Shown piece after piece: positions 1-64,000 of a stretch of DNA of 64,000 bases (positions are counted from its first letter, which is position 1; each line of letters opens with the position of its first letter). The DNA is from a virus. The translations under genes were made by a program, and so were the position numbers. The notes under the pieces were generated by a model that searched no databases, was not told where the DNA came from, and was given only the letters and a program-made list of their open reading frames with translations. Where the stretch lies: positions 1 to 64,000 of IMG/VR virus record IMGVR_UViG_3300027763_000057, one strand, 5' to 3'.

Positions 1-429
1 TTCGTAGTCTTTGTGCAAAACTTCAATCCACCCTGATTCAAAGTCAACCCATCTTTTCTGTATCTCAAGGTGAGCTATTTGTTTATCTTCTGCCATCAAG
101 GAATCTAATGCGGCTTTGGTTAAATTATCTATGTCAGGTTTGGATTGGTGAAATCTGCCATGATGTAACTTTTTTTTCTTTTTTGACCAAGAAGGAGGTA
201 CTGGTATAAAGAAAGTTATAGAAGCTCCAACGGGAGGAAGGATAAATTGCTTGGCTTTGGCTTCAGCTAAAAGGTCAACTTTGTACTTGTTGTATTTTTC
301 TAATCGGAGTAGTCTATTTAAACCGGCGGGGCGTAGTTTTTCTCTTGGGATTCTAAAGAATATTGAATCACCTTGAGTTGCTCTAACATGCGTCTGTGGG
401 GTTATGTTTAATATTATTTTCTTTTGCAT
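1..429 (-). CDS. rusA: RusA-family Holliday junction resolvase, 3' part (cut by window edge)
   Basis: The reading frame is open from an ATG at 429-427 to the window edge, giving 143 residues with no stop, so the C-terminus lies outside. The signature is KPDIDN at residues 97-102, followed by Lys105 and a MAED segment with Asp115. This is the acidic catalytic arrangement (KPDxDN, then Lys and Asp) of RusA endonucleases, which resolve four-way DNA junctions as dimers. A PPSWSKKKK stretch before it also fits the family. In phages RusA proteins debranch replication or recombination intermediates before packaging, which matches the exonuclease encoded further up the same strand. Its start lies inside the preceding small gene (47-base overlap), so the two are probably translated from one message. 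Confidence 0.85.
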   Translation of the reverse strand, partial: MQKKIILNITPQTHVRATQGDSIFFRIPREKLRPAGLNRLLRLEKYNKYKVDLLAEAKAKQFILPPVGASITFFIPVPPSWSKKKKKLHHGRFHQSKPDIDNLTKAALDSLMAEDKQIAHLEIQKRWVDFESGWIEVLHKDYE

Positions 430-559
430 TTGCTTTGTTTACTATTTTTTGTAAAATGTATTCCATTGATTGAGTTAGCGACCATTTCTTTTTTTCTGCA
501 AAAGTTTTTAATTTTTCGTATGTTTCTGGTTCAAGATATACCGTATATGCTTTCTTCAT
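383..559 (-). CDS. Small ribbon-helix-helix-like protein
   Basis: This is a 58-residue frame from ATG 559-557 to a TAG at 385-383. The N-terminal strand YTVYLEPETY followed by two predicted helices (EKLKTFAEKKKW, then TQSMEYILQKIV) is the ordered layout of a ribbon-helix-helix (CopG/Arc type) DNA-binding protein. The last residues overlap the start of the RusA gene. Members of this fold bind operator DNA as dimers and often repress their own transcription, so an operon regulator is plausible. No target site is assigned. The fold is inferred from sequence pattern only. Confidence 0.55.
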   Translation of the reverse strand: MKKAYTVYLEPETYEKLKTFAEKKKWSLTQSMEYILQKIVNKANAKENNIKHNPTDAC

Positions 560-644
560 ATAATTTATTTTAATGCAATTTACATTAAGTTATAACATTT
601 AGCAAATAATCATTATGAAAGTGTAGCGTTACGCTTTACGAAAC

Positions 645-675
645 AAAAAACCTCCTTTTTAGGGGAGGCTTTGCA
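645..675 (-). terminator. Rho-independent terminator
   Basis: Read on the minus strand, a CCTCC/GGAGG stem with an A-rich loop is followed by a run of six T. It lies 20 bases beyond the stop codon of the lysozyme-like gene, so it should end the minus-strand transcript that comes from about 3650. It separates that unit from the RusA pair. Confidence 0.8.
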
Positions 676-692
676 TAAGAAATTGAACACTT

Positions 693-1436
693 TTATCTGA
701 TATTCTTTATGTAATTGGCTAATTGTTCGTCTTTTCTTAAAACATTATCTCTTAAATCCAAAACCCTTTTACCGTATAATGGATTCTTCCTCATGTCAAT
801 ACCTTCCTTTGGTAATGGAACTCCGTATATGCTTTGCATTGCAAAACCGTGGTATCCTTTTTCTGTGTTGGGTGTAATCTTACCTAACCCATTGTATGTT
901 TGCATCCTTGTTGCAGGGTCTTTTATTCCAAGTCTATCTGCGTATTTCATCTTTGACATATACGCTCTAGCAAACATATCGTATTCATCTCTAACTCCTT
1001 CTTCTTCTGTATCCATCTTTGTTGGAGTGTCGTTTATTATTTCATTATCAGACATTTTTATTTGTCCTAGTCCTTCTCCTTTTTTATTTAAACCTGTTTC
1101 CTGAAGTGATACTGATAGCAAATCATACGGGTCTAGGTTGTATCTTTTAGCTGCTTTTACTATGCCGTATATGTCTTTTGAAGGGTATTTACCGCTTACT
1201 AAATCTCTATTTGGGTTTATTGCTTTACCTGTTGTGGCACTTACTTTTCTATTATCTTTTAATTCATAATCTCTTGGCATTACAAGTCCTTTCTTTGCTG
1301 CAGGAGTGGCTGCGGGTGTAACACTAAATACTTTTTTAAGAAAATCCATTATCGGATTGCCTTCGTTTTCGCTATGAATTGTTTCTGATATTGCGTCTAA
1401 CTCTGCCATATTAAGATTTTTTATGTCTATTTGCAA
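693..1436 (-). CDS. Putative lysozyme / lytic transglycosylase-like protein
   Basis: This 247-residue protein has a disordered N-terminal third with an Ala/Pro-rich stretch (about 40-50). A C-terminal half then carries a transglycosylase-like pattern: DPYDLLSVSLQETGLN, where the Glu would be the catalytic acid, then GEGLGQIK, and later TRMQTYNGLG. The family cleaves the peptidoglycan glycan backbone and often serves in phage entry or release. It is the last gene before a terminator on the minus strand, and its 5' end overlaps the gene upstream by 26 bases. The separate M15 endolysin at 57.4 kb suggests this one is either a second lysis enzyme or a virion-associated enzyme. Assignment is by motif only. 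Confidence 0.5.
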   Translation of the reverse strand: MQIDIKNLNMAELDAISETIHSENEGNPIMDFLKKVFSVTPAATPAAKKGLVMPRDYELKDNRKVSATTGKAINPNRDLVSGKYPSKDIYGIVKAAKRYNLDPYDLLSVSLQETGLNKKGEGLGQIKMSDNEIINDTPTKMDTEEEGVRDEYDMFARAYMSKMKYADRLGIKDPATRMQTYNGLGKITPNTEKGYHGFAMQSIYGVPLPKEGIDMRKNPLYGKRVLDLRDNVLRKDEQLANYIKNIR

Positions 1437-1701
1437 ACATTCTTGCTTTTGCGACAGAGCTAAATCCCCACGCTTTTAATGCTAATGCTTTCCTTGTAGG
1501 CTCACCATTTGGTTTTTTCATTGCGCCCTTCATTCCGGCAAATCTTGCGGCAAAAGATACTCTACGAGGATTAGTTCCACCTTTAACGGGGGCTTTTAGA
1601 TTACCTCCTGTTTCGGCATTATACGATGCTCTGCCTTTTTCATTCAGTCCTCCTTTCGGATTTTTGCCTTCTGACCTTGTCCAAGCCGGTGTCTTGTGCA
1701 T
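1411..1701 (-). CDS. Conserved small basic phage protein (DUF6321-like)
   Basis: This is a 96-residue, very basic protein. It carries the pattern TPAWTRSEGKNPKGGLNEKG near residue 5, then NLKAPVK, NPRRVSFAARF, and a C-terminal KAWGFSSVAKAR. I recognise this pattern from small proteins recurring in many phages and annotated as DUF6321; no biochemical role is known to me. Its high Lys/Arg content is compatible with nucleic acid binding. Its start codon overlaps the stop of the gene upstream by one base (TAATG), so the pair is translationally coupled. Confidence 0.65.
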   Translation of the reverse strand: MHKTPAWTRSEGKNPKGGLNEKGRASYNAETGGNLKAPVKGGTNPRRVSFAARFAGMKGAMKKPNGEPTRKALALKAWGFSSVAKARMFANRHKKS

Positions 1702-1838
1702 TACTTTTTTTCTTTTGCTTTAATCTTTTTTTCTTGTTGAAGCATTTCTGGTGTTGGCTTTTTACCACTTCCTTTACTAGCACGAATGTTATTCCAAAGA
1801 CCATTTGCAACTCCTAGTTTGTTTAATTTTCCTTTCAT
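1701..1838 (-). CDS. Small basic conserved phage protein
   Basis: This is a 45-residue frame, ATG at 1838-1836, stop at 1703-1701. The sequence has LNKLGVANGLWNNIRASKG followed by GSGKKPTPEML and a Lys-rich tail. Short proteins with a W(D/N)NIRAxKGSGxKPT pattern are common in phages, usually next to virion or lysis genes; I know no function. The one-base overlap with the next gene supports its reality, as does the close packing of the minus-strand genes. Confidence 0.6.
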   Translation of the reverse strand: MKGKLNKLGVANGLWNNIRASKGSGKKPTPEMLQQEKKIKAKEKK

Positions 1839-1847
1839 AATGCTAAA

Positions 1848-2246
1848 TTACAAATTTCCTAATATATTTGGCTCATTTTTTATATCAATTATATCAATAA
1901 GTGGCTTTCCCCCTGTGTCTATTATTTCAACTTCTTCTCCGGCAAGCATAGCATCTATTGTTTCCTCTATGATTTCTCGCTGTTCCGGGCTTAATAGGGC
2001 GACTTTCTCGTTAATGGCGGGTACTGCAAAGACATCGCTTGAAATCTCCTTCTTTATGCCATCTCTGACCGATTGTGTTATATGCGGATGGGTTATGGTA
2101 TCCTTGAATATCCAATTAATCTTGTTTACATGGCTTAAAAATAACCTTGCGCCACTTGATTTAGGGTATTGTCTAATAAAATCATCGTAATGCTCTTTAG
2201 CCATCTTTAGATGCTGTATTGCACTTACTATGTTTGCTCCGTTCAT
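1848..2246 (-). CDS. Hypothetical phage protein
   Basis: I do not recognise this 132-residue protein. It is predicted to be helical at the N-terminus (IVSAIQHLKMAKEHYDDFI), with an acidic helical segment (EQREIIEETIDAMLAGEEVE) and a short Ile-rich tail. There is no membrane segment, signal peptide or metal motif. It overlaps the exonuclease gene upstream by four bases (ATGA type), so it is in the recombination operon. A partner role for the exonuclease is possible but is only inferred from position. Confidence 0.6.
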   Translation of the reverse strand: MNGANIVSAIQHLKMAKEHYDDFIRQYPKSSGARLFLSHVNKINWIFKDTITHPHITQSVRDGIKKEISSDVFAVPAINEKVALLSPEQREIIEETIDAMLAGEEVEIIDTGGKPLIDIIDIKNEPNILGNL

Positions 2247-2962
2247 TTATTAAAATTTAAATGCTTGTATTCTAGTTGTTGTAAAAATGTTCTCGCTTTG
2301 AGAACTTTTGCTTTTGCTTTATCAATCAATTCCTCGTTTCTATAAACAGTAAATAAAAGTATTCTTTCTTCTAATGGGGCATTTGAGAATATCATATTCT
2401 TTTCTTTCTCATTCCATTCTTTTATAAATTCAGGTGACTCTTCACTAATAACATCCATCTTTCTTAATAAAGAAAACTTTGCAGAATTTCTAATATGCTC
2501 CGGGGTGTCAATCAAGCAATAAGCAACGCAAGCTTTTTCTAATCCTAATAAATCCATATATCCGTTTACTTGTGCCTCGTATGTTGAATCTAATTTATCA
2601 GGTATGTTTGAAAGGAATGTAATCCAATCCCAGCTTGACTTTGTATCATATACTATTTCGTCAATAACATCAGGAGTACCTATAAAAAAATCATTACTAA
2701 ATACTTCAGTATTTTTACTTAACGGTCTTTTTATTGTAAGTGATAACATATCTATTGCTTCCGGTTCTACTGTATTGCCTTTGTCTGTGTATTTGTTATC
2801 AATCTCTTTTTTAAAACCGTATCTCTTATTAGCATACACTTCTATCAAGTGCGTCTTTGCTGTTTTAGAAAGTTCGCCAGATTCTTTATCTGCCTTTGAT
2901 ATAGGTTCGGTTAATAATTTACCAATGCTACTGCAATGGATAAGTGTGTTAAAGAATTCCAT
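2243..2962 (-). CDS. YqaJ-like / PD-(D/E)XK recombination exonuclease
   Basis: This 239-residue protein shows the PD-(D/E)XK nuclease pattern: Glu residues in NTVEPEAI (63-70), GTPDVID (95-101) with Asp98, and VYDTKSSW (104-111) with Asp106 and Lys108. A downstream YEAQVNGYM segment resembles the Q-containing motif of YqaJ and lambda-exonuclease relatives. Such enzymes degrade one DNA strand from double-strand ends to leave a 3' tail for annealing. It lies in a tight minus-strand operon: the next gene starts within its stop, and the upstream gene's stop touches its start. With RusA and SSB it forms the recombination set. No clear single-strand annealing protein was recognised; the neighbour at 2962 is the best candidate. 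Confidence 0.8.
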   Translation of the reverse strand: MEFFNTLIHCSSIGKLLTEPISKADKESGELSKTAKTHLIEVYANKRYGFKKEIDNKYTDKGNTVEPEAIDMLSLTIKRPLSKNTEVFSNDFFIGTPDVIDEIVYDTKSSWDWITFLSNIPDKLDSTYEAQVNGYMDLLGLEKACVAYCLIDTPEHIRNSAKFSLLRKMDVISEESPEFIKEWNEKEKNMIFSNAPLEERILLFTVYRNEELIDKAKAKVLKARTFLQQLEYKHLNFNK

Positions 2963-3372
2963 TATTTTATGCTTTTTAATTTTTTGTTATAATGTTCTAG
3001 TAATTCCGGATTGCTTTTTGACATCAGCTCCCAAGACTTTAGCTCTGCTCTTGTTTTACAAGCATCTAAAAATTCTTTAGTTTTTTCAGTTAATGTTTTC
3101 TTTGATTGGGTTGGAATAGTTTCTACTTCAATTTGGTCTTCATAGAAATAACCTAAATCTTTTAGTTTTGCTACATTTTCTTTATGATATTCTTCCACTA
3201 ATAATTTAGCGGTTTCTAGTGCTTCTTTAGCATCTTCTCCGGCGTTAATAGCCACTTCTACGCCAATCTTTTCTGAAGCGTAATTTCCTAAATTAAATGT
3301 TCTTTGATAATTGATTACTTGGATGTGCATAGCAATTTGTGTGTTTTTAAAAACTGGTAGCAATCTCATCAT
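2962..3372 (-). CDS. Conserved hypothetical, possible recombination partner
   Basis: This frame encodes 136 residues from the first ATG. An internal ATG at 3330 (residue 15, beginning MHIQVINYQRTFNLG) may be the true start, since the conserved-looking part begins there. The pattern NLGNYASEKIGVEVAI followed by GEDAKEALETAKLLVEE resembles small proteins that sit beside phage recombination exonucleases. I cannot name a family. The rest is helical and charged, ending in basic residues. It shares its last base with the exonuclease start, which argues for coupled expression. Confidence 0.55.
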   Translation of the reverse strand: MMRLLPVFKNTQIAMHIQVINYQRTFNLGNYASEKIGVEVAINAGEDAKEALETAKLLVEEYHKENVAKLKDLGYFYEDQIEVETIPTQSKKTLTEKTKEFLDACKTRAELKSWELMSKSNPELLEHYNKKLKSIK

Positions 3373-3435
3373 TAATTGCCTTTCTTTTTTATGAAAGAGC
3401 TTAAGTGTAGAAATTGCGTACCAATTAGGGGATTT

Positions 3436-3453
3436 TGATTTTTAGTTGAAGCC
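3436..3453. repeat. 18-base direct repeat, copy 1
   Basis: The 18-base sequence TGATTTTTAGTTGAAGCC occurs here and again, exactly, at 5697-5714 in the same orientation. This copy abuts the stop codon of the minus-strand gene at 3453-3650. The two copies bracket a 2.2 kb block with the gene-free region, the regulator and the secreted protein gene. Confidence 0.85.
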
Positions 3454-3650
3454 TATCTAACTCTTATTACTTGTGTTGTGTTTTCAATGACTTTTATCTT
3501 AAAGATTTTGTCTTTGTGGTCTTCTTTTCTTTTTAGATTTGAAATCATTACAGCAATAGATGTATATGGGTTAGTAAATTCAATAATCTCATTCACTTCT
3601 AGCGTAGAAACCTTACTAGAAACTGAATCTGGGTTAATGTGTCTTGCCAT
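3453..3650 (-). CDS. Hypothetical small protein
   Basis: This 65-residue protein is unknown to me. It is mixed alpha/beta with a central segment EVNEIIEFTNPYTSIAVMISNLKR and ends in IRVR. That may fold as a small strand-helix-strand domain. It is the first gene of the leftward operon, with a TAACTTTG -7 box 16 bases upstream. First position in an early leftward unit is often taken by small regulators, but nothing in the sequence proves that role. Confidence 0.5.
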   Translation of the reverse strand: MARHINPDSVSSKVSTLEVNEIIEFTNPYTSIAVMISNLKRKEDHKDKIFKIKVIENTTQVIRVR

Positions 3651-3659
3651 TTTTGATAA

Positions 3660-4360
3660 TTTTTAACAAAGTTAAGTTAATTATTTTAAATTAAAAAATA
3701 TTTTTAAATTAATTTTGTTGCCTAATAGGGCAACTTTTGTTACCAAAATGGGAACTTTGTTTCTTATTTGCATGAATTTTACATTAGATTTCATGCAATA
3801 GTTTATAAATTGGCAATATATGTCTAGTTTTTGATACTAAAAACTTGACAAATTCGGAAGTGAAACTCGGACAATATCCGAATTAGTGTCACCAATTTAT
3901 ATAAATATGTGACAAATTAAGGGGTAATTCGGTTATATCTTGTAACATATAAAGGGTAAGATTTGTTACAAAATAGGTGCAAATGAATATAAATGGGCGC
4001 AAAGTAGTAATAATACTACCCTAATAGCAAAAAATGTAAACTCTGCAAGTTTTGATAGTGTTCACTTATTTAAGTTGTTCATGTTCCGTGAACGGAGATA
4101 AAAAATGAACTGTTGTATAAAATGCAACAATTACTCAATGGAGTGAGTAATTTTACTCAATGAGCCGTAAATGATTGACAATCGGCTCAAGAATGATTGA
4201 TAAAGTGCCTTATAAAGCACAAAAGCATATCAGAATGTGCATTTTATGACGCATTATGCAATCATTAGTGTCAAATAATGCACTTTATGGTGGATATTTT
4301 CATCGCAAATCCGCCAAACCCTTATAAACATTCGCTTTAGCGAAAAATTTTCCAGAACAC
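3660..4360. other. Gene-free region with clustered inverted repeats, candidate replication origin or control region
   Basis: No credible reading frame is seen. Perfect inverted repeats include GTTGCC/GGCAAC (3717-3722 / 3729-3734), AATTCGGA/TCCGAATT (3851-3858 / 3877-3884), TGTCAC/GTGACA (3887-3892 / 3909-3914) and TTGTAAC/GTTACAA (3940-3946 / 3965-3971). Further ones are ATTACTCA/TGAGTAAT (4130-4137 / 4144-4151), TGAGCCG/CGGCTCA (4161-4167 / 4183-4189) and TTCGCT/AGCGAA (4331-4336 / 4339-4344). A short element AATGATTGA also occurs twice (near 4170 and 4192). The region lies between leftward and rightward transcription units. Density of dyads at a divergent junction is typical of origins, but packaging or regulatory roles remain open. 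Confidence 0.5.
3667..3674 (-). promoter_or_regulatory. Leftward promoter -7 box (TAACTTTG)
   Basis: Read on the minus strand this is TAACTTTG, a full match to the Bacteroidota -7 consensus TAnnTTTG. It ends 16 bases before the ATG of the leftward gene at 3650. No clean TTTG is present 19-21 bases further up, so only half of the promoter is supported. Confidence 0.5.
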
Positions 4361-4660
4361 TTGGAAGGGGAGGGGGTAACGCCCAGAATCAGGGGGCGGT
4401 CGAGCGAAAGGGGAAGTCAAGCAATTCAAGGTACGGGGGGTTCGGTTTTGGTTTTCGGATTCGGTTCATGGCGTGGTATTATTAATATGTTCCCGACCTG
4501 CATACAAAGTAGTATGGTATTGAGTTTGCTATGTGGTAGCGGATTGATGAAGGGGTGATATATTACACGCAATTATTGAGCGGGAAACTTGCTACGATAT
4601 AGTGTTAAAATTTTAACAAAGCTTTAACTTTTGTGTTGATTGTGGTATGGGATAGGGGGT
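4361..4660. other. G-rich island in otherwise AT-rich DNA, no credible gene
   Basis: Runs of four to six G fall at 4367-4370, 4372-4376, 4392-4396, 4410-4413 and 4435-4440, all on the plus strand, and a CGCCC/GGGCG hairpin (4380-4384 / 4394-4398) is embedded. A 65-codon frame exists (4361-4558) but its composition resembles no neighbouring protein. The base composition contrasts with the surrounding DNA. It could be a structured RNA, a quadruplex-forming control site or acquired DNA. From 4561 to 4660 I see nothing definable. Confidence 0.4.
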
Positions 4661-4676
4661 GTATATTAAGTTAATG

Positions 4677-4688
4677 ATGTAGCTACAT
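4677..4688. promoter_or_regulatory. Operator-like palindrome ATGTAGCTACAT (copy 1)
   Basis: This is a perfect 12-base palindrome placed just upstream of the -33 TTTG of the next promoter. The core TGTAGCTACA recurs over the -7 box of the same promoter and again in front of the promoter at 51.77 kb. The following gene encodes a ribbon-helix-helix-like protein, a class that binds short palindromes. Confidence 0.6.
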
Positions 4689-4690
4689 TA

Positions 4691-4722
4691 TTTGTTTTTA
4701 ATTTAATTATTGTGTATATTTG
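4691..4722 (+). promoter_or_regulatory. Bacteroidota-type promoter (TTTG / TATATTTG)
   Basis: TTTG at 4691-4694 and TATATTTG at 4715-4722 are separated by 20 bases, matching the Bacteroidota consensus TTTG, 19-21 bases, TAnnTTTG. The -7 box lies 18 bases before the start codon of the regulator gene. Palindromes flank the -33 box and overlap the -7 box, so the promoter is probably repressible. Confidence 0.75.
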
Positions 4723-4732
4723 TAGCTACAAA
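4719..4732. promoter_or_regulatory. Operator-like palindrome TTTGTAGCTACAAA (copy 2)
   Basis: This perfect 14-base palindrome includes the last four bases of the -7 box and the probable transcription start. A protein bound here would block initiation. It shares its ten-base core with the copies at 4677 and 51759. Confidence 0.65.
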
Positions 4733-4740
4733 CAATAAAT

Positions 4741-5037
4741 ATGGCAAAAAGCAAACCAATCGGAGTTAGATTTGACTTGAAAAAGTTGGAATTAATTCAA
4801 AAAGAACAGAATTTAACATCGGCACAATCTGTTTTAAATTATTTAATGGATAATTATGGCAAAACCGAAACGAAAAGAGGCGCACCATTTAAAAATATGC
4901 CTCCTTATGACAGAAACAGCCCAAAATCAGAGGTTGGTTCCAAATTGGAACAAATACTTGTTGAAAACCATAAAACGCCGCCAAAGGGCTTAAAAGGGAT
5001 AGATTTAGTTATTTGGAAATCTGAAAATTGGAAATAA
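4741..5037 (+). CDS. Ribbon-helix-helix-like transcriptional regulator
   Basis: This 98-residue protein begins KPIGVRFDLKKLELIQ, a strand followed by a helix, then TSAQSVLNYLMDNY, a second helix. That is the strand-helix-helix order expected of MetJ/Arc-type DNA-binding proteins. The C-terminal half (KRGAPFKNMPPYDRN, then an EQIL helix) is Pro-rich and of unknown role. The gene starts 8 bases after a palindrome covering its own promoter, the classic arrangement of autoregulation. The same palindrome stands in front of the promoter at 51.8 kb, suggesting a small regulon. DNA binding and target assignment are inferred, not shown. Confidence 0.6.
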   Translation: MAKSKPIGVRFDLKKLELIQKEQNLTSAQSVLNYLMDNYGKTETKRGAPFKNMPPYDRNSPKSEVGSKLEQILVENHKTPPKGLKGIDLVIWKSENWK

Positions 5038-5065
5038 TTAGTAATTTAGCATAAAATATATAAAT

Positions 5066-5644
5066 ATGAAAAAAACATTGGTATTAGCCTTGTTGTTATT
5101 AAGCGTAGTTGAAAATTCTTTTTCCCAACAAAAAGCGTTAAAAATCTACAATGGCAAATTTGCTTTTTGTGGTGCGTCTGGCGCTGAAAGGACAAAAGAC
5201 ACAATTATGGTACAGGGTAAAAAATTCATTTTGGGCGTTTCTATATGTCCAGTTATGGAGGGTCCCTCTATTGCAAACACTATGTTAGTCGCTAATCCAT
5301 CAATTACTCCTGATGGGACAGACAAAACCGTTTGGTCATTCTTTTGGTATTACGATTCAGTTCCGCAAGCTCCGTCTTGGAAAACTTTACCTACAGTTAA
5401 TCGTTCTTTTGTAGTTACAAGAAAGCCGGGCGGTGGAATGAGCAATATGTTTTGTATGCCTTGTCAAGTTTTGCCAAAGAAAATAAATGGCGTTACATTG
5501 GCAAGATGTTTGGGTCCGATTAATGAAGCAGCAGTTCCACTTCGTAGAGCAATGAGAGTATTTCCCGGCGAAACATCTATTACACAAGCCCCATTGGGTG
5601 CGACTTATCCTGTAGGAACAATTATACCCGTTTATAAAAAATAA
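5066..5644 (+). CDS. Secreted or periplasmic cysteine-containing protein, unknown role
   Basis: This 192-residue protein starts with a clear signal peptide: MKKT, a Leu-rich core LVLALLLLSVV, and a cleavage-like FSQQ, a form common in Bacteroidota. The mature part contains five cysteines, including a CMPC pair, and is otherwise a soluble, probably beta-rich domain. I recognise no family. It lies 28 bases after the regulator gene under the same repressible promoter and ahead of a strong terminator, an independent two-gene unit. A secreted product from such a cassette might alter the host envelope, for instance to block superinfection, but this is only an inference. Confidence 0.65.
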   Translation: MKKTLVLALLLLSVVENSFSQQKALKIYNGKFAFCGASGAERTKDTIMVQGKKFILGVSICPVMEGPSIANTMLVANPSITPDGTDKTVWSFFWYYDSVPQAPSWKTLPTVNRSFVVTRKPGGGMSNMFCMPCQVLPKKINGVTLARCLGPINEAAVPLRRAMRVFPGETSITQAPLGATYPVGTIIPVYKK

Positions 5645-5696
5645 TTAATTTATTTTAAAAAAATACTACTTTTACAAAGTTCTGTGTTTTTTTGAT

Positions 5697-5714
5697 TGAT
5701 TTTTAGTTGAAGCC
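5697..5714. repeat. 18-base direct repeat, copy 2
   Basis: Exact second copy of TGATTTTTAGTTGAAGCC, same orientation as at 3436-3453. It runs into the stem of the terminator that follows the secreted-protein gene. Confidence 0.85.
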
Positions 5715-5740
5715 CTCCTTTCTAGGGGGGCTTTTTTATT
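5710..5740. terminator. Bidirectional terminator between converging genes
   Basis: AGCCCTCC and GGGGGGCT form a strong stem (5711-5718 / 5725-5732) around a short TTTCTA loop, followed by six T on the plus strand and preceded by A/T-rich DNA for the opposite direction. It serves the rightward secreted-protein gene and probably the leftward HNH gene, whose stop lies at 5736. Confidence 0.8.
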
Positions 5741-6245
5741 TATTTTGATTATAATATTCAATCAATACTTGTGGTATTTTTCTTTTTTCTTCTTCGGCAA
5801 TATTTGGGTATATTTTTATAAACTTTTCTATTATTTCATCAAAACAATTCATATCTATAAGGTCAATGACACTATTATCAAAATTAGTATGGCAACTATT
5901 ACCCCAAAAACAAAGTTCAATCCAATTATCTGGATGCGTGGCTATTGATGGAAATAATCTTTTTGGCAATATATGTGCTATGCTATAATGAAACTTTTCA
6001 TCATCTTTTTTTGATGATGGATTATTGCAGTTAGAACAAATCCCCTTCATTTCTTTTCTACGCTCTTTAAACCAATCCCATAATTGCTCCTTATCTTCTT
6101 TTATATTTTCGTGCCTATACTTTATAATTCTATTAGCCGTATCCTCAAGTGTTGCGTGCTTTTTACATCTGCTTTTGCTAAAATTATAATCATAACAACC
6201 ACATTTAAGTTGTTTTTTCTTAACTATTATTGTGCTATATGTCAT
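5736..6245 (-). CDS. HNH endonuclease-like protein
   Basis: This 169-residue protein shows a zinc-associated HNH pattern: CSNC in the middle, SIAHILPKRLFP containing the first catalytic His, DNWIELCFWGNSCHTNFD with Asn and a final His. An N-terminal pair CGCYDY and CKKH may form an additional metal site. HNH enzymes cut DNA as nicking, homing or phage-specific nucleases. It sits in a compact leftward unit of three genes with a possible nuclease and a tiny membrane protein. A role in recombination or host DNA degradation is likelier than homing, as no intron or interrupted gene is seen nearby. Confidence 0.75.
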   Translation of the reverse strand: MTYSTIIVKKKQLKCGCYDYNFSKSRCKKHATLEDTANRIIKYRHENIKEDKEQLWDWFKERRKEMKGICSNCNNPSSKKDDEKFHYSIAHILPKRLFPSIATHPDNWIELCFWGNSCHTNFDNSVIDLIDMNCFDEIIEKFIKIYPNIAEEEKRKIPQVLIEYYNQNK

Positions 6246-6624
6246 TTTGTTTATTATTTGCTATGTCGTTTAGTAATCTTGTTAATGGAATTAAAAATCC
6301 TTTGGAAGTGTTATTATCACCTCCGTTTTTAATAAATATGTTTTGTTTAAAATAAACTCTACATACTTCTTTTAAGGCTTTAGTTGGCAATATTAATGAT
6401 GAATCAAGTTCGCTCATTCTGTAAATCCAATAATCAGCAGTAGTGGTTGCTAGTCCACTTGGCTTATCTCTTGATTCGTATTCAATAAATAAGTTACCTG
6501 TTTTATGTATCATTCTATCGTTTTTTACTTCTATAAGTTTACCATTAGAAAACAATTCATTTATCCAATCTTCGGCTTTTTCACCAAAATTTAAGTCGTG
6601 AGTAAAACTAGATGAGTATTTCAT
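6235..6624 (-). CDS. Possible PD-(D/E)XK-fold nuclease
   Basis: This 129-residue protein has FGEKAEDWINELF (first helix with acidic residue), LIEVKNDR (the E-x-K core), and then NLFIEYESRDKPSGL with TTTADYWIY. That order resembles small restriction-like-fold nucleases of phages and plasmids. The E-x-K core and the upstream acidic residue are visible; a clear PD dipeptide is not, so the call stays tentative. Its start overlaps the stop of the small membrane gene (ATGA) and its end overlaps the HNH gene, so all three are coexpressed. Confidence 0.5.
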   Translation of the reverse strand: MKYSSSFTHDLNFGEKAEDWINELFSNGKLIEVKNDRMIHKTGNLFIEYESRDKPSGLATTTADYWIYRMSELDSSLILPTKALKEVCRVYFKQNIFIKNGGDNNTSKGFLIPLTRLLNDIANNKQNDI

Positions 6625-6734
6625 AAATTATTTATTTTATTTTCATCGTCATCAACTAATGGTGCATTAAGCATATCATATCCCAACTTAAACCATATAA
6701 GAATTAAACAAATCATACCATATACTATTCCCAT
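6621..6734 (-). CDS. Tiny single-span membrane protein
   Basis: This 37-residue frame starts at ATG 6734-6732 and ends with TGA at 6623-6621 inside the next start codon. One hydrophobic helix, MGIVYGMICLILIWF, is followed by an acidic tail. It is first in the leftward three-gene unit. Function unknown. The four-base overlap and an upstream TACTTTTG box (6753-6760, minus) support it as a real gene. Confidence 0.5.
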   Translation of the reverse strand: MGIVYGMICLILIWFKLGYDMLNAPLVDDDENKINNL

Positions 6735-6752
6735 TTTATTATTATTTATATG

Positions 6753-6760
6753 CAAAAGTA
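6753..6760 (-). promoter_or_regulatory. Leftward -7 box (TACTTTTG)
   Basis: On the minus strand this reads TACTTTTG, matching TAnnTTTG, 18 bases before the ATG of the tiny membrane gene. No -33 TTTG is found at the expected distance. Confidence 0.4.
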
Positions 6761-6805
6761 ATTAATTAAATTAAATAAATAAAAAATATTTTTCAAAAAA
6801 TAAAT

Positions 6806-6836
6806 TTTGCAATTAAAAATAAAGTTCATTACTTTG
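6806..6836 (+). promoter_or_regulatory. Rightward promoter for the replication operon
   Basis: TTTG at 6806-6809 and TTACTTTG at 6829-6836 are spaced by 19 bases; the second matches the Bacteroidota -7 box in seven of eight positions. The start codon of the HTH gene follows 19 bases later. The box lies back to back with the leftward promoter, so this is a divergent control point. Confidence 0.6.
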
Positions 6837-6855
6837 CCTTTCAATCAAAAAATTT

Positions 6856-7053
6856 ATGAAAAATTCAAATGTAAAAGACGAGATTCTACTCTATCTTGAA
6901 CAGGAAGAACGACCACTAGCTTGGCTTTCAAGGAAAACAGAAATACCATATCCAACACTTTATTCAATTTTTATTCAAAGGATAATGAATCTTTCTGATA
7001 AAAATTTGGCTACAATTAACAAAGTGCTAGATACCGATTTTATTAACGATTAA
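6856..7053 (+). CDS. Cro/CI-like helix-turn-helix protein
   Basis: A 65-residue protein whose central part LAWLSRKTEIPYPTLYSIF reads as a helix-turn-helix, followed by LSDKNLATINKVLDTDF, the usual ending of Cro-type repressors. It is first in the replication operon and lies next to a divergent promoter pair, so control of early transcription in either direction is likely. No palindrome was identified near its promoter. Confidence 0.65.
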   Translation: MKNSNVKDEILLYLEQEERPLAWLSRKTEIPYPTLYSIFIQRIMNLSDKNLATINKVLDTDFIND

Positions 7054-7063
7054 TTACAAAAAG

Positions 7064-7759
7064 ATGGCTAAAAGATTTACCGACACTGAAAAGTGGAAAA
7101 AGCCCTTTATAAGGGGCTTACAAGGGGCTTATAAGCTCCTTTGGTTATATATCTGCGATGATTGCGACCACGCAGGTATTTGGCAAGTGGATATAGAGGT
7201 TGCTCAAATAAGAATTGGTGAAAAAATAGATTCAAAAGAAGCAGTTAAAAGTTTTGATGAAAAAATTATAATTTTTGATAAAGGCAATAAGTGGTTTATT
7301 CCATCTTTTTTAGAATTTCAGTACCCATCTGGTTTAAATCCCGACAATAGAGCGCACAATTCTGTAATTATATTGCTTGAAAAATATAATTTAAAAATAT
7401 CTAACAATAAGCCCCTTATAAGCCCCTCGGAAGGGTCTATGGATATGGATATGGTTAAGGATATGGATAAGGATATGGTAAAAGGAGAGAAAAAAGTAAA
7501 ATTTAAAGAAAATATTTTATTGACACAAAAAGAGCATCTACAGCTTGTTGCAGAATTTGGCGAAAAGCATGTAATTGACTTTTATGAATATTTGTCAGGG
7601 TATAAAATAGAGAAGTCATATAAAACAAAATCAGATTACTTAACCATAAAGAGGTGGGTTGTAGATGCTATATTGAAGCAAAATAAGACATTAGTTTCTC
7701 CAAAAAATAAGTATCAGAACGAATTAGAAACCGCTAGAAACGCCTTTAAACCAATATAA
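7064..7759 (+). CDS. Replication-associated protein (initiator-like)
   Basis: This 231-residue protein begins RFTDTEKWKKPFIRGLQGAY, then LLWLYICDDCDHAGIWQVD. I recognise that N-terminus from phage and prophage proteins of Bacteroidota placed directly before the replicative helicase. The C-terminal region (FYEYLSGYKIEKSYKTKSDY, then WVVDAIL) resembles DnaD-like helicase-loading segments. A linker at about 125-142 consists of MDMDMVKDMDKDMVKG, an in-frame short repeat. It probably binds the origin or loads the helicase encoded three bases downstream. The function is inferred from context and resemblance. Confidence 0.6.
   Translation: MAKRFTDTEKWKKPFIRGLQGAYKLLWLYICDDCDHAGIWQVDIEVAQIRIGEKIDSKEAVKSFDEKIIIFDKGNKWFIPSFLEFQYPSGLNPDNRAHNSVIILLEKYNLKISNNKPLISPSEGSMDMDMVKDMDKDMVKGEKKVKFKENILLTQKEHLQLVAEFGEKHVIDFYEYLSGYKIEKSYKTKSDYLTIKRWVVDAILKQNKTLVSPKNKYQNELETARNAFKPI
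7438..7481 (+). repeat. In-frame short tandem repeat (GGATATG units)
   Basis: Iterated GATATGG-type units inside the replication protein gene encode a Met-Asp/Lys linker. Units vary slightly, so expansion by slippage followed by drift is likely. Confidence 0.7.
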
Positions 7760-7761
7760 CG

Positions 7762-9621
7762 ATGATTACCATTTTTAAGAACATCTTTTCCAAAGAACCA
7801 AATTACATTTCTATTGAAGCTGCATTGAAAAGAATACAGCAGGGAAAAAGTAAGGCAATAGTAGAGGAGATTAGAAAAACAATTGATAAGGAGAAAGCAA
7901 ATAAAATAAAATTAAACCTTCCGTCTATTTGCTTTAGTGGAAAATTTGGAGCAGATAGAACCGATGTTCAATTAATTCAGCATAGTGGTTTTGTTGTGCT
8001 TGATTTTGATAATATTTTTGAATTACGAGATAAGCAAACTGAAATAATATCAAATCCATTTGTTTACGCTTGTTGGATTAGCCCTTCTGGAAATGGATTG
8101 AAGGCATTGGTAAAAATAGCTAATGGTTCAAAACATAGGGAACACTTTCAAGCCTTACAAGAAGTTTTTCCTGAAATTGACCGAAGTGGGATTAATGTAA
8201 GTCGGGTTTGTTATGAAAGTTATGACACCGAAATTTACATAAACGAAAATGCTGAAGTATTTAAAAAAATTAAGAAAACAGAGAAGGTTGTTGTTTACGA
8301 AAAGAATGATGATGATGAAAAGATATTTAAAAATATCGTTACTTGGCTTTCAAATAAAAACGAAGCATTTGTAACAGGGGAAAGGAATAATTTTATTTTT
8401 AAATTAGCATCCGCTTGTTGCCGATTTGGTATTAATGAAATGACCGCTAATTCAATGATTCATAGCGAGTTTTTGACTAATTCTGAATTTACAAAAAATG
8501 AAGCTAATAGGGCAATTCGTTCAGCATACAAAGCAAATTCGGGTAATTTTGGTAGCGCATCTTTTGATAAAGAAATATTGGTAGATAAGGTTTCAAGAAG
8601 GGAAGTTGAAGTTGAAAAAGCTGTATTTGATGAAGGAATAAAATTGAAAGATGTAATATATGGAATTGATGTAAAAGAGCAAGCGTTACGAATTTATGAT
8701 GAAGGGTATGCTAAAGTAGAAGGCGTTGGAATACCTGAATTAGATGAAAGATTTAAGCCAAAAAGAGGTGAGGTAACCGTTCTTACGGGTATTGGTAACT
8801 ATGGTAAATCTTCGTTTAAAAAATGGTATCAAGCCATGAGGATAATGTTGTACGGAGAGAAGTTTGCTACATTCTCGCCTGAAGATAATCCGCCCGAAGA
8901 ATATTACCACGACTTTGTTGAGATAATATTAGGATGTGATTGTAGCCCCGCCAATCCACACAGACCAAGTAAGCAAGTGTACGAGTATGTGTATGACTTG
9001 GTTTGTCATCATGTGTTTTATGTTTACCCAAAGGATGTATCACCTACGCCTCAATACATAATGGAAGTATTTTTAGAATTAATCGTTAAGGAGAATGTTG
9101 ATGGTGTTGATATTGACCCGTTTAACCAATTGACAAACGAATATCAAAAGTTTCAAAGAAGTGATAAGTATTTGGAGTGGGTATTGTCAGTGTTTTCAAG
9201 ATTTTCTCAAATAAACAATATTTTCTTTTGGATAATTGCGCATCCAACAAAAATGCAAAAAGCGGCAGATGGTAACTATCCTTGTCCTGATGTATTTGAT
9301 TTAACCGATGGAGCTATGTGGAATAATAAAATGGATAATATCCTTGTGTACCATAGACCATTTGCGCAAACAGACCCGCAAAACCCATCTTGTGAATTTC
9401 ATAGTAAAAAAATAAGAAGGCAAAAGATTGTTGGTAAAAAAGGTTTTATTTTGTTCCAAATGTTTTTCCAAACTAGAAGATTTTTATTTAATGGATTGGA
9501 TTCATTGCAGAAAATTATTAACGATAAAAATATAATTTTAAGACCAGATGTGGCAGTGCAAAAGGCGTTTGATAATTGGGTTCCTTATAAAGATGACAAC
9601 GGAGAAGAAGTAAATTTTTAA
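7762..9621 (+). CDS. Primase-helicase (VirE-N/BT4734-like primase plus DnaB-type helicase)
   Basis: The 619-residue protein combines two parts. Residues about 50-165 (SICFSGKFGADR, GFVVLDFDN, WISPSGNGLKALVKI) match the BT4734/VirE N-terminal domain found with Bacteroidota primases. After a helical linker, residues about 320-560 form a RecA-type helicase: Walker A TGIGNYGKSS at 342-351, Walker B DGVDIDPFNQL near 447, and an IAHPTK motif near 493. It should prime and unwind at the replication fork. It follows the initiator-like gene and precedes SSB, a complete fork module. Start: ATG 3 bases after the upstream stop; no Shine-Dalgarno sequence is present. Confidence 0.85.
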   Translation: MITIFKNIFSKEPNYISIEAALKRIQQGKSKAIVEEIRKTIDKEKANKIKLNLPSICFSGKFGADRTDVQLIQHSGFVVLDFDNIFELRDKQTEIISNPFVYACWISPSGNGLKALVKIANGSKHREHFQALQEVFPEIDRSGINVSRVCYESYDTEIYINENAEVFKKIKKTEKVVVYEKNDDDEKIFKNIVTWLSNKNEAFVTGERNNFIFKLASACCRFGINEMTANSMIHSEFLTNSEFTKNEANRAIRSAYKANSGNFGSASFDKEILVDKVSRREVEVEKAVFDEGIKLKDVIYGIDVKEQALRIYDEGYAKVEGVGIPELDERFKPKRGEVTVLTGIGNYGKSSFKKWYQAMRIMLYGEKFATFSPEDNPPEEYYHDFVEIILGCDCSPANPHRPSKQVYEYVYDLVCHHVFYVYPKDVSPTPQYIMEVFLELIVKENVDGVDIDPFNQLTNEYQKFQRSDKYLEWVLSVFSRFSQINNIFFWIIAHPTKMQKAADGNYPCPDVFDLTDGAMWNNKMDNILVYHRPFAQTDPQNPSCEFHSKKIRRQKIVGKKGFILFQMFFQTRRFLFNGLDSLQKIINDKNIILRPDVAVQKAFDNWVPYKDDNGEEVNF

Positions 9622-9637
9622 TATAAAAAACAAAACA

Positions 9638-9979
9638 ATGATTAGAATTTCTGTAATCGGAAGATTGGGACAAGACGCAGTCGTAAACAATGTCAATGGT
9701 AAAAATGTAATTAATTTCTCTGTAGCCTACAGCGAAAAGTTTAAAAACCAACAAGGAGAAGATACCGAAAGAACAACTTGGGTTTCTTGCGCTTATTGGA
9801 CAGAAAAGCTTAATGTTGCTAACTATTTAAAGAAGGGTACATTAGTTTACACAGAAGGCAAACCTGAAGCAAAGTCTTATCAAAACAATAAGACAAATGA
9901 AAATGTTCCTCAATTACATTGTAGAGTATCAACAATACAATTATTATCAAGTAGTAATAAAGAAGAAAACAATTTTTAA
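9638..9979 (+). CDS. ssb: Single-stranded DNA-binding protein
   Basis: A 113-residue OB-fold SSB: MIRISVIGRLGQDAVV at the start, NFSVAYSEKF, then TTWVSCAYW and VYTEGKPEAKSY, the conserved order of bacterial and phage SSBs. The family's acidic tail is reduced to EENNF. It protects single strands during replication and recombination. Its stop overlaps the next start by one base (TAATG). Confidence 0.95.
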   Translation: MIRISVIGRLGQDAVVNNVNGKNVINFSVAYSEKFKNQQGEDTERTTWVSCAYWTEKLNVANYLKKGTLVYTEGKPEAKSYQNNKTNENVPQLHCRVSTIQLLSSSNKEENNF

Positions 9980-10203
9980 TGTATATTCACGAATTAAACA
10001 ACCCAATAGATGTCGAAACTCCACTTGGATACGGAAAGGCAATTGCATGGATTGACTACGGCAGTGACACAAACACTGTTTGGAAAGTCATATTATACCA
10101 CAACGGCATGGTGCGGAACTTTTACGACGACGACATACTTGTTTACCCCAATAAAATGGACGGTGGGGAATTAGATAATGATTATTTTAAAAATAAAAAA
10201 TAA
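9979..10203 (+). CDS. Hypothetical small protein
   Basis: This 74-residue protein is coupled to SSB by a one-base overlap. The sequence has TPLGYGKAIAWIDYGSDTN, then VWKVILYHNG and an acidic C-terminal part. It looks like a small beta-barrel (SH3-like) protein. Not recognised; a replication accessory role is possible by position only. Confidence 0.55.
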   Translation: MYIHELNNPIDVETPLGYGKAIAWIDYGSDTNTVWKVILYHNGMVRNFYDDDILVYPNKMDGGELDNDYFKNKK

Positions 10204-10208
10204 AAAAA

Positions 10209-10469
10209 ATGACACATTTATTTAACTTTTCAAAAGAATATTTTGAATTAATTAAATCAGGAGAAAAAAACTTTATATTAACAAAAAAGGATAGACCATA
10301 CAAGAATGGTGACGAAATAGTAATTCAAGAAATAGACGAGGGATTTGGTTTAACTTCAGACGAATTAAGGTTTAAAATTACTTTAGTTGAAAACGGCGAG
10401 GGAATAAAGTCAAATTATTGTATTATTGCAATTTGTCCGCAAGATTATATTAAAAAACACGAAAATTAA
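10209..10469 (+). CDS. DUF3850/ASCH-like small protein
   Basis: An 86-residue protein with the order KEYFELIKSGEKNFIL, KDRPYKNGDEIVIQE, a short loop, then ITLVENGEGIKSNYCIIAI. This matches the layout of DUF3850/ASCH domains (ligand position after the SGxK segment, GDxxxxxE strand, final Y-x-I strand). ASCH proteins are thought to bind RNA or modified nucleotides. No cap-dependent assignment can be made from sequence. It ends eight bases before GroES. Confidence 0.65.
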   Translation: MTHLFNFSKEYFELIKSGEKNFILTKKDRPYKNGDEIVIQEIDEGFGLTSDELRFKITLVENGEGIKSNYCIIAICPQDYIKKHEN

Positions 10470-10476
10470 ATTAAAA

Positions 10477-10737
10477 ATGAAATTTAAACCATTAAACAAA
10501 AGAGTATTAGTAAAGCTTGATGAAGCAAAAATGCAAACAGATGCGGGAATCTATCTTCCGCAAACAGCTCAAAATGATTTTTCAACGGGTAAGGTAATTG
10601 CTGTTGGAACTGAAGCTGCGCTTGTTAAAGAAGGCGATAGAATAATGTTTGCCCATAGCGTAGGGGTAGATATTGAAGTAGATGGGGAGAAGTTAAGGCT
10701 AATCCCAGACGAAAGTTATATTGACGCTGTGATTTAA
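10477..10737 (+). CDS. groES: GroES-like co-chaperonin
   Basis: 86 residues from ATG 10477. A longer frame from 10426 exists, but it overlaps the preceding gene and the homology begins at MKFKPLNKRVLVKLDEAK. GroES marks are the GIYLPQTAQNDFSTGKVIAVG mobile-loop and strand region (about 24-44), VKEGDRIMFA, and the C-terminal DESYIDAVI. GroES caps the GroEL folding chamber; phage versions (T4 gp31, for example) adapt the host GroEL to fold a large capsid protein. Here it stands directly before the structural genes and is followed by a terminator. No GroEL is present, so it must work with the host chaperonin. Confidence 0.9.
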   Translation: MKFKPLNKRVLVKLDEAKMQTDAGIYLPQTAQNDFSTGKVIAVGTEAALVKEGDRIMFAHSVGVDIEVDGEKLRLIPDESYIDAVI

Positions 10738-10743
10738 TTTAAA

Positions 10744-10782
10744 AAAATGCCTTCAAAATTTTTGGGGGCATTTTAATTTTTA
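10744..10782 (+). terminator. Rho-independent terminator after groES
   Basis: AAAATGCC (10744-10751) pairs with GGCATTTT (10767-10774), followed by an AT-rich tail. It closes the replication operon before the structural genes. Confidence 0.75.
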
Positions 10783-10804
10783 ATAAATAAAAAAGTCTAA
10801 TTTT

Positions 10805-11653
10805 ATGCCATATATGCAAGCACAACCGGTAAATCATATTTTTTTAAGTTTAACAAAGCCTATTCAAGATACAATTAAAGTAGGTGATTTAGAGTTATAC
10901 CTTGACGGGTCGTATAGACCTGAATGGAACGCTACAGTAGTAGGTGAAATTTATGGATTGCCAAAAAATCCAAAAGGAGATAATTCAAAAGTTGTTTCTA
11001 AACTTAAAAATGGAGATAAGGTTTTGTTTGATTATTCTGTAGTTGCGGAAAGAAAATTTGAATCAGATGGTGGAAGTTTTACTGAAATAACAAAAGATAG
11101 CCCTTATTACCAAAAATTTACAAATGGTAAAGGAGAAAGATTGCTTATTGTAGCAATGCCGGGAAAGATAACCCATATATGGGTAGGTACATTGCATGAT
11201 AAAAGAGGTAACTTTGTTGATGGATGCCAAGGGTCTGAACACGATATAAGTAGATGGAAATCTCAATTTAGTTTTGGTGAAACCCAAAGGTTTTTATTTA
11301 AAAATTTAATTGATATAAACGACAAAGATGTTTGGAAAGCTGACTACAGGGATATATATGCTAAAATAGAAAATGATGAACTTGCAACAGTTGGCGATAG
11401 AATTATTCTAGAACCAATTGATGAAAATATACCAAAAGATGTAATAAAGCAAATGGGTATTGTTGATACTATTGATGCAAAAGTTAGACTTGGAGATAGA
11501 GCAAAAGTACTATCAGCTCCCGAAGATTCTGGCTTGGAAAAAGGAGATGTTGTTGGTTTTGAACCGCAGTACCTTGAGAAATATGAATATGGAGATAAAT
11601 CTTATTATTTAATAAAATCCTATAGAGCATTAGGAATTTGGGAGGAAAATTAA
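10805..11653 (+). CDS. Protein with GroES-like beta-barrel segments
   Basis: The 282-residue protein ends with a GroES-like pattern: VGDRIILEPID (about 198-208), RAKVLSAPEDSGLEKGDVVG (about 233-252), then KSYYLIKSYRALGIW. The N-terminal part (HIFLSLTKPIQD, then ATVVGEIYGLP and LKNGDKVLFDY) follows the same strand order, hinting at two GroES-like barrels joined by a middle segment of about 80 residues. It starts 68 bases after GroES and ends one base before a structural gene. It may be a divergent chaperonin adaptor or a virion protein that reused the fold. Neither role is proven. Confidence 0.5.
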   Translation: MPYMQAQPVNHIFLSLTKPIQDTIKVGDLELYLDGSYRPEWNATVVGEIYGLPKNPKGDNSKVVSKLKNGDKVLFDYSVVAERKFESDGGSFTEITKDSPYYQKFTNGKGERLLIVAMPGKITHIWVGTLHDKRGNFVDGCQGSEHDISRWKSQFSFGETQRFLFKNLIDINDKDVWKADYRDIYAKIENDELATVGDRIILEPIDENIPKDVIKQMGIVDTIDAKVRLGDRAKVLSAPEDSGLEKGDVVGFEPQYLEKYEYGDKSYYLIKSYRALGIWEEN

Positions 11654-11654
11654 T

Positions 11655-12296
11655 ATGGCATACAATTTAAACGAAATATACAACTTCATGGTCTTTATTG
11701 TGCGTAAAGAAAGAGGTGTATTTGTTACAATACCTGAATTTGAGTCAACACTTGATAACGCACAAATAGAAGCTGTATCGGATTGGTTTGAATTATATGG
11801 TACAACGCAAAAAATTCATGATGCTATAAGAAAACTTCGTTCACAAGTTCAATTCACTTCTACATCAGACGGGCAAGTAGATTTTGCTTCCAATTACTTA
11901 CATATGATTGGTGGTGCATATACTGTCACGGGTAGTACTATAAATTCAATAAGATTTGTAAATGAAGACGAGGTAGCATTAGCTTTAAAAAGTCAATTAA
12001 GACCGGTAAGTACTTCATTGCCAATAGCTAGGGATACAGCAACCGGATTCCAAATATATCCACAAGTTGCTCAAACCGGTTTTTATAATTACTTAAGAAG
12101 ACCATTAAAACCTGTTTATGGTTATACTACATCAGGAAGAACAATAACATACGATAACGCTACAAGTACGCAGTTAGAATTTACAGATGTTTATATTAAT
12201 AATATTATTTCAATAGCATTAAAGTTTTGGGGCATCAATATGGCTGAACAAGATATTCAGGCATTTGCACAAAATCAAACGCAAGAAACTAAATAA
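11655..12296 (+). CDS. Structural protein, probable head-tail adaptor
   Basis: A 213-residue protein I recognise as a class common in phages of Bacteroidota: an N-terminal helical part (IYNFMVFIVRKERGVFVT), a middle beta region, and the segment YLRRPLKPVYGY, later QLEFTDVYINNIISIALKFWG. Proteins of this type stand at the start of the neck/tail block. It is followed at two-base spacing by another structural gene. Exact position in the virion is not deducible. Confidence 0.55.
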   Translation: MAYNLNEIYNFMVFIVRKERGVFVTIPEFESTLDNAQIEAVSDWFELYGTTQKIHDAIRKLRSQVQFTSTSDGQVDFASNYLHMIGGAYTVTGSTINSIRFVNEDEVALALKSQLRPVSTSLPIARDTATGFQIYPQVAQTGFYNYLRRPLKPVYGYTTSGRTITYDNATSTQLEFTDVYINNIISIALKFWGINMAEQDIQAFAQNQTQETK

Positions 12297-12298
12297 AA

Positions 12299-12940
12299 AT
12301 GGCTAATAGCACTAAATACCTTTTGGCTGAACAAGTACAAACTAGATTAGCTGGTGGATTCAGGGATGCAAATCAACCTGTACAAAATGAAGATATAGTT
12401 AAAGCGATAGAGCAGATTATTAACTCCATGTTTCAAATGCAGTATTACAATGCTACATTGCCAACAGGAGAAACTATTCCAGATAATCTAATGATAGCTT
12501 TTTATGAAAATATAACAGTAACAACTCTTGGTGATAAATCGCAAGCAGTGTTGCCAATTGTTCCAATTTCTTTACCAAGAAATATGGGTGTTTATAGGGT
12601 TACAGACAATAAAGATAATGATTTTATTCCTGTTCCATTAGGTCAGGGGGCGTTATTGAGAGCGGATAAGTTATTAAATGATTTACTTGGTAATGTTTGG
12701 TTTGAAATAAGAAAAAACATTGTTATTTTTTCAAAAGATATTTTATTGCTTGGTATTGATACGGTAAATATGTATTTGATTGTAATGGATATATCATTGT
12801 ATTCAAATACAGAGCCATTGCCAATACCGGCTAGTATGGAAGAAGAAATTGTCGAAAAGGCGTTTGCTAAATTTGCTACAGTTACTCCGGAAACAGGTAT
12901 AGTTAACAATTATAGTTCAGCAACACAAAAAAATAATTAG
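12299..12940 (+). CDS. Structural protein (neck/tail block)
   Basis: 213 residues; helical N-terminus (EQVQTRLAGGF, EDIVKAIEQIINSMF) then beta-rich segments (AVLPIVPISLPRNMGVYRV). No catalytic motif is present. Two-base gaps on both sides place it in the tail-assembly operon. Assignment as a structural protein is by position and composition; I do not recognise the family. Confidence 0.5.
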   Translation: MANSTKYLLAEQVQTRLAGGFRDANQPVQNEDIVKAIEQIINSMFQMQYYNATLPTGETIPDNLMIAFYENITVTTLGDKSQAVLPIVPISLPRNMGVYRVTDNKDNDFIPVPLGQGALLRADKLLNDLLGNVWFEIRKNIVIFSKDILLLGIDTVNMYLIVMDISLYSNTEPLPIPASMEEEIVEKAFAKFATVTPETGIVNNYSSATQKNN

Positions 12941-12942
12941 AA

Positions 12943-13737
12943 ATGACTACAGCAAGTTTAGATTATATAGTTAAAAATTTCCTTTTAAAAAAAGGATACC
13001 CATTGCATTGGTATATGCAATTTATGGTTTACGCATCCGATTGTCTTCGTGATATAACATTTGACGATTTGCGTGTTATAAATACAAAAATTCTTCCGGT
13101 TAATCAAGCTATTAATACAGCAGAATTACCTGAAGATTATCAGGATTATGTTAATGTTAGCGTTATGGTTGGACAAAGAATACGACCATTGGTTCCTACA
13201 TTGACATTAAATCCGTTAACAAGTTTAGATACAAATAGCAACTTTAATCCACAAGATTGGTCAGATAACTTAACGCCTCCGGATTCGAATAACGGACAAG
13301 CTCAACTATATTATGGCGCATTGCCTTATGCTCAATGGTTTACAGTTCACTATAATGATTTTGGTGAAAATATTGGTAGGTTTTTTGGTTTAGGTGCAGG
13401 GTATCAAGAAGATACTTTTCAAGTTTTTAAAGAAAGAAATCAAATCCAAATAGACCAAAAATTATATGTTGAAAATGTAGTATTACAATATATTTCAGAT
13501 GGTCAGTCAGCAGATGCTGCAACATTAGTAGACCCTTATGCAATAAAAACAATTCAAGCATATATTGACTCTCAATTAAAGGCTCATAATAGAAATTATA
13601 ATATGGGTGAAAAGCAATTATCGCAAAATGAATACATTCGTGAAAGAAAGATATTGAGAGCAAGAAAAGCTGATTGGAGTGTTGAAAAAATTAAGAGGAT
13701 TGTACAAAAGAATACAATGGCAGCGCCTAAATCATAA
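12943..13737 (+). CDS. Structural protein, tail ring or adaptor-like
   Basis: 264 residues with a helical N-terminus (DYIVKNFLLKKGYPLHWY) then the pattern AELPEDYQDYVNVSVMVGQR, which recurs in adaptor or tail-tube-like proteins of short-tailed Bacteroidota phages. The C-terminal third is helical and basic (ERKILRARKADWSVEKI). It precedes the large tail protein by five bases. Function is inferred. Confidence 0.5.
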   Translation: MTTASLDYIVKNFLLKKGYPLHWYMQFMVYASDCLRDITFDDLRVINTKILPVNQAINTAELPEDYQDYVNVSVMVGQRIRPLVPTLTLNPLTSLDTNSNFNPQDWSDNLTPPDSNNGQAQLYYGALPYAQWFTVHYNDFGENIGRFFGLGAGYQEDTFQVFKERNQIQIDQKLYVENVVLQYISDGQSADAATLVDPYAIKTIQAYIDSQLKAHNRNYNMGEKQLSQNEYIRERKILRARKADWSVEKIKRIVQKNTMAAPKS

Positions 13738-13742
13738 TAGAA

Positions 13743-16700
13743 ATGTTAAGAGATAAAAAATTATTTACTGGCGGAACAAATCAAGACGACTCATTGCATT
13801 TATTGGATGACGCTCAATATTTGAGGCTAATGAACGGGCGCGTGGGGGTTACGCAATATGGTAAAAATTATCGTGTAGAAGGCGTGCCGGGAACTACATC
13901 TATAACACAATCAGTATATCCTCCTTATGGAACAAATATATGTATAGGAAGCTGTGTAGATATTGAAGGTCAAAGATTGATTTGGTTTGTATATAATACA
14001 TCTACTGACCACGGGATTTATGCATTTGATTTTACAACATCTACAACATATGCCGTATTATACGATAGTCAAGTTGCAGGAGGATTAAATTTTGATAAAA
14101 ATTACAGGATTGATAAAAATTGCAAGGTTAATCAAGGGTTACTTTATTGGACAGATAATTATAACGAACCTAAAAAGATTAATATTGATAGCGGTATAAA
14201 ATTAAATTACCCGTCATATAATACTGATGCTAGAGCCTACACAAGTTTAACTGACTCTTATGAGATTATGTTAATAAGAAGACCTCCTGTGTACGCTCCT
14301 TCAATAGTAAAGCAATACGACAACCAATTTATAAATAATTTTATAGCAAATCGTTCTTGGTTATTTGCGTGGCAATATGTTTATTTTGATGGAGAAGAAA
14401 GTGTTCTTGGTGAATATTCAGTTGCTTCGATGTTAAATCTAGTAGAGTTGGGTGTGCCAGAGTTGTATAATCATATATATTGTACTTTAAATCTATTAGA
14501 AAAAATACCACAAACTGCAAGAATAATAAGACTTGTTGCTAAAGATGAACTTACCAATTCGGCAAATGTAATTAAGACATTTGATAAATTAATAGACGAA
14601 CAACCATTCATAGCTCATAATAGCGGAGCAACGCAGCTTTCTTTTGATTATTACGGCGATGTAACAGGAGCTACTATCCCTAGCTCAATTGCTTCAAAGC
14701 CATTTGATAGCGTTCCCATACTTTCAACTACAATGGAAAGCGCAACAAATAGAATGTTTTTGGCTAATAACCTATCTGGTTATGACACCCCAACTACAAC
14801 TTCGTTAGCTGTAACTCAAACAACGGCAATAGCCGGTGCTAATAAAAGATTTTTTAAAAGCGAATCTTCTTATCAATTGGGTGTTGCTTTTTATGATAAA
14901 GCAAGAAGAAAGTGCGGTGTTGTAACAAAAAATAATAATATTACGACTACTCCAGAAAAAGTATATACCCCAAATAGTAATTTTAATGTAATTCCTATAA
15001 TAGCAAATTACGATTTTGCTGTTGACAATAACTTTGAATTTAGTATAGCACAATTAGGTAATTTTACCGCAAGCGGCGGGGGTCCCGGAAATGGTAGGGC
15101 ATTTACCGCTACAGCAGCTTTAACTGCTAATATATATGTAAATATAATTGGCAGTGTAACGGCATTAACACCTCCATATACAATATTTAGGATAAGAATA
15201 CTTAAAAATTACGGTGTTATAATAGCAGAGCAATTTATTGATACAGCATCAATGGGCTTGCCGTATTATTTTAATTCTACTTTGACTTTAAGCAACTATT
15301 CTATATTAATTGGTGATGTATTTCAAGTTCAATTTATAAGTGCGGGTATTTGCGAATTGGAGTGTTATGGCGGCTCTCCTTTTACAATAGCATCATCTAG
15401 TACCGCATCAAGTAATGTATTAACACTTAATTGGGCATTAAACAATAACAATAGGTTAAATGAAATACCTAGTTGGGCTTATTATTATTCTATTTTAAGA
15501 ACAGGAAATTTAAAAACAAGATATTTTATAGATTCTTATAGTAAGACTAACAAATATGCATCTAAAAACTTATCATTAACATCTCCTAACTTTGCTACTT
15601 ATACTTATTCGGATACTTGGAGCGCTACTACAACCAATGCGATAGCGATAGATACAACTGTATTATTACAATCCGGATTAGGGTATAATTATACAGAAGG
15701 TGATGTGTGTGTGCTTATTAATAGCAGTAGTGTAAGATATGAGTTGCCGGTTATAGGTCAAGATGGAGCGTATATATTATTAAAATCAGCCTATTTAGTA
15801 AACTCATTATTAAATATTCCGTACATATACGAAATATATACTCCATACATAAGAGGAGAAAATGAACCTTTTTACGAGGTTGGTAATGTGTACGCAGTAA
15901 CAAATGCAGGAACAGTCAATAGGCAATATTCTACATTGTCTGGTAGTTTAATAGGGGATATTTTTGTATTTCAAAGACAATTTAATAATAGCATATATTA
16001 TTATGTAGAAGCAATGTCGCCAAATGACCTTTTTTTTAGAAATTGGTTTACTGATGAGGGGTTTGTTAATTTTGTTATTTTATTAGGACAAAATAGAAAT
16101 GAACACGAAATTAGATATTCTAATGTGTTTACAGCCGGAACTCAAAATAATGGATTAAGCACATTTGAGGCTTTAAATTATAAAACAATTCCATTAGGCA
16201 CAGGTAGCATACAAAAACTACAATTAGCGTCAAAAACGACAGAGCAAGGCGTTGTAATGTTATCTATTGGTTCTTTCCAAACTGCATCATGCTATTTGGG
16301 TGAAACTCAATTGGTTGGAGCAGCAGCTAACTCTTCTATAATTGCAGACACCTCTGTAATAGGTACAGTTAATGTATTAAAAGGAATGTTTGGAACTACC
16401 GCTCCAGAAACGGTAGTTGAATATTTGGGTGTAATATTTTGGTATGATTTAAATAATGGAACTATTGTTCAATATAGCTCAAACGGGCTATTCCCGATAA
16501 GTTCTTATAAACAAGAGAAGTTATTTAAAAATTACGCAAAAGGTTATTTAGCAGCAAGCGACGGTAATTTAGATAATATCAATGGATTTCATCATATACC
16601 AACATACGTTGACCCTTATCACAAAGAACTTGGTGTAACATTGCCGGGATTAATTTATGAAAATTATGCTGATACATTACCTAGTTATTCTTTAGTCCCA

Positions 16701-17297
16701 TCTTACGCATCTTCTATTATTAATAGATTTGATATGTCTGATGGGTTAGCTAAAACCGTGACTTTTAATATTCAAGAAAACAAATGGATAAGTGATTATC
16801 AATTTATTGCAGAACAATATGATTATTTTGACAACAGAATGTTTGGATGGAAAAATGGCGCTTTATATGAATTTAATACAAATAGCTCTACATGGAACAC
16901 TTGGTTTGGACAACAATACCCTGTGAGAATATGTTGGGTTTTGAATAAGCCATTGAGCGGATTAAAGGATATGGCTGAAATTGTAATAGAAGGTAGTCAA
17001 GCGCCTAATTTTACGGTCATCTACACAACATTACCAAATACTCAAATTACTGATTTGACAAGTTCTGATTTTACAAATCAAGAAGGTATTTTGTATGCTA
17101 GAATATTGAGGGATAGGTTATCTCCAAATACAACAGGAACGGCAGACCAAAAGCTTAATACCGGAGATGTTGTGCTTTCTCAAATCCCGCAAATTATGAC
17201 TGAATTTCAATCTTACAACTCAATAATTTATGTTAATTTTGTTGATGTAGGGTTTAATTTATCAAGAGGACAAAATTTTATTCTAGGAAATCAATAA
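13743..17297 (+). CDS. Large tail protein (tail-tube/nozzle-like)
   Basis: A 1184-residue protein opening with DKKLFTGGTNQDDSLHLLDD and RLMNGRVGVTQYGKNYRVEG. This pattern (GG-D at the start, a stretch on variable strain names such as NGRV, then an early VEGVPG) recurs in large tail proteins of crAss-like and other Bacteroidota podophages, often compared with P22 gp10 or tail-tube protein B. The remainder is nearly all beta strand, rich in Asn, Ser and Thr, with Trp-containing repeats (LIWFVY, RLIWF). No catalytic motif is visible. It likely forms the tail tube end or the fibre-bearing ring. Confidence 0.6.
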   Translation: MLRDKKLFTGGTNQDDSLHLLDDAQYLRLMNGRVGVTQYGKNYRVEGVPGTTSITQSVYPPYGTNICIGSCVDIEGQRLIWFVYNTSTDHGIYAFDFTTSTTYAVLYDSQVAGGLNFDKNYRIDKNCKVNQGLLYWTDNYNEPKKINIDSGIKLNYPSYNTDARAYTSLTDSYEIMLIRRPPVYAPSIVKQYDNQFINNFIANRSWLFAWQYVYFDGEESVLGEYSVASMLNLVELGVPELYNHIYCTLNLLEKIPQTARIIRLVAKDELTNSANVIKTFDKLIDEQPFIAHNSGATQLSFDYYGDVTGATIPSSIASKPFDSVPILSTTMESATNRMFLANNLSGYDTPTTTSLAVTQTTAIAGANKRFFKSESSYQLGVAFYDKARRKCGVVTKNNNITTTPEKVYTPNSNFNVIPIIANYDFAVDNNFEFSIAQLGNFTASGGGPGNGRAFTATAALTANIYVNIIGSVTALTPPYTIFRIRILKNYGVIIAEQFIDTASMGLPYYFNSTLTLSNYSILIGDVFQVQFISAGICELECYGGSPFTIASSSTASSNVLTLNWALNNNNRLNEIPSWAYYYSILRTGNLKTRYFIDSYSKTNKYASKNLSLTSPNFATYTYSDTWSATTTNAIAIDTTVLLQSGLGYNYTEGDVCVLINSSSVRYELPVIGQDGAYILLKSAYLVNSLLNIPYIYEIYTPYIRGENEPFYEVGNVYAVTNAGTVNRQYSTLSGSLIGDIFVFQRQFNNSIYYYVEAMSPNDLFFRNWFTDEGFVNFVILLGQNRNEHEIRYSNVFTAGTQNNGLSTFEALNYKTIPLGTGSIQKLQLASKTTEQGVVMLSIGSFQTASCYLGETQLVGAAANSSIIADTSVIGTVNVLKGMFGTTAPETVVEYLGVIFWYDLNNGTIVQYSSNGLFPISSYKQEKLFKNYAKGYLAASDGNLDNINGFHHIPTYVDPYHKELGVTLPGLIYENYADTLPSYSLVPSYASSIINRFDMSDGLAKTVTFNIQENKWISDYQFIAEQYDYFDNRMFGWKNGALYEFNTNSSTWNTWFGQQYPVRICWVLNKPLSGLKDMAEIVIEGSQAPNFTVIYTTLPNTQITDLTSSDFTNQEGILYARILRDRLSPNTTGTADQKLNTGDVVLSQIPQIMTEFQSYNSIIYVNFVDVGFNLSRGQNFILGNQ

Positions 17298-17322
17298 ATT
17301 GTTTAATTTTAAATAAAAAATT

Positions 17323-17895
17323 ATGTCATTAATAGGAGCAGGAGCAATACTAGGCGGAGTCGGAGCATTGGGTAAATCAATATATGGTATTACTCAAATG
17401 GGTAAGGCTAATAAAATAAATCCAGTATTTGCTAAATATGAAAAAAATCCATTAGCAGAACAAAATTTAGGAGCTGCAAGTAATTTGTTTTACGGTAGAA
17501 ATCGTGCGTTTACACAAGCACAGGCTAATATCGGACAAGCTCAAGCAAACCGAATGGCTAACGCTCAACGAAATGCAACCGATTCGGCTACTTTATTAGC
17601 TACAGGAGCGGACGCAGCCGGACAAACTGAACTTGCTTTTTCAAATTTAGCTGGTTCGGAAGCTCAACAACAAGCAGGAGTTTTAGATAATTTAAGTAGA
17701 GCTTACGCAATGTCTATTAACGAGGGTGACAAAGTGCAAGCAAATAAAATGATGAAATTTCAAATTGACGCTCAAGCTCAATCGGCATTAAGAGAATCCG
17801 GCATGGGTAATATATTTGGCGGCGTTAGTGATATTGCTGGCGGGCTAATGCAGTATGGCAATTATAAGAATATAGCAGACGCTTTAAAAAAATAA
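17323..17895 (+). CDS. Probable internal virion protein
   Basis: 190 residues with a Gly/Ala-rich hydrophobic N-terminus (LIGAGAILGGVGALGKSIYG), a long Ala/Gln-rich helical middle, and a second Gly-rich segment. This resembles internal core proteins of short-tailed phages (as T7 gp14) that insert in the outer membrane during DNA ejection. It heads three consecutive genes of ejection type. Assignment is by composition and order. Confidence 0.55.
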   Translation: MSLIGAGAILGGVGALGKSIYGITQMGKANKINPVFAKYEKNPLAEQNLGAASNLFYGRNRAFTQAQANIGQAQANRMANAQRNATDSATLLATGADAAGQTELAFSNLAGSEAQQQAGVLDNLSRAYAMSINEGDKVQANKMMKFQIDAQAQSALRESGMGNIFGGVSDIAGGLMQYGNYKNIADALKK

Positions 17896-17897
17896 AT

Positions 17898-19454
17898 ATG
17901 GCAGAGAATTTAGGTAGTTACGCAGTAAATCTTCCAAAAATATTTCAATCGCCGGGAGAAGCCTTGCAATCCGCAACAGGAACGGCAGAAAGATTATTGC
18001 AAATGAAGCAAGCCGAAGACGCAAGAAGTCAAGCGGCAGCCGAAAGAAAAGCAAGAGAATTAGAAAGTGATAGATTAAGGGGTATGGCGATAATTGAGTC
18101 TGGTGTTAAATTAGATAAATTACCTCCTGATGAACAGGCTTATCTTGTAGGTCAAGAAGCTGTGTCTAAATTAAAATCTAATTTAATGACACAATTAAAT
18201 AATAAAACAATTGACCCTATTGCATTGCAAACTCAAGTAGATAATGGAATGAAGGGTATTACAAATGCATCAAATACATTTATTTTAGAGTATAATCAAG
18301 CCGATGAGATTGCAAATCAATTAGCAAAAGATAATCCTTCAATAGACATAGCAGCGCTTAAAAATGATTTAAGAGGCGATGTTAGAAATAGAAGAATTGC
18401 GCAAGGACAATTTATTGACCCAACGCAAGTACAACCATCTTCTCTTATATCTCAAGTAACAAATCCAGAAAATTTATCCAAATATATTACAGAATACAAT
18501 GCCTTGGATAAAGTCATGAGTAGCAAGCAATCTAGTGCGCCTATTAGGGCTAAACTTGGTACACCTCAAGAACATACTATTTATGGAGGACAAGTTGGAT
18601 TTTGGGCTAAACCAACATTTGAAACAGACCCTATGGGTTTTATAAAAAAAGGTGGAAAAACTCCATCTATGACGGATACTGGTACAGAGATAAGAAACGA
18701 GCCGCTTCCTGCTAATTCATTAAAAGGGGTTGATAAACCATTAGATATGGTTCCAGAGGGCGTGTATCAAAAATTTACAACCGATGGCGGGAATCAAAGT
18801 AAATCTGAAATTATCGCATTAGCACAAAAGCAATTCCCAACTTATAAAAACTTTTCTCCGCAAGAAAAAGAATTTGCTAATAGAAATGCTTTGTATAATT
18901 ATTTGAAAAATAAAGATAGAGATGGTTTTGCAGGAATAGGGGAAGTTTCATATAATCCTCCTCCATCATATGCAGGGCAAAAGTCAACAGAAGGAGAAAG
19001 AAAAGCAGCTAAAATTGGACAATATTTAGATACATTTACAAATGCTATTAAATCCAATGACGTAGATAATATAAAAGCTTTGGCTGGTAAACTTTATGGT
19101 TTAGGTGGCGGTAAATCAAAGTTTTCTAAAATAGAGATTTATAAAAGACCGGATGGAACAGTTACTGGAGTGCAATTAAAGTATGTAGATAGCAAAGGCA
19201 AAATGGCGGGTGGCGATATTATTAAAGCGGATGACCCGTATTTAAGAGATAAGCTTCAAGGTTCTTATCAGCAAATATCAGGTAGCGAAAGCGCAGCTGA
19301 AATTGAAAATTTACCGGAATCGGGGGGAAAAACAAAGCCAAAACCATCTGCGAATAATAAAATTACCGTAATTTTAGATGGTGAAGAAGGTGTTATAGAT
19401 GCATCTAAATGGGAGGCTTTTAGAAAGAAATATCCAACAGCAAAAAGAAAATAA
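17898..19454 (+). CDS. Probable internal virion protein 2
   Basis: 518 residues, starting with a Leu/Ala-rich helical segment including QAEDARSQAAAERKARELES, a coiled-coil-like stretch (about 35-60), then a long polar helical region and a Lys-rich C-terminus. No known domain was recognised. It sits two bases after the first ejection-type gene and two before the giant gene. A role in the internal core or in DNA ejection is inferred from this order and from the low-complexity helical make-up. Confidence 0.5.
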   Translation: MAENLGSYAVNLPKIFQSPGEALQSATGTAERLLQMKQAEDARSQAAAERKARELESDRLRGMAIIESGVKLDKLPPDEQAYLVGQEAVSKLKSNLMTQLNNKTIDPIALQTQVDNGMKGITNASNTFILEYNQADEIANQLAKDNPSIDIAALKNDLRGDVRNRRIAQGQFIDPTQVQPSSLISQVTNPENLSKYITEYNALDKVMSSKQSSAPIRAKLGTPQEHTIYGGQVGFWAKPTFETDPMGFIKKGGKTPSMTDTGTEIRNEPLPANSLKGVDKPLDMVPEGVYQKFTTDGGNQSKSEIIALAQKQFPTYKNFSPQEKEFANRNALYNYLKNKDRDGFAGIGEVSYNPPPSYAGQKSTEGERKAAKIGQYLDTFTNAIKSNDVDNIKALAGKLYGLGGGKSKFSKIEIYKRPDGTVTGVQLKYVDSKGKMAGGDIIKADDPYLRDKLQGSYQQISGSESAAEIENLPESGGKTKPKPSANNKITVILDGEEGVIDASKWEAFRKKYPTAKRK

Positions 19455-19456
19455 AA

Positions 19457-22400
19457 ATGCCAGAAGAACAAAATAATCCGTTTGCAGAATTTGGTGGCGA
19501 GGTAGTAAAAAAAGAAACAAATCCGTTTGCAGAATTTGGTGGAGAATTAAAAAAAAAAGACAAAGCTACACGTTCAGGATATTCGGTTACACCATTACCA
19601 TCTCAAGATAAATTTGATATAGGAGAAGAAGTGGCTACTATTGGATATAAAAGTCCAATAGGTAAAGCTATTCAGAAAGACAAAATTAAAGGTAGCAATG
19701 TAGCCGGAGTGTATAATACATTAGTCGGAAGTTTATCGTCAATTATGGGAGGCGGCGCTTATATGGCTGATATACTTGGCGCTCAACCTTATATGCCATT
19801 AAGCGTTAGAATCGCTAATGCTGACGCAGATAGAAAAAAAGCTGTTAGTTTTATAGAACAGGCTAGAATAGAAAAAGGTTTTCCATTAATAACTCCAACA
19901 GGAGTAGATTGGATTGGCTCAAGCAAGCAATTTGAACAGCAACAAAGTGAGTTTGATGTTACTCCAAAAGAAGGTGGAGGATTGTTTAGTGGAGTAGATT
20001 TTGAAGATGTTAGAGGGTTAGCTTTTCAAGCGCCTAAAACACTAGTAGAAATGGCTGCGGGTGGATTATCTGGTGGTTTGACATTTGCCCAACAATCAAT
20101 TAATGATAATGCAAAAGAATTAGAAGAAAGTGGAGCTGGTGATAAATTAACTGATGTTCAAAAAGTAGGATATTTATTTACTCAAGCGGCAGCTCAAGCA
20201 GCTCTTGAAAAATTTTCTATAGATAAAATATTAAAAAATACAGGTTTAGCTAAAAGTATAGAAAAGAAAATTACTGCAGAGGTTATTGAGGAATTTGCTC
20301 AAAAAGGCATAAAAGCTACTGCAAAAGAGGTTCAAGATGAGATGGTTAAAAAAGCAGCTAAACTATCTACTAAATTAAAAAATGTAGGAGTAAAAGGATT
20401 GCAAAGTGCTTTTGTAGAAGGAAGCACAGAGGGGATTCAGCAAGCGGCTTCTGATGCTATAAAAGTAACAACTAATAAAATAGCAAAAAATGAAGTTTTC
20501 GATGAAGAGGATATAAATAAAAATTTTTGGAAGAATGTTGTAAATAATACTGTTATGGGCGCTGCAATGGGAGGAGTCGCAGGCGCCGGGCTGCAAGGCT
20601 TAAGTAGTACAGATAAGGCAATTAGACAAGAAATTGCAAATGAAACTGATTTACAAAATATACAAGAGCAAATAAGCAAGCAGGTAGAAGAAGGTAATTT
20701 AACTCCGGAAGATGCAGAAGCGGCAAATATCACAGCGCAACAATACGCAGAAATTGCAGGGAAGATTCCTACAACAGTGTCAAAAGAAGATAAGTATAAA
20801 ATTATAGGTGGTATTTCGCAAAGAAATAGCTTGCAGCAAGATTTGCAAAAAGCTCGTGAAGAGATGATGGATGTTGACCCTATATTTAGAAAAGAAAAGC
20901 AAGACCAAGTTGATTTAATACAAGCTAAAATAGATGAAACAGGTGATTATTTAGAAGGTCTTGCAACAGGAAAGAAGCCAAGATACATTAAAAGAGATGG
21001 TAGAAAAGGAGAAGAAACTACCTATTATAAAGTTGATGAAAATGGAGATAGCACTCCAATAAGTCAAGCTCGTTATGATTTAGCTAAAGCAATTAAAAAA
21101 GAAGATAGTAGAAAGAAAGCTCCTGTTGATGAAAACAGACGCAGAAGAGTAGAGCAATTTGATATATTATATGGTGTTAAATCAAACAATCCAGAATTTG
21201 ATTTTCCTAATTCATTTGAAGAGTTTAATAAGAAAATAGATAGCGACCCTAACTATTTATCTGATTTATACAAAAGAGCAAAAAAGTACAAAGAAACAGG
21301 AGAAATTGCTGAAGACGAAATGGGTACAGAAGCGTCTTTCATAGATGCTATAAATCCGCCTGTAGAAAAGGATATTACAATAGGCGAGATTGTAGATAAA
21401 AAAGGTACATACAAAAACGAAAAAGGAACTTTCTTACAAGAGGGTGGTAATATCGTATTTAAAAATGAAGCTTCAGGAGAAAAATATGAAGTAGGTAAGG
21501 CGGCTGAAATACAAGAGAAGCCAGCGTCAGAATTTGATATTAAATATGACGAGTCTTTAGTTGCAATTGACGATAAAGGCAATATAAGTGTAAGAGAAAA
21601 GCCTTACATAAACAGATATTCAAATCCATTAAAGGCTATTAATAAAGATGAAAATGGAAATATAGTTTCCGTTAATTTGGAAACAGCTGATGGTAAAAAG
21701 AGAACATTTAAGGGAAGTATAGCTGAAGATATAGCTTATCAAATAAACTTAAAAGAAAAAAGCAAAGAAGCACCTAAAGTTGAACCTAAAACCGAACCGG
21801 TTGTTGAAAAGCCTGTTCAGGTAATTAAGCCGGTTAAACCAGTTGTTGAAGTAAAAGAAAAAATTGAAGAAGAAGTCAAACCGGTTGAGGTAAAGGAAAA
21901 ACCTAAAACTAAAGTTGAGGAAATTAAAACTAAAATAAAATCTAAATTAGAAAGTTTTAAAGAAAGGTTTGCTCCTGTAAAAAAAACATCTACGCAAGGT
22001 GAAAAAATTGCTGAAGCTAAAGATGTTTATAAGAAAGTAAAAGAAATGGATGCTCCTTCTGACGGAGCGGAGATTGGGTTAAGGTATTTAGCGGATGGTG
22101 GTATAGTTAGTCAGGCTACTGTTGATGAAATTGCAGGTACTACTGCTAATGTTAGAGCTACATTAAATACCGGAAGAAAAGTTAAAACAAAATCAGAGGA
22201 AAGCAAGTCTAGAGATTATGTTAGCGGTAACGAGTCGTTAGATGATTTAGTGCATAGATTATGGGAGGTAAATAAACAAAGGATTGATATAGATGATATT
22301 AAGGAGGCTTTGATGGATGAAATTGGAAATAATAATACAAGATTTGATGCAGCTAAAGCTTATTTAGAAAGATATAGTCCAGAATATACTCAAAAGTCAT

Positions 22401-25400
22401 ATGAGGACAGAATGAGCGAGCAGATGCAAGCTGAAGAAGAAGAGTTTAGAAGAAAATTAGAAGAAGAAGGATTGGAAGAAGCTCCATTTGCTGTTAGAGA
22501 AGCAACCACAGAAGATGTAGAAGCAATGCAAGAAATTGTGGCTGATTATGTAAAAGATGGAGTTACGGCATTGGATGATATTAAAAGAGAGGTAGCAAAA
22601 GAATTAGGATACAACACAAAAGCATTAAGACAAATTGTTGAGGATGCTTATAATAGATATACTACAACAACAGAGGTTGCCCCTTCAGAGGTTTTAGGCG
22701 CTATTGCAGATAGAGTTGGCAATAAGATGAAGCAGATGTTTGGCAAAGCAGCTCAAGCGCCGGTTATACTTGATGATGCTAATTCTATGCTTGATAAGGC
22801 AGCTGAATTGGGGGCAGATGGCGCAGTTATAGAATTCCAAAAAGAACAAGCAAAACAACAAAAAGGCGCATCCGTATCAGATAAAACTGCTATGAATGAT
22901 TTAAGGTCAAAGACAGAAGATAAAGCTAAAATTAGCATTATTGATGCAGCTGAAAAAATGATAACAACCTTAAAGTCGGTGTTGCCTAATTTTGATATTG
23001 TAATACATGGTAGCGATGAAAGTTATAACGCAGCCATGAAAGATGCTGAAATTGACGGTGTAGTTGGGGGCGTTGGTAATTTTAGTTATTCTAAAAAGAA
23101 AGGTGAATATTCAGGTCGTATTGATATTAACTTGAACAAAGCAAATAATAAGACATTAGCGCACGAGGTAGCTCATGGAGTTATGTTGAAGGCATTTGGC
23201 GATAACCCAAAATTATTTAAAGAATTTAGGGAGAAGATAGCATCTGTACTAAATGAAAGTGATAATCAAACATTAATCGATTTTGCTGATAGGGCTACTT
23301 ATGCAAAAAATGATACTTACGAAGAATATTTAGCGGAATTAACAGCTATGTTAGCTGAACAAGAAACTAAATTATCTACAAGTACATTCCAAAAAATTGC
23401 TGCTATTATAAATGATATAATAGAAAAGATAACAAATGGTGCATTTAAGCCATTTGAAGGTATTAAGAGAACAAAACAAATTGTTGACTTTTTTAATGAT
23501 ATATCAGAGTCTATTCGTAAAGGAGAGGCAATAAAGATTGAAAATATTAAAACCGCAGAGGAATTAAAAAAGCAGGCTAAACTAGAATTAGAGGATTTTG
23601 AAAGAATTGCCACAGAAAGCATTGCGGATATTGCTAGGATGTTTGGTATGGATTTGGGTAATCCAGTAGCTTCAAAAGCTCAAGTTCCTGTTGAAAAGCT
23701 TCCTAGACCAGTTATTAATGGATTTGATGTTTTAAAGAAAAAGCTTGGCGAAACTGCAGCTAAAAAAGTAAGAGAGAAAATCCCATTTGCATTAGATTAC
23801 CCTACTGAATTTATTGATTTTGTAACAGTAAAAATACCGGCAAAAGAAGATATTCCATTTATCGTAGATAAGATGGCGGATAGGTTAGATGGTTTATTTA
23901 GAATAGCAGTTGATAAGAATATTGAAACCGCAGATGCGAAAGGAAAGACTCCAGAAGAATTATCAAAGGAGGCGGGGTATGTATTTCATAGAACCGAAAA
24001 GCCAGATGATGTATTGGTATTTAAAAAAGATTTTGCAAATGGTGAAGTGTTATGTACATATAATGATGTAGAGGGTAGAATGTATAATAATTTAGTTTTT
24101 TGGTTAAGAAGAAGTGAGGCAGAAACAGTATTGCATGCAAATGATTTAACACAAGAGTATTTAAAAGAGGAATCGGAAGGTGCTGTTTTATGGCGTAATT
24201 ATTTAGATGGGAAAGGACAAAAAAACAATGATGGGTCATATAATTTATCAGATGTAAGACCATCAAGACAAGACCCTTATGGAACATCTTCAATGAGTGT
24301 TCAAATAGGAAAAAGAGGCGGCGATATTTCAATAAAAAATAGATATAATCATAGTGTAAATAACCCAGATGCTACATTTGGTAATGACTTAAATTCTATA
24401 GTAGACGGTCTTCATGACGCTGTATATAATATAGAAGGAGTACCAAAGAAAAGGCAAGAAGCGCGCCTTCCTGACAATATAGTAGCAGATGACAAGGGTA
24501 GATTATTTAAATATGATAGAGAGATTAATGATATTTATATAAGTAAAAATGGATATATAGATAACGGGGTTCTTAATCTAATAGATAAATCTACACAAAA
24601 AATAATTGATAATTATTTAATTGATTCAAAAAATAAATCAGCTAAATCTTTAACAAACAGCAGTAACCAACTTATACCTGATATTAATAAAATTTCTTTT
24701 GACAAGAATACCATTAAAATTCAATCAGATAAGGGTTCTTTAAATCTTGAACTTGTTGACGGATTGCTTGATAAGTTAAGTGGTGATATTACAAGAATAG
24801 AAGGTAGATTTTTAAATTTTAACGAATCCCTGACTAGTATTGATTTGCCATCAGTTAAATACATTGGTCAAGATTTCCTTTACATTAATAAATCTTTAAA
24901 AAGCATTAATTTGCCATTAGTCGAAACAATTGGTGATGAATTTCTTTATTATAATCAATCTTTAAAAGATATTGATTTACCATCAGCTAGTGCTATTGGT
25001 GACCAATTCCTTCGTAAAAATGAAATTTTAGAAAATATTAATTTACCTTCAGCGGTAATTATAGGTTCAAATTTTTTAAGCGATAATATATCTATAAAAG
25101 ATATTGATTTGCCATTAGTTCAAATGGTGGGGTATAATTTTATTTTTGATAATGATATTTTAGAAAGTGTTAATTTGCCAAATATTAGGTCTATAAGTGA
25201 TAGCTTTCTTGCTAGAAACAAAAGTTTAAAAAATATTGATTTACCATTAGTTAATAGCATAGGAAATTCTTTTTTACTTTATAATCAAGCTATAGAAGAA
25301 GTAAATCTTCCGTTAATAAAACAAATTGGTTCAAGTTTTTTAAATTTTCATCAAAATTTAAAAAAAATAGATTTTCCTTTATTGAAATCTGTTGAAAGTG

Positions 25401-28400
25401 AATTTCTTTTTAGTAACATTAAATTAGAAAGTGTTAATTTGCCTTTATTAGAAAGAATAGGTTCCGAATTTCTTAAAAATAATGAATCATTAACAACAAT
25501 AAGTTTACCTTCTGTTAAAAATATTGGTCCTAGATTTATGCAAAATAGTCTTTTGACTAGCATAGATTTGCCATTAGTTGAAACCGTTGACTTTAATTTT
25601 CTTGGAGATAATCGTAGGTTAGAAAGTATTAATTTGCCAAATGCTGTATACGTTGGGGATAAATTTTTAGGTAATAATCAATATATAGCAAGTGTTGAAT
25701 TGCCTTTAGTAAAAGACATAAGTAGTTCTTTTTTATATAATGCTCAAGATTTAGTAAGCATAAAATTGCCATCAGTTGAAACAATTAGTAGTAAATTTCT
25801 TTTTGAAAATAAATCAATAACTAGTATTGATTTGCCTTTGGTTAGATATATTGGAGATAGATTTTTATATAACAATCAGTCTTTGTCAAAAATTAATTTA
25901 CCATTGGTTGAAACAATTGAAACTGGTTTTCTTTATGATAATCAATCTTTAACAAGCTTGGATTTACCATCGGTTAAAAAAATAGGTTATGATTTTATTT
26001 ATGAAAATAAATCTTTAGCAAAAATAAATCTTCCGTTAGTAGAAAAAGTTGGAAGTGCATTTCTTAAAAATAATGAATCATTAACTAAAATTGATTTACC
26101 ATTAATTAAATATATTGGGAATCAATTTTTATTTTTTAATGAATCTTTAAAAGACATTAATTTGCCACTTGTTACTGATATAAGTAATGATTTTCTTTAT
26201 GGCAATCAATCTTTAGAAACTCTAAAATTACCGGAACTTGTAACTGTTGGAAGTGATTTTCTTCTTTATAACAATGCTTTAACAACTTTAGAATTACCAA
26301 AAATAAACTACATAGGTAGTGATTTTCTTTTTAATAATACAACTTTAGAGAATTTTGAGTTGCCATCCGATATGAGATATTTTAGTCCTGATGGTTTCTT
26401 TTCTAAAAACAAAGCTTTAGCAAATAAAATAGCAACAGCAAGCATGGAATCCGGCGTTAGGTCAAAAGCACAAATGCCAATGTTTATGGCTAATCAAAAT
26501 GGCGAAGATATATTAGGCTTTTCTTATGACAATAGAATGTATTTAAATGGAGAGAAACTTAATCCTAACACCATAATACACGAAGCAGGTCATATTTGGA
26601 CAGAGTGGATAAAGGGCAATGATACTAAATTGTATGATAAGGGTATGGAATTGGTTGAAAAGTCACCATACTTGCAAAAAGCAAAGAATAGTAAATTTTA
26701 CCAAGAACAAGCAGATAAATTAGCTACAGAAGAGCAAAGAGAGGCTTACTTTAAACACGAAGCATTAGCTATGGCTATTGGTGATAAAGGCGCTCAATTT
26801 GTATTAGAAAGCAAAAAAGAATCATTCCAAGATTGGCTAAAGACTTTGTGGACTAAAATAAAGAACTTAACAGGATTTAAAGATTTAACAGCAGAAGAGT
26901 TCCAAAACTTAACTTTTGACCAATTTTCTAAAATGGCTGTTAAGGAAATATTAGGAACAGAAGGCGCAGTTGAAAAGTTAAATTCAATAAAGAGTTTTAG
27001 GAATAAAAAGAAATTTATAAAAGACAACCTAAAATACGAATCAAATAAAAATGCAATAGACGAACTTGATTTTACAGAAGAAGATTTCATTGAAATAGCA
27101 AAGTCAAATTTTGATTTATCAACCTTTAAAAATATAAAAGATGCCGTACAAAAGCGAAGCACAAAGAAAGTATTTCAACCAAAACAAGGAGAAGTTGGAG
27201 AAGCAGGGGGTGGACGTAGACGAGTGGAACCAAGAATCGAAGGGGAAGGAATTACCGGAGAAGAAGGCGAAGCCGCACAGCCCCAAGGTACTACGCAAAT
27301 CCCAGAAGAAATTCAAAATATAGGGTTAGAAAATCAAGACGTAGATTATGTCCGCATAACAAAAGCGGAATTAAGCAAATTAAGAGAAAGTCTTGGACTA
27401 CCTGCATACAAAGGATTGCCTATTGAGAATCGTGAGATGTTGAGAGAAGCAGCTCAAGAAATGATTAAAAAAGGTGTAAGTGTTGAATCTTTGTATGATA
27501 AGATAAAATTAGGAAATGTCTTATCCAACTACGAAAATGCATTTATGTCCGAATACAGGGCTGCATTGGATGTGGAGTTGAAGAACAATCCTTCTCAAGA
27601 GTTATTAGCCAAGATTACTGAATTTGCTGATGTATTTCAAAAAAGTGCATCTCAAACCGGTAAAGCATTGGAAAGTTTGAAAATAATGAAGAAACTCAAC
27701 GAGGCTAACACATTATCTAACTTTTTATTGACTAGGCAAGAAGATAAAGGGTTTCCGCTGACTCCTAAAATGATGGTAGAAGAAACTGCTAAATTTGAAA
27801 AAGTACAAAAAGCTAAAAAAGAATTAAAAGAATCTGTTGAAAATGATATTATAAACCAAGTTAAAACAGAAGCTGAAAATGAATTAAAGAAAGAGGGCAA
27901 AGCAAAAGTTAAAAAATCTCACGAAGAATTTGTAAAAGAAAGAAAAGCAGCATTAGTAGCCGCAAAAGAAGCTTTGAAAAAATTAAGAAGTGGAGAGCAA
28001 GGATTAATGGTTTCTGCGCCGGGATTAAATGAGTTAGTTGCAATAGCGCCGCATATAAATAAATATGTTAAAAGTTTATTTGCAGAAGGTGTTTCTAAAT
28101 TAGATGATATTGTTACTGAAGTTCATAAAGAATTTTCAGAATTAGTTGACGGCTTGACAAAAAGAGATGTATTAGATGTAATTGCCGGTAAACATAATCT
28201 TAAAAAAATAACGCCTAATGAAATAAATGCAGGGTTAAGATTGTTGCGCAGAGAAGCCGATTTGTTAGGTTTATTAGAAAAGGCTAGACTAGGAGAAGAT
28301 AGAGCTAAATCTGAAAGTCAAATGGCTGAAAAGAGTAAAAGAGTGCAGGAGTTGGAAAAAAAGATAAAAGAAGTTAAAGAATTAAATAGAGTTAAAGAAT

Positions 28401-30109
28401 TAGCAGAACAAGGTGTTGAAGAAAAATCACCGACCATTGGTAAAGACGGAGTAACCGATGCTGATTATAATCAAAAAAGACAAAAATATTTAGATAGAAA
28501 AATTAAAAAATTAGAAGACAATTTAAAAAATAAAAATTACGATAAAGAAGAAAAGGAAACTATAAAATATAAGGTTTCCGATAAAACCAAAAAAATGACA
28601 GATAGGGTGGTGGAGCTTGAAAAAGCGATTGCTCTAGATAGATATAAAGACCAGACTAATAAATTAAGCAAATGGGAGAAAGCTTGGGATAAAATTCAAA
28701 GCGTATTAGGAGTAAGAAGGATTGTTCAAACTGCTATAGATGCTTCTATTTGGTTTAGACAATTGGCAAAATTAACATTGAACCCTCTAAAATGGAGTAT
28801 TGCAAGGAAATTTATATTTGCGGGGGCGCAATCTGTATTTAGTCAGAAAAATTACGATAGATTAATGTACGGAATACATCAGGCACCTGATTTTGAAGAA
28901 TCAGTAAAAGATGGTATTAGATACAATGAGCTAGATAGCATTGACCCTAAAAAGCAAAACGAAATGTTCCCTAAAAGTTTTGTATTTAAAATACCTATTT
29001 TAAGGGAATTAATAACCGCATCACAAAGAATAGCGGATGCGTCTTTAAATGTCGCTCGATATGAATTGTATAATAAATACAAAAGGGAATTATTAAGAAA
29101 AGGAATAACTAGAGAAAGCGACCCTAATGAATACGAGCAGATGGCTAAACTTGTTATGAATAGTACGGGTAGTGGAAATATGCTTGAAATTTTAGAATCA
29201 AGAAAGGCAGAAAAAGTTATGGGTTCTTTATTTTATGGAGCTAGATTGATGGCTGCAAATATGAATACTCTGAATCCGATTTACTATGTTAGGATGCCTA
29301 AAGAAGTTAGAAAAATGGCAATGAAGGATTTAGCATCATATACAACTACCGTAATAGCTACAACATTAGCTTTTGCAGCAGCGGGTGGTGCTGTATCAAT
29401 GGACCCAGATGACCCTGAATTCTTGCAAGTTAGATTTAATGGTAAAGTTTATGACTTTACAGCAGGGCAAGCTGCTTATATTAGAACATTTTTAAGATGG
29501 GTTGAATTTGGTTATGCTAGAGCCGTTAAAAGTAAATTTGAAGCCGGTGAAGCAGGAGCTTTTGCTTGGAGGTCAACTTTAAGCTTTTTTAGAAATAAAT
29601 TAGCTCCAAATACCGCTTATTTAATAAATGCGTTTGTTGGTAAAAATTCTATTGGTCAAGATTTTGAACCAATGGAAATAGTTCATGTATATCCAATGTA
29701 TGCTGACGATGCTTATGAAGCTGCAAAAGAAGATGGCTTTGTATCATTATTAACCGTGCTGATGCCAAATATTTTAGGAATAGGGTATTCTAGTTATTAT
29801 TCAGACAAGGCAATGAAGCCTATTGATGAGGTAGTAAATAGAGCGCAAAATAGTGATGAATTAGACCCCGAATCAGTTAAAAAGGGAATAACTAAAAAAG
29901 AATTCGAAGAATTTGCTAAATTGCGTGATAAATTAATTGCAGAAAAAATAAAAGAATTGTATGAAGAAGGTGTATATGATACGGAAATAGGCGAATATGT
30001 GCCAATTAAAAAATCAACACCGGAAAGTATTACAGCGGCTATTATGAAGGCAAAATCAGCCGCAACAAAAGAAGCTAAATCTGAATTTAACGCCGATGAT
30101 GAAGAATAA
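19457..30109 (+). CDS. Giant multi-domain (polyvalent-type) protein with LRR array and two HExxH motifs
   Basis: 3550 residues. Visible parts in order: a duplicated NPFAEFGGE motif (about 7-15 and 21-29); a helical, Gly-rich region to about 400; a Lys/Glu/Pro-rich low-complexity part (about 770-860); a zincin-like HEVAH at about 1236-1240; a conserved-looking block with SDVRPSRQDPYGTSSMSVQI and IKNRYNHSV (about 1595-1635); 24 BspA-type leucine-rich repeats of 22 residues (about 1792-2320); a second HEAGH at about 2375; long coiled-coil-prone helices (about 2600-3060); and a C-terminal helical domain with a hydrophobic TTTVIATTLAFAAAGG near 3300. The last part resembles domains of phage polyvalent proteins. 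Directly after two ejection-type genes, it is probably carried in the virion and injected. Known as a class; this domain order I have not seen. Confidence 0.6.
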   Translation: MPEEQNNPFAEFGGEVVKKETNPFAEFGGELKKKDKATRSGYSVTPLPSQDKFDIGEEVATIGYKSPIGKAIQKDKIKGSNVAGVYNTLVGSLSSIMGGGAYMADILGAQPYMPLSVRIANADADRKKAVSFIEQARIEKGFPLITPTGVDWIGSSKQFEQQQSEFDVTPKEGGGLFSGVDFEDVRGLAFQAPKTLVEMAAGGLSGGLTFAQQSINDNAKELEESGAGDKLTDVQKVGYLFTQAAAQAALEKFSIDKILKNTGLAKSIEKKITAEVIEEFAQKGIKATAKEVQDEMVKKAAKLSTKLKNVGVKGLQSAFVEGSTEGIQQAASDAIKVTTNKIAKNEVFDEEDINKNFWKNVVNNTVMGAAMGGVAGAGLQGLSSTDKAIRQEIANETDLQNIQEQISKQVEEGNLTPEDAEAANITAQQYAEIAGKIPTTVSKEDKYKIIGGISQRNSLQQDLQKAREEMMDVDPIFRKEKQDQVDLIQAKIDETGDYLEGLATGKKPRYIKRDGRKGEETTYYKVDENGDSTPISQARYDLAKAIKKEDSRKKAPVDENRRRRVEQFDILYGVKSNNPEFDFPNSFEEFNKKIDSDPNYLSDLYKRAKKYKETGEIAEDEMGTEASFIDAINPPVEKDITIGEIVDKKGTYKNEKGTFLQEGGNIVFKNEASGEKYEVGKAAEIQEKPASEFDIKYDESLVAIDDKGNISVREKPYINRYSNPLKAINKDENGNIVSVNLETADGKKRTFKGSIAEDIAYQINLKEKSKEAPKVEPKTEPVVEKPVQVIKPVKPVVEVKEKIEEEVKPVEVKEKPKTKVEEIKTKIKSKLESFKERFAPVKKTSTQGEKIAEAKDVYKKVKEMDAPSDGAEIGLRYLADGGIVSQATVDEIAGTTANVRATLNTGRKVKTKSEESKSRDYVSGNESLDDLVHRLWEVNKQRIDIDDIKEALMDEIGNNNTRFDAAKAYLERYSPEYTQKSYEDRMSEQMQAEEEEFRRKLEEEGLEEAPFAVREATTEDVEAMQEIVADYVKDGVTALDDIKREVAKELGYNTKALRQIVEDAYNRYTTTTEVAPSEVLGAIADRVGNKMKQMFGKAAQAPVILDDANSMLDKAAELGADGAVIEFQKEQAKQQKGASVSDKTAMNDLRSKTEDKAKISIIDAAEKMITTLKSVLPNFDIVIHGSDESYNAAMKDAEIDGVVGGVGNFSYSKKKGEYSGRIDINLNKANNKTLAHEVAHGVMLKAFGDNPKLFKEFREKIASVLNESDNQTLIDFADRATYAKNDTYEEYLAELTAMLAEQETKLSTSTFQKIAAIINDIIEKITNGAFKPFEGIKRTKQIVDFFNDISESIRKGEAIKIENIKTAEELKKQAKLELEDFERIATESIADIARMFGMDLGNPVASKAQVPVEKLPRPVINGFDVLKKKLGETAAKKVREKIPFALDYPTEFIDFVTVKIPAKEDIPFIVDKMADRLDGLFRIAVDKNIETADAKGKTPEELSKEAGYVFHRTEKPDDVLVFKKDFANGEVLCTYNDVEGRMYNNLVFWLRRSEAETVLHANDLTQEYLKEESEGAVLWRNYLDGKGQKNNDGSYNLSDVRPSRQDPYGTSSMSVQIGKRGGDISIKNRYNHSVNNPDATFGNDLNSIVDGLHDAVYNIEGVPKKRQEARLPDNIVADDKGRLFKYDREINDIYISKNGYIDNGVLNLIDKSTQKIIDNYLIDSKNKSAKSLTNSSNQLIPDINKISFDKNTIKIQSDKGSLNLELVDGLLDKLSGDITRIEGRFLNFNESLTSIDLPSVKYIGQDFLYINKSLKSINLPLVETIGDEFLYYNQSLKDIDLPSASAIGDQFLRKNEILENINLPSAVIIGSNFLSDNISIKDIDLPLVQMVGYNFIFDNDILESVNLPNIRSISDSFLARNKSLKNIDLPLVNSIGNSFLLYNQAIEEVNLPLIKQIGSSFLNFHQNLKKIDFPLLKSVESEFLFSNIKLESVNLPLLERIGSEFLKNNESLTTISLPSVKNIGPRFMQNSLLTSIDLPLVETVDFNFLGDNRRLESINLPNAVYVGDKFLGNNQYIASVELPLVKDISSSFLYNAQDLVSIKLPSVETISSKFLFENKSITSIDLPLVRYIGDRFLYNNQSLSKINLPLVETIETGFLYDNQSLTSLDLPSVKKIGYDFIYENKSLAKINLPLVEKVGSAFLKNNESLTKIDLPLIKYIGNQFLFFNESLKDINLPLVTDISNDFLYGNQSLETLKLPELVTVGSDFLLYNNALTTLELPKINYIGSDFLFNNTTLENFELPSDMRYFSPDGFFSKNKALANKIATASMESGVRSKAQMPMFMANQNGEDILGFSYDNRMYLNGEKLNPNTIIHEAGHIWTEWIKGNDTKLYDKGMELVEKSPYLQKAKNSKFYQEQADKLATEEQREAYFKHEALAMAIGDKGAQFVLESKKESFQDWLKTLWTKIKNLTGFKDLTAEEFQNLTFDQFSKMAVKEILGTEGAVEKLNSIKSFRNKKKFIKDNLKYESNKNAIDELDFTEEDFIEIAKSNFDLSTFKNIKDAVQKRSTKKVFQPKQGEVGEAGGGRRRVEPRIEGEGITGEEGEAAQPQGTTQIPEEIQNIGLENQDVDYVRITKAELSKLRESLGLPAYKGLPIENREMLREAAQEMIKKGVSVESLYDKIKLGNVLSNYENAFMSEYRAALDVELKNNPSQELLAKITEFADVFQKSASQTGKALESLKIMKKLNEANTLSNFLLTRQEDKGFPLTPKMMVEETAKFEKVQKAKKELKESVENDIINQVKTEAENELKKEGKAKVKKSHEEFVKERKAALVAAKEALKKLRSGEQGLMVSAPGLNELVAIAPHINKYVKSLFAEGVSKLDDIVTEVHKEFSELVDGLTKRDVLDVIAGKHNLKKITPNEINAGLRLLRREADLLGLLEKARLGEDRAKSESQMAEKSKRVQELEKKIKEVKELNRVKELAEQGVEEKSPTIGKDGVTDADYNQKRQKYLDRKIKKLEDNLKNKNYDKEEKETIKYKVSDKTKKMTDRVVELEKAIALDRYKDQTNKLSKWEKAWDKIQSVLGVRRIVQTAIDASIWFRQLAKLTLNPLKWSIARKFIFAGAQSVFSQKNYDRLMYGIHQAPDFEESVKDGIRYNELDSIDPKKQNEMFPKSFVFKIPILRELITASQRIADASLNVARYELYNKYKRELLRKGITRESDPNEYEQMAKLVMNSTGSGNMLEILESRKAEKVMGSLFYGARLMAANMNTLNPIYYVRMPKEVRKMAMKDLASYTTTVIATTLAFAAAGGAVSMDPDDPEFLQVRFNGKVYDFTAGQAAYIRTFLRWVEFGYARAVKSKFEAGEAGAFAWRSTLSFFRNKLAPNTAYLINAFVGKNSIGQDFEPMEIVHVYPMYADDAYEAAKEDGFVSLLTVLMPNILGIGYSSYYSDKAMKPIDEVVNRAQNSDELDPESVKKGITKKEFEEFAKLRDKLIAEKIKELYEEGVYDTEIGEYVPIKKSTPESITAAIMKAKSAATKEAKSEFNADDEE
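19475..19548 (+). repeat. Duplicated NPFAEFGGE coding motif
   Basis: Two nearly identical 24-26 base copies, starting near 19475 and 19517, each encode NPFAEFGGE and are separated by a Lys/Glu linker. Short motifs of this look appear at the N-terminus of many large phage virion proteins, where they may bind a partner in the particle. Confidence 0.7.
24830..26415 (+). repeat. 24 tandem leucine-rich repeats (66-base unit)
   Basis: Units of 22 residues follow the pattern LxxIxLPxxxxIGxxFLxxNxS; one unit is a residue short and the last is longer. They match BspA/Treponema-type LRRs, which bind proteins or surfaces. Unit sequences vary at the DNA level, so the array is old or under selection to diverge. 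Confidence 0.9.
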
Positions 30110-30122
30110 CTAAAAACAAAAC

Positions 30123-30434
30123 ATGGAAACACTAGAAGAACTAAAACACAAACTTTCACTTTATGAACAAAATGGCGCAGCCAAATTATTTTACGCTTTA
30201 AATAGGAAAGCGAATGAGATGGCTGACTTATTGAATAAAACCAATATAAGTCATTTGTTACTTGACGACCCTAAAGACAAAACATTTGAAAGACTAAAAG
30301 TTATCTGGAATGACAGCGCTAGTATTTCCGCAGCTATAAAAGAGTTAGGAATTTCGGCGGGTGTTACCGGAGATGAGCAGAAAGATATAGTCAAAAAACC
30401 ATTTGTTGAAACTATAGCAGAGTCAAGAAAATAA
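30123..30434 (+). CDS. Hypothetical, possible terminase small subunit
   Basis: 103 residues, helical throughout (LEELKHKLSLYEQNGAAK, then SASISAAIKELGISAGV). It shares its last base with the start of the large terminase gene, the usual place of the small subunit, which binds the packaging site on DNA. A helix-turn-helix is not obvious, so the call rests on position. Confidence 0.45.
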   Translation: METLEELKHKLSLYEQNGAAKLFYALNRKANEMADLLNKTNISHLLLDDPKDKTFERLKVIWNDSASISAAIKELGISAGVTGDEQKDIVKKPFVETIAESRK

Positions 30435-32482
30435 TGTTTGATAAAATAAAAATATACGGGGTAGAAATTAATCTACCTCCCGTCCCTGATGAGGTTGAGA
30501 ATTGGGGAACTGATATTGCTAGTGAGCAGTATTGGAGAAGAAGAGAATTGCCTAAATTTTTTGAATCGGTAGAATACGATAAAGAGGGTAATGCATTATT
30601 GGATTTAGAACAATCTTATTTTGCAGGAAGAGAAGTGGATAGATGTAAGAAAGGTTTTTGGTTTTATAACAATGGAGTGCCAACTTTTCTTACAGGTAAA
30701 CACTATTTTTATTTGCAATGGTGGAAATTAGAGGATGATATTTATGGCGATTTTAGAGATGCAGACAGGCGTTATTTTTTGTTTTTAGACCATTGGGAAA
30801 AAACGCCTTGGTGTTTAGGTGTTGTTAGAGGTAAAAAACGTAGAGAAGGTGCGACATCGCAGGCGACATCAAATATCGTTTATGAGTGTATCTTCTATAA
30901 AAATAGCTTTTGCGGATTGACGAGCAAAACGCAGATAGATGCCAAGGCTGCATTTACAAACATGATTTCTTTTGGGTATAGGCAATTGCCCGTGTTCTTA
31001 AAGCCAAAACAATTAAACAACAAAGACAGCGTAAGTGAACTTGTATTTGCCCATAAATCTGTAGAGATAAAAGGCGGCAAGGGAAGTACAATTGATACAG
31101 ATACAGGGCATAGGTCTAGAATTGATTATAGAGCGCCTTCTTTGAACTCTTATGACTCTGGTAGAATAAGTCGTGGGTTATTTGATGAAGGCGGAAAATG
31201 GGCAAAAGAAACGCCATTTTCAACATTCATATCAATCGTAAGTAAAACACTTGTAAAAGGCGCTAAAAGAGTGGGTTTTATAGAATGTCCTTCAACATCA
31301 AACTCGATGACTACGGGAGGAGAGGAATTTAAGATTGTTTGGGATAATGCAGACCATACTAAATATCCAAAGACTCCTAATAGGCTTGCTAAATACTTTT
31401 CTCCGGCTTATGATGGTTACTTGGGTTTTATAGATAGGTATGGGATGAGCGTTATTGAGTCACCAAATGAAGAGCAATATAAATTTCTAGTTGAAAACTA
31501 TGTAGGCGCAGGTGACCTGAATGAAGAGGATATTAAACTAGGCGCAAAAGAATATTTACAGCAGAAAAGAAAGATTTTAGAAAGCGTACAATTAGAGGAA
31601 GAGATAAGAATGAACCCCTTTGATGAAAGGGAGATGTTTATGCTTCGGAATAATAATTGTCATTTTGATGCCGTATTACTTAACGATTTGTATGAAATAT
31701 CTAAAATAAACGAAAAAGAAGTATTAGAATATGGTAATTGGATGTGGAAAGATGGTAAACCTTTTACAGATGTTGAATGGCATCCTACAACAAAAGAGAA
31801 TGGCAGATGGACTATAGCCAAAAACTTTAAACGACCAGAAGGTGAAACATACATAACTAGGGGGTCTTTGTTTTTACCTAAAAACCCTGTTCAATTTATT
31901 ATGGGATGTGACCCGTTTCAGAATTCAGTTGTTGAATATGGCGAAGGCTCTAAAGCCACAAGCTTGGTGTTAAATAGGTATGATATTGGTATTAACGACC
32001 CTGTGTATAACATGATGTTCGTTAGCAAATATCATGCAAGACCTAGAATGGTAGAGTTATTTCACATGGATATGGTTTTGCAATGCTTTGCTTATGGTGG
32101 ACAAATATTGATAGAAGCTAAAATGGATGGCGGCTTGCGTAAGTTTTTTATAGACAACAATTGCGAACCCTTCCTGATGAGATTGCCCGAAAAAGCAAAT
32201 TATGGTATTGACCCTAACTCTGATAACAAAGCTCTTATGGTAAACCTATGGGAACAATATATTTTGACGCATGGGAAAGAAGGCAAATTGATATACCCAG
32301 AAATGATAGACGATAAGTACGATGGGCTTCTTAAATTCAATGTGAATGAAACCGAAGTAAGTGACCTTGTAATGGGTGGAGGATGGACACTTGTTGCTGA
32401 CTATTTCAAACGAGCTATTTTCAAGAAATCAGAAGATAGAATTAAAATTACAGACTTTTTTAAACAAACAAAAATAGCATAA
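30434..32482 (+). CDS. terL: Terminase large subunit
   Basis: 682 residues with an ATPase followed by a nuclease domain. The Walker-A-like segment RGKKRREGATS lies near 131-141, and FDEGG (about 250-254) supplies the Asp-Glu of Walker B. The nuclease domain shows IMGCDPF (Asp near 492), LIEAKMDGG (Glu near 560) and a later LVMGGGW. TerL packages DNA into the prohead through the portal and cuts the concatemer. The gene follows the small-subunit candidate with a one-base overlap and is directly followed by glycan genes, not by the portal. Confidence 0.9.
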   Translation: MFDKIKIYGVEINLPPVPDEVENWGTDIASEQYWRRRELPKFFESVEYDKEGNALLDLEQSYFAGREVDRCKKGFWFYNNGVPTFLTGKHYFYLQWWKLEDDIYGDFRDADRRYFLFLDHWEKTPWCLGVVRGKKRREGATSQATSNIVYECIFYKNSFCGLTSKTQIDAKAAFTNMISFGYRQLPVFLKPKQLNNKDSVSELVFAHKSVEIKGGKGSTIDTDTGHRSRIDYRAPSLNSYDSGRISRGLFDEGGKWAKETPFSTFISIVSKTLVKGAKRVGFIECPSTSNSMTTGGEEFKIVWDNADHTKYPKTPNRLAKYFSPAYDGYLGFIDRYGMSVIESPNEEQYKFLVENYVGAGDLNEEDIKLGAKEYLQQKRKILESVQLEEEIRMNPFDEREMFMLRNNNCHFDAVLLNDLYEISKINEKEVLEYGNWMWKDGKPFTDVEWHPTTKENGRWTIAKNFKRPEGETYITRGSLFLPKNPVQFIMGCDPFQNSVVEYGEGSKATSLVLNRYDIGINDPVYNMMFVSKYHARPRMVELFHMDMVLQCFAYGGQILIEAKMDGGLRKFFIDNNCEPFLMRLPEKANYGIDPNSDNKALMVNLWEQYILTHGKEGKLIYPEMIDDKYDGLLKFNVNETEVSDLVMGGGWTLVADYFKRAIFKKSEDRIKITDFFKQTKIA

Positions 32483-33108
32483 TGGCATGGACTGACTTTT
32501 TTACGAAAATATTCGTTATAAATTTACCAGAAAGAACTGATAGGTTATTAGACATAGCCGGAGAGCTAAATAAATGGAGTATCCCATATGAACTAATTAA
32601 TGCTATTAAGCATGAAAAAGGAGCAGAAGGATTACGCCTTACTGTGCAGGGGATATTTGAAAAGGCTGTTGAAAATAAATGGGATTCGGTATTGATTTTT
32701 GAAGATGACGCAATGTTTGTTGAATCATGCGGCAATCCTAATGAAACAATGGAAATGGTAGTAAAACAACTACCCGAAGCTTGGCATATATTATTATTAG
32801 GAGCGCAAGTTACTGGTGGTTTTAAAGCAAGAATATCCCCTAATATATTACGAGTAGAGAAAGCTTTTGCCACTCACGCTTGGGCTTTATCATTGCAGGG
32901 AATGAAAGAGATATTGATTCAGGGTTTATATGCCCCAATAGATAATTGCATTGTTGAAAAAATACAACCTATGCAAGAAACTTACATAACATACCCGTTG
33001 CTTTGCACACAGAAAGAGGGAATGTCTGACATAGGCGGTCAATTTATAGATTGGCGACCATTCATAGAAAATAGATATTATCAAAAACTAGGAGAAGTAC
33101 AATTATGA
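32482..33108 (+). CDS. GT25-family glycosyltransferase
   Basis: 208 residues. IFVINLPERTDRLLDIA at the start and SVLIFEDDAMFVE near residue 73 (the metal-binding EDD) are the hallmarks of family 25 (LPS-type beta-1,4-galactosyltransferases and collagen Lys-glycosyltransferases). A C-terminal CTQKEGMSDI part is also typical. It should transfer a sugar from an activated donor to a glycan or protein acceptor. It overlaps TerL by one base and the next gene by four (ATGA), so it opens the glycan cassette. Confidence 0.85.
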   Translation: MAWTDFFTKIFVINLPERTDRLLDIAGELNKWSIPYELINAIKHEKGAEGLRLTVQGIFEKAVENKWDSVLIFEDDAMFVESCGNPNETMEMVVKQLPEAWHILLLGAQVTGGFKARISPNILRVEKAFATHAWALSLQGMKEILIQGLYAPIDNCIVEKIQPMQETYITYPLLCTQKEGMSDIGGQFIDWRPFIENRYYQKLGEVQL

Positions 33109-33800
33109 GAACATTATCAATCTGCATACCTACTTGGAATAGAGTAGAAATGACATTAAATAGTTTTAAAGATGTTTATAATGATGATAGGGTAGAAGCT
33201 ATTATTATCGTAGATGACGCAAGCGAAATGCATATTTATAACAAATTAAAGGAGGAGTGTGATAAATTATCTAAAGTTAAGTTATATAGAAATTTGACTA
33301 ATAGAGATTGTTATGCTAATAAATATGTATCCATTAGCTTATCCCCCACCGACTATTGCATTATATTAGACTCTGATAATCAAATAGATACATCGTACCT
33401 TGATAAAATTTTTGAACAAGAATGGGCAAAAGATATGATTTTAGCTCCTGATTGGGCAAAGCCAACATTTAATTATACAGAATACTCGGATTTAATAATC
33501 AGCAAAGACAATCTAAAAGAATACATAGATAAGCCAATGTTTGAAACTTGTTTAAATTGTATGAATTATTTTGTAAACAAAAATGCTTATTGTGATGTTT
33601 GGGATGCTACAACAGACCCCGTAACAAGTGATAGCTTATTTCAAAATTACAATTGGCTAATGTCAGATAAGTATATTCATATTGTTCACGGATTAAGGTA
33701 TAATCATTTGGTTCATAATCAATCTCATTATATAAATAATGTTCAAAGAACAGGTGATTTTAGAGAAATATTATTAGAAAAAATTAGGAAGTTAAATTAA
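33105..33800 (+). CDS. GT2-family glycosyltransferase
   Basis: 231 residues with the GT-A opening TLSICIPTWNRVEMTLNSF, then AIIIVDDASE and YCIILDSDNQ, in which the acidic pair would bind the metal of the nucleotide sugar. The family makes beta-linked glycans. Placed between GT25 and GT11 genes with a four-base overlap upstream. The acceptor cannot be told from sequence. Confidence 0.85.
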   Translation: MRTLSICIPTWNRVEMTLNSFKDVYNDDRVEAIIIVDDASEMHIYNKLKEECDKLSKVKLYRNLTNRDCYANKYVSISLSPTDYCIILDSDNQIDTSYLDKIFEQEWAKDMILAPDWAKPTFNYTEYSDLIISKDNLKEYIDKPMFETCLNCMNYFVNKNAYCDVWDATTDPVTSDSLFQNYNWLMSDKYIHIVHGLRYNHLVHNQSHYINNVQRTGDFREILLEKIRKLN

Positions 33801-33817
33801 ATTAATTAATTTTACAT

Positions 33818-34555
33818 ATGGTATCTTTTACAAATGCGGGAAGAATGGGTAATTGGCTTTTTGAAGCGGCTACAGCAATGGCTTACGCTTTAAAGCATGA
33901 TTTAGATTTTACTGTTCCAAATGTAAGCAGCAATCCAAAATGGAATCCTATTTATTGTTTACATTTAGTAAACTCTAGTTACAATCCTGATATTGAAAAA
34001 ATACAATTATGGGAAGGGAAGCACTCGTATGAAGAGTTGCCTTTTGAAGAATCTTGGAGGGATAAAAATATAATAGTTGAAGGTTACAGGCAAACTGCAA
34101 AATACTTTGATGAATACAGAAGTGAGATTTTATATTTGTTAAAATTTGACTGGGTAAAGAAAGAGGGATATGTTGCAGTTCATGTTAGACGAGGAGATTA
34201 TGTTACTTTAAGAGAAAAGCATCCTGAAGTTACTATTGAATGGTATGAAAAAGCTATGGCTATGTTTCCTGATTATAAATTCAAGTTTTTTTCTGATGAC
34301 ATTGCTTGGTGTATGGATGCGTTTAAGCATAGAAATGATTGCGAGTATTCCGGAAACACAGATGAACAAAGTGATTTAATAGAAATGAGTTGGTGTGAGC
34401 ATCAAATATGTTCGCCTTCAACATTTTCATGGTGGGGAGCTTATTTAAATAGAAACGAAAATAAAAAAGTAATATTCCCGCAATTTTGGTTTAGCGCAGG
34501 ATGGTGCGGATTAGATACAAGCGATATTGTAAACCCTGAATGGATAAAATTATGA
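33818..34555 (+). CDS. GT11-family (alpha-1,2-fucosyltransferase-like) glycosyltransferase
   Basis: 245 residues. The order GRMGNWLFEAATAMAYAL, GYRQTAKYFDEY, HVRRGDYV (the donor-binding HxRRxDY motif), FFSDDIAWC, and DLIEMSWCEHQICSPSTFSW ending in WWGAYL is diagnostic for family 11. These enzymes use GDP-L-fucose and can accept the close analogue GDP-L-galactose. No fucose synthesis genes are in the window, but a GDP-mannose 3,5-epimerase-like gene follows, which could supply GDP-L-galactose. Ends by overlapping the next gene. Confidence 0.9.
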   Translation: MVSFTNAGRMGNWLFEAATAMAYALKHDLDFTVPNVSSNPKWNPIYCLHLVNSSYNPDIEKIQLWEGKHSYEELPFEESWRDKNIIVEGYRQTAKYFDEYRSEILYLLKFDWVKKEGYVAVHVRRGDYVTLREKHPEVTIEWYEKAMAMFPDYKFKFFSDDIAWCMDAFKHRNDCEYSGNTDEQSDLIEMSWCEHQICSPSTFSWWGAYLNRNENKKVIFPQFWFSAGWCGLDTSDIVNPEWIKL

Positions 34556-35139
34556 TTCAATTAACTATGTTTGATTTTCAGCATTTCTATCAAAGGATTG
34601 CAAAAGAGCTTCCAGATGATTGCAAAGTTTGTGAAGTTGGTGTTGCTGATGGCGATAGTGCCATTTACCTAGCACAAGAAATAAATAGGCTTGGCAAGAA
34701 ATTTAAGTTGTATATGGTAGATAACATGGATTATGGTGGTTATCTGCAAATGAAGACTATTTACCAAAATATTATAAAAAGCGGTTTAGGAGAGTTTATT
34801 GAAGTAGTTCCGTTTGCAAGTTTAGAAGCAGTAAAATTATTCAATGATGGTTACCTTGATTTTTGCTTTATTGATTCGTCACATACTTACGATGATACAA
34901 AAAAAGAAATAAAAGCTTGGTATCCAAAAGTAAAAGACGAAAGTATATTAGCAGGGCATGATTACAATGCTTCTGATGTAAGAAAAGCGGTTGATGAAAT
35001 TGTTCCGAAAGCATTTGTAAGAGATGATGTTAACGAGCAAAGTTTTAATCCAGAAATTGTGTTACATTCTGAAGATACTTTAAATGAATGGGGTTTATGG
35101 TGGTTTAAAAAGCAATGGTATTTAAAATTAAATAAATAA
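34552..35139 (+). CDS. Class I SAM-dependent methyltransferase
   Basis: 195 residues from the ATG at 34552, chosen because its ATGA overlaps the GT11 stop; a second ATG in frame lies 12 bases upstream. Motif I is CKVCEVGVADGDSAIYLAQE, and YLDFCFIDSSHTYDDTKKEI is motif IV with the Asp-Ser-His pattern of Methyltransf_24-type enzymes. It probably O-methylates a sugar or sugar-modified acceptor in the cassette. The target is not deducible. Confidence 0.75.
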   Translation: MIQLTMFDFQHFYQRIAKELPDDCKVCEVGVADGDSAIYLAQEINRLGKKFKLYMVDNMDYGGYLQMKTIYQNIIKSGLGEFIEVVPFASLEAVKLFNDGYLDFCFIDSSHTYDDTKKEIKAWYPKVKDESILAGHDYNASDVRKAVDEIVPKAFVRDDVNEQSFNPEIVLHSEDTLNEWGLWWFKKQWYLKLNK

Positions 35140-35141
35140 TT

Positions 35142-36149
35142 ATGAAAACAGCATGTGTATTAGGTGGACACGGGATGATAGGTATGCAACTTGTAAACAG
35201 ACTAAAGAAAGAAGGTTTTTGGGTTCGTTCAGTAGACATTAAGTTTCCTGAATTTTCAGAGTCAACCGCAAATGATGTTTTGATAGCTGATTTAAGAAAT
35301 ATAAGCGAAGTTTCGAAAGCATTATATGCGCCAAATCAAACTAGCATCTTTGACAAGGTTGGTAGTTTTGATGAGGTTTATATGTTAGCTGCTCAAATGG
35401 GTGGCGCTTTATATGTATTTACAGGAGATAATGATGCTGATATTATATACGATTCAACTATAATGAATTTAAATGTAGCAAAGAAAGCGTCAGAATTTAG
35501 CGTAAAGAAATTATTTTTTTCTTCTAGTGCTTGCGCTTATTCGGAAAGATTACAAGAGGATTTGAATAGTGCATCTTTGAAAGAAAATACAGCTTGGGAT
35601 GGTAAACCTGATAGTGTTTATGGTATAGAGAAGCTAATATCAGAGCAAGTTTACGATTCATTTAGAAGGAATAAAGGTTTAGATATTAGAATAGGTAGAT
35701 TTCACAATATATTTTCTCCAGAATGTACTTACAAAGGCGGCAGGGAAAAAGCTCCGGCTGCTGTATGTAGAAAAGTTGCAGAAGCAGATACCGAAATAGA
35801 AATATTTGGAGATGGATTACAGCAAAGAAGTTTCTTATATATTGATGAATGTTTAGATGGTATTAGAAAATTAATGGATAGCGAATATGTTTATCCGGTA
35901 AATATAGGTTCTGATGAAATGATTTCTATTAACGACTTGGCTAAAATGGTTATTGAGATATCGGGAAAGAAATTATCAATTAAAAATGTATCATCAAATG
36001 CATTAGGTGTTAGAGGTAGAAACTCTAACAATGAATTAATACACGAAGTAACGAGTTGGCGACCTACTCAATCTTTAAAAAAGGGAATGGAGAAGTTATA
36101 CCATTGGGTAAGTGCAGAAGTAAATCAATATAAAAGCAAAGGCATATGA
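35142..36149 (+). CDS. GDP-mannose 3,5-epimerase-like NAD-dependent epimerase
   Basis: 335 residues of the extended short-chain dehydrogenase family. GGHGMIG (8-14) binds NAD. SSSACAY (127-133), Tyr160-x3-Lys164, His188 and the segment KGGREKAPAAVCRK (198-211) match the pattern of plant-type GDP-mannose 3,5-epimerase, including the Cys (131) and the Lys next to KGG that do the double epimerization. DGLQQRSF near 224-231 and NIGSDEMISINDLAKM follow. That enzyme turns GDP-mannose into GDP-L-galactose and GDP-L-gulose. It lies between two methyltransferases, 300 bases after the GT11 gene ends with the coupling gene between. GDP-L-galactose could feed GT11. GDP-mannose would come from the host. 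Confidence 0.8.
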   Translation: MKTACVLGGHGMIGMQLVNRLKKEGFWVRSVDIKFPEFSESTANDVLIADLRNISEVSKALYAPNQTSIFDKVGSFDEVYMLAAQMGGALYVFTGDNDADIIYDSTIMNLNVAKKASEFSVKKLFFSSSACAYSERLQEDLNSASLKENTAWDGKPDSVYGIEKLISEQVYDSFRRNKGLDIRIGRFHNIFSPECTYKGGREKAPAAVCRKVAEADTEIEIFGDGLQQRSFLYIDECLDGIRKLMDSEYVYPVNIGSDEMISINDLAKMVIEISGKKLSIKNVSSNALGVRGRNSNNELIHEVTSWRPTQSLKKGMEKLYHWVSAEVNQYKSKGI

Positions 36150-36781
36150 TGATATCATTTGACTACCTAGTCGAAAAACACAAATTGGATATAAAGGGAG
36201 TATTGCATTTAGGGGCTTCCACAGGACAAGAAAGAAATGCCTATGACACCTATTGTAAAGGTTGGGTAATTTGGGTAGAAGCTATACCTAAAGTTTATTT
36301 AGACCTTCAGCAAAATATAAAATCATACCCACAACAAACAGCTTATAATGCTTGTTTAAGTAATGTAGATGGTAGCGATGTGATATTTAATGTGTCAAAT
36401 AATGAAAGCCAAAGTTCATCAATTTTAGAATTGGGCGTTCATGCATTGATTCATCCTGAAGTGCATTATGTAGAGCAAATAGCTATGAAAACACAAAGAG
36501 TAGATACGCTATTAAAAGATGTAGATGTATCTACTATTAATTTTCTAAATGTAGACTTGCAAGGGGCAGAGCATTTGGCAATAGAAGGAATGGGAGAATT
36601 GATTAAAAATATTGACTACGCATTGCTTGAGGTAAATAAAAAGGAAACCTATAAAGGGTGTATGTTGATAGAGGAGCTTGATTATTTTATGTTACAAAGG
36701 GGATTTGAGAGGGTTGAAACGGGGGAATGGGTAGCTGAAACATGGACAGATGCACTATATATCCGTAAATACAAAATATGA
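36146..36781 (+). CDS. FkbM-family methyltransferase
   Basis: 211 residues. GVLHLGASTGQERNAYDTYC (SAM site, 18-37), WVEAIPKVYLDL, and the FkbM signature TINFLNVDLQGAEHLAIEGM are present, as is VDTLLKDV before it. FkbM enzymes O-methylate sugars in polysaccharides or secondary metabolites. Overlaps both neighbours by four bases. Together with the earlier methyltransferase it suggests a methylated, hard-to-degrade glycan. Confidence 0.85.
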   Translation: MMISFDYLVEKHKLDIKGVLHLGASTGQERNAYDTYCKGWVIWVEAIPKVYLDLQQNIKSYPQQTAYNACLSNVDGSDVIFNVSNNESQSSSILELGVHALIHPEVHYVEQIAMKTQRVDTLLKDVDVSTINFLNVDLQGAEHLAIEGMGELIKNIDYALLEVNKKETYKGCMLIEELDYFMLQRGFERVETGEWVAETWTDALYIRKYKI

Positions 36782-37596
36782 TACATATACCAGAAGAATT
36801 TACTCCCACAATAAACACAATATACCCTTGGGAAAATGATATTATATTTGAAGATTGGGTTTCACACGAGCATATCGCAAACACAGAAAGGCAATACCTC
36901 CCAATTCAATGGACAGCATATCATGTAAATAACAATTACGGGAATAACCCCATAGCAAGAAAGCAATTACAAGACTATGTAGATAAGTTACCTAAAGATT
37001 TGAAATATTGGACTATTTGCCAATACGATGACGGGGTGATGACTGATTTTAAAGATTTGGATATCTTGGTCTTTAGTATGAGTAAAAAAACAGGGGTGGA
37101 AATACCTTTATTGTGTAAGCCACACTCGTACAAGTGGAATGGGAAGAAGTCAATATTTGCATCTTTCATTGGGACGCATACACATCCAATTAGGGAAAAT
37201 GTATTTAATATAAAAAATAGGGATTATTATGTTTCCGACAAAGTGCATAACATACAGGATTTTTGTGATATAATTTCTCATTCATTATTTGGATTATGTC
37301 CAAGAGGATATGGATTAAATAGCTTTAGAATAGGGGAATGTATGCAATACGAAACTATCCCCGTATATATATCGGATGAATTTATTAGTTGTTTTGATGC
37401 TAATTTTGAAAACTACGGCATTATAATAGAAGAAAGGGATTCAAATAAAATAGAAGAAATTTTAAAAAGCTACACTGATTTACAAATAGTAGATAAGCAG
37501 TTAAAAATCAAGGAGATATACAATGAATATTATACATACGAAGGAGCTTTTAACAAGATTAAAAACATTTTAAATGCAGATAGCAGTAATTCATAA
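36778..37596 (+). CDS. Exostosin-like (GT47) glycosyltransferase
   Basis: 272 residues. The hallmark is LFGLCPRGYGLNSFRIGECM (about 178-197) followed by ETIPVYISDEF, the exostosin motif that binds the sugar nucleotide. FASFIGTHTHPIREN precedes it. Family 47 enzymes add glucuronate, galactose or xylose in eukaryotes and act on capsule or LPS in bacteria. It overlaps the next gene by 23 bases. Confidence 0.85.
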   Translation: MIHIPEEFTPTINTIYPWENDIIFEDWVSHEHIANTERQYLPIQWTAYHVNNNYGNNPIARKQLQDYVDKLPKDLKYWTICQYDDGVMTDFKDLDILVFSMSKKTGVEIPLLCKPHSYKWNGKKSIFASFIGTHTHPIRENVFNIKNRDYYVSDKVHNIQDFCDIISHSLFGLCPRGYGLNSFRIGECMQYETIPVYISDEFISCFDANFENYGIIIEERDSNKIEEILKSYTDLQIVDKQLKIKEIYNEYYTYEGAFNKIKNILNADSSNS

Positions 37597-38119
37597 TTTT
37601 GATTCACATACTAGATTTGATATGTTAATGCAGGAATTTAAGACTCAAGGCATAAAGGATTTTAAATTTTTTCCGGCAGTTCACGATAGTTATTCAGTCA
37701 AAAAGTCTATAAATTTAGCGCACAAGCAATGCATTAGATATGCATTAGATAATGATTTACCTGAAATATGCGTAATGGAAGATGATGTTCATTTTACTAA
37801 CAAAAATAGTTTTTCTTATTTTTTAGAGCATAAACCTAAAGATTTTGATGTATATTTAAGTGGTATTTATTTAGGGGAAATCTTGGAGGATAATTCAGTA
37901 AAAGAGTTTTCCGGATTTCATTGTTATATTGTAAATAAAAAATTCTATGAAACTTACCTCTCCTTACCGGATGATGCTCACATTGACAGGGCATTGGCAG
38001 GTCTTGGAAAGTATTATGTATCTAGTCCTTTTATAGCAATTCAGCACAATGGATTTTCTTATAATACAAAAATGGAAATGAATTACGATGACCTTTTGAT
38101 AGGTAGAGAATTATATTAA
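37574..38119 (+). CDS. Second GT25-like glycosyltransferase
   Basis: 181 residues. AVIHNFDSHTRFDMLM, ICVMEDDVHF (metal-binding Glu-Asp-Asp) and the C-terminal HNGFSYNTK place it with GT25-type GT-A enzymes, though the N-terminus is less typical than in the gene at 32482. It is the last cassette gene before the portal promoter. Acceptor unknown. Confidence 0.7.
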   Translation: MQIAVIHNFDSHTRFDMLMQEFKTQGIKDFKFFPAVHDSYSVKKSINLAHKQCIRYALDNDLPEICVMEDDVHFTNKNSFSYFLEHKPKDFDVYLSGIYLGEILEDNSVKEFSGFHCYIVNKKFYETYLSLPDDAHIDRALAGLGKYYVSSPFIAIQHNGFSYNTKMEMNYDDLLIGRELY

Positions 38120-38137
38120 TTTAATTAATAAATATAT

Positions 38138-38170
38138 TTTGTTTTTTTTATTTACTTTTAATTAATTTTG
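38138..38170 (+). promoter_or_regulatory. Promoter for portal and capsid genes (TTTG / TAATTTTG)
   Basis: TTTG at 38138-38141 and TAATTTTG at 38163-38170, spacing 21 bases, match the Bacteroidota consensus. It follows the glycan cassette and lies 21 bases before the portal start, so late head genes may be controlled separately from the cassette. Confidence 0.7.
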
Positions 38171-38191
38171 GTAATAAATTTTATTTAGTTA

Positions 38192-40564
38192 ATGCAACAA
38201 GCTACAAATACATACCCTAATCAACAGATTGACCCAAGGGAAAAGGGATATGATTGGATACTTCAATATTGCAAAGCGGCATGGGGTGATTCCCGTGGTT
38301 ATGTGCCAAATAATATGTTGAATTTTGGTCAATCTAAAATGAATGAAATTAAAGAGTATGCATTAGGAAGACAAAGTACTTCAAAGTATAAAAAACTTTT
38401 AAATGTAGATGAGCAAACAGATAAAACATGGCTTAATACAGATTGGACTCCGCCATCATTTTTAACAAAGTATAGAGAGATAGCTATTTCAAAACTTGTT
38501 CAAAGGCGTTATGATTTGCAAGCGTTTGCAGTTGACCCTTTAGCTAAAAGTGAAGAAGATGAACGCTTTAATGAAATGAAAGTTAAGGTGATGATGCGTG
38601 AAGCTGCAATGAAGGCGGGTAATGAAGAATTAGCTAATAGCCCTGTGTTAAAACCAATGGAAGGTGAGCCTGAAGATATGGAGCAGTTGTTGATGGAACA
38701 ACAATTTGGTTACAAACATGTTATGGCAATGGAAGCAGAATGTGCTATTGCTTTGACAATGTATAAAAATAAATTTGACGAAAAAAGAAAAAGAACTCTT
38801 GAAAATTTATTTGATTTTGGTATTGGTGGATATACTGAATATATAGATGAGAATGGTGCTGTAAATGTAAGAGATATTAATCCCGAAAATTTAGTATTAT
38901 CGTATTGCGCAAAAAATGACTTTTCCGATTTGGTACATTTTGGAGAAGTTAGAGAAGTATATGTAGGGGACCTAGCACCTTATTTTTCCCCCGACCAATT
39001 AAATTTGATAGTTCAATCTGTAGCCGGACGTTTTGGTAACCCATCTAATTTTATGTATGGCACAGACTATTCAAAGTATTGGAATCGTTTTAAGGTGCTT
39101 ATTTTAGATTTTGAATTCCTATCATGGAATGATTACACTTATAAAGAAGAAGTAGATAACAGAGGCAATGCTCGTTTTGGTAAAACAAAGTATCAGGATT
39201 CAAGCAAAATGGACTTGGCGGTTAATGAGAAGGGAACAATTGAAAAATTTGACTACGCAGGGTCTGTGCCTAGTTTAGTTGACTCAAAGAGTAAAGGGCA
39301 AGCCGAGCCTGTATATATGCCTGTTACTAAAAAGGTTGTTTATAAGTGCAAATGGTTAATTCAAACTGATTATATGTATGATTGGGGTATGTCTGAAAAT
39401 CAAATTAGACAACCTTCGTCTTGGTGGGATACAAAATTAAACATCCAATTATACTCATGGAATTTCTATAAGATGCGTTTTGCAGGTATTACAGAAAGAT
39501 TGATTCCTTTAGAAGATAAAGCATGTTTAGCTTGGTTTAGGCTTCAAAATATGTCTAACAAATTAATTCCGTATTTAATAAATATAGATTTAAACGCATT
39601 AGAAGGTGTTGATTTTGGAGGAGGTGGAGATAAGATGAACCCAACAAAGGTTATGGATTTTATATTTTCTAATTTTGTTGTTCCTTATCGTTCAACAGAT
39701 TTATTAAGTCAAAATCCAAACTATAAGCCGGTAAGCATTGAAGCTTCAGGACAATTAGCTGTATTTAGCCAATTGTATCAAGAGTTGCAAAATACTATTG
39801 ATATGATGCGTCAAATATCAGGATTAAATGAATTGACAGATGGCTCTACTCCAAATGCAAAAACGTTAGTTCCAGTTGCAAATGCTGCAATGGAAAGTAC
39901 TAATAATGCTTTATACTTGTTAAGCTTTGCTGACAAGCAATTGGTGCAAAATGTTGCAGATGCTATTGTTGCAAAAGTACAGATAGCTGTTAAATTAGGT
40001 AAGGTAGAAGGTTATGGTAGAGCGTTAGGTACGGAAACTGTTAAATTTTTCCAAATTAATCCTGACTTGTCTATTCATGAATTTGGTATATTTATTGAAG
40101 ATAGCCCATCTGATTACGAAAGACAGCAATTAATACAAGAGTTAAATATTAGAGATTCTCAAGGATTAATTGAGCCTGAAGATAAAATACTTGTAATGAG
40201 TTGCCGTAATTTAAAAATGGCATCAATGATACTTGCATATAAGATTAAGAAGCGTAGAGAGAAGATGCAAGAATACGAATTACAGAAAGTAAGAGAAGCT
40301 TCTCAAGGTAATGCAATGGCAGTTCAAACAGCTGAACAAGAAAAGCGTATCACATTGCAAGACCAATTAAATGCAGATATAGCTAAAATTAACGCTGAAA
40401 AACAATGGGAATATATTATTCAAATGGGTAAGAAGGATAAAGATATTCAAGAAGCTGAAATACAAAAAGAAGCAAAAGTTATTGCTCAAAGAATAGCAGC
40501 AGATGCTAGAATAGCGGTAAGCGACAAGAAGCAAGTACAAACAATGACATCCAAAACAAAATAA
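38192..40564 (+). CDS. Portal protein
   Basis: 790 residues with DWILQYCKAAWGDSRGYVPN at the start, a long helical wing, a central segment NVRDINPENLVLSYCAKNDF (about 225-245) and a helical, charged C-terminus typical of portal barrels and crown (QQLIQELNIRDS, then a Lys/Glu-rich end). The size and pattern match the large portals of crAss-like and other Bacteroidota podophages. It forms the 12-subunit packaging vertex next to TerL. It follows the promoter and precedes the ferritin gene by one base. Confidence 0.75.
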   Translation: MQQATNTYPNQQIDPREKGYDWILQYCKAAWGDSRGYVPNNMLNFGQSKMNEIKEYALGRQSTSKYKKLLNVDEQTDKTWLNTDWTPPSFLTKYREIAISKLVQRRYDLQAFAVDPLAKSEEDERFNEMKVKVMMREAAMKAGNEELANSPVLKPMEGEPEDMEQLLMEQQFGYKHVMAMEAECAIALTMYKNKFDEKRKRTLENLFDFGIGGYTEYIDENGAVNVRDINPENLVLSYCAKNDFSDLVHFGEVREVYVGDLAPYFSPDQLNLIVQSVAGRFGNPSNFMYGTDYSKYWNRFKVLILDFEFLSWNDYTYKEEVDNRGNARFGKTKYQDSSKMDLAVNEKGTIEKFDYAGSVPSLVDSKSKGQAEPVYMPVTKKVVYKCKWLIQTDYMYDWGMSENQIRQPSSWWDTKLNIQLYSWNFYKMRFAGITERLIPLEDKACLAWFRLQNMSNKLIPYLINIDLNALEGVDFGGGGDKMNPTKVMDFIFSNFVVPYRSTDLLSQNPNYKPVSIEASGQLAVFSQLYQELQNTIDMMRQISGLNELTDGSTPNAKTLVPVANAAMESTNNALYLLSFADKQLVQNVADAIVAKVQIAVKLGKVEGYGRALGTETVKFFQINPDLSIHEFGIFIEDSPSDYERQQLIQELNIRDSQGLIEPEDKILVMSCRNLKMASMILAYKIKKRREKMQEYELQKVREASQGNAMAVQTAEQEKRITLQDQLNADIAKINAEKQWEYIIQMGKKDKDIQEAEIQKEAKVIAQRIAADARIAVSDKKQVQTMTSKTK

Positions 40565-40565
40565 A

Positions 40566-41060
40566 ATGGTAAAATCTTTATTATCGAAAAGTATGAAAAG
40601 CGTCTTGCAAGAGGCGTTATATTTAGAATTATATCAATCTAATCTTTGGAAGGCTTTGGCTAACCAAATGCAACGATATGGTTTTTTTGGTACACAAAAG
40701 TATTTCTTGGCAGAAAGCGAAGAAGAATTAACACATTACCAAATTCATGTTGAGTTTCAAAATGATATGGGTGATTGCGCTGATATGCCTTCAATAGAAG
40801 CTATTAAAGATAAAGTAAAAACTATTGGAGAATCTTTGGAAATAGGTTATGAAATGGAGCTTGAGGTTTACAATAAATATAAAGAATTTTACAAAATGGC
40901 AGAAGATGAGGATTGCGTTGTAGGACAATTCTTACTTCAATTTTTAGAAATACAAAGAAAGGCGGTAGGTCATTATGGTGATTTACTTGCAAAATATGCA
41001 ACAGCTGAAGCAACTAAAGAAATATTAGAATTTGACCAACATATCAACGATGTTCCTTAA
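40566..41060 (+). CDS. Ferritin-like protein
   Basis: 164 residues that line up along their full length with bacterial ferritins such as E. coli FtnA. The helix A segment LQEALYLELYQSNLW carries Glu21; helix B SEEELTHYQIH has Glu54 and His57; helix C has Glu98 (YEMELEV); helix D has FLLQFLEIQRK with Glu128 and Gln130. These positions correspond to the ferroxidase ligands (E17, E50, H53, E94, E126-Q127 region). It also keeps the turn pattern before helix C (MPSIEAI). Family function: oxidize and store iron in a 24-mer shell. It lies between portal and scaffold genes, so expressed with virion parts. Whether it forms a shell or joins the virion is open. Confidence 0.85.
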   Translation: MVKSLLSKSMKSVLQEALYLELYQSNLWKALANQMQRYGFFGTQKYFLAESEEELTHYQIHVEFQNDMGDCADMPSIEAIKDKVKTIGESLEIGYEMELEVYNKYKEFYKMAEDEDCVVGQFLLQFLEIQRKAVGHYGDLLAKYATAEATKEILEFDQHINDVP

Positions 41061-41088
41061 ATTTTTTTATTTAATTTAATTTATATAA

Positions 41089-41101
41089 TTTCGTAACGAA
41101 A
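41089..41101. promoter_or_regulatory. Palindrome TTTCGTAACGAAA upstream of scaffold gene
   Basis: A 13-base perfect dyad around a central A, eight bases before the scaffold start codon region. It may be an operator or part of a leader hairpin. No second copy was noticed. Confidence 0.35.
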
Positions 41102-41110
41102 AACACAAAT

Positions 41111-42235
41111 ATGTCAGAAGAACAAAATCAACAATCAACACAGGAAGAAGCAAAACCGGTTTACAAAGCTAGCACGGGTATCCCAAGCGTAGAAGATTAC
41201 AGAGAGGCTGAAAGTAATAACTTTCAATCCGAAGGAGAACCGTTAGTAGAACCGCAAAATGTTCAAAATGAGTCAGTTGATAATGCGCCACTTGAAGATA
41301 ACGCATCATCTTTCTCAATGCCATCACTTGATGGAGAAGAAGAAGTAGAATCCAATTCAGCAAGTGCCGTAATTTCGGATTGGAAAGAAGAGTTAAAAAA
41401 AGCAAATCCAAAAGATATTTTAAAAGAATTAGGATATGATGATTTTTTAGCTGAATTCGCAGAGTATAGAAAGAATGGAGGAGATGCATATAAATATTTA
41501 GAAGCAAGAGCGTTTGATTGGGATACTGTATCGCATCAGGATTTGATTTTAGATGAATTAAAGTCGCAATACCCACATCTAACTGAAGATAAAGTTGAGA
41601 GGCTATATCAGGCTAAATACAAGCAATCTGACATGGCATCTGATGACGACAGAGAAGTTGGATTAATTCAATTGGAAGCAGACGCAGAACTTGTAAGACA
41701 AAAAAGAGTTACCGAACAGAGGCAGTTCCAAATACCAGAGCCTGCAAGAATGCAAGAGGCAAATACACAGGCAATGTATGAGGAGCAGCGGAAGTTAGAA
41801 ATAGACCAATCACAAAAGATTATTCAATTTTTTCAGGAACATGAAGCCACTAAAAACTTATATCAAAGCAAGAGAGTTGCTATTGATTTGGGTGATAATG
41901 GTAAATTCAATTTTAACATTGATAAACCTGAAAATCTAATGTCAGTAGCGTTAGATTCGGAAAAATGGCAAAGAGCAATATCAGTAAATCCGCAAGAGGC
42001 AGATGTGAGCAAGCTTATTCCAGATGTCGCTAAATTGCAAAAAATTGCATTAGTGGCAATGAATCCAAACTATGAGAGAGATTTAGTGAACTATGGTAAA
42101 TCATTGGGGCTGAAAGCTATTGTGGAAGAAGGGCAGAACGCACGAAGACCAATAGGTAATACACCTGCCCAACCCAATGAATCGTTTTCTGAAGCTATTA
42201 AAACAAGAGCTAAAGTAAGCACACTAGGCAGGTAA
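41111..42235 (+). CDS. Probable scaffold / capsid assembly protein
   Basis: 374 residues; acidic N-terminal region (Glu/Asp/Gln rich, about 1-90), a helical middle with coiled-coil tendency (EEQRKLEIDQSQKIIQFF), and a basic C-terminus ending in KTRAKVSTLGR. Lack of catalytic motifs, high charge and the place directly before the major capsid gene are typical of scaffolds, which guide capsid assembly and then leave. Confidence 0.65.
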   Translation: MSEEQNQQSTQEEAKPVYKASTGIPSVEDYREAESNNFQSEGEPLVEPQNVQNESVDNAPLEDNASSFSMPSLDGEEEVESNSASAVISDWKEELKKANPKDILKELGYDDFLAEFAEYRKNGGDAYKYLEARAFDWDTVSHQDLILDELKSQYPHLTEDKVERLYQAKYKQSDMASDDDREVGLIQLEADAELVRQKRVTEQRQFQIPEPARMQEANTQAMYEEQRKLEIDQSQKIIQFFQEHEATKNLYQSKRVAIDLGDNGKFNFNIDKPENLMSVALDSEKWQRAISVNPQEADVSKLIPDVAKLQKIALVAMNPNYERDLVNYGKSLGLKAIVEEGQNARRPIGNTPAQPNESFSEAIKTRAKVSTLGR

Positions 42236-42266
42236 AAAATTATTTTACTTTTTAAAACCAAAAAAA

Positions 42267-43622
42267 ATGGCAAACAATATTGGTAATATAACCAAATCCT
42301 ACGTCAGTGCTATTGACCCAGTACTTGACACGAGAGAGATTAACAAATTAGTTACAGACATCCAAAACGAAGATGCGTTAACTGATATTTTATGGTTGGG
42401 AGATAGAAAAAAACCAATCGCAACAGGTCAACCTTTGTACTACACATTTGTAAACGAAAGTTTATTCAAATTGTTAGATACAACAGGCGGAACAGTTAAT
42501 GGTACAGGTACAACTTCATTAAACTTCACTTGTACAGCAGCGACTTCAGGTCAAGCTCGTAAAGATGATTTAGTGTTAGTTCCTACTGGTGCTATTTCTG
42601 CAATCGTTACAAACGTAGTATCTACTTCAGGTGTTGATACAGTTTACATTAAGACAGTTTCTGGAGCTAATGCTACTTTGACTGCTGGAGATAAATTATC
42701 TTTATTCTCTGTAGCTGTTGGTGAGAATTCAATTTCTCAAACAAACTTACGTTTCGGCTTGACTCGTTACACTAACAAGTATCAAATCTTTAGAGAAATC
42801 TCTAAAATTACAGACGTACAAAACGCTGCTACAATCGAGGTTGAATTTAACGGACAAAACAAGTTTATCGTTAAAGACCATTTAGAGAAAGCAATCCGTT
42901 TAAAAGGACAAATCAATGCTGCTTATATCGCAGGTGATATGTCAGTTACTACTTTCAGTGATACAAACCCAATCTTAACAGATGGTAATAGCGATGCTAC
43001 CGATGGTGGTGGAGCAGTTCAAACTACTCGTGGTTTAAACAAATACATTGAAATGTACGGTTCTACATTGGTAAATGGTACTTTAGGTACAGTTCAACAA
43101 ACAAATATTAATAACGCTTTGGATGTGTTGATTTCTCAACGTTCTCCTAAAGATTATTTAGTATTTGGTTCTTCTGCTGCAAAGCGTGCGCATGATACAT
43201 ATTGGAAGGCTTTAGGTTCTTCTGGTGTTCAATCAGTTCGTATCGTTGTTGATGGTAAAGAATTAGATTTAACTGTAGATAAAGTTAGCTACGGCGGATT
43301 TGATTTACATTACATGACAATGCCAATTCAAGACCAACCGGTATTATTCAGCCAAACTACTATCAATAAGAGTGTTTACTACATTCCTTATAACAATAGA
43401 GTTAAAGTTGAAGGCGGTGGTTATGATTCAGCAATGCGTGTAAGATACGTACCTGCACAAACCAAGTATGGTAATGACATGATTGGTGAAATCCATACAG
43501 GAGCATTATCTCCTGTTAATCCTAACGGAGATGCGATGAACTGGACTTGTTCTTGGACAACTGCTCAAGGTCTTGAGTGTTTAGGTGTTCAACATTTCTT
43601 GCGTCAACAAGTATTATCTTAA
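42267..43622 (+). CDS. Major capsid protein
   Basis: 451 residues. It lies right after the scaffold and before a terminator, as is usual for the most abundant late protein. The sequence is beta-rich with long hinge-like loops, conserved-looking YTNKYQIFREISKITDV, and a C-terminal beta region (HYMTMPIQDQPVLF, GYDSAMRVRYV). This agrees with an HK97-type fold but has no single diagnostic motif. Codons are more frequently C- or G-ending than in neighbours, as expected for high expression. GroES upstream may assist its folding. Confidence 0.7.
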   Translation: MANNIGNITKSYVSAIDPVLDTREINKLVTDIQNEDALTDILWLGDRKKPIATGQPLYYTFVNESLFKLLDTTGGTVNGTGTTSLNFTCTAATSGQARKDDLVLVPTGAISAIVTNVVSTSGVDTVYIKTVSGANATLTAGDKLSLFSVAVGENSISQTNLRFGLTRYTNKYQIFREISKITDVQNAATIEVEFNGQNKFIVKDHLEKAIRLKGQINAAYIAGDMSVTTFSDTNPILTDGNSDATDGGGAVQTTRGLNKYIEMYGSTLVNGTLGTVQQTNINNALDVLISQRSPKDYLVFGSSAAKRAHDTYWKALGSSGVQSVRIVVDGKELDLTVDKVSYGGFDLHYMTMPIQDQPVLFSQTTINKSVYYIPYNNRVKVEGGGYDSAMRVRYVPAQTKYGNDMIGEIHTGALSPVNPNGDAMNWTCSWTTAQGLECLGVQHFLRQQVLS

Positions 43623-43630
43623 TACAAACT

Positions 43631-43666
43631 AAAAGGGGCGGTGTAAAAAGCCGCCCTTTATTTTTA
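43631..43666 (+). terminator. Terminator after the major capsid gene
   Basis: AAAGGGGCGG and CCGCCCTTT pair (43632-43641 / 43651-43659, one bulged G), followed by five T in TTTATTTTT. It would limit read-through from the very active capsid gene. Confidence 0.8.
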
Positions 43667-43684
43667 TAATAAAAAACACACAAT

Positions 43685-44587
43685 ATGCAAGTAGTTGGAA
43701 AATTCAACGCAATTTCAGAGGAATTAAAAAAGCAAATTCCTGAATTGGAAGTTGGTCAAACAATCACTTTTGAAATGCTTACCGGTCAAAAAAATAATGA
43801 CCCTGATGAAAAAGAAAGACAAAAAAGCCCTATGCTTTATCCTAAAGCAAATATTCCTTTAAGAGATAGAGTTAAAGACCCTTATATAAAAGAAGGAAGT
43901 TCTTGGGTAGATATCGTAGTTGCTGATTCATGGGATAGAGATGGTAATCCTTTGGAAAGATTTTTTATGCCCGGAATTAGTGATGGCTCTGGGGATTTTA
44001 AATTTGGAGGTAAATTTTCACTAACAGGTGGAAATCAAAAAGATGAAGAATTATATGAATTTTTAATGATTTCAAATTGGAATCAAGATAGTATTTTAGG
44101 AGAAGCCGGAAGAGATAAAAGCAAAATTCCTATGTGCAAGGTAATCAACCAAAAAGCTACAAGCCAAAAGGTTATGACTGGCTTTAATACATTAAAAGAG
44201 GCAATTAATATTGTTACTAAATTAAAACCTGCCGAAGCTCGTCAAATTGGTGCATCATTGAATTGGAATGAATTTACTGATGATGAAGTTATTTTAGCTC
44301 AAGTAGCTGATTTAGCTCGTACCAAACCTGAAGAGTTTTTAAAAGTTTATAATGACCCTAATAAACCAATTAAGGCTTCTATTAGAAAAGCATTAGATAC
44401 CGATGTTCTTAAATTTGATATTGCAACAGGAAAGGTTAGTCTTGGTTCTCAAGAAATAACTACTATATCAAAAGAGGAAAGAGGAAATGTTACAGAAGCT
44501 TTAACTCAATTTATTAATTCTGCAAAGAATGGTAAACAAGTTTTAGATAATATTAATAAACAATTAACTGAACCAGAAGTGGTATAG
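43685..44587 (+). CDS. Hypothetical, probable virion-associated protein
   Basis: 300 residues. The N-terminal part has QIPELEVGQTITFEMLTGQ and a beta-rich section with FKFGGKFSLTGGNQK; a helical C-terminus follows. No family recognised. It lies between two terminators, so it is a single-gene unit downstream of the capsid gene. A capsid decoration or tail link role is possible but unsupported. Confidence 0.5.
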   Translation: MQVVGKFNAISEELKKQIPELEVGQTITFEMLTGQKNNDPDEKERQKSPMLYPKANIPLRDRVKDPYIKEGSSWVDIVVADSWDRDGNPLERFFMPGISDGSGDFKFGGKFSLTGGNQKDEELYEFLMISNWNQDSILGEAGRDKSKIPMCKVINQKATSQKVMTGFNTLKEAINIVTKLKPAEARQIGASLNWNEFTDDEVILAQVADLARTKPEEFLKVYNDPNKPIKASIRKALDTDVLKFDIATGKVSLGSQEITTISKEERGNVTEALTQFINSAKNGKQVLDNINKQLTEPEVV

Positions 44588-44607
44588 AATTAATTTAATT
44601 ATTTACA

Positions 44608-44648
44608 AGAAAGCTCTTACTTAAAAAAAAGTAGGAGCTTTTTATTTA
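44608..44648 (+). terminator. Terminator before the tail-fibre block
   Basis: AAGCTCTTAC (44611-44620) and GTAGGAGCTT (44631-44640) form a ten-base stem with one G-U pair and an A-rich loop, followed by TTTT. Confidence 0.75.
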
Positions 44649-44667
44649 TAATACTATTATTTTTTGG

Positions 44668-44675
44668 TATTTTTG
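44668..44675 (+). promoter_or_regulatory. -7 box (TATTTTTG) of the fibre operon
   Basis: Matches TAnnTTTG, 14 bases before the ATG at 44690. The -33 position is AT-rich with no clear TTTG, so only a partial promoter is supported. Confidence 0.4.
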
Positions 44676-44689
44676 ATAAAAGTTATATT

Positions 44690-45226
44690 ATGCCATTTAT
44701 AGAAAATTTTACCGCAACGCAATATATTTCAGTACCTAATTTGATTGTGATTACGGATACAAGCACCGGTACAGACGCAGCCATTACAAGCAGGAGAGTA
44801 TATATGCGAAAATCAGATGGAACATATCTTGTTGAAGAAGGAACAACTACGAATTATGAACTATTCCCTTTAGCAACTGGTAATATAATTAGTTATGATG
44901 TTCTTGATAAAGATTACGCATTAACTATTACCGTAGAATGGGGAAGTGTTACTTCTACAATTGGAGATTACCTTGTGTTACATAGTAAAACAGTTGATTA
45001 TGGTTTTTCAACTTACGCAAAAATATATGATGTAAAATTATCTAAAGCTCAAGTTTCAAGTCCATCTTTATTAGATGGCGATAATTGGTTATCAACAAAA
45101 TTTGCATTAACAACATATATTAGAGCGGCAGATGATGCTATATCATTAGGAGCCGGTATAACAATTGCTCAATTATCTTTAAATAAAGCGAAATTCATTA
45201 TTGACAATCCTAAACTTGTATTCTAA
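44690..45226 (+). CDS. Tail-fibre-associated structural protein
   Basis: 178 residues, beta-rich, with IENFTATQYISVPNLIVITDTSTG and YVLDKDYALTITVEW-type strands. It looks like a small adaptor domain that often precedes collagen-like fibres in Bacteroidota phages. It overlaps the next gene by one base. Role inferred from position. Confidence 0.5.
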   Translation: MPFIENFTATQYISVPNLIVITDTSTGTDAAITSRRVYMRKSDGTYLVEEGTTTNYELFPLATGNIISYDVLDKDYALTITVEWGSVTSTIGDYLVLHSKTVDYGFSTYAKIYDVKLSKAQVSSPSLLDGDNWLSTKFALTTYIRAADDAISLGAGITIAQLSLNKAKFIIDNPKLVF

Positions 45227-45741
45227 TGCCAAGTACAGCAGATGTTATAGAGATAGCGAAGGTTTCAATATCATTGATGATTAAGGCTATTGAAAACCAA
45301 CAAGAAAATGATTTAAATTTACCTAAAAAATTATCTACAGAAGTTTATTTGCTTCAGTGGGTATATTCTAATAGTTATACAGGAATAAATATAAATGGTT
45401 TTACTAATTATGTTTACGGAATGTGTGGTGGGTATGCTTATGAAGCAGAAGGGTTAATTGGTACAGGTGGTATCGTTGTCAATCCGGCATCAGGTGGTGC
45501 ATTAGTTCCAATACCATTAGGACAATACGCAGGTACTGGAAATACTTCAATAACATTTTCACAAGGAATTAATAAATCACTACTTTCCGCCACTCGTGGT
45601 GGTCAAGGTGTTGGTGAAATTATATTTAATGGCACACCTACAGGAAATGATATTAAATGGGATAGCACAACGGGTACATTAACAGTTGCATCTACTGTTC
45701 CTTTTCAAACTGGAGAATTTGTTAGAATTTTAGTTTATTAA
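45226..45741 (+). CDS. Hypothetical fibre-block protein
   Basis: 171 residues. Helical N-terminus (DVIEIAKVSISLMIKAIENQ), then Gly-rich beta segments (GTGGIVVNPASGGALVPIPL), then strands with NKSLLSATRGGQG. Not recognised. It sits between the adaptor-like gene and the large fibre, so a connector or tail-fibre base is possible. Confidence 0.5.
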   Translation: MPSTADVIEIAKVSISLMIKAIENQQENDLNLPKKLSTEVYLLQWVYSNSYTGININGFTNYVYGMCGGYAYEAEGLIGTGGIVVNPASGGALVPIPLGQYAGTGNTSITFSQGINKSLLSATRGGQGVGEIIFNGTPTGNDIKWDSTTGTLTVASTVPFQTGEFVRILVY

Positions 45742-45755
45742 GAAAAAAAATTTAA

Positions 45756-48700
45756 ATGGCTATTCAATCACTCATTACGGGGGATATAAAAATAAGAAAT
45801 GAAAACGGAGTTTTAGTTGCCGTTAATGGTATTGTGTCAGCCGATACTTCAGGAACTATAGGAACTTCAGGAAGTTCTGGGACGAGCGGTAGCTCTGGTA
45901 GCTCTGGCAGTTCAAGTACTTCTGGTACTACAGGAACTAGTGGTACTACAGGAACTTCTGGCACTAGTGGAACACGTGGAACAAGTGGAACGACAGGCAC
46001 AAGTGGAACAACGGGAACATCGGGAACATCTGGAACAACAGGTACAAGTGGAACTAGCGGAACTTCAGGCACATCTGGAACAACAGGAACTTCAGGCACA
46101 TCTGGGAGCAGCGGAACATCTGGAACTTCAGCAACAAGTGGAACAAGTGGAACTACGGGAACATCTGGAAGCAGTGGTACTAGTGGTAGTTCTGGAACTT
46201 CAGGTACAACAGGAACTTCCGGAACAAGTGGAACAAACGGAACAGGTGGCACATCTGGAACAACAGGTACTTCTGGTTCAAGCGGAACTTCAGGTTCAAG
46301 CGGAACGAGTGGTACAACAGGAACTTCAGGAACAACAGGTACTAGTGGCAGTTCAGGAACAAGCGGATTAAATGGTACAAATGGAACAAGCGGCGTTAAT
46401 GGTTCAAGTGGAACAAGCGGCATTTCGGGAACCTCTGGCACTTCAGGTGCTAACGGAACGAACGGAACAAGCGGCACTTCGGGTACAGCAGGAATTAGTG
46501 GTACTAGCGGAACCTCTGGCACTTCAGGAACGACTGGAACAAGCGGCACAAGTGGTACATCAGGTAGTTCAGGAACTTCAGGAACAAATGGAAGTGCTGG
46601 TACAAGTGGTACAGCAGGAACAGCGGGTACATCAGGTCGTAATGGTATAGATGGTTCTTCAGGAGCTTCAATTGCTAACTGGTATGGTGCGTTTACAAGT
46701 ACAGCTACTCAAGTGGTTACAGCGGCAAATACACCAACAGCAATCACATACACAAATGATGAATATAGTAATGGTATTGTTTTCAGTGGTTCACAACTTA
46801 CTGTTCAACATACTGGTATCTATGAAATTGCATATTCATTACAAATTGAACATACAGGTGGTGGAGGTGCAGATGTTAATATTTGGTTAAGGAAAAATGG
46901 TACTAATATTATTAGAACTGATTCTATTTTAGGTTTAAGAAGCCAAAGTGCAAAACAATTACCATTTGTTTCTATTATAGATAGTGCAAATGCTAATGAT
47001 TATTACCAAGTTTATTTTGAAGCAAATGCCTCTGATGTACAAGTAACAGCAGTAGCAGCAACAGGAACGATACCAGCAGCACCATCAATAATTACCAACA
47101 TAAAACAAATTGGTATAGCTGTAGGTACAACTTCAGGAACAAGCGGTAGTGCTGGTTCATCTGGTAGCTCTGGTACTTCTGGTACTTCAGGAACTAGTGG
47201 CACTAGCGGTACATCAGGATATTCAGGAGATAAATATTATACAACATCAACAACAACTTTTACTCTTGGTAATGCAGGAACTTTAACAGTTGGAACAGGG
47301 TTGGCTTACTCTCCTGCTCAATCAATAATCGTAGTTTATAATGCTTTAAACTTCCAAGAGTGCGAGGTTATTTCATATAATAGTGGAACAGGTGCTTTGC
47401 AATTTGCAGCTCCAACAAGAACTGTAGGTAGTGGAACTTATTCTGCATGGACAGTTAACCTAGATGGTGCTAGTGGTGGTGATGGTTCTTCAGGAACCTC
47501 TGGAACAAGTGGATTAAGTGGCACATCGGGAACTTCAGGATTAAGTGGTACATCTGGCACAAGCGGTACTACTGGTACTTCGGGTACAAGTGGTTTAAGC
47601 GGCACATCAGGAACTACTGGAACAAGCGGTTCTTCAGGAACTAGCGGTACAAGTGGTACAAATGGTACAGGTGGAACTTCAGGTACTTCAGGTTCAACAG
47701 GAACTAGCGGTTCTTCAGGAACTACGGGAACTAGCGGAAGCTCTGGTACTAGTGGCTTAAGTGGTTCTAGCGGTTCTTCGGGAACTTCAGGAACAAGCGG
47801 CACAAATGGAACGGGTGGTACTTCGGGAACTAGTGGTACTAGCGGCTTAAGTGGTACATCAGGCACTTCAGGTTTATCAGGTTCTAGCGGAACAAGTGGT
47901 CTTTCAGGCACTTCAGGTTCTAGCGGAACAACAGGAACATCGGGTAGTTCAGGAACTAGTGGAAGTAGCGGAACAGCAGGAACAACGGGAACTAGTGGAA
48001 CAAGCGGTATTAATGGAACAAGTGGTTCTTCGGGTACTACAGGTACTTCTGGCTCTAGTGGGACAAGTGGTTCAAGTGGAACAAGCGGTTCTTCAGGAAC
48101 AAGTGGTACAGCGGGTACTAGTGGTACTGCGGGAACGAGTGGTACTAGCGGACTTTTAGGTTCATTAACTACTATAGGGACAAGTGGTGTAGCTACATTA
48201 ATAGCTAATGTTTTGAATGTTCCTAATTATGGAAGTGCTTTAACGGGATATGTTCCATATACAGGTGCTACTGCTGATGTTAATTTAGGTATTTATACAT
48301 TAACTGCATCGGGTATAGATTCAGTAGGATATGTTGCTCGTGGTAGTGGAACTTTAAGTGGTTATTTAATACTTAAACAAGGCACTACATTTCTTGGTAA
48401 TGTTGTAGGTTATAATAGTATTAATGCAAATGCAAGAAAATATGTATTTATTTCGGATGTAGATGGTACAAATTACAAATCAGCAATTTTTGAATTAAGT
48501 TCATTAACTAATAATACTGATAGAACTTACACGCTACCTGATGCAAGTGGAACAATAGCTTTAGTTGGTGGTAGTGGTGTAGGAACAGTTACAAGCGTAG
48601 CTGCTTTAACAATAGGTACAAGTGGAACGGATTTAAGTTCAACAGTTGCAACAAGTACAACAACTCCTGTAATTACTTTAAATGTACCAACTGCAAGTGC

Positions 48701-50870
48701 AACGAATCGTGGGGCATTATCAAGTGCCGATTGGACAACATTTAACAATAAGCAAAGTGCTTTAACTAATCCTGTAACAGGAACAGGAACTACCAACTAC
48801 CTACCTAAATTTACAGGTGCAAGTACAATAGGGAATAGTATTATTAGTGAAAGTGGTGGAGCTATTTCAGTTGCAGGTAATATACAAACTGATGGTAATG
48901 CTAATAGATATGTAAAATCAACAGGTTTTATTTCTAATCAATTAGGGCAGTTATCTGATTTTGGTGTTAGTGATGCAGGATATTATTTTGTAGCAGGTGG
49001 TGGTATTCAATTTGTTTCAGGTGGAGCAAATAGGATGTTACTTACATCTTCAGGCAATTTAGGATTAGGAGTTACACCGAGTGCGTGGAGTGGAGTAAAT
49101 GCATTACAAGTAGTAGCTGCTTGTTTATCTTCAAATACTGCGACAAGTGGTATGTTTTTATCTGCAAATGCATTTTTTGATGGTTCAACAGATAGGTATA
49201 TAAATACTAAACAAGCTACAAGATATTATCAATTAGAAGGTAACCACGTTTGGCAAATAGCTCCTTCAGGAACGGCAGGTAACGCTATAACCTTTACCCA
49301 AGCAATGACCTTAACGGCAGCAGGGAGTTTGGGATTAGGAATTGCTACACCAAGCACATTATTACATATAGCTTCAAGTAGTGCTTCATTTTTTACTATT
49401 GATGCAGGTACATCAAGTAATTCGGGAATTAGTTTTTATAGGGCAGGTTCTCCATTTGGTGCAATATATTATTTATCAACAAATACAATGAGATTTGATG
49501 TAAATAATGCTATTGCAATGTTGATTGATTCAAATGCAAATACTTCTATTGGCTATACTACTAACCCTTCTTTATACAAGCTAGATGTTAATGGTACAGG
49601 AAGGTTTAGTGTTTCATCTACAAGTCAAAATCAATTAAGAGTATATTCAACTGATGGAACTGCTACATTAAAAAGCTATTCTACTTCAGATGGGGATGGT
49701 CTTATTTTAAACCAATATTATGCAGTTGCAGGTAATCCATATTTAAGAAGTGCTGACTTTGTAGCAAGTATGGGTGATGTTTCATCTACTCAAATGAGAT
49801 TTTTTACTAAAGCATATGCTTCAAATCCTGCTGTTGCTCTTACCATAGCATCCACAGGAGCAGCTACATTCTCTGCCGCTACTTCAGGAAACACAGTAAC
49901 AATTAATGGAACTGCTGGTTCTTTTGCTACAAGAGTAAATGGTAGTTCAACTACAGGTAGTTCTTATGGAATAGGAATATTTGCAGGTACAAATTCAAGT
50001 GATGATTCATTTAGAGTACATAATTATAGTGGTACTGAATATTTTAGAGTTAGAGGAGATGGCAATGTAGGTATAGGAACTACATCGCCAACAGGTTTAT
50101 TGCATTTATACGGAGCAGACCCTGCATTTAGAATACAAAGTTCTACCACAGGAAATATGCAGTTTGGTCAATGGGATGGTACTAATAATAGAATACAAGC
50201 ATCAGGTAGAGATTTTCTACTTACTGTGCAAGATTCTTATAATATGCTTTTTAATACCAATGCTACCGAAAGAATGCGTATTACAAGTGGAGGTCAAGTA
50301 GGCATAGGAGTTACACCATCAGCTTGGAGTTCAGCAACTTTTCCTAATGTTCTACAAGTAGGTTATGCATCATTAATTACAAATGGAGGTGCTTTTGCTC
50401 AATTGAGTAGCAATCTTTATTATGATGGTACTGCATATAAATACATATCAACAAATGGTGCATCTCGTATTATTCTTGATTCGGATGGCGCTATTACATT
50501 TAATAATGCAGCATCGGGAACAAGTGGTACTACCGTTACTACTTCCGAAAGATTGCGTATATCTAACACAGGTGCAGCTACCTTTTCAAGTTCAGTTACC
50601 GCAACATCATTCTTTGAAAGTTCCGATAGCAGATTAAAAACACTTATCCAAGATAACTACCAAACAAAAGGCATAGCATCAATAACCCCTAAACTTTACA
50701 CTAAAAACGGAAAGGTTGAACTAGGTTATTATGCTCAAGATTTTATTGGGATATTAGATAGTGCGGTTTCAAAAGGTAGTGATGATATGTTAAGCCTATC
50801 TTATCGTGAAGTATTAGTTGCAAAAGTGTACGCATTAGAGCAAAGAATTAAAGAACTAGAAAATAAATAA
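45756..50870 (+). CDS. Large collagen-like tail fibre with C1q-like domain and S74 chaperone
   Basis: 1704 residues. Order: N-terminal anchor (1-31); collagen-like Gly-x-y blocks of GTS, GTT, GSS type (about 32-303, 458-490, 575-805), almost without Pro; a C1q/TNF-like beta domain after the first block (about 304-455, with IYEIAYSLQI and NIWLRKNG); beta-rich shaft sections; and a C-terminal peptidase S74 intramolecular chaperone beginning at SSDSRLKTL (about 1621), with Ser and Lys five apart for self-cleavage, and a final coiled coil (LVAKVYALEQRIKELENK). The fibre trimerizes and likely recognises the host. Its Ser/Thr-rich collagen blocks would be good O-glycosylation targets for the phage's own glycosyltransferases; that link is an inference. 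Confidence 0.8.
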   Translation: MAIQSLITGDIKIRNENGVLVAVNGIVSADTSGTIGTSGSSGTSGSSGSSGSSSTSGTTGTSGTTGTSGTSGTRGTSGTTGTSGTTGTSGTSGTTGTSGTSGTSGTSGTTGTSGTSGSSGTSGTSATSGTSGTTGTSGSSGTSGSSGTSGTTGTSGTSGTNGTGGTSGTTGTSGSSGTSGSSGTSGTTGTSGTTGTSGSSGTSGLNGTNGTSGVNGSSGTSGISGTSGTSGANGTNGTSGTSGTAGISGTSGTSGTSGTTGTSGTSGTSGSSGTSGTNGSAGTSGTAGTAGTSGRNGIDGSSGASIANWYGAFTSTATQVVTAANTPTAITYTNDEYSNGIVFSGSQLTVQHTGIYEIAYSLQIEHTGGGGADVNIWLRKNGTNIIRTDSILGLRSQSAKQLPFVSIIDSANANDYYQVYFEANASDVQVTAVAATGTIPAAPSIITNIKQIGIAVGTTSGTSGSAGSSGSSGTSGTSGTSGTSGTSGYSGDKYYTTSTTTFTLGNAGTLTVGTGLAYSPAQSIIVVYNALNFQECEVISYNSGTGALQFAAPTRTVGSGTYSAWTVNLDGASGGDGSSGTSGTSGLSGTSGTSGLSGTSGTSGTTGTSGTSGLSGTSGTTGTSGSSGTSGTSGTNGTGGTSGTSGSTGTSGSSGTTGTSGSSGTSGLSGSSGSSGTSGTSGTNGTGGTSGTSGTSGLSGTSGTSGLSGSSGTSGLSGTSGSSGTTGTSGSSGTSGSSGTAGTTGTSGTSGINGTSGSSGTTGTSGSSGTSGSSGTSGSSGTSGTAGTSGTAGTSGTSGLLGSLTTIGTSGVATLIANVLNVPNYGSALTGYVPYTGATADVNLGIYTLTASGIDSVGYVARGSGTLSGYLILKQGTTFLGNVVGYNSINANARKYVFISDVDGTNYKSAIFELSSLTNNTDRTYTLPDASGTIALVGGSGVGTVTSVAALTIGTSGTDLSSTVATSTTTPVITLNVPTASATNRGALSSADWTTFNNKQSALTNPVTGTGTTNYLPKFTGASTIGNSIISESGGAISVAGNIQTDGNANRYVKSTGFISNQLGQLSDFGVSDAGYYFVAGGGIQFVSGGANRMLLTSSGNLGLGVTPSAWSGVNALQVVAACLSSNTATSGMFLSANAFFDGSTDRYINTKQATRYYQLEGNHVWQIAPSGTAGNAITFTQAMTLTAAGSLGLGIATPSTLLHIASSSASFFTIDAGTSSNSGISFYRAGSPFGAIYYLSTNTMRFDVNNAIAMLIDSNANTSIGYTTNPSLYKLDVNGTGRFSVSSTSQNQLRVYSTDGTATLKSYSTSDGDGLILNQYYAVAGNPYLRSADFVASMGDVSSTQMRFFTKAYASNPAVALTIASTGAATFSAATSGNTVTINGTAGSFATRVNGSSTTGSSYGIGIFAGTNSSDDSFRVHNYSGTEYFRVRGDGNVGIGTTSPTGLLHLYGADPAFRIQSSTTGNMQFGQWDGTNNRIQASGRDFLLTVQDSYNMLFNTNATERMRITSGGQVGIGVTPSAWSSATFPNVLQVGYASLITNGGAFAQLSSNLYYDGTAYKYISTNGASRIILDSDGAITFNNAASGTSGTTVTTSERLRISNTGAATFSSSVTATSFFESSDSRLKTLIQDNYQTKGIASITPKLYTKNGKVELGYYAQDFIGILDSAVSKGSDDMLSLSYREVLVAKVYALEQRIKELENK
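45849..46665 (+). repeat. Collagen-like GTS/GTT/GSS tripeptide repeat block 1
   Basis: About 270 residues of Gly-x-y triplets in which x and y are mostly Thr or Ser. At DNA level the 9-base units vary by synonymous changes. Smaller blocks follow at about 47127-47225 and 47478-48168. Confidence 0.9.
47478..48168 (+). repeat. Collagen-like GTS/GSS/GLS tripeptide repeat block 3
   Basis: About 230 residues of Gly-x-y triplets again with Thr/Ser, with some Leu in the y or x place. It follows a beta domain and precedes the shaft. Confidence 0.9.
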
Positions 50871-50871
50871 T

Positions 50872-51096
50872 ATGCCAAGTACTTGGGCGGCAACCGCAGG
50901 TAATCAATTAATAACAGGAGCAGCATTAAGAGATGGTGCAACTGCAACAGGATTCTATACAGTTGATGTAGCTATTCCGACAGGGGATAATTTATTAATA
51001 ACAAGTTCAGCATATATAGCAGCACACACAACCGCATTAGGTGTGGTTACTGCTTTACAATGTCCAACAAAAGATACTTTTTTAAGTCAATTCTAA
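50872..51096 (+). CDS. Small structural protein
   Basis: 74 residues, one base after the fibre. MPSTWAATAGNQLITGAALRDGA and DVAIPTGDNLLITSSAYI suggest a beta fold like a small fibre-tip or assembly partner. Not recognised further. Confidence 0.5.
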   Translation: MPSTWAATAGNQLITGAALRDGATATGFYTVDVAIPTGDNLLITSSAYIAAHTTALGVVTALQCPTKDTFLSQF

Positions 51097-51106
51097 AATA
51101 AAAAAT

Positions 51107-51487
51107 ATGAAACAAATCTCTCCTATCCAAAGTTGGATAAACGGAAAATCAGTAACTGCAACAATCTTTAATCTTTACCCTATTGGTGGAGAGTTATTTA
51201 AGTATGCTAGATTCTACTATGCTTTATTAGATGAAAATATGGGAGTATGTGCTAGTGGTAATCTTGATATGACAGGCGAAGCGTATCAAGCGTGGGGTAA
51301 CAACGATGAGTATGCCTATACTTGGAGTGCATCACCTGAAGTACTTAACCTTACAATCATAGGGGATTATGTTCCGCCAATGCCTGAACCAATAGTACCT
51401 ACCGAACCTACTGAACCTTTAAATTCAATTTTAGCAGATTTAAGACAAGATGCTCCTATTGATGAAATTTTAGGGGAAATGAACTAA
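51107..51487 (+). CDS. Fibre-associated or chaperone-like protein
   Basis: 126 residues. Tyr/Trp-rich beta region (FKYARFYYALLDEN, NNDEYAYTW) and a Pro/Glu-rich tail (EPIVPTEPTEPL). Proteins of this style are common after phage tail fibres in Bacteroidota phages. No catalytic motif is visible. Confidence 0.5.
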   Translation: MKQISPIQSWINGKSVTATIFNLYPIGGELFKYARFYYALLDENMGVCASGNLDMTGEAYQAWGNNDEYAYTWSASPEVLNLTIIGDYVPPMPEPIVPTEPTEPLNSILADLRQDAPIDEILGEMN

Positions 51488-51506
51488 TTTTGGCAAAACC
51501 AATATT

Positions 51507-51746
51507 ATGAAAACAACAATGCAACAAGCAATAGCATTAGTAAAAAAATATGAAAATAGATTGATACCAATGGGAGTTTTATCATATAATTTAGAATTAT
51601 TACTTGAAAAAGAAAAAGAGCAGATAATGAATGCTTATTGTGATGGTGCTAAAGGTGGGGCAAATGGTACTAAAGGTCAACACGAGAACGGATGGGTATC
51701 TATACAAATGAGAAATAAATATTACAACCAAACCTATAACAATTAA
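51507..51746 (+). CDS. Small conserved hypothetical protein
   Basis: 79 residues with MQQAIALVKKYENRLIP and EKEQIMNAYCDGAKGGA. I recognise the EKEQIMNAYxDG pattern from short phage proteins without known role, often ending in a YYNQTYN-like tail as here. Helical, soluble. Confidence 0.55.
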   Translation: MKTTMQQAIALVKKYENRLIPMGVLSYNLELLLEKEKEQIMNAYCDGAKGGANGTKGQHENGWVSIQMRNKYYNQTYNN

Positions 51747-51758
51747 CATATATTATGT

Positions 51759-51768
51759 TGTAGCTACA
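51759..51768. promoter_or_regulatory. Operator-like palindrome TGTAGCTACA (copy 3)
   Basis: The ten-base core seen twice at 4.7 kb recurs immediately in front of a TTTG -33 box. This is the same relation as copy 1 (4677-4688) to its promoter, so the two promoters likely share a regulator. Confidence 0.6.
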
Positions 51769-51799
51769 TTTGGAAAATTAAATTAATTAATTATCTTTG
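51769..51799 (+). promoter_or_regulatory. Promoter (TTTG / TATCTTTG) of the 51.8 kb gene
   Basis: TTTG 51769-51772 and TATCTTTG 51792-51799, with a 19-base spacer, match the Bacteroidota consensus fully. The ATG follows 15 bases later. Confidence 0.75.
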
Positions 51800-51814
51800 T
51801 AAAAATTATAAACT

Positions 51815-52156
51815 ATGAAATCAATTGAATTAAAAGTAGCCAAAGAAAACATTAGCGGAAGGGACACATTTTTAACCACTTATGACCTATTAAAATCAGC
51901 TATTAACAGCCCTACAAAAGAGGGCTTTAGTGTAGATGAAATGATTAAAAGAGTTCGCCTATTAGGTGAAGTGGATAAGCATAAATCCACATTTGAAATA
52001 GAAGAGGGTAAATTTGATGACTCCTTGTTAGAAAGAAAAGCCACATTAGAACTAGAAGATGCTGACTTTTTAAAACTAAAAGAGCTATTCAAGGAAATGA
52101 AATGGGGGGTGGTGTCAAAGACAATTATTGAAATACATAACGAATTTGATAAATAA
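51815..52156 (+). CDS. Hypothetical protein under the shared operator
   Basis: 113 residues, soluble and helical, with IKRVRLLGEVDKHKSTFEIE and a C-terminal LKELFKEMKWGVVS. Not recognised. It is separately transcribed from a strong promoter with a TGTAGCTACA site and ends before a bidirectional terminator, so it is a single-gene unit that may be made early and controlled by the protein at 4741. Confidence 0.55.
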   Translation: MKSIELKVAKENISGRDTFLTTYDLLKSAINSPTKEGFSVDEMIKRVRLLGEVDKHKSTFEIEEGKFDDSLLERKATLELEDADFLKLKELFKEMKWGVVSKTIIEIHNEFDK

Positions 52157-52182
52157 GCATTTTTTCCCCAAAAGATAAAAAC

Positions 52183-52211
52183 AAGCAGGCTTAAATACCT
52201 GCTTTTTTTAT
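52183..52211. terminator. Bidirectional terminator overlapping a coding end
   Basis: AAGCAGG (52183-52189) pairs with CCTGCTT (52198-52204), with T runs on both sides. It ends the plus-strand gene and lies across the last codons (KKAGI) and stop of the leftward glycosyltransferase gene, so the coding end doubles as a terminator arm. Confidence 0.7.
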
Positions 52212-54200
52212 TGCGTCTATAACCATACTAGCGGGTATTGTCCTTTGACATTCAAAGTCTTTATTTCTAGGACACCACAACCAATGCGGGTCTAATTTAA
52301 TATTTGGGTCATTCCAACATCCATGACATACATCTGGTTTGGTTATTCTATAACATTCAAACTCATGGTCTGATTCTGTAAAGTTAGAAATCATAACTAT
52401 TTTTTGATTTAAAGCATAGGCTAGCCAAGACAAACCACTAGATAATCCTATAAATAGTTTAGCTCCTGCGATTACATCCATTGTATTTCTAATATCAGTA
52501 TTGGTTATTTTGGTGCAATTATCAAATGGGTTATCTTCCTTTGAAACATTATATACATCGTACCCCAATCCATGCATGTAATTTATTACTTCTTGCCATC
52601 CTTCTCTAGTCCAAAACTTACATTCCATTGTGGAATTTGTGGCAATAGCTACATACTTCCAACTAGGTATTCTAAATTGATTTGAATGGTTTAATTTAGG
52701 TCGTAATGGCTTATAATCAAGTCCTAATATATTAGTAGCTGCTTGTTGTAAAGGGATGGTATTGCATAGCACAGGTTCTTTATTCTCATCCCACTTCCAT
52801 CCTATTCTATAAAGGGCATAACAATTTACCGTAGTCCCCGGCTCTACCAATTCTAATTCTGGATAATCTAATATATGGTTCCAATAGGTAGATAAAACAA
52901 CTTGGCAATTATGCTTCTTTTGGAATTCTAGGGCGTATCCTGTCCATGCAATTGAATCTCCTAGTGATTTACTATCCAATACTATAAAGACGGTCTTATT
53001 TGCCAAATTTAGAGTGTTTTTGTAGATGAGATGACCATCTTGCCAAACCTTTGCAGTCCATTTGGTAAAATATTGCCTATTCAAACGCACCCAAGAATTA
53101 GATTTAATGGTGTTTTCATAGTGGCATTTACCTTGTTCATCATAAAATTTAACCTCAAAATCACTATCCGACTCCCCCTTGATTTCCAAAAAAGCACCAT
53201 CTACAAAATGCTGGTTAATGGATATCTTTTGTTTTTGTGCAGGCATTTGTAATAATTTTCTATAAGCTTCTTCGTGTTTAAAGGCAAATATTGGTGCGGT
53301 ATTGTCCGTTGGTATTTCGTAATTAGCTTTAATGATATATAAATCACTATCAATTGGCTGTAAATAATCTGTAAACATATCGCCATATTGAGGTAGATTC
53401 CTAGCTATAATAGGTAATCCATAACTAATCGCTTCACGCAAGACTAATGGGTTACATTCCCAAGTAGAGTTAAACATAAAAATATTAGCTGTTTCCATCC
53501 AAGCACCTATGTCATTTCTTTCTCCCCACACCTTAACATTCGGTGGCAAATCTTTCATTAATGGTTCCCAATATTCTTTAAAATTCCCAGCTTGATTGCC
53601 AACAAAATTAAAAGCATAGTCAGGATATTTTCTTGCAATTTCAATTCCTTCACCTTGATTCTTTCCCGGAGTCCATAATCCTACATTTAAAACACTTCTA
53701 GCATTACGCATACTAAAATTCTGTTTTTTATCTATTGGATATTCTATTGTAACAAATTTAGATTCCATATTGGCAAATGTTTGCTCGTGATATGGAGTAC
53801 AAAATGCATACAAGTCTGGATGAAATATTTTTTCGTTATCTGGATTGAATATAATATCATGGCAAGTTTCTACAATTCTGTATTTCCTATCAGAACTATA
53901 AAGCTTTTTAATCATATCCCTATCCAATCTTTCTGATGGTTCATCTATATGGATAATATCGGGTTGCCATTCTTCAATGACCTTGAATAGCTCCATTTTA
54001 TTCTCATAAAGGGTAGTAAAATTACTACCAATTATTTCTTTTATAGCATTGCGCTGCACTACAAAATCCAAGCTATGGCATTGATACTCTACTACATAAT
54101 ACTCATTATCAGTATATTCTTTAAGACTTTGGATTCTTTTAAGTATAAATTGCGGGCATCCACCTGTTGATAAGTGTGGTGCTAAAAATAATATCCTCAT
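52191..54200 (-). CDS. GT4 glycosyltransferase fused to a TibC/Aah-like O-heptosyltransferase
   Basis: 669 residues. N-terminal half: LFLAPHLSTGGCPQFILKRI, WQPDIIHIDEPS, LNVGLWTPGKNQGEGIEIAR and ECNPLVLREAISYGLPIIAR, the GT4 pattern of GT-B enzymes. C-terminal half (from about 400): VFIVLDSKSLGDSIAWTGYA, WTREGWQEVI, AKLFIGLSSGLSWLAYAL and the ending CHGCW, WCP, ECQRTIP, with four Cys at about 625, 628, 643 and 651. This ending is the signature of the autotransporter O-heptosyltransferases (TibC, Aah), whose four Cys hold an iron ion and which glycosylate Ser side chains of beta-helical adhesins. The fusion with GT4 is unusual in my knowledge. It is coupled to the upstream gene by a four-base overlap. 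Confidence 0.8.
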   Translation of the reverse strand: MRILFLAPHLSTGGCPQFILKRIQSLKEYTDNEYYVVEYQCHSLDFVVQRNAIKEIIGSNFTTLYENKMELFKVIEEWQPDIIHIDEPSERLDRDMIKKLYSSDRKYRIVETCHDIIFNPDNEKIFHPDLYAFCTPYHEQTFANMESKFVTIEYPIDKKQNFSMRNARSVLNVGLWTPGKNQGEGIEIARKYPDYAFNFVGNQAGNFKEYWEPLMKDLPPNVKVWGERNDIGAWMETANIFMFNSTWECNPLVLREAISYGLPIIARNLPQYGDMFTDYLQPIDSDLYIIKANYEIPTDNTAPIFAFKHEEAYRKLLQMPAQKQKISINQHFVDGAFLEIKGESDSDFEVKFYDEQGKCHYENTIKSNSWVRLNRQYFTKWTAKVWQDGHLIYKNTLNLANKTVFIVLDSKSLGDSIAWTGYALEFQKKHNCQVVLSTYWNHILDYPELELVEPGTTVNCYALYRIGWKWDENKEPVLCNTIPLQQAATNILGLDYKPLRPKLNHSNQFRIPSWKYVAIATNSTMECKFWTREGWQEVINYMHGLGYDVYNVSKEDNPFDNCTKITNTDIRNTMDVIAGAKLFIGLSSGLSWLAYALNQKIVMISNFTESDHEFECYRITKPDVCHGCWNDPNIKLDPHWLWCPRNKDFECQRTIPASMVIDAIKKAGI

Positions 54201-55549
54201 AGTTTTATAAATTCATTAATTTTTTCAATATTTTTTTCTCCATGAAAGAATAATAATTGTCTTTCTGTAGCAGGTATTTTTACCCAATCTGAAATCAAAT
54301 TGTTATATCCTGTAAATATTAAATTCTTTCTTAACCCATTAACGTAGCAATAGGGTAATCCTTTGTATTGCTTGTATTTCCAAAGAAGGCAGTTGGCTAT
54401 TGTTTCTTCGTTAAATGGGGCGTACCAACCATTATTCCTCATTATTGATGGGTGTTGACATAACCATGACCATTCTGCCAACCAATCCAAACAATTCTGT
54501 CCCGCTACAAAATAACCAGTTTGTTTATACATTCCACGATTCTGCTGATTTATGCCAAATAATTTACAAGCCGGAGCTTCCAATGTGCCACTTAAATCAT
54601 CTCTACTATCAGCTCCACCTCTGCCATTAACCAATAAATATTCATATATCCCTTCTGTAAAGTAAGGGTAGGCAGAATCAACATCAAAATAATCAAAGAT
54701 TGAATCTACATTTTTTGTAGCTACACTATCAGTATCTATATAAGCCACCACTTCAGCATAGTTTTCAAGTGCATGATGTAGTATTTTGGGGCGTTCAATG
54801 AGTAATTTGTATATCTGCTTATCCTCCCTATCAATAAAATCTTTTCTTTTGTTTAAATGTATTACATCACAATCCCATCTTATTGTAATGGTATTCATGA
54901 CACTTACTTTCTTATCTGAATTAAGCATATAAACCAATATAGGAATATCATTGCTATTTCTAATAGAACGACAACAAGCATCCACAAGGTCAAAATAGGA
55001 ATCATCAGCGTAAAGGATAAAAGCTTTTTCATATTTTGGTTTTTTGTTTATGTAATAGCCATAATACTCATTGCCATAAAGAAATCCCAATTCTGGGTAT
55101 CTTTGTTTCATTATTTCAGGCGTAAGGTCAGGCTGTAAATGGGTTTCATGGATATTGCCCTCATGCTCTCCTTGTTCCATTTGATATGGAATTGCTACAA
55201 TAAAATATTTACAATGTTTAGATATATCTTTTATTAATCTTTGACCATCTTCAATGTTTAAATGCTCTAAAATATCTCCAAGTATGCACATATCATAGTT
55301 TTCAAGAGTAGGTGCATATACATCAAGTACATCCATTTCCATTACAACATCATATTTATCTTTAAGATTATACTTTTTTATGTATGGTTCCCATATTTCT
55401 ATAGCATCCATTTTATACCCATAATCCCGTAATAAATTGCTATAAGTTCCGCATCCTGCACCAATATCTAATATTTTAGCATCTAAAGATACATTCTCTA
55501 ATATCCAATTTTTAATTGAATCTTTGTATAATTGATAACTTGTTGGCAT
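54197..55549 (-). CDS. Methyltransferase-glycosyltransferase fusion
   Basis: 450 residues. N-terminal SAM methyltransferase: DAKILDIGAGCGTYSNLLRD (motif I), AIEIWEPYI (motif II), CILGDILEHL (motif IV). C-terminal GT-A-type domain: AFILYADDSYFDLVDACCRS and VVAYIDTDSVA, where the DTD pattern binds metal and nucleotide sugar; later NEETIANCLLWKYKQYK. It is likely a bifunctional enzyme adding and methylating a sugar. It is first in a two-gene leftward unit with the O-heptosyltransferase-like gene. Confidence 0.75.
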   Translation of the reverse strand: MPTSYQLYKDSIKNWILENVSLDAKILDIGAGCGTYSNLLRDYGYKMDAIEIWEPYIKKYNLKDKYDVVMEMDVLDVYAPTLENYDMCILGDILEHLNIEDGQRLIKDISKHCKYFIVAIPYQMEQGEHEGNIHETHLQPDLTPEIMKQRYPELGFLYGNEYYGYYINKKPKYEKAFILYADDSYFDLVDACCRSIRNSNDIPILVYMLNSDKKVSVMNTITIRWDCDVIHLNKRKDFIDREDKQIYKLLIERPKILHHALENYAEVVAYIDTDSVATKNVDSIFDYFDVDSAYPYFTEGIYEYLLVNGRGGADSRDDLSGTLEAPACKLFGINQQNRGMYKQTGYFVAGQNCLDWLAEWSWLCQHPSIMRNNGWYAPFNEETIANCLLWKYKQYKGLPYCYVNGLRKNLIFTGYNNLISDWVKIPATERQLLFFHGEKNIEKINEFIKL

Positions 55550-55559
55550 ATTTTTTGAG

Positions 55560-55567
55560 CAAAGTTA
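55560..55567 (-). promoter_or_regulatory. Leftward -7 box (TAACTTTG) of the two fused glycan genes
   Basis: On the minus strand TAACTTTG matches TAnnTTTG, ten bases before the start of the methyltransferase-glycosyltransferase gene. The -33 site is not clear. Confidence 0.45.
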
Positions 55568-55599
55568 TATAATTAATTTAATTAAATTATCTTTATTAC

Positions 55600-55971
55600 A
55601 TGAAAATAGAAGTAAGCATAGGGGAAGTGGTAGATAAATATACCATTCTAACCATCAAAAAGCTATTCATACATGATAGCGAAAAGTTAGCAAATGTAGA
55701 TAAGGAGTGGAAAATAATAAAATCCGCCCTATCAAGAAAGTATCCAGAAACATTAGCCGAGCCATTAACCCAAGAGCTTTACGACATAAACAAAAAGCTA
55801 TGGAAGGTGGAAGATGACCTACGGGATTGCGAGCATAAAAGTTACTTTGGAGAGAGATTTTTGGAGTTAGCACGAGAAGTGTACCAATTAAATGATGTGA
55901 GAGCTATTATTAAAAAACAAATTAATATAAAATACGGCTCCGAATTGGTAGAAGAGAAGTCATACAAATAA
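55600..55971 (+). CDS. DUF6165-like protein linked to glycan loci
   Basis: 123 residues starting KIEVSIGEVVDKYTILTIKK, then DSEKLANVDKEWKII; the SIGEVVDKxTILxIK and KLxNVxxE patterns are those of DUF6165 proteins, which I know from capsule and glycosylation loci with no proven activity. It lies divergently from the fused glycan genes, so functional linkage by position is likely. Confidence 0.65.
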   Translation: MKIEVSIGEVVDKYTILTIKKLFIHDSEKLANVDKEWKIIKSALSRKYPETLAEPLTQELYDINKKLWKVEDDLRDCEHKSYFGERFLELAREVYQLNDVRAIIKKQINIKYGSELVEEKSYK

Positions 55972-56006
55972 AATGTGCAAATTGGTAAATATAATTGAAT
56001 ATTAAT

Positions 56007-56014
56007 TATATTTG
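56007..56014 (+). promoter_or_regulatory. Lysis-module promoter (-7 box TATATTTG)
   Basis: TATATTTG matches the consensus; an ATTG sits 22 bases upstream in place of the ideal TTTG. The first lysis-block ATG follows 13 bases later. Confidence 0.5.
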
Positions 56015-56027
56015 ATAAAAAATTGAC

Positions 56028-56213
56028 ATGACTCAACATAATTTAGCGGACACATCGGCATCAATAAGCATACTATCGGCAGTCGTTACTATCAGTTCCA
56101 TTCAGCCATATGTTAGCTTAACTGCGGGTTTGGTTGCTATTGTTTCGGGTATTTTTGCAATAAGGTACTATTATTGGAAAACCAAAAACCTTAAAAAAGA
56201 TGGCAAGCGCTAA
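56028..56213 (+). CDS. Small two-span membrane protein (holin-like)
   Basis: 61 residues with hydrophobic stretches ISILSAVVTISSI and LTAGLVAIVSGIFAI and a basic C-terminus (KTKNLKKDGKR), typical of small holins. It begins the lysis block and overlaps the next gene by 14 bases. Two hydrophobic segments, no motif. Confidence 0.55.
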   Translation: MTQHNLADTSASISILSAVVTISSIQPYVSLTAGLVAIVSGIFAIRYYYWKTKNLKKDGKR

Positions 56214-56751
56214 AAATATATTAATACTTTTATTAATATTAGTTTTACTTTTTTTTGTATTAGGTGATTCCACTTACATAAAAGGCGACCACATAATAAC
56301 GAGGGTAGATACCTTAATAAAGGATACTACAATATACAAATATAAGAAAGGGAAAGACATCCCTTTTGTCGTTTTAGATACAATCCATCAAGTAGATGAG
56401 ATTCACGATACAATCAAAATTATATCCGATTATAGCCGCACATATGCGTATTACGATACGCTAAAAATAGATTCAGCTCAATATGTTTATGTGAGCGATA
56501 CTATTAGTCAAAACAAAATTTTAGGCAGAGGTTATGGCGGACATTTTGTACAAAAAACAATCACAATAAAGAACGACATCTACCGTAAGCCTAAAAATGA
56601 ATTATATCTAGGGTTTGTAGGCGATTACAGAAGATTTGACCAAAAACTAGGAGTTGGAGTAGGGGTTATTTATAAAAAGCAAAAAGAGAGTTACACTTTT
56701 AATTATACCACAAATCAGATAAGCGTAGGAATTTATAAAAAGTTATTCTAA
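56200..56751 (+). CDS. Membrane-anchored protein, possible i-spanin (DUF6808-like)
   Basis: 183 residues: N-terminal transmembrane helix ILILLLILVLLFFVLG, a charged helical part and a C-terminal beta region (LYLGFVGDYRRFD, GVGVGVIYKK). It recalls membrane proteins in lysis cassettes of Bacteroidota phages, and a spanin role (linking inner and outer membranes) is reasonable by position. Confidence 0.5.
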   Translation: MASAKNILILLLILVLLFFVLGDSTYIKGDHIITRVDTLIKDTTIYKYKKGKDIPFVVLDTIHQVDEIHDTIKIISDYSRTYAYYDTLKIDSAQYVYVSDTISQNKILGRGYGGHFVQKTITIKNDIYRKPKNELYLGFVGDYRRFDQKLGVGVGVIYKKQKESYTFNYTTNQISVGIYKKLF

Positions 56752-57143
56752 TGACACAAGAAGATAGAAACGAAAAGATTGCTGAAACATTAGCAGCGAA
56801 TCAGTCTAAATCAGGTTTAGTTGAAAAGCTAGTCTTTACACTTTTACCTATATGCGTATCTGCTATTGGATGGTTATTAACCCAAGTAAGCACTTTAAAC
56901 AATCAAATAACTGTCTTAAATAACAAGATTGCGGTGGTAGTAACTGCTGAAAATAAAGCTATCCCCCCACAGGGAACGACTATTGAAATGGAAGCAATTA
57001 GGGCAGCGGCAGCACAAAGTAGGGCAGATATGAAGATGGAAATCCTTGATAGAATGACAAACATAAAAGAATCAGCAGCATCAGAAAGAGCAGAAATCAA
57101 ACAAAGATTAGCAGTTTTAGAATATAAAAATAAATTAAAATGA
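56751..57143 (+). CDS. Membrane and coiled-coil protein of the lysis block
   Basis: 130 residues with a hydrophobic segment VFTLLPICVSAIGWLLTQV (about 28-46) followed by a heptad-like stretch (STLNNQITVLNNKIAVV) and charged helices. It may serve as a spanin or holin partner. One-base junction with the preceding gene. Confidence 0.5.
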   Translation: MTQEDRNEKIAETLAANQSKSGLVEKLVFTLLPICVSAIGWLLTQVSTLNNQITVLNNKIAVVVTAENKAIPPQGTTIEMEAIRAAAAQSRADMKMEILDRMTNIKESAASERAEIKQRLAVLEYKNKLK

Positions 57144-57364
57144 AACAATTTTTTTGTGAAGATAATGGAAGGTTATCTATGAAGCGTTTATGTGGTTTGA
57201 TGTGTGTTTTAGCGTTATGTATTACAATGTATCACAATTCATTTAGTGAGTTAAATAAAGCACCTAGTGAAGCATTAGTTTATGCGGTTGCTAGTTTGGC
57301 TTTTGGATGCCTAGGTTTAACTACAGCAGAAAAGATATTTAAAAAAGAAGAACCAAAATCATAA
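57140..57364 (+). CDS. Holin-like protein
   Basis: 74 residues. RLSMKRLCGLMCVLALCITM and ALVYAVASLAFGCLGLTTAE give two membrane spans around a polar loop, ending KIFKKEE. The RLSxxRLxxLxCxxxA pattern and final GK/EK resemble phage holins. Overlaps the upstream gene by four bases and precedes the endolysin by three. Confidence 0.65.
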   Translation: MKQFFCEDNGRLSMKRLCGLMCVLALCITMYHNSFSELNKAPSEALVYAVASLAFGCLGLTTAEKIFKKEEPKS

Positions 57365-57367
57365 TAT

Positions 57368-57838
57368 ATGAAAATTTCAGAACATTTAGATTTATCAGAA
57401 GTTATCCGTAGCGAAACCGCAAAGCGTCATGGCATTTCAAATATGCCAACAGAAGAACATATAGCTAACTTTAAATTGTTAGCAGAAAATGTATTTGAAA
57501 AAGTAAGGAATCATTTCCGTTGTCCTATCCACATTAGTTCTGGATACAGAAGCAAAGAGCTTAATGCTTGTACGCCGGGGGCATCACCTACATCACAGCA
57601 TAGCACAGGTGAAGCAATTGATATAGATATGGATGGTAGTGCAAATGGGGTTACCAACACAATGGTATTTATTTACATTAAAGATAATTTAGAATTTGAC
57701 CAATTAATATGGGAGTTTGGTACTAATGAGAATCCCGATTGGGTTCATGTTTCGTATGAGAGTACGGGTAAACAAAGAAAGCAAATTTTAAAAGCTACAA
57801 GAGTAAACGGGAAGCCTCACTACCAAACATACAAATAG
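57368..57838 (+). CDS. M15-family peptidase, endolysin
   Basis: 156 residues with the zinc-binding layout SQHSTGEAIDID (His78, Asp85) and WVHVSY (His127), plus SSGYRSKELN before. Family M15_3 enzymes cut peptidoglycan cross-links (D-Ala-D-Ala or L-Ala-D-Glu). Directly after holin-like genes, so the lysis endolysin. No signal peptide, which fits a holin-dependent enzyme. Confidence 0.9.
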   Translation: MKISEHLDLSEVIRSETAKRHGISNMPTEEHIANFKLLAENVFEKVRNHFRCPIHISSGYRSKELNACTPGASPTSQHSTGEAIDIDMDGSANGVTNTMVFIYIKDNLEFDQLIWEFGTNENPDWVHVSYESTGKQRKQILKATRVNGKPHYQTYK

Positions 57839-57842
57839 CTTT

Positions 57843-58835
57843 ATGCAAAATGGCAACGCAAAAATAGCAAGAGAATATAGAACAAAACACCCCGACTTCC
57901 CTACTAAAAAATTAGCAAGGATAATGTACGCTGAAAATAATTTAACATTCACAAATGAGGAAAGCGCAAGGACTTGTTTGAGATATATTGAGGGGAAAAA
58001 AGGTAATCTTGAAAGAAAATTCGCTTCTCCAGAATTATTTAAAGAAGGCGAACGCCCTAGAAATCCATACAATTTACCGACATCAGATGAAACTGCTTTT
58101 GAACCATACATATTTAAAGGGCATAAAAAAATTCTAATATTATCTGATATCCATGTCCCTTACCATAGCATAGATGCAATTACTGCTGCCATCCAATACG
58201 CAAAGAAATCAAAACCCGATGCGTTACTATTGAACGGAGATACCATTGACTGCCATAGATTGAGCAGATTTATAAAAGACCCAAAGAAAAGAAACTTTAA
58301 GCTAGAGTTAGATACATTTAGAGCATTGTTTGATGTCTTTGAAAAGGAACTAAAGTGTAAGATATATTTTAAAATAGGCAACCACGAAGAAAGATACGAG
58401 CATTTTCTTTTTGAGAAAGCCGCTGAATTAGTGGGAGTAGAAGAATTTGACTTTGAAAATATTATTAGAGCAAGAGCCAGAGGCATAGAAATGATAGGGG
58501 ACAAGCGACCAATGAAGTTTAATAATCTATGGGGCATACATGGTCATGAATATGTGGGTGGAATTTCAGCACCCGTAAACCCTGCAAGGGGATTATTTTT
58601 AAAAGCAAAGGTCAGTACCTTTCAAGGACATAACCACCAAACATCGGAACACACAGAACCTACCCTTACGGGCAAAATGGTAACTACTTGGTCATTGGGT
58701 TGCCTTTCGGAATTACATCCCCAATACATGCCTCTAAATAAGTGGAATCATGGTTTTGCAGAGGTAGAGCTTGACTCGAACGGGGAAGACTTTGAATTTA
58801 ATAATAAACGTATATTTAAGGGTAAAATAGTATAA
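57843..58835 (+). CDS. Calcineurin-like metallophosphoesterase
   Basis: 330 residues. KILILSDIHVPYHSID (D-x-H), LLLNGDTIDCHRLS (GDxxD), IGNHEERYE (GNHE), IHGHEYVGG and FQGHNHQTSEH complete the metallophosphoesterase motif set. An N-terminal part of about 75 residues appears helical and separate. Substrates range from nucleic acid to nucleotides; not deducible here. It lies four bases after the endolysin. Confidence 0.9.
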   Translation: MQNGNAKIAREYRTKHPDFPTKKLARIMYAENNLTFTNEESARTCLRYIEGKKGNLERKFASPELFKEGERPRNPYNLPTSDETAFEPYIFKGHKKILILSDIHVPYHSIDAITAAIQYAKKSKPDALLLNGDTIDCHRLSRFIKDPKKRNFKLELDTFRALFDVFEKELKCKIYFKIGNHEERYEHFLFEKAAELVGVEEFDFENIIRARARGIEMIGDKRPMKFNNLWGIHGHEYVGGISAPVNPARGLFLKAKVSTFQGHNHQTSEHTEPTLTGKMVTTWSLGCLSELHPQYMPLNKWNHGFAEVELDSNGEDFEFNNKRIFKGKIV

Positions 58836-58836
58836 T

Positions 58837-59109
58837 GTGCGAATTAAAATTATATATCGTAAGTTAGGTAAAGAACAAGCCTATGGGATTTCATCAAGTG
58901 ATGGCGTTATTGAGATTGATAGTCGGCTTCGTTCTAAAAAATTACTAGAGGTGCTTATACATGAAATTTTTCACCTTTTGCAGCCTCAAGACACCGAAGA
59001 GGAAATTATTAAGAAATCAGTAACTTTAACAAAGCTATTGTGGAAGGAGGGATATAGACGAATTGACCAAGCAAAAGATTACGAACCTTTACAAGATGGT
59101 AGTAAATGA
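58837..59109 (+). CDS. Small zincin-like protein with HExxH, GTG start
   Basis: 90 residues starting with GTG at 58837, one base after the previous stop. VLIHEIFHLL contains the HExxH pattern of zinc metallopeptidases, preceded by strand-like GVIEIDSRL as in SprT/WLM-type or DUF zincins. A third zinc ligand is not obvious. It ends before a terminator. Function unknown. Confidence 0.6.
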   Translation: MRIKIIYRKLGKEQAYGISSSDGVIEIDSRLRSKKLLEVLIHEIFHLLQPQDTEEEIIKKSVTLTKLLWKEGYRRIDQAKDYEPLQDGSK

Positions 59110-59111
59110 AA

Positions 59112-59140
59112 CGCCCCCTAGAAAGGAGGCGAGTTTTTTT
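59112..59140 (+). terminator. Terminator of the lysis operon
   Basis: CGCCCCCT and AGGAGGCG form the stem (59112-59119 / 59124-59131), followed by AG and seven T. Confidence 0.8.
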
Positions 59141-59174
59141 ACTATCTATAATCTATAACATGAACACAAAGATA

Positions 59175-59369
59175 CTATATTTCGGGTATTTCGGGTTTAA
59201 TAATTAATTCGTAACAATCTTTTCCATCGGGTTTGATTTCAATCATCCATATCTTATAAATTCTCCTTCTATTATAACTATCATTATATCGGTATTCTCT
59301 TATTAATTTATCGTTCTTGAATAGATACATTTTTCCTTTCGCTCGATACCATTCTTTCTCTTTTTTCAT
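59175..59369 (-). CDS. Hypothetical small basic protein
   Basis: 64 residues with many aromatic and basic residues (YRAKGKMYLFKND, EYRYNDSYNRRRIYKIW) and an apparent beta pattern. No family. It overlaps the coiled-coil gene upstream by 62 bases in another frame. Confidence 0.45.
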   Translation of the reverse strand: MKKEKEWYRAKGKMYLFKNDKLIREYRYNDSYNRRRIYKIWMIEIKPDGKDCYELIIKPEIPEI

Positions 59370-59475
59370 CTTGTAGCTTTTTTATCTCCAATTTTAATTC
59401 TTTTACACGCTCTCTTAAAGTTTCATTTTCTATGGACAATAACATTGTTTGCTTTAATTCATAGTTATTTTTCAT
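59308..59475 (-). CDS. Small coiled-coil protein
   Basis: 55 residues, ATG at 59475-59473, stop at 59310-59308. ENETLRERVKELKLEIKKLQ has hydrophobic residues every three to four positions, a clear coiled coil. The 62-base overlap with the next frame leaves some doubt over which reading is used at that point; both may be. Confidence 0.45.
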   Translation of the reverse strand: MKNNYELKQTMLLSIENETLRERVKELKLEIKKLQDEKRERMVSSERKNVSIQER

Positions 59476-59476
59476 A

Positions 59477-59695
59477 TTATATAATTTCTAAAAAAGCTCT
59501 TTTATTGACAAAAGATTCTATGATTTCACATTCTATTTCGTGCATCTCTTTTTCATCAGTATTATCCTTCATAAGTCTAAATCTAAATAATCCTATAAGT
59601 ACTTCACAGCAATCAAGCTGTTCGTTGTTAGTACATGAATTAATGCAATTAAGTATCCATTCTACATTTCTTTGATTGTAATTTTCTTTGTTCAT
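59477..59695 (-). CDS. Hypothetical small protein
   Basis: 72 residues, helical, with RNVEWILNCINSCTN and CCEVLIGLFRFRLMKD, a C-C-containing core, and an acidic helix. Unknown. Part of a tight leftward series of small genes. Confidence 0.5.
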   Translation of the reverse strand: MNKENYNQRNVEWILNCINSCTNNEQLDCCEVLIGLFRFRLMKDNTDEKEMHEIECEIIESFVNKRAFLEII

Positions 59696-59712
59696 TTAGT
59701 TTATATTTTAAA

Positions 59713-59916
59713 TTAAAAATTCGCCAACACGGTTATAACATGGATTTTCCCTATTCTGTTATATTTCACCACTTCTGGCAACGGCATCCCGTTTTTAATC
59801 CTGTACTTTACGGCTTGTTGTGTTATTTGTTGATTAGGAAATTTTCTATTAGCCCTAAAGTGAGAAGGGTTTATTTTTTGAGAATATTCCATTAAACTAA
59901 TTTGTTTAGTTTTCAT
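59713..59916 (-). CDS. Putative DNA-binding small protein (HTH-like)
   Basis: 67 residues. The region QQITQQAVKYRIKNGMPLPE looks like a helix-turn-helix with the Q-AV-R spacing of excisionase or MerR-type small proteins, followed by KIHVITVLANF. It may regulate the leftward small-gene series. Tentative. Confidence 0.45.
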   Translation of the reverse strand: MKTKQISLMEYSQKINPSHFRANRKFPNQQITQQAVKYRIKNGMPLPEVVKYNRIGKIHVITVLANF

Positions 59917-60102
59917 TTATTTTTCTATTGTTTTAATGGTTTCCTTTATTGTCCCCGTAGGGTTATCTTTTAATAAATCAAAAAATCCTTCAGCTTGTTT
60001 TAAATTTTCAGTAGCAGTATTGCTTACATATTTGCCATCCATTTCAACGGAATACAAAATTGTTCCGTTTATTTTTGTTTCTTTTACTAATTCTAATTTC
60101 AT
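59917..60102 (-). CDS. Hypothetical small protein
   Basis: 61 residues: strand-like KLELVKETKINGTILYSVEM and a helical half with LKQAEGFFDLL. Abuts the preceding gene's start. Function unknown. Confidence 0.5.
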   Translation of the reverse strand: MKLELVKETKINGTILYSVEMDGKYVSNTATENLKQAEGFFDLLKDNPTGTIKETIKTIEK

Positions 60103-60122
60103 TTTTTTGGTTTTTGTTTTTT

Positions 60123-60782
60123 TTAAAATTTATATACTTTTGTTTCTTTTCTACATTTTACTTGCCAATCGTGGTTATTTAATTCTTGAAATCCAAAAGT
60201 TAATTTGCTATCAATTTTTTTAATAACCAATCCTTCATACATATCAACTTTAACAATGTCTTGATACAATTTAGAAAACCCGTTCATATACGTAGGTGCT
60301 TTATATATATTGTTCAAATTAGTTAGGCAAAGGTGTTCGTAATATTCCAAGCCATCACGGGTTATTCTTCCCCTTTCGGATGGATATGTTTCTTCAAGTA
60401 GGTTTAATCTTGTCATTAAGTCGTCCCCTATTAGATATTGGTCTGCCCATACAAGTATATCCCATATAATAAACTTATCCTTTTCTTTAGTGCCATTTTC
60501 CCCTAATTTACCCTTGTTAAGATACTCACCCGTATATACATACCATTGGTCGGAGTGTGCCAATCCCTTAAAATCTATATCAGCACTATACCAAGATAAA
60601 GGTTGTTTGTGTCGGTTGTAGACATACAAATCAGTCCCATTAGTGAATACGATACAACAAGTTCCATTGTACTTCGGTTGTACCACATATTCGCCATTGT
60701 CAAAAGTATGCAAGTCCTTCGGGGGTATCTTAAATTCTGGACGGGGCGGGTATATGTAATTAAAATTTAAATAAGGTATCAT
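60123..60782 (-). CDS. ATP-dependent DNA (or RNA) ligase
   Basis: 219 residues. The adenylation motif KYNG with Lys37 (QPKYNGTC), YTGEYL with Glu86 (motif III), WDIL (107-110, motif IIIa), EGLVIKK (183-189, motif IV) and WQVKCRK (206-212, motif V) are all in order. The protein is a minimal nucleotidyltransferase without a clear extra DNA-binding domain, typical of small phage ligases. It joins nicks during replication or repair. It is coupled to the upstream gene by four bases. Confidence 0.85.
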   Translation of the reverse strand: MIPYLNFNYIYPPRPEFKIPPKDLHTFDNGEYVVQPKYNGTCCIVFTNGTDLYVYNRHKQPLSWYSADIDFKGLAHSDQWYVYTGEYLNKGKLGENGTKEKDKFIIWDILVWADQYLIGDDLMTRLNLLEETYPSERGRITRDGLEYYEHLCLTNLNNIYKAPTYMNGFSKLYQDIVKVDMYEGLVIKKIDSKLTFGFQELNNHDWQVKCRKETKVYKF

Positions 60783-61018
60783 ATAAAATATTTATCAAAA
60801 ATTTCGTTAAAAATGTTTTGTCTATTAGATGCTACACAATTTACTTCTTCAATAAATTCTTCCCATTGGTCGTCTGCTATACGAATATCCCATCTATCTG
60901 CTAATGATTGCCACATTACCATAAAGTCTTCCATATCTAAATAAGGTAGGTGGTTATCTTTAAACATTACATACATAGTTTCCCTTAACATTTGGTGTTT
61001 ACTTAATTTCTTGTCCAT
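60779..61018 (-). CDS. Hypothetical small protein next to the ligase
   Basis: 79 residues, helical and acidic (FMVMWQSLADRWDIRIADDQ, EEFIEEVNCV). The start overlaps the upstream membrane gene by 16 bases and the end overlaps the ligase start by four. Not recognised. Confidence 0.5.
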   Translation of the reverse strand: MDKKLSKHQMLRETMYVMFKDNHLPYLDMEDFMVMWQSLADRWDIRIADDQWEEFIEEVNCVASNRQNIFNEIFDKYFI

Positions 61019-61140
61019 TGTATTATTCTTTTAAGTTCAAAAAATAGATTCATGGTGCAAAGAAGTATAATTGCAATCGGTAATCCAATGACTAATAATT
61101 TAATCATTTCGTACATAAATATTGAGGTTGCTTTAATCAT
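61003..61140 (-). CDS. Small single-span membrane protein
   Basis: 45 residues from the ATG at 61140-61138, which lies within the end of the preceding gene. A longer frame is open to 61242, but its extra part overlaps the upstream gene in another frame. MIKLLVIGLPIAIILLCTMN is a clear membrane span. Function unknown. Confidence 0.45.
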   Translation of the reverse strand: MIKATSIFMYEMIKLLVIGLPIAIILLCTMNLFFELKRIIQWTRN

Positions 61141-61285
61141 CTTCATAAGTTTTAACATTAACAAATTCAATATGTACTTCGGGGCTATTGTAAGATATTC
61201 CCAAGCAATCGCATATATCTTTCCATATATAAGTTTTCTCAAAGTCTTCGGGGTATAATGTTAATTTTTTTATTGTATCGCTCAT
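61133..61285 (-). CDS. Small acidic protein, paralogue of the gene at 63362
   Basis: 50 residues, ATG 61285-61283, stop 61135-61133. LTLYPEDFEKTYIWKDICDC is closely similar to the product of 63362-63529, which shares LTLY, DF, W-DICD and a later IE/ID strand. Two related copies in one leftward region suggest duplication. Unknown function. Confidence 0.55.
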   Translation of the reverse strand: MSDTIKKLTLYPEDFEKTYIWKDICDCLGISYNSPEVHIEFVNVKTYEDD

Positions 61286-61289
61286 ATAA

Positions 61290-61874
61290 TTATTTTTTAA
61301 GTGCTATAATAGGGTTAATTAATTCAAAAACCTGTTCGGGGTTATCATACTGCATTAAGCGGTCTATACTTCCCTTTGCCACTGAAAAAGTCTTCTCGCC
61401 ACTAATAAGGTTACCTTTATCCATATCGTCAATGGCGGGGCTATTAAGTATAAGTTCACTTAATACTTGTCCGTATTTTTCTACTAATTCAGCATTAAAT
61501 TTATACACTACATTTTCAGCCAATAACCCGCCAAAGTTTGCCAATATACCCGCCTTTGTTTCATCAACAATAGTGTATTTATCCATTACAATAAGCATAC
61601 AAGTATTACCCGTTTCGTCTTGAATCTTAAAATTATCGGGTGTACTTTTTTGTTGTCGGTATTCCTTCATAAATAAGTCTTTACCTACTGACTTGATGTC
61701 CCCTTCAATCATTTTTAGTTCCCCCGTAGCGGAGTCTATTATTTGTTTGAGGTCTGCATATCGTTTTACTTTATCTGCCAATAAAGGGGCTTTAATGACC
61801 TTTTTATCGGTCTTTTTAATTGTTTCTTTAACTTTTGTTGCGGTTGCAAATAAGTTGGTTGTTTGTGTGTTCAT
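61290..61874 (-). CDS. Hypothetical protein under a strong leftward promoter
   Basis: 194 residues. A Lys-rich N-terminus (KVKETIKKTDKKVIKAP) precedes a helical-beta core with NTCMLIVMDKYTIVDETKAG and LAENVVYKFNAELVEKYG. No family recognised. It has a complete promoter just upstream (61901-61931) and heads the ligase region, so it is a good candidate for an abundant early protein. Confidence 0.55.
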   Translation of the reverse strand: MNTQTTNLFATATKVKETIKKTDKKVIKAPLLADKVKRYADLKQIIDSATGELKMIEGDIKSVGKDLFMKEYRQQKSTPDNFKIQDETGNTCMLIVMDKYTIVDETKAGILANFGGLLAENVVYKFNAELVEKYGQVLSELILNSPAIDDMDKGNLISGEKTFSVAKGSIDRLMQYDNPEQVFELINPIIALKK

Positions 61875-61900
61875 TTGTTTTTTTAGTTTTTTAATTTAAT

Positions 61901-61931
61901 CAAAGGTATAATGTTATTTTGATTTAGCAAA
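61901..61931 (-). promoter_or_regulatory. Leftward promoter (TTTG / TACCTTTG)
   Basis: On the minus strand TTTG (61931-61928) and TACCTTTG (61908-61901) are 19 bases apart, an exact Bacteroidota consensus. The start codon of the gene at 61874 follows 26 bases later. Confidence 0.75.
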
Positions 61932-61936
61932 ATAAA

Positions 61937-62098
61937 TTAAATTAATTCTTCCAATTCGTTACAATGGTCTTCAACTACATAATCATAGGCACATTCTTTT
62001 ATAGCTTCCCTTTCCTTGTCGCTACTTGTGTACCATTCAATAAAGTTTTCAATAATCATTAGTTTTAAATCTTCCGATTTGGTTAGTTTTCTTTTCAT
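61937..62098 (-). CDS. Hypothetical small acidic protein
   Basis: 53 residues, ATG 62098-62096, stop 61939-61937. Helical (KSEDLKLMIIENFIEWY) and strongly acidic, with Cys pair ECAYDYVVEDHC. Not recognised. Confidence 0.5.
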   Translation of the reverse strand: MKRKLTKSEDLKLMIIENFIEWYTSSDKEREAIKECAYDYVVEDHCNELEELI

Positions 62099-62108
62099 AG
62101 TTTAGTTT

Positions 62109-62282
62109 TTAATCATTTATTAATTTAATACTGATACATTCAAAGTTCATATCATTGGTAGCCTCAAAAAATTCATAGGCTTGTTCTTCATCTTTGGCAT
62201 AGAAGGGTTTAGTCTTTCCAATTTGGTATCCGTCAAATCCTTCGTGTTCGTGGTAGCCATAAGTTACAACATACTTTTTCAT
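62109..62282 (-). CDS. Hypothetical small protein
   Basis: 57 residues, ATG 62282-62280, stop TAA at 62111-62109. Sequence KKYVVTYGYHEHEGFDGYQI and FYAKDEEQAYEFFEATND, a beta-alpha pattern. This architecture (short strand, E/D-rich helix) recurs in the neighbours, so it may belong to a family of small phage modifiers. No function known. Confidence 0.5.
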   Translation of the reverse strand: MKKYVVTYGYHEHEGFDGYQIGKTKPFYAKDEEQAYEFFEATNDMNFECISIKLIND

Positions 62283-62292
62283 AGTTTAATTT

Positions 62293-62745
62293 TTATTTGT
62301 TAATTAATTTATAATATCCATATACGCATCTTGTTCCTTCTCTTGAGCAGTCATAAGTATCATTTATTATGCCATCAATTACGCAAGTAAAATGCTTACT
62401 AACATTTACAATTAGTTTGCCTTTAGGTAATTCATCAGCCAATAGGTGTACTTTACAACCCTGTCCAATAAGCATTGTCGGTGTCCATTTAAAACCAAGC
62501 AAATCCATGTAGTCAGCAAACCATTTGCGTTTGGTATTGATACCCTTTGATGCAGTTCTTTTACCCGCTTTACTGCCTTCTCTTTTACCTTTCCTTTGTG
62601 TAGCATTGCCATTAGAAAGTGCATCATAAACTTCTTGGTAGGGTTTGCCTGTTGCTATACAAATTGCTCTGCATACACAATCACCCGTTTGACCTTTGTA
62701 ACCCGCTTGTAATCTACCCCCATCATTGTAATTAAATTTTTCCAT
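62293..62745 (-). CDS. Papain/C39-like cysteine-peptidase-fold protein
   Basis: 150 residues. GQTGDCVCRAICIATGKPYQ contains a Gln and Cys in the spacing of papain-type active sites, and KHFTCVIDGIINDTYD offers the His and Asp. Such small proteins are widespread in phages and are thought to have a peptidase-like fold; activity is unproven. The middle has a highly basic, Lys-rich insertion (RKGKREGSKAGKRTASKG). It has its own -7 box, TAACTTTG (62774-62781, minus). Confidence 0.55.
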   Translation of the reverse strand: MEKFNYNDGGRLQAGYKGQTGDCVCRAICIATGKPYQEVYDALSNGNATQRKGKREGSKAGKRTASKGINTKRKWFADYMDLLGFKWTPTMLIGQGCKVHLLADELPKGKLIVNVSKHFTCVIDGIINDTYDCSREGTRCVYGYYKLINK

Positions 62746-62773
62746 GATTTATATTTTGTGGTTTTTAATACTA

Positions 62774-62781
62774 CAAAGTTA
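62774..62781 (-). promoter_or_regulatory. Leftward -7 box (TAACTTTG)
   Basis: On the minus strand matches TAnnTTTG, 28 bases before the ATG at 62745. The -33 element is weak. Confidence 0.45.
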
Positions 62782-62819
62782 CATAGTCAATCCTTAAAGA
62801 AATGTTAAAAAAAATAATG

Positions 62820-62873
62820 AAAAGTTAAAGTTTCGTTAAAATTTGTTAAAAAGTTAAAGTTTTGTTAAAATTT
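62820..62873 (-). repeat. 25-base direct repeats, two copies
   Basis: Copies at 62820-62844 and 62849-62873 are identical except for one base, built of AAAGTTAAAG and GTTAAAATTT. The second overlaps the end of the acidic gene at 62854. They lie between two leftward genes in 108 bases without other features. Confidence 0.7.
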
Positions 62874-63141
62874 CAGCATCACTATTTTCATAAATTAAAT
62901 CAGTATCTTTTTCACAATAAAGTTCTAAAGTAGAATTTCCTTCATTATCTTCGGGTTGTAATTCGGTTAAGCTATCGTACAAAAAATCACTATCATAAAA
63001 ATCAATTTCTTCCCTATCTTTTGTTACCATAAATATTGCCATATCTTTTGCTTCTTCCAATGTTTCGGCTTCAATACTAAATTTTAGCCTATTCCATATC
63101 ATTACTCTTTCATCAATGTAAAAATCAAATTCTTGTTTCAT
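62854..63141 (-). CDS. Hypothetical acidic protein
   Basis: 95 residues, strand-helix pattern (DFYIDERVMIWNRLKFSIEA, LEEAKDMAIFMVTKDREE) and an acidic remainder (Asp/Glu rich). Not recognised. An antirestriction-like or DNA-mimic role might be guessed from the acidity, but no evidence supports it. Confidence 0.5.
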   Translation of the reverse strand: MKQEFDFYIDERVMIWNRLKFSIEAETLEEAKDMAIFMVTKDREEIDFYDSDFLYDSLTELQPEDNEGNSTLELYCEKDTDLIYENSDAEILTKL

Positions 63142-63142
63142 G

Positions 63143-63355
63143 TTAATCGTTTAATTGGTTATAAAATAAAATACTTTCTAATTTATTATTGGTTTCGGCA
63201 TCAAATAAATCTTCACATACTCCCGTAATAAGTTCCACATCACTATCAAAATCAGTTCGGTAATGCAAGGCTATGTTATTAAGTTCAATCCCATAATCTT
63301 GCAATTCAGTTAAATAGTCAAAAAGTTCTTGGGCGTTCAAAATTTTCTTTCTCAT
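63143..63355 (-). CDS. Hypothetical small acidic protein
   Basis: 70 residues: LNAQELFDYLTELQDYGIEL, then ALHYRTDFDSDVELITGVCE, rich in Asp and Glu. Function unknown. It lies two bases from the next gene. Confidence 0.5.
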   Translation of the reverse strand: MRKKILNAQELFDYLTELQDYGIELNNIALHYRTDFDSDVELITGVCEDLFDAETNNKLESILFYNQLND

Positions 63356-63361
63356 AGTTTT

Positions 63362-63529
63362 TTAGTTTATATTGGTTAAAAAGTTTGTTTCTTTTGCATC
63401 TGCGTACTTAATTTTAGTTAATTCAATATCAATTATCAATGTATTATGTGGTACATTTAATTGGTCGCATATATCGTACCAAAAATTAATATTATCAAAA
63501 TCGTCATAGTAAAGGGTTAAAAATTTCAT
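63362..63529 (-). CDS. Small protein, paralogue of the gene at 61133
   Basis: 55 residues, ATG 63529-63527, stop 63364-63362. LTLYYDDFDNINFWYDICDQ matches the sequence of the gene at 61133. The preceding gene's stop lies at its start. Unknown role; duplicated within two kb. Confidence 0.55.
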   Translation of the reverse strand: MKFLTLYYDDFDNINFWYDICDQLNVPHNTLIIDIELTKIKYADAKETNFLTNIN

Positions 63530-64000
63530 TATATATTGATTAATTGGTTATCAAATAGTATATAACAAGACTCCCCTTCCCATTCAGTCCAATAATTATC
63601 AATATTGCCATTATCTTCTGCTTCATACATATCTTGCCATTCTTTGGGGGTATAAACTTCGTGTAAACATTTTGGGGTACAATAATATTCTACGCCACCT
63701 TCAATAACATAACCTTCGTTCATTCCGCAACCACATTTATCGCATATCCGAGCATAATTTATTCCATTGGCAATAATATATTCTCTAAAAGTTTCAATAA
63801 TGGCATCATATTCTTCTTCGGTTGGGTTTTCTTCGGTCATTATGTTATTGGGTTCATCAACCCAACATTCATATTCATCATTTTCTGCCCATATATTATC
63901 TGCATCTATTGTTCTACTTACTTCTGCATAATACTTTCCGTTTACACTCTTAACTATTTCAATAGTTGTAAAAACTTCATAAGTTCTTTCGTGTTTAAAT
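63529..64000 (-). CDS. Zinc-ribbon-like protein, start beyond the window
   Basis: A frame with no stop is open from the window edge through 63529; the codons before the ATG at 63840 (VFTTIEIVKSVNGKYYAEVS) look coding, so the true start probably lies beyond 64000. The C-terminal part has CDKCGCGM and CTPKC, a four-cysteine zinc-ribbon pattern, and ends in an acidic WTEWEGESCYILFDN. Related small phage proteins are common; function unknown. The count of residues shown is 157 or more. Confidence 0.55.
   Translation of the reverse strand, partial: FKHERTYEVFTTIEIVKSVNGKYYAEVSRTIDADNIWAENDEYECWVDEPNNIMTEENPTEEEYDAIIETFREYIIANGINYARICDKCGCGMNEGYVIEGGVEYYCTPKCLHEVYTPKEWQDMYEAEDNGNIDNYWTEWEGESCYILFDNQLINI

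Follow-up and report, generated by a model that had tools for sequence, protein, structure and literature searches.

Genes at the locus

The window, by which we mean the whole stretch of 64,000 nucleotides that was analysed, belongs to a freshwater phage whose IMG/VR record (IMGVR_UViG_3300027763_000057) is 67,524 bases long. Terminase and portal genes are present in the same record, which agrees with the phage location given in an initial annotation. A host in Bacteroidota, proposed there as well, is likely, because the cultured relatives of the portal (24–26% identical) are nearly all flavobacterial phages. The region of interest contains a fibre gene on the plus strand and two genes on the minus strand, P1 and P2, which overlap by 4 bp:

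45756–50870, plus strand: collagen-like (G-[TS]-[ST])n fibre, the proposed acceptor (1704 aa; Pfam Collagen, 1.4e-65)
45924–46671, plus strand: fibre repeat block 1, Ser/Thr-Gly (runs at aa 57–305)
47136–48168, plus strand: fibre repeat block 2, Ser/Thr-Gly (runs at aa 461–804)
50622–50768, plus strand: possible intramolecular chaperone of the S74 type, at the C-terminal end of the fibre (PF13884, E 0.0071; 17.0 bits, below the cut-off of 22)
52183–52204, no strand: terminator-like hairpin, bidirectional, situated between P1 and the convergent genes on the fibre side (weak; 4 found in the region versus 3.0 expected by chance)
52191–54200, minus strand: P1, fusion of GT4 and TibC-type glycosyltransferase domains (669 aa, ATG start)
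53301–54200, minus strand: P1 GT4 domain, aa 1–300 (PF00534, 2.9e-10; E-x7-E motif, E248/E256)
52995–53249, minus strand: N-terminal β-barrel of the P1 TibC-type domain, aa ~318–402 (TIGR04414 from profile position 2; modelled strands 326–396)
52194–53249, minus strand: P1 TibC-type GT-B catalytic domain including the barrel, aa 318–669 (TIGR04414, PDB and Foldseek matches)
52248–52328, minus strand: P1 iron-finger cysteines C625, C628, C643 and C651 (alignment to TibC)
54197–55549, minus strand: P2, methyltransferase (aa 1–171) and putative GT-A domain with a DTD motif (aa 172–450)

P1 was recovered at exactly the positions of the ORF annotated initially. The fibre ORF is the long ORF nearest to P1, and its Ser/Thr/Gly repeats account for the Ser/Thr-rich tail fibre that had been placed beside the enzyme. 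It contains 166 uninterrupted Gly-X-Y triplets, with Thr or Ser at X in 147 and Ser or Thr at Y in 142; Pro is not common.

Elsewhere in the window, a single ORF of 3,550 aa (19457–30109, plus strand) lies upstream of the terminase. A second glycan cluster (32482–38119, plus strand) is located between the terminase and portal genes and encodes two GT25 proteins, GT2, a fucosyltransferase-like GT11, Methyltransf_24, an FkbM methyltransferase and GT47, as well as an epimerase that resembles GDP-fucose synthase but scores below the cut-off. With P1 and P2, the phage has about ten sugar genes in total. Directly after the portal there is a ferritin/rubrerythrin-like protein (40566–41060, plus strand; PF00210, 2.5e-14), which is ~97% identical in relatives.

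P1 is a variant of the TibC family

The C-terminal half of P1 matches TIGR04414 (hepto_Aah_TibC, autotransporter strand-loop-strand O-heptosyltransferase) over positions 2–373 of 374, with 224.9 bits (E 1.5e-66) against a curated cut-off of 200 bits. E. coli TibC (4rap) is the top PDB sequence match of P1 (E 1.8e-42), and beyond TibC the search with the C-terminal half returned no other match of note. The match to the TibC/Aah family is far beyond chance, and the proposed TibC/Aah-type domain is thus borne out, although P1 does not reach the PF21129 TibC_1st profile. TibC is also the best Foldseek match of the AlphaFold model of P1 (pLDDT 89), superimposing with a r.m.s. deviation of ~2.1 Å; the superposition covers ~370 columns including the barrel strands, with a TM score of 0.82 normalised to TibC. 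The next Foldseek matches are GT4 enzymes (PglA/PimA-like GT-B). The GT4 fusion that had been suggested is evident from the Pfam matches of the N-terminal half, PF00534 and PF13692 (4.8e-9), and from an intact E-x7-E motif, the two Glu residues of which are invariant across 37 relatives.

We compared P1 with TibC at residues shown to be important by mutation or structure (PMC4358343). The four-Cys ending noted initially (CHGCW...WCP...ECQRTIP) is present, and C625, C628, C643 and C651 align with Cys339, Cys342, Cys358 and Cys370 of TibC, making them the predicted iron ligands. The catalytic base Asp110 corresponds to D415, and three of four donor contacts are kept: T524 (Thr226), K528 (Lys230) and W592 (Trp305). 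The fourth, the adenine-contacting Arg286, aligns with T573, with an uncertainty of two residues and R571 close by. Pro300 of TibC is replaced by S587, as in AAH, which has Ser at this position and accepts both ADP-heptose epimers (PMC4358343). Finally, the β-hairpin thumb of TibC (residues 261–270), which is required for the active dodecamer (PMC4358343), falls in an alignment gap: ten residues are gone in P1.

Similar trends are seen in 80 distinct phage TibC-type domains. The catalytic Asp is present in all 80, the equivalents of Lys230 and Trp305 in 76 and 78, respectively, and each of the four iron-finger cysteines in 78 or 79. Given this conservation, the phage proteins are presumably active enzymes of the TibC fold. 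The position of Arg286, by contrast, is occupied by Thr in 41 domains and by Arg in 11, Pro is never found at the position of Pro300 (0/80), and the thumb loop ranges from 9 to 28 residues, some loops having the TibC length. Because Arg286 is mostly replaced and the thumb loop is variable or deleted, neither the use of ADP-heptose nor a dodecamer can be assumed for the phage enzymes. At L070, L341/L347 (G016) and L326/L348 (G022), TibC-type domains come in pairs encoded by adjacent or neighbouring ORFs, and some of them have a thumb loop of TibC length.

Like TibC and AAH (TIGR04414; PDB 4RAP, 4RB4), P1 combines a β-barrel, a GT-B catalytic domain and a four-Cys iron finger, and its gene sits beside that of a large protein whose repeats contain many Ser residues followed by Gly. 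It differs in being phage-encoded and fused to GT4 (in relatives also to methyltransferase and GT-A domains), in having lost the thumb and exchanged Arg286 for Thr, and in having a collagen-like fibre as its partner, whereas the known acceptor of TibC is a β-helix autotransporter. No autotransporter domain was detected in the ORFs scanned, which were a subset of all ORFs. As the thumb, an autotransporter partner and one donor contact are missing, we file P1 as a variant of TIGR04414 and not as a bacterial autotransporter heptosyltransferase (BAHT).

P2 and natural gene fusions

The N-terminal domain of P2 matches Methyltransf_11 (3.8e-5). When the whole P2 model (pLDDT 89) was submitted to Foldseek, the top 50 matches were methyltransferases except for two fatty acid synthase entries. 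The C-terminal domain (aa 172–450) has no PDB sequence match. We infer a GT-A glycosyltransferase from the DTD motif, whose D272 and D274 are invariant, and from the predicted topology.

In about 20 relatives P2 and P1 form a single ORF of ~1,130–1,230 aa; in other relatives, the fusion to P1 takes in just the second half of P2. More widely, GT4 is present in 42 of 53 diverse phage TibC-type proteins, and a few of the 53 have methyltransferase, FkbM or short-chain dehydrogenase domains. This pattern of natural fusion suggests that the parts of P1 and P2 work on one product.

Relatives in other phages

The initial annotation spoke of a phage copy, but the TibC-type domain occurs widely among aquatic phages, and a few examples have already been auto-annotated. 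The uncultured Caudovirales phage protein A0A6J5SVC1 (BFVD/UniProt), auto-named 'Glycosyltransferase Aah/TibC', has the same fold, as does A0A7S9XE01 from Virus NIOZ-UU157, which is 53% identical over 709 columns. For such viral proteins there are database names only. A search of bacterial sources (genome_contigs) gave one relative, L080, on a MAG contig; this contig itself carries an S/T repeat ORF, so L080 is possibly a phage.

The cultured Microcystis phage Mel-JY01 (PP395634) encodes a 1,227-aa protein, currently annotated 'methyltransferase FkbM', that ends in a TibC-type domain (317 bits). On the plus strand of this record (L520, PP395634.1), positions 2–3052 are a GTSGSSG repeat fibre ORF of >1,016 aa, 1.7 kb from the enzyme. 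Two 'hypothetical proteins' are annotated on the minus strand antisense to the fibre ORF, and hence on the wrong strand. With the enzyme–fibre pair in an isolate, the proposal set out below is testable in a cultured phage. A literature search that covered few subscription journals found no paper on phage TibC-type enzymes, on Mel-JY01, or linking the enzyme to such fibres, and none that analyses fusion, substrate or distribution for the auto-named viral proteins.

Association of the enzyme with the repeat fibre

Genes of the TibC family usually adjoin the gene of their substrate (PMC4358343). A degenerate DNA pattern for GTSGSSGTSG, blind to the enzyme, was used to scan IMG/VR and gave 50 viral records of at least 22 kb; 21 of them encode an enzyme above the TIGR04414 cut-off. 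A control set of 49 records, selected either by a collagen pattern (GP[QK]) or by a random 17-mer, contains the enzyme once (Fisher, p = 9e-7), in the record of L069, which belongs to the fibre-plus-enzyme group. The random 17-mer yielded only 4 records, and a set picked by a random AT-rich 15-mer was added. Among its 50 records, none has the enzyme above the cut-off, one has a sub-cut-off match at 192 bits, and none has the (Gly-Thr/Ser-Ser)n repeat. With the comparison restricted to the 36 records of at least 20 kb and the sub-cut-off match counted, 21/50 versus 1/36 gives p = 3e-5. GC content is matched (0.356 for the random control loci, 0.375 for the fibre set). These tests treat records as independent, though some are related.

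Starting from the enzyme gave a similar picture. A repeat fibre is found at 30 of 36 enzyme loci having at least 7 kb downstream, with L056, whose repeat is imperfect, as the 31st, versus 1/91 and 0/89 control loci (1/180 together). Fibre and enzyme are convergent in 42 of 48 cases. The 39 fibres from enzyme loci comprise 6,820 triplets with 58% Thr and 32% Ser at X and 80% Ser at Y, Pro being practically absent. TibC modifies Ser, not Thr, within repeats, and its two mapped sites are Ser-Gly-Gly and Ser-Ala-Ala (PMC4358343); the phage repeats end in Ser-Gly, as one of these sites begins. The repeat is absent from the enzyme loci L007, L026, L062, L074 and L076 and from the huge phage LR756504. 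In another large phage, LR756501.1 (735 kb), a (G-[ST]-[ST])4 DNA pattern matches 1,446 times, with many of the matches in an array starting near 103.5 kb, and one TibC-type enzyme is encoded at 580 kb.

Enzyme and fibre may co-occur merely through shared lineage or habitat, being common to aquatic phages with large accessory regions, in which case the fibre need not be the substrate. The records are indeed mostly aquatic, and both fibre-only and enzyme-only records occur; the 29 fibre-picked records without the enzyme may represent fragments, phages with other enzymes, or no glycosylation. In 21 mixed records, the repeat lies within 15 kb of the enzyme in 15, versus 10.3 expected (p = 0.018), and the counts within 5 and 10 kb do not significantly exceed expectation, so closeness within these records is not our main evidence. 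However, neither the repeat nor an enzyme above the cut-off was found in the GC-matched random viral records. The fibre-picked records also encode a diverse set of enzyme domains, with a median pairwise identity of 37%, and among the hosts are a cyanobacterium and probably Flavobacteriia. We therefore regard common descent or habitat as an unlikely explanation of the association.

A variable island in closely related phages

We examined relatives with a portal at least 80% identical to that in the window. All seven clade records that continue for 16 kb or more beyond the portal (G101, G102, G106, G107, G110, G122 and G125) have both enzyme and repeat fibre, in the same place. The clade records without the enzyme stop short of this distance; L372, which extends furthest with 14.7 kb, contains neither gene. 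In most clade relatives the structural genes are ~90–97% identical, whereas P1 is 56–59% identical, except in L397 (93%), and the fibre diverges like P1. The N-terminal modules differ in L395, L396, L398 and L399, with GT4 and the TibC-type domain retained. The fibre and glycosylation genes thus make up an island that varies rapidly around a constant enzyme core. A divergent gene for a DUF6165 protein (55600–55971, plus strand; PF19662, 1.8e-11) adjoins the cassette in the window; of the seven clade regions compared, L397, with a cassette of the same type, is the only one to share it.

Discussion

We think it probable that P1 and P2 together act as a glycosylation cassette and that its main substrate is the collagen-like (Gly-Thr/Ser-Ser)n fibre of the phage itself. 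The bases for this reading are homology, the conserved active and iron sites, gene fusion and the enzyme–fibre association. The phage protein O-glycosylation postulated initially has thus gained a cross-lineage association and natural gene fusions, the glycosylation activity itself being a prediction.

Our inferences about acceptor, transfer order, donor sugar and benefit are as follows. The TibC-type domain of P1, with D415 as the base, would start the glycan by moving a sugar from a nucleotide-sugar donor onto the hydroxyl groups of Ser (perhaps Thr) in the repeat, and the four-Cys metal finger and β-barrel may hold the protein acceptor or a dimer. The GT4 domain of P1 and the GT-A-like domain of P2 could then lengthen the sugar, and the P2 methyltransferase might cap the glycan. 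The outcome would be a dense, strain-variable glycan coat that could protect or stiffen the fibre or modulate adsorption.

As for the donor, no ADP-heptose adenylyltransferase (TIGR02199) was found above the cut-off in 43 enzyme-bearing virus records, four of which contain sub-cut-off nucleotidyltransferases. The sugar is therefore either supplied by the host or not heptose. A donor made by phage heptose genes was rejected: TIGR02199 matched only below the cut-off, and the 'cytidylyltransferase like protein' of Mel-JY01 has no NCBIfam match. With Arg286 replaced and the thumb deleted in addition, the heptose specificity claimed in the initial annotation is not supported, and heptose as the transferred sugar is unproven. 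Phage DNA glycosylation was set aside, as no base-modification gene was present among the genes scanned.

A different role for the cassette would be to alter the host surface (LPS or capsule), blocking superinfection or freeing progeny, with the proximity to the fibre reflecting a general host-interaction island. There is precedent in Pelagibacter myophages, where glycosyltransferases adjoin tail-fibre genes in a hypervariable island and are read as modifiers of the host O-chain (PMC7029224); the cassette island is likewise variable, and GT9 heptosyltransferases act on LPS. Unlike P1, the island genes are not linked to a TibC-type domain or a specific repeat in the available text of that paper. 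A TibC-type domain with iron finger and β-barrel is a protein-modifying architecture, however, and TibC outscores all LPS heptosyltransferases by far. Moreover, the neighbours that were scanned include no Gtr-type membrane partner, and a fixed island would leave the link to one specific repeat, in phages of 26–735 kb, unexplained. Host-surface modification thus appears improbable. It is even less likely that the target of the enzyme is a protein of the host surface or another virion protein: the known relatives of the enzyme modify cellular autotransporters (PMC4358343) and there may be several S/T-rich proteins per phage, but the scanned neighbours include no autotransporter domain and the convergent neighbour is an S/T repeat fibre at most loci.

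Glycosylation of the fibre would have a parallel in mycobacteriophages, which glycosylate their own capsid and tail-tube proteins (Che8 gp110, Corndog gp38, Myrna; Freeman et al. 2023, as presented in PMC12363180). As described there, the glycosyltransferases are phage-encoded and act on the phage's own virion proteins, as we propose for P1; the targets differ, capsid and tail tube in one case and a collagen-like fibre in the other. The Pelagibacter and mycobacteriophage systems are the closest published parallels that we are aware of on the phage side. To our knowledge, no relation to TibC is known for the mycobacteriophage virion glycosyltransferases.

Glycosylated Thr can stabilise collagen triple helices. 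A bolder version of our proposal, which we offer as speculation and consider rather doubtful, is that many aquatic phages have very long, proline-free (Gly-Thr/Ser-Ser)n fibres in which nearly every repeat is glycosylated by a TibC-derived multi-enzyme protein. The sugar would then take the role that hydroxyproline has in animal collagen, stabilising the triple helix, and the variable glycosyltransferase and methyltransferase modules would diversify the coat.

If fibre glycosylation by P1 and P2 is correct, a class of protein-glycosylating enzymes, familiar from enterobacterial adhesins, would be a common phage tool for decorating fibres. This would provide a substrate and a function for many unexplained phage glycosyltransferases that are now filed as LPS- or DNA-modifying, and would account for the puzzling Gly-Thr-Ser-Ser fibres of aquatic phages. 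The natural variants lacking a thumb would put the need for the TibC dodecamer to the test, and the self-contained fusions of methyltransferase, GT, GT4 and TibC-type domains could serve the engineering of O-glycosylated repeats.
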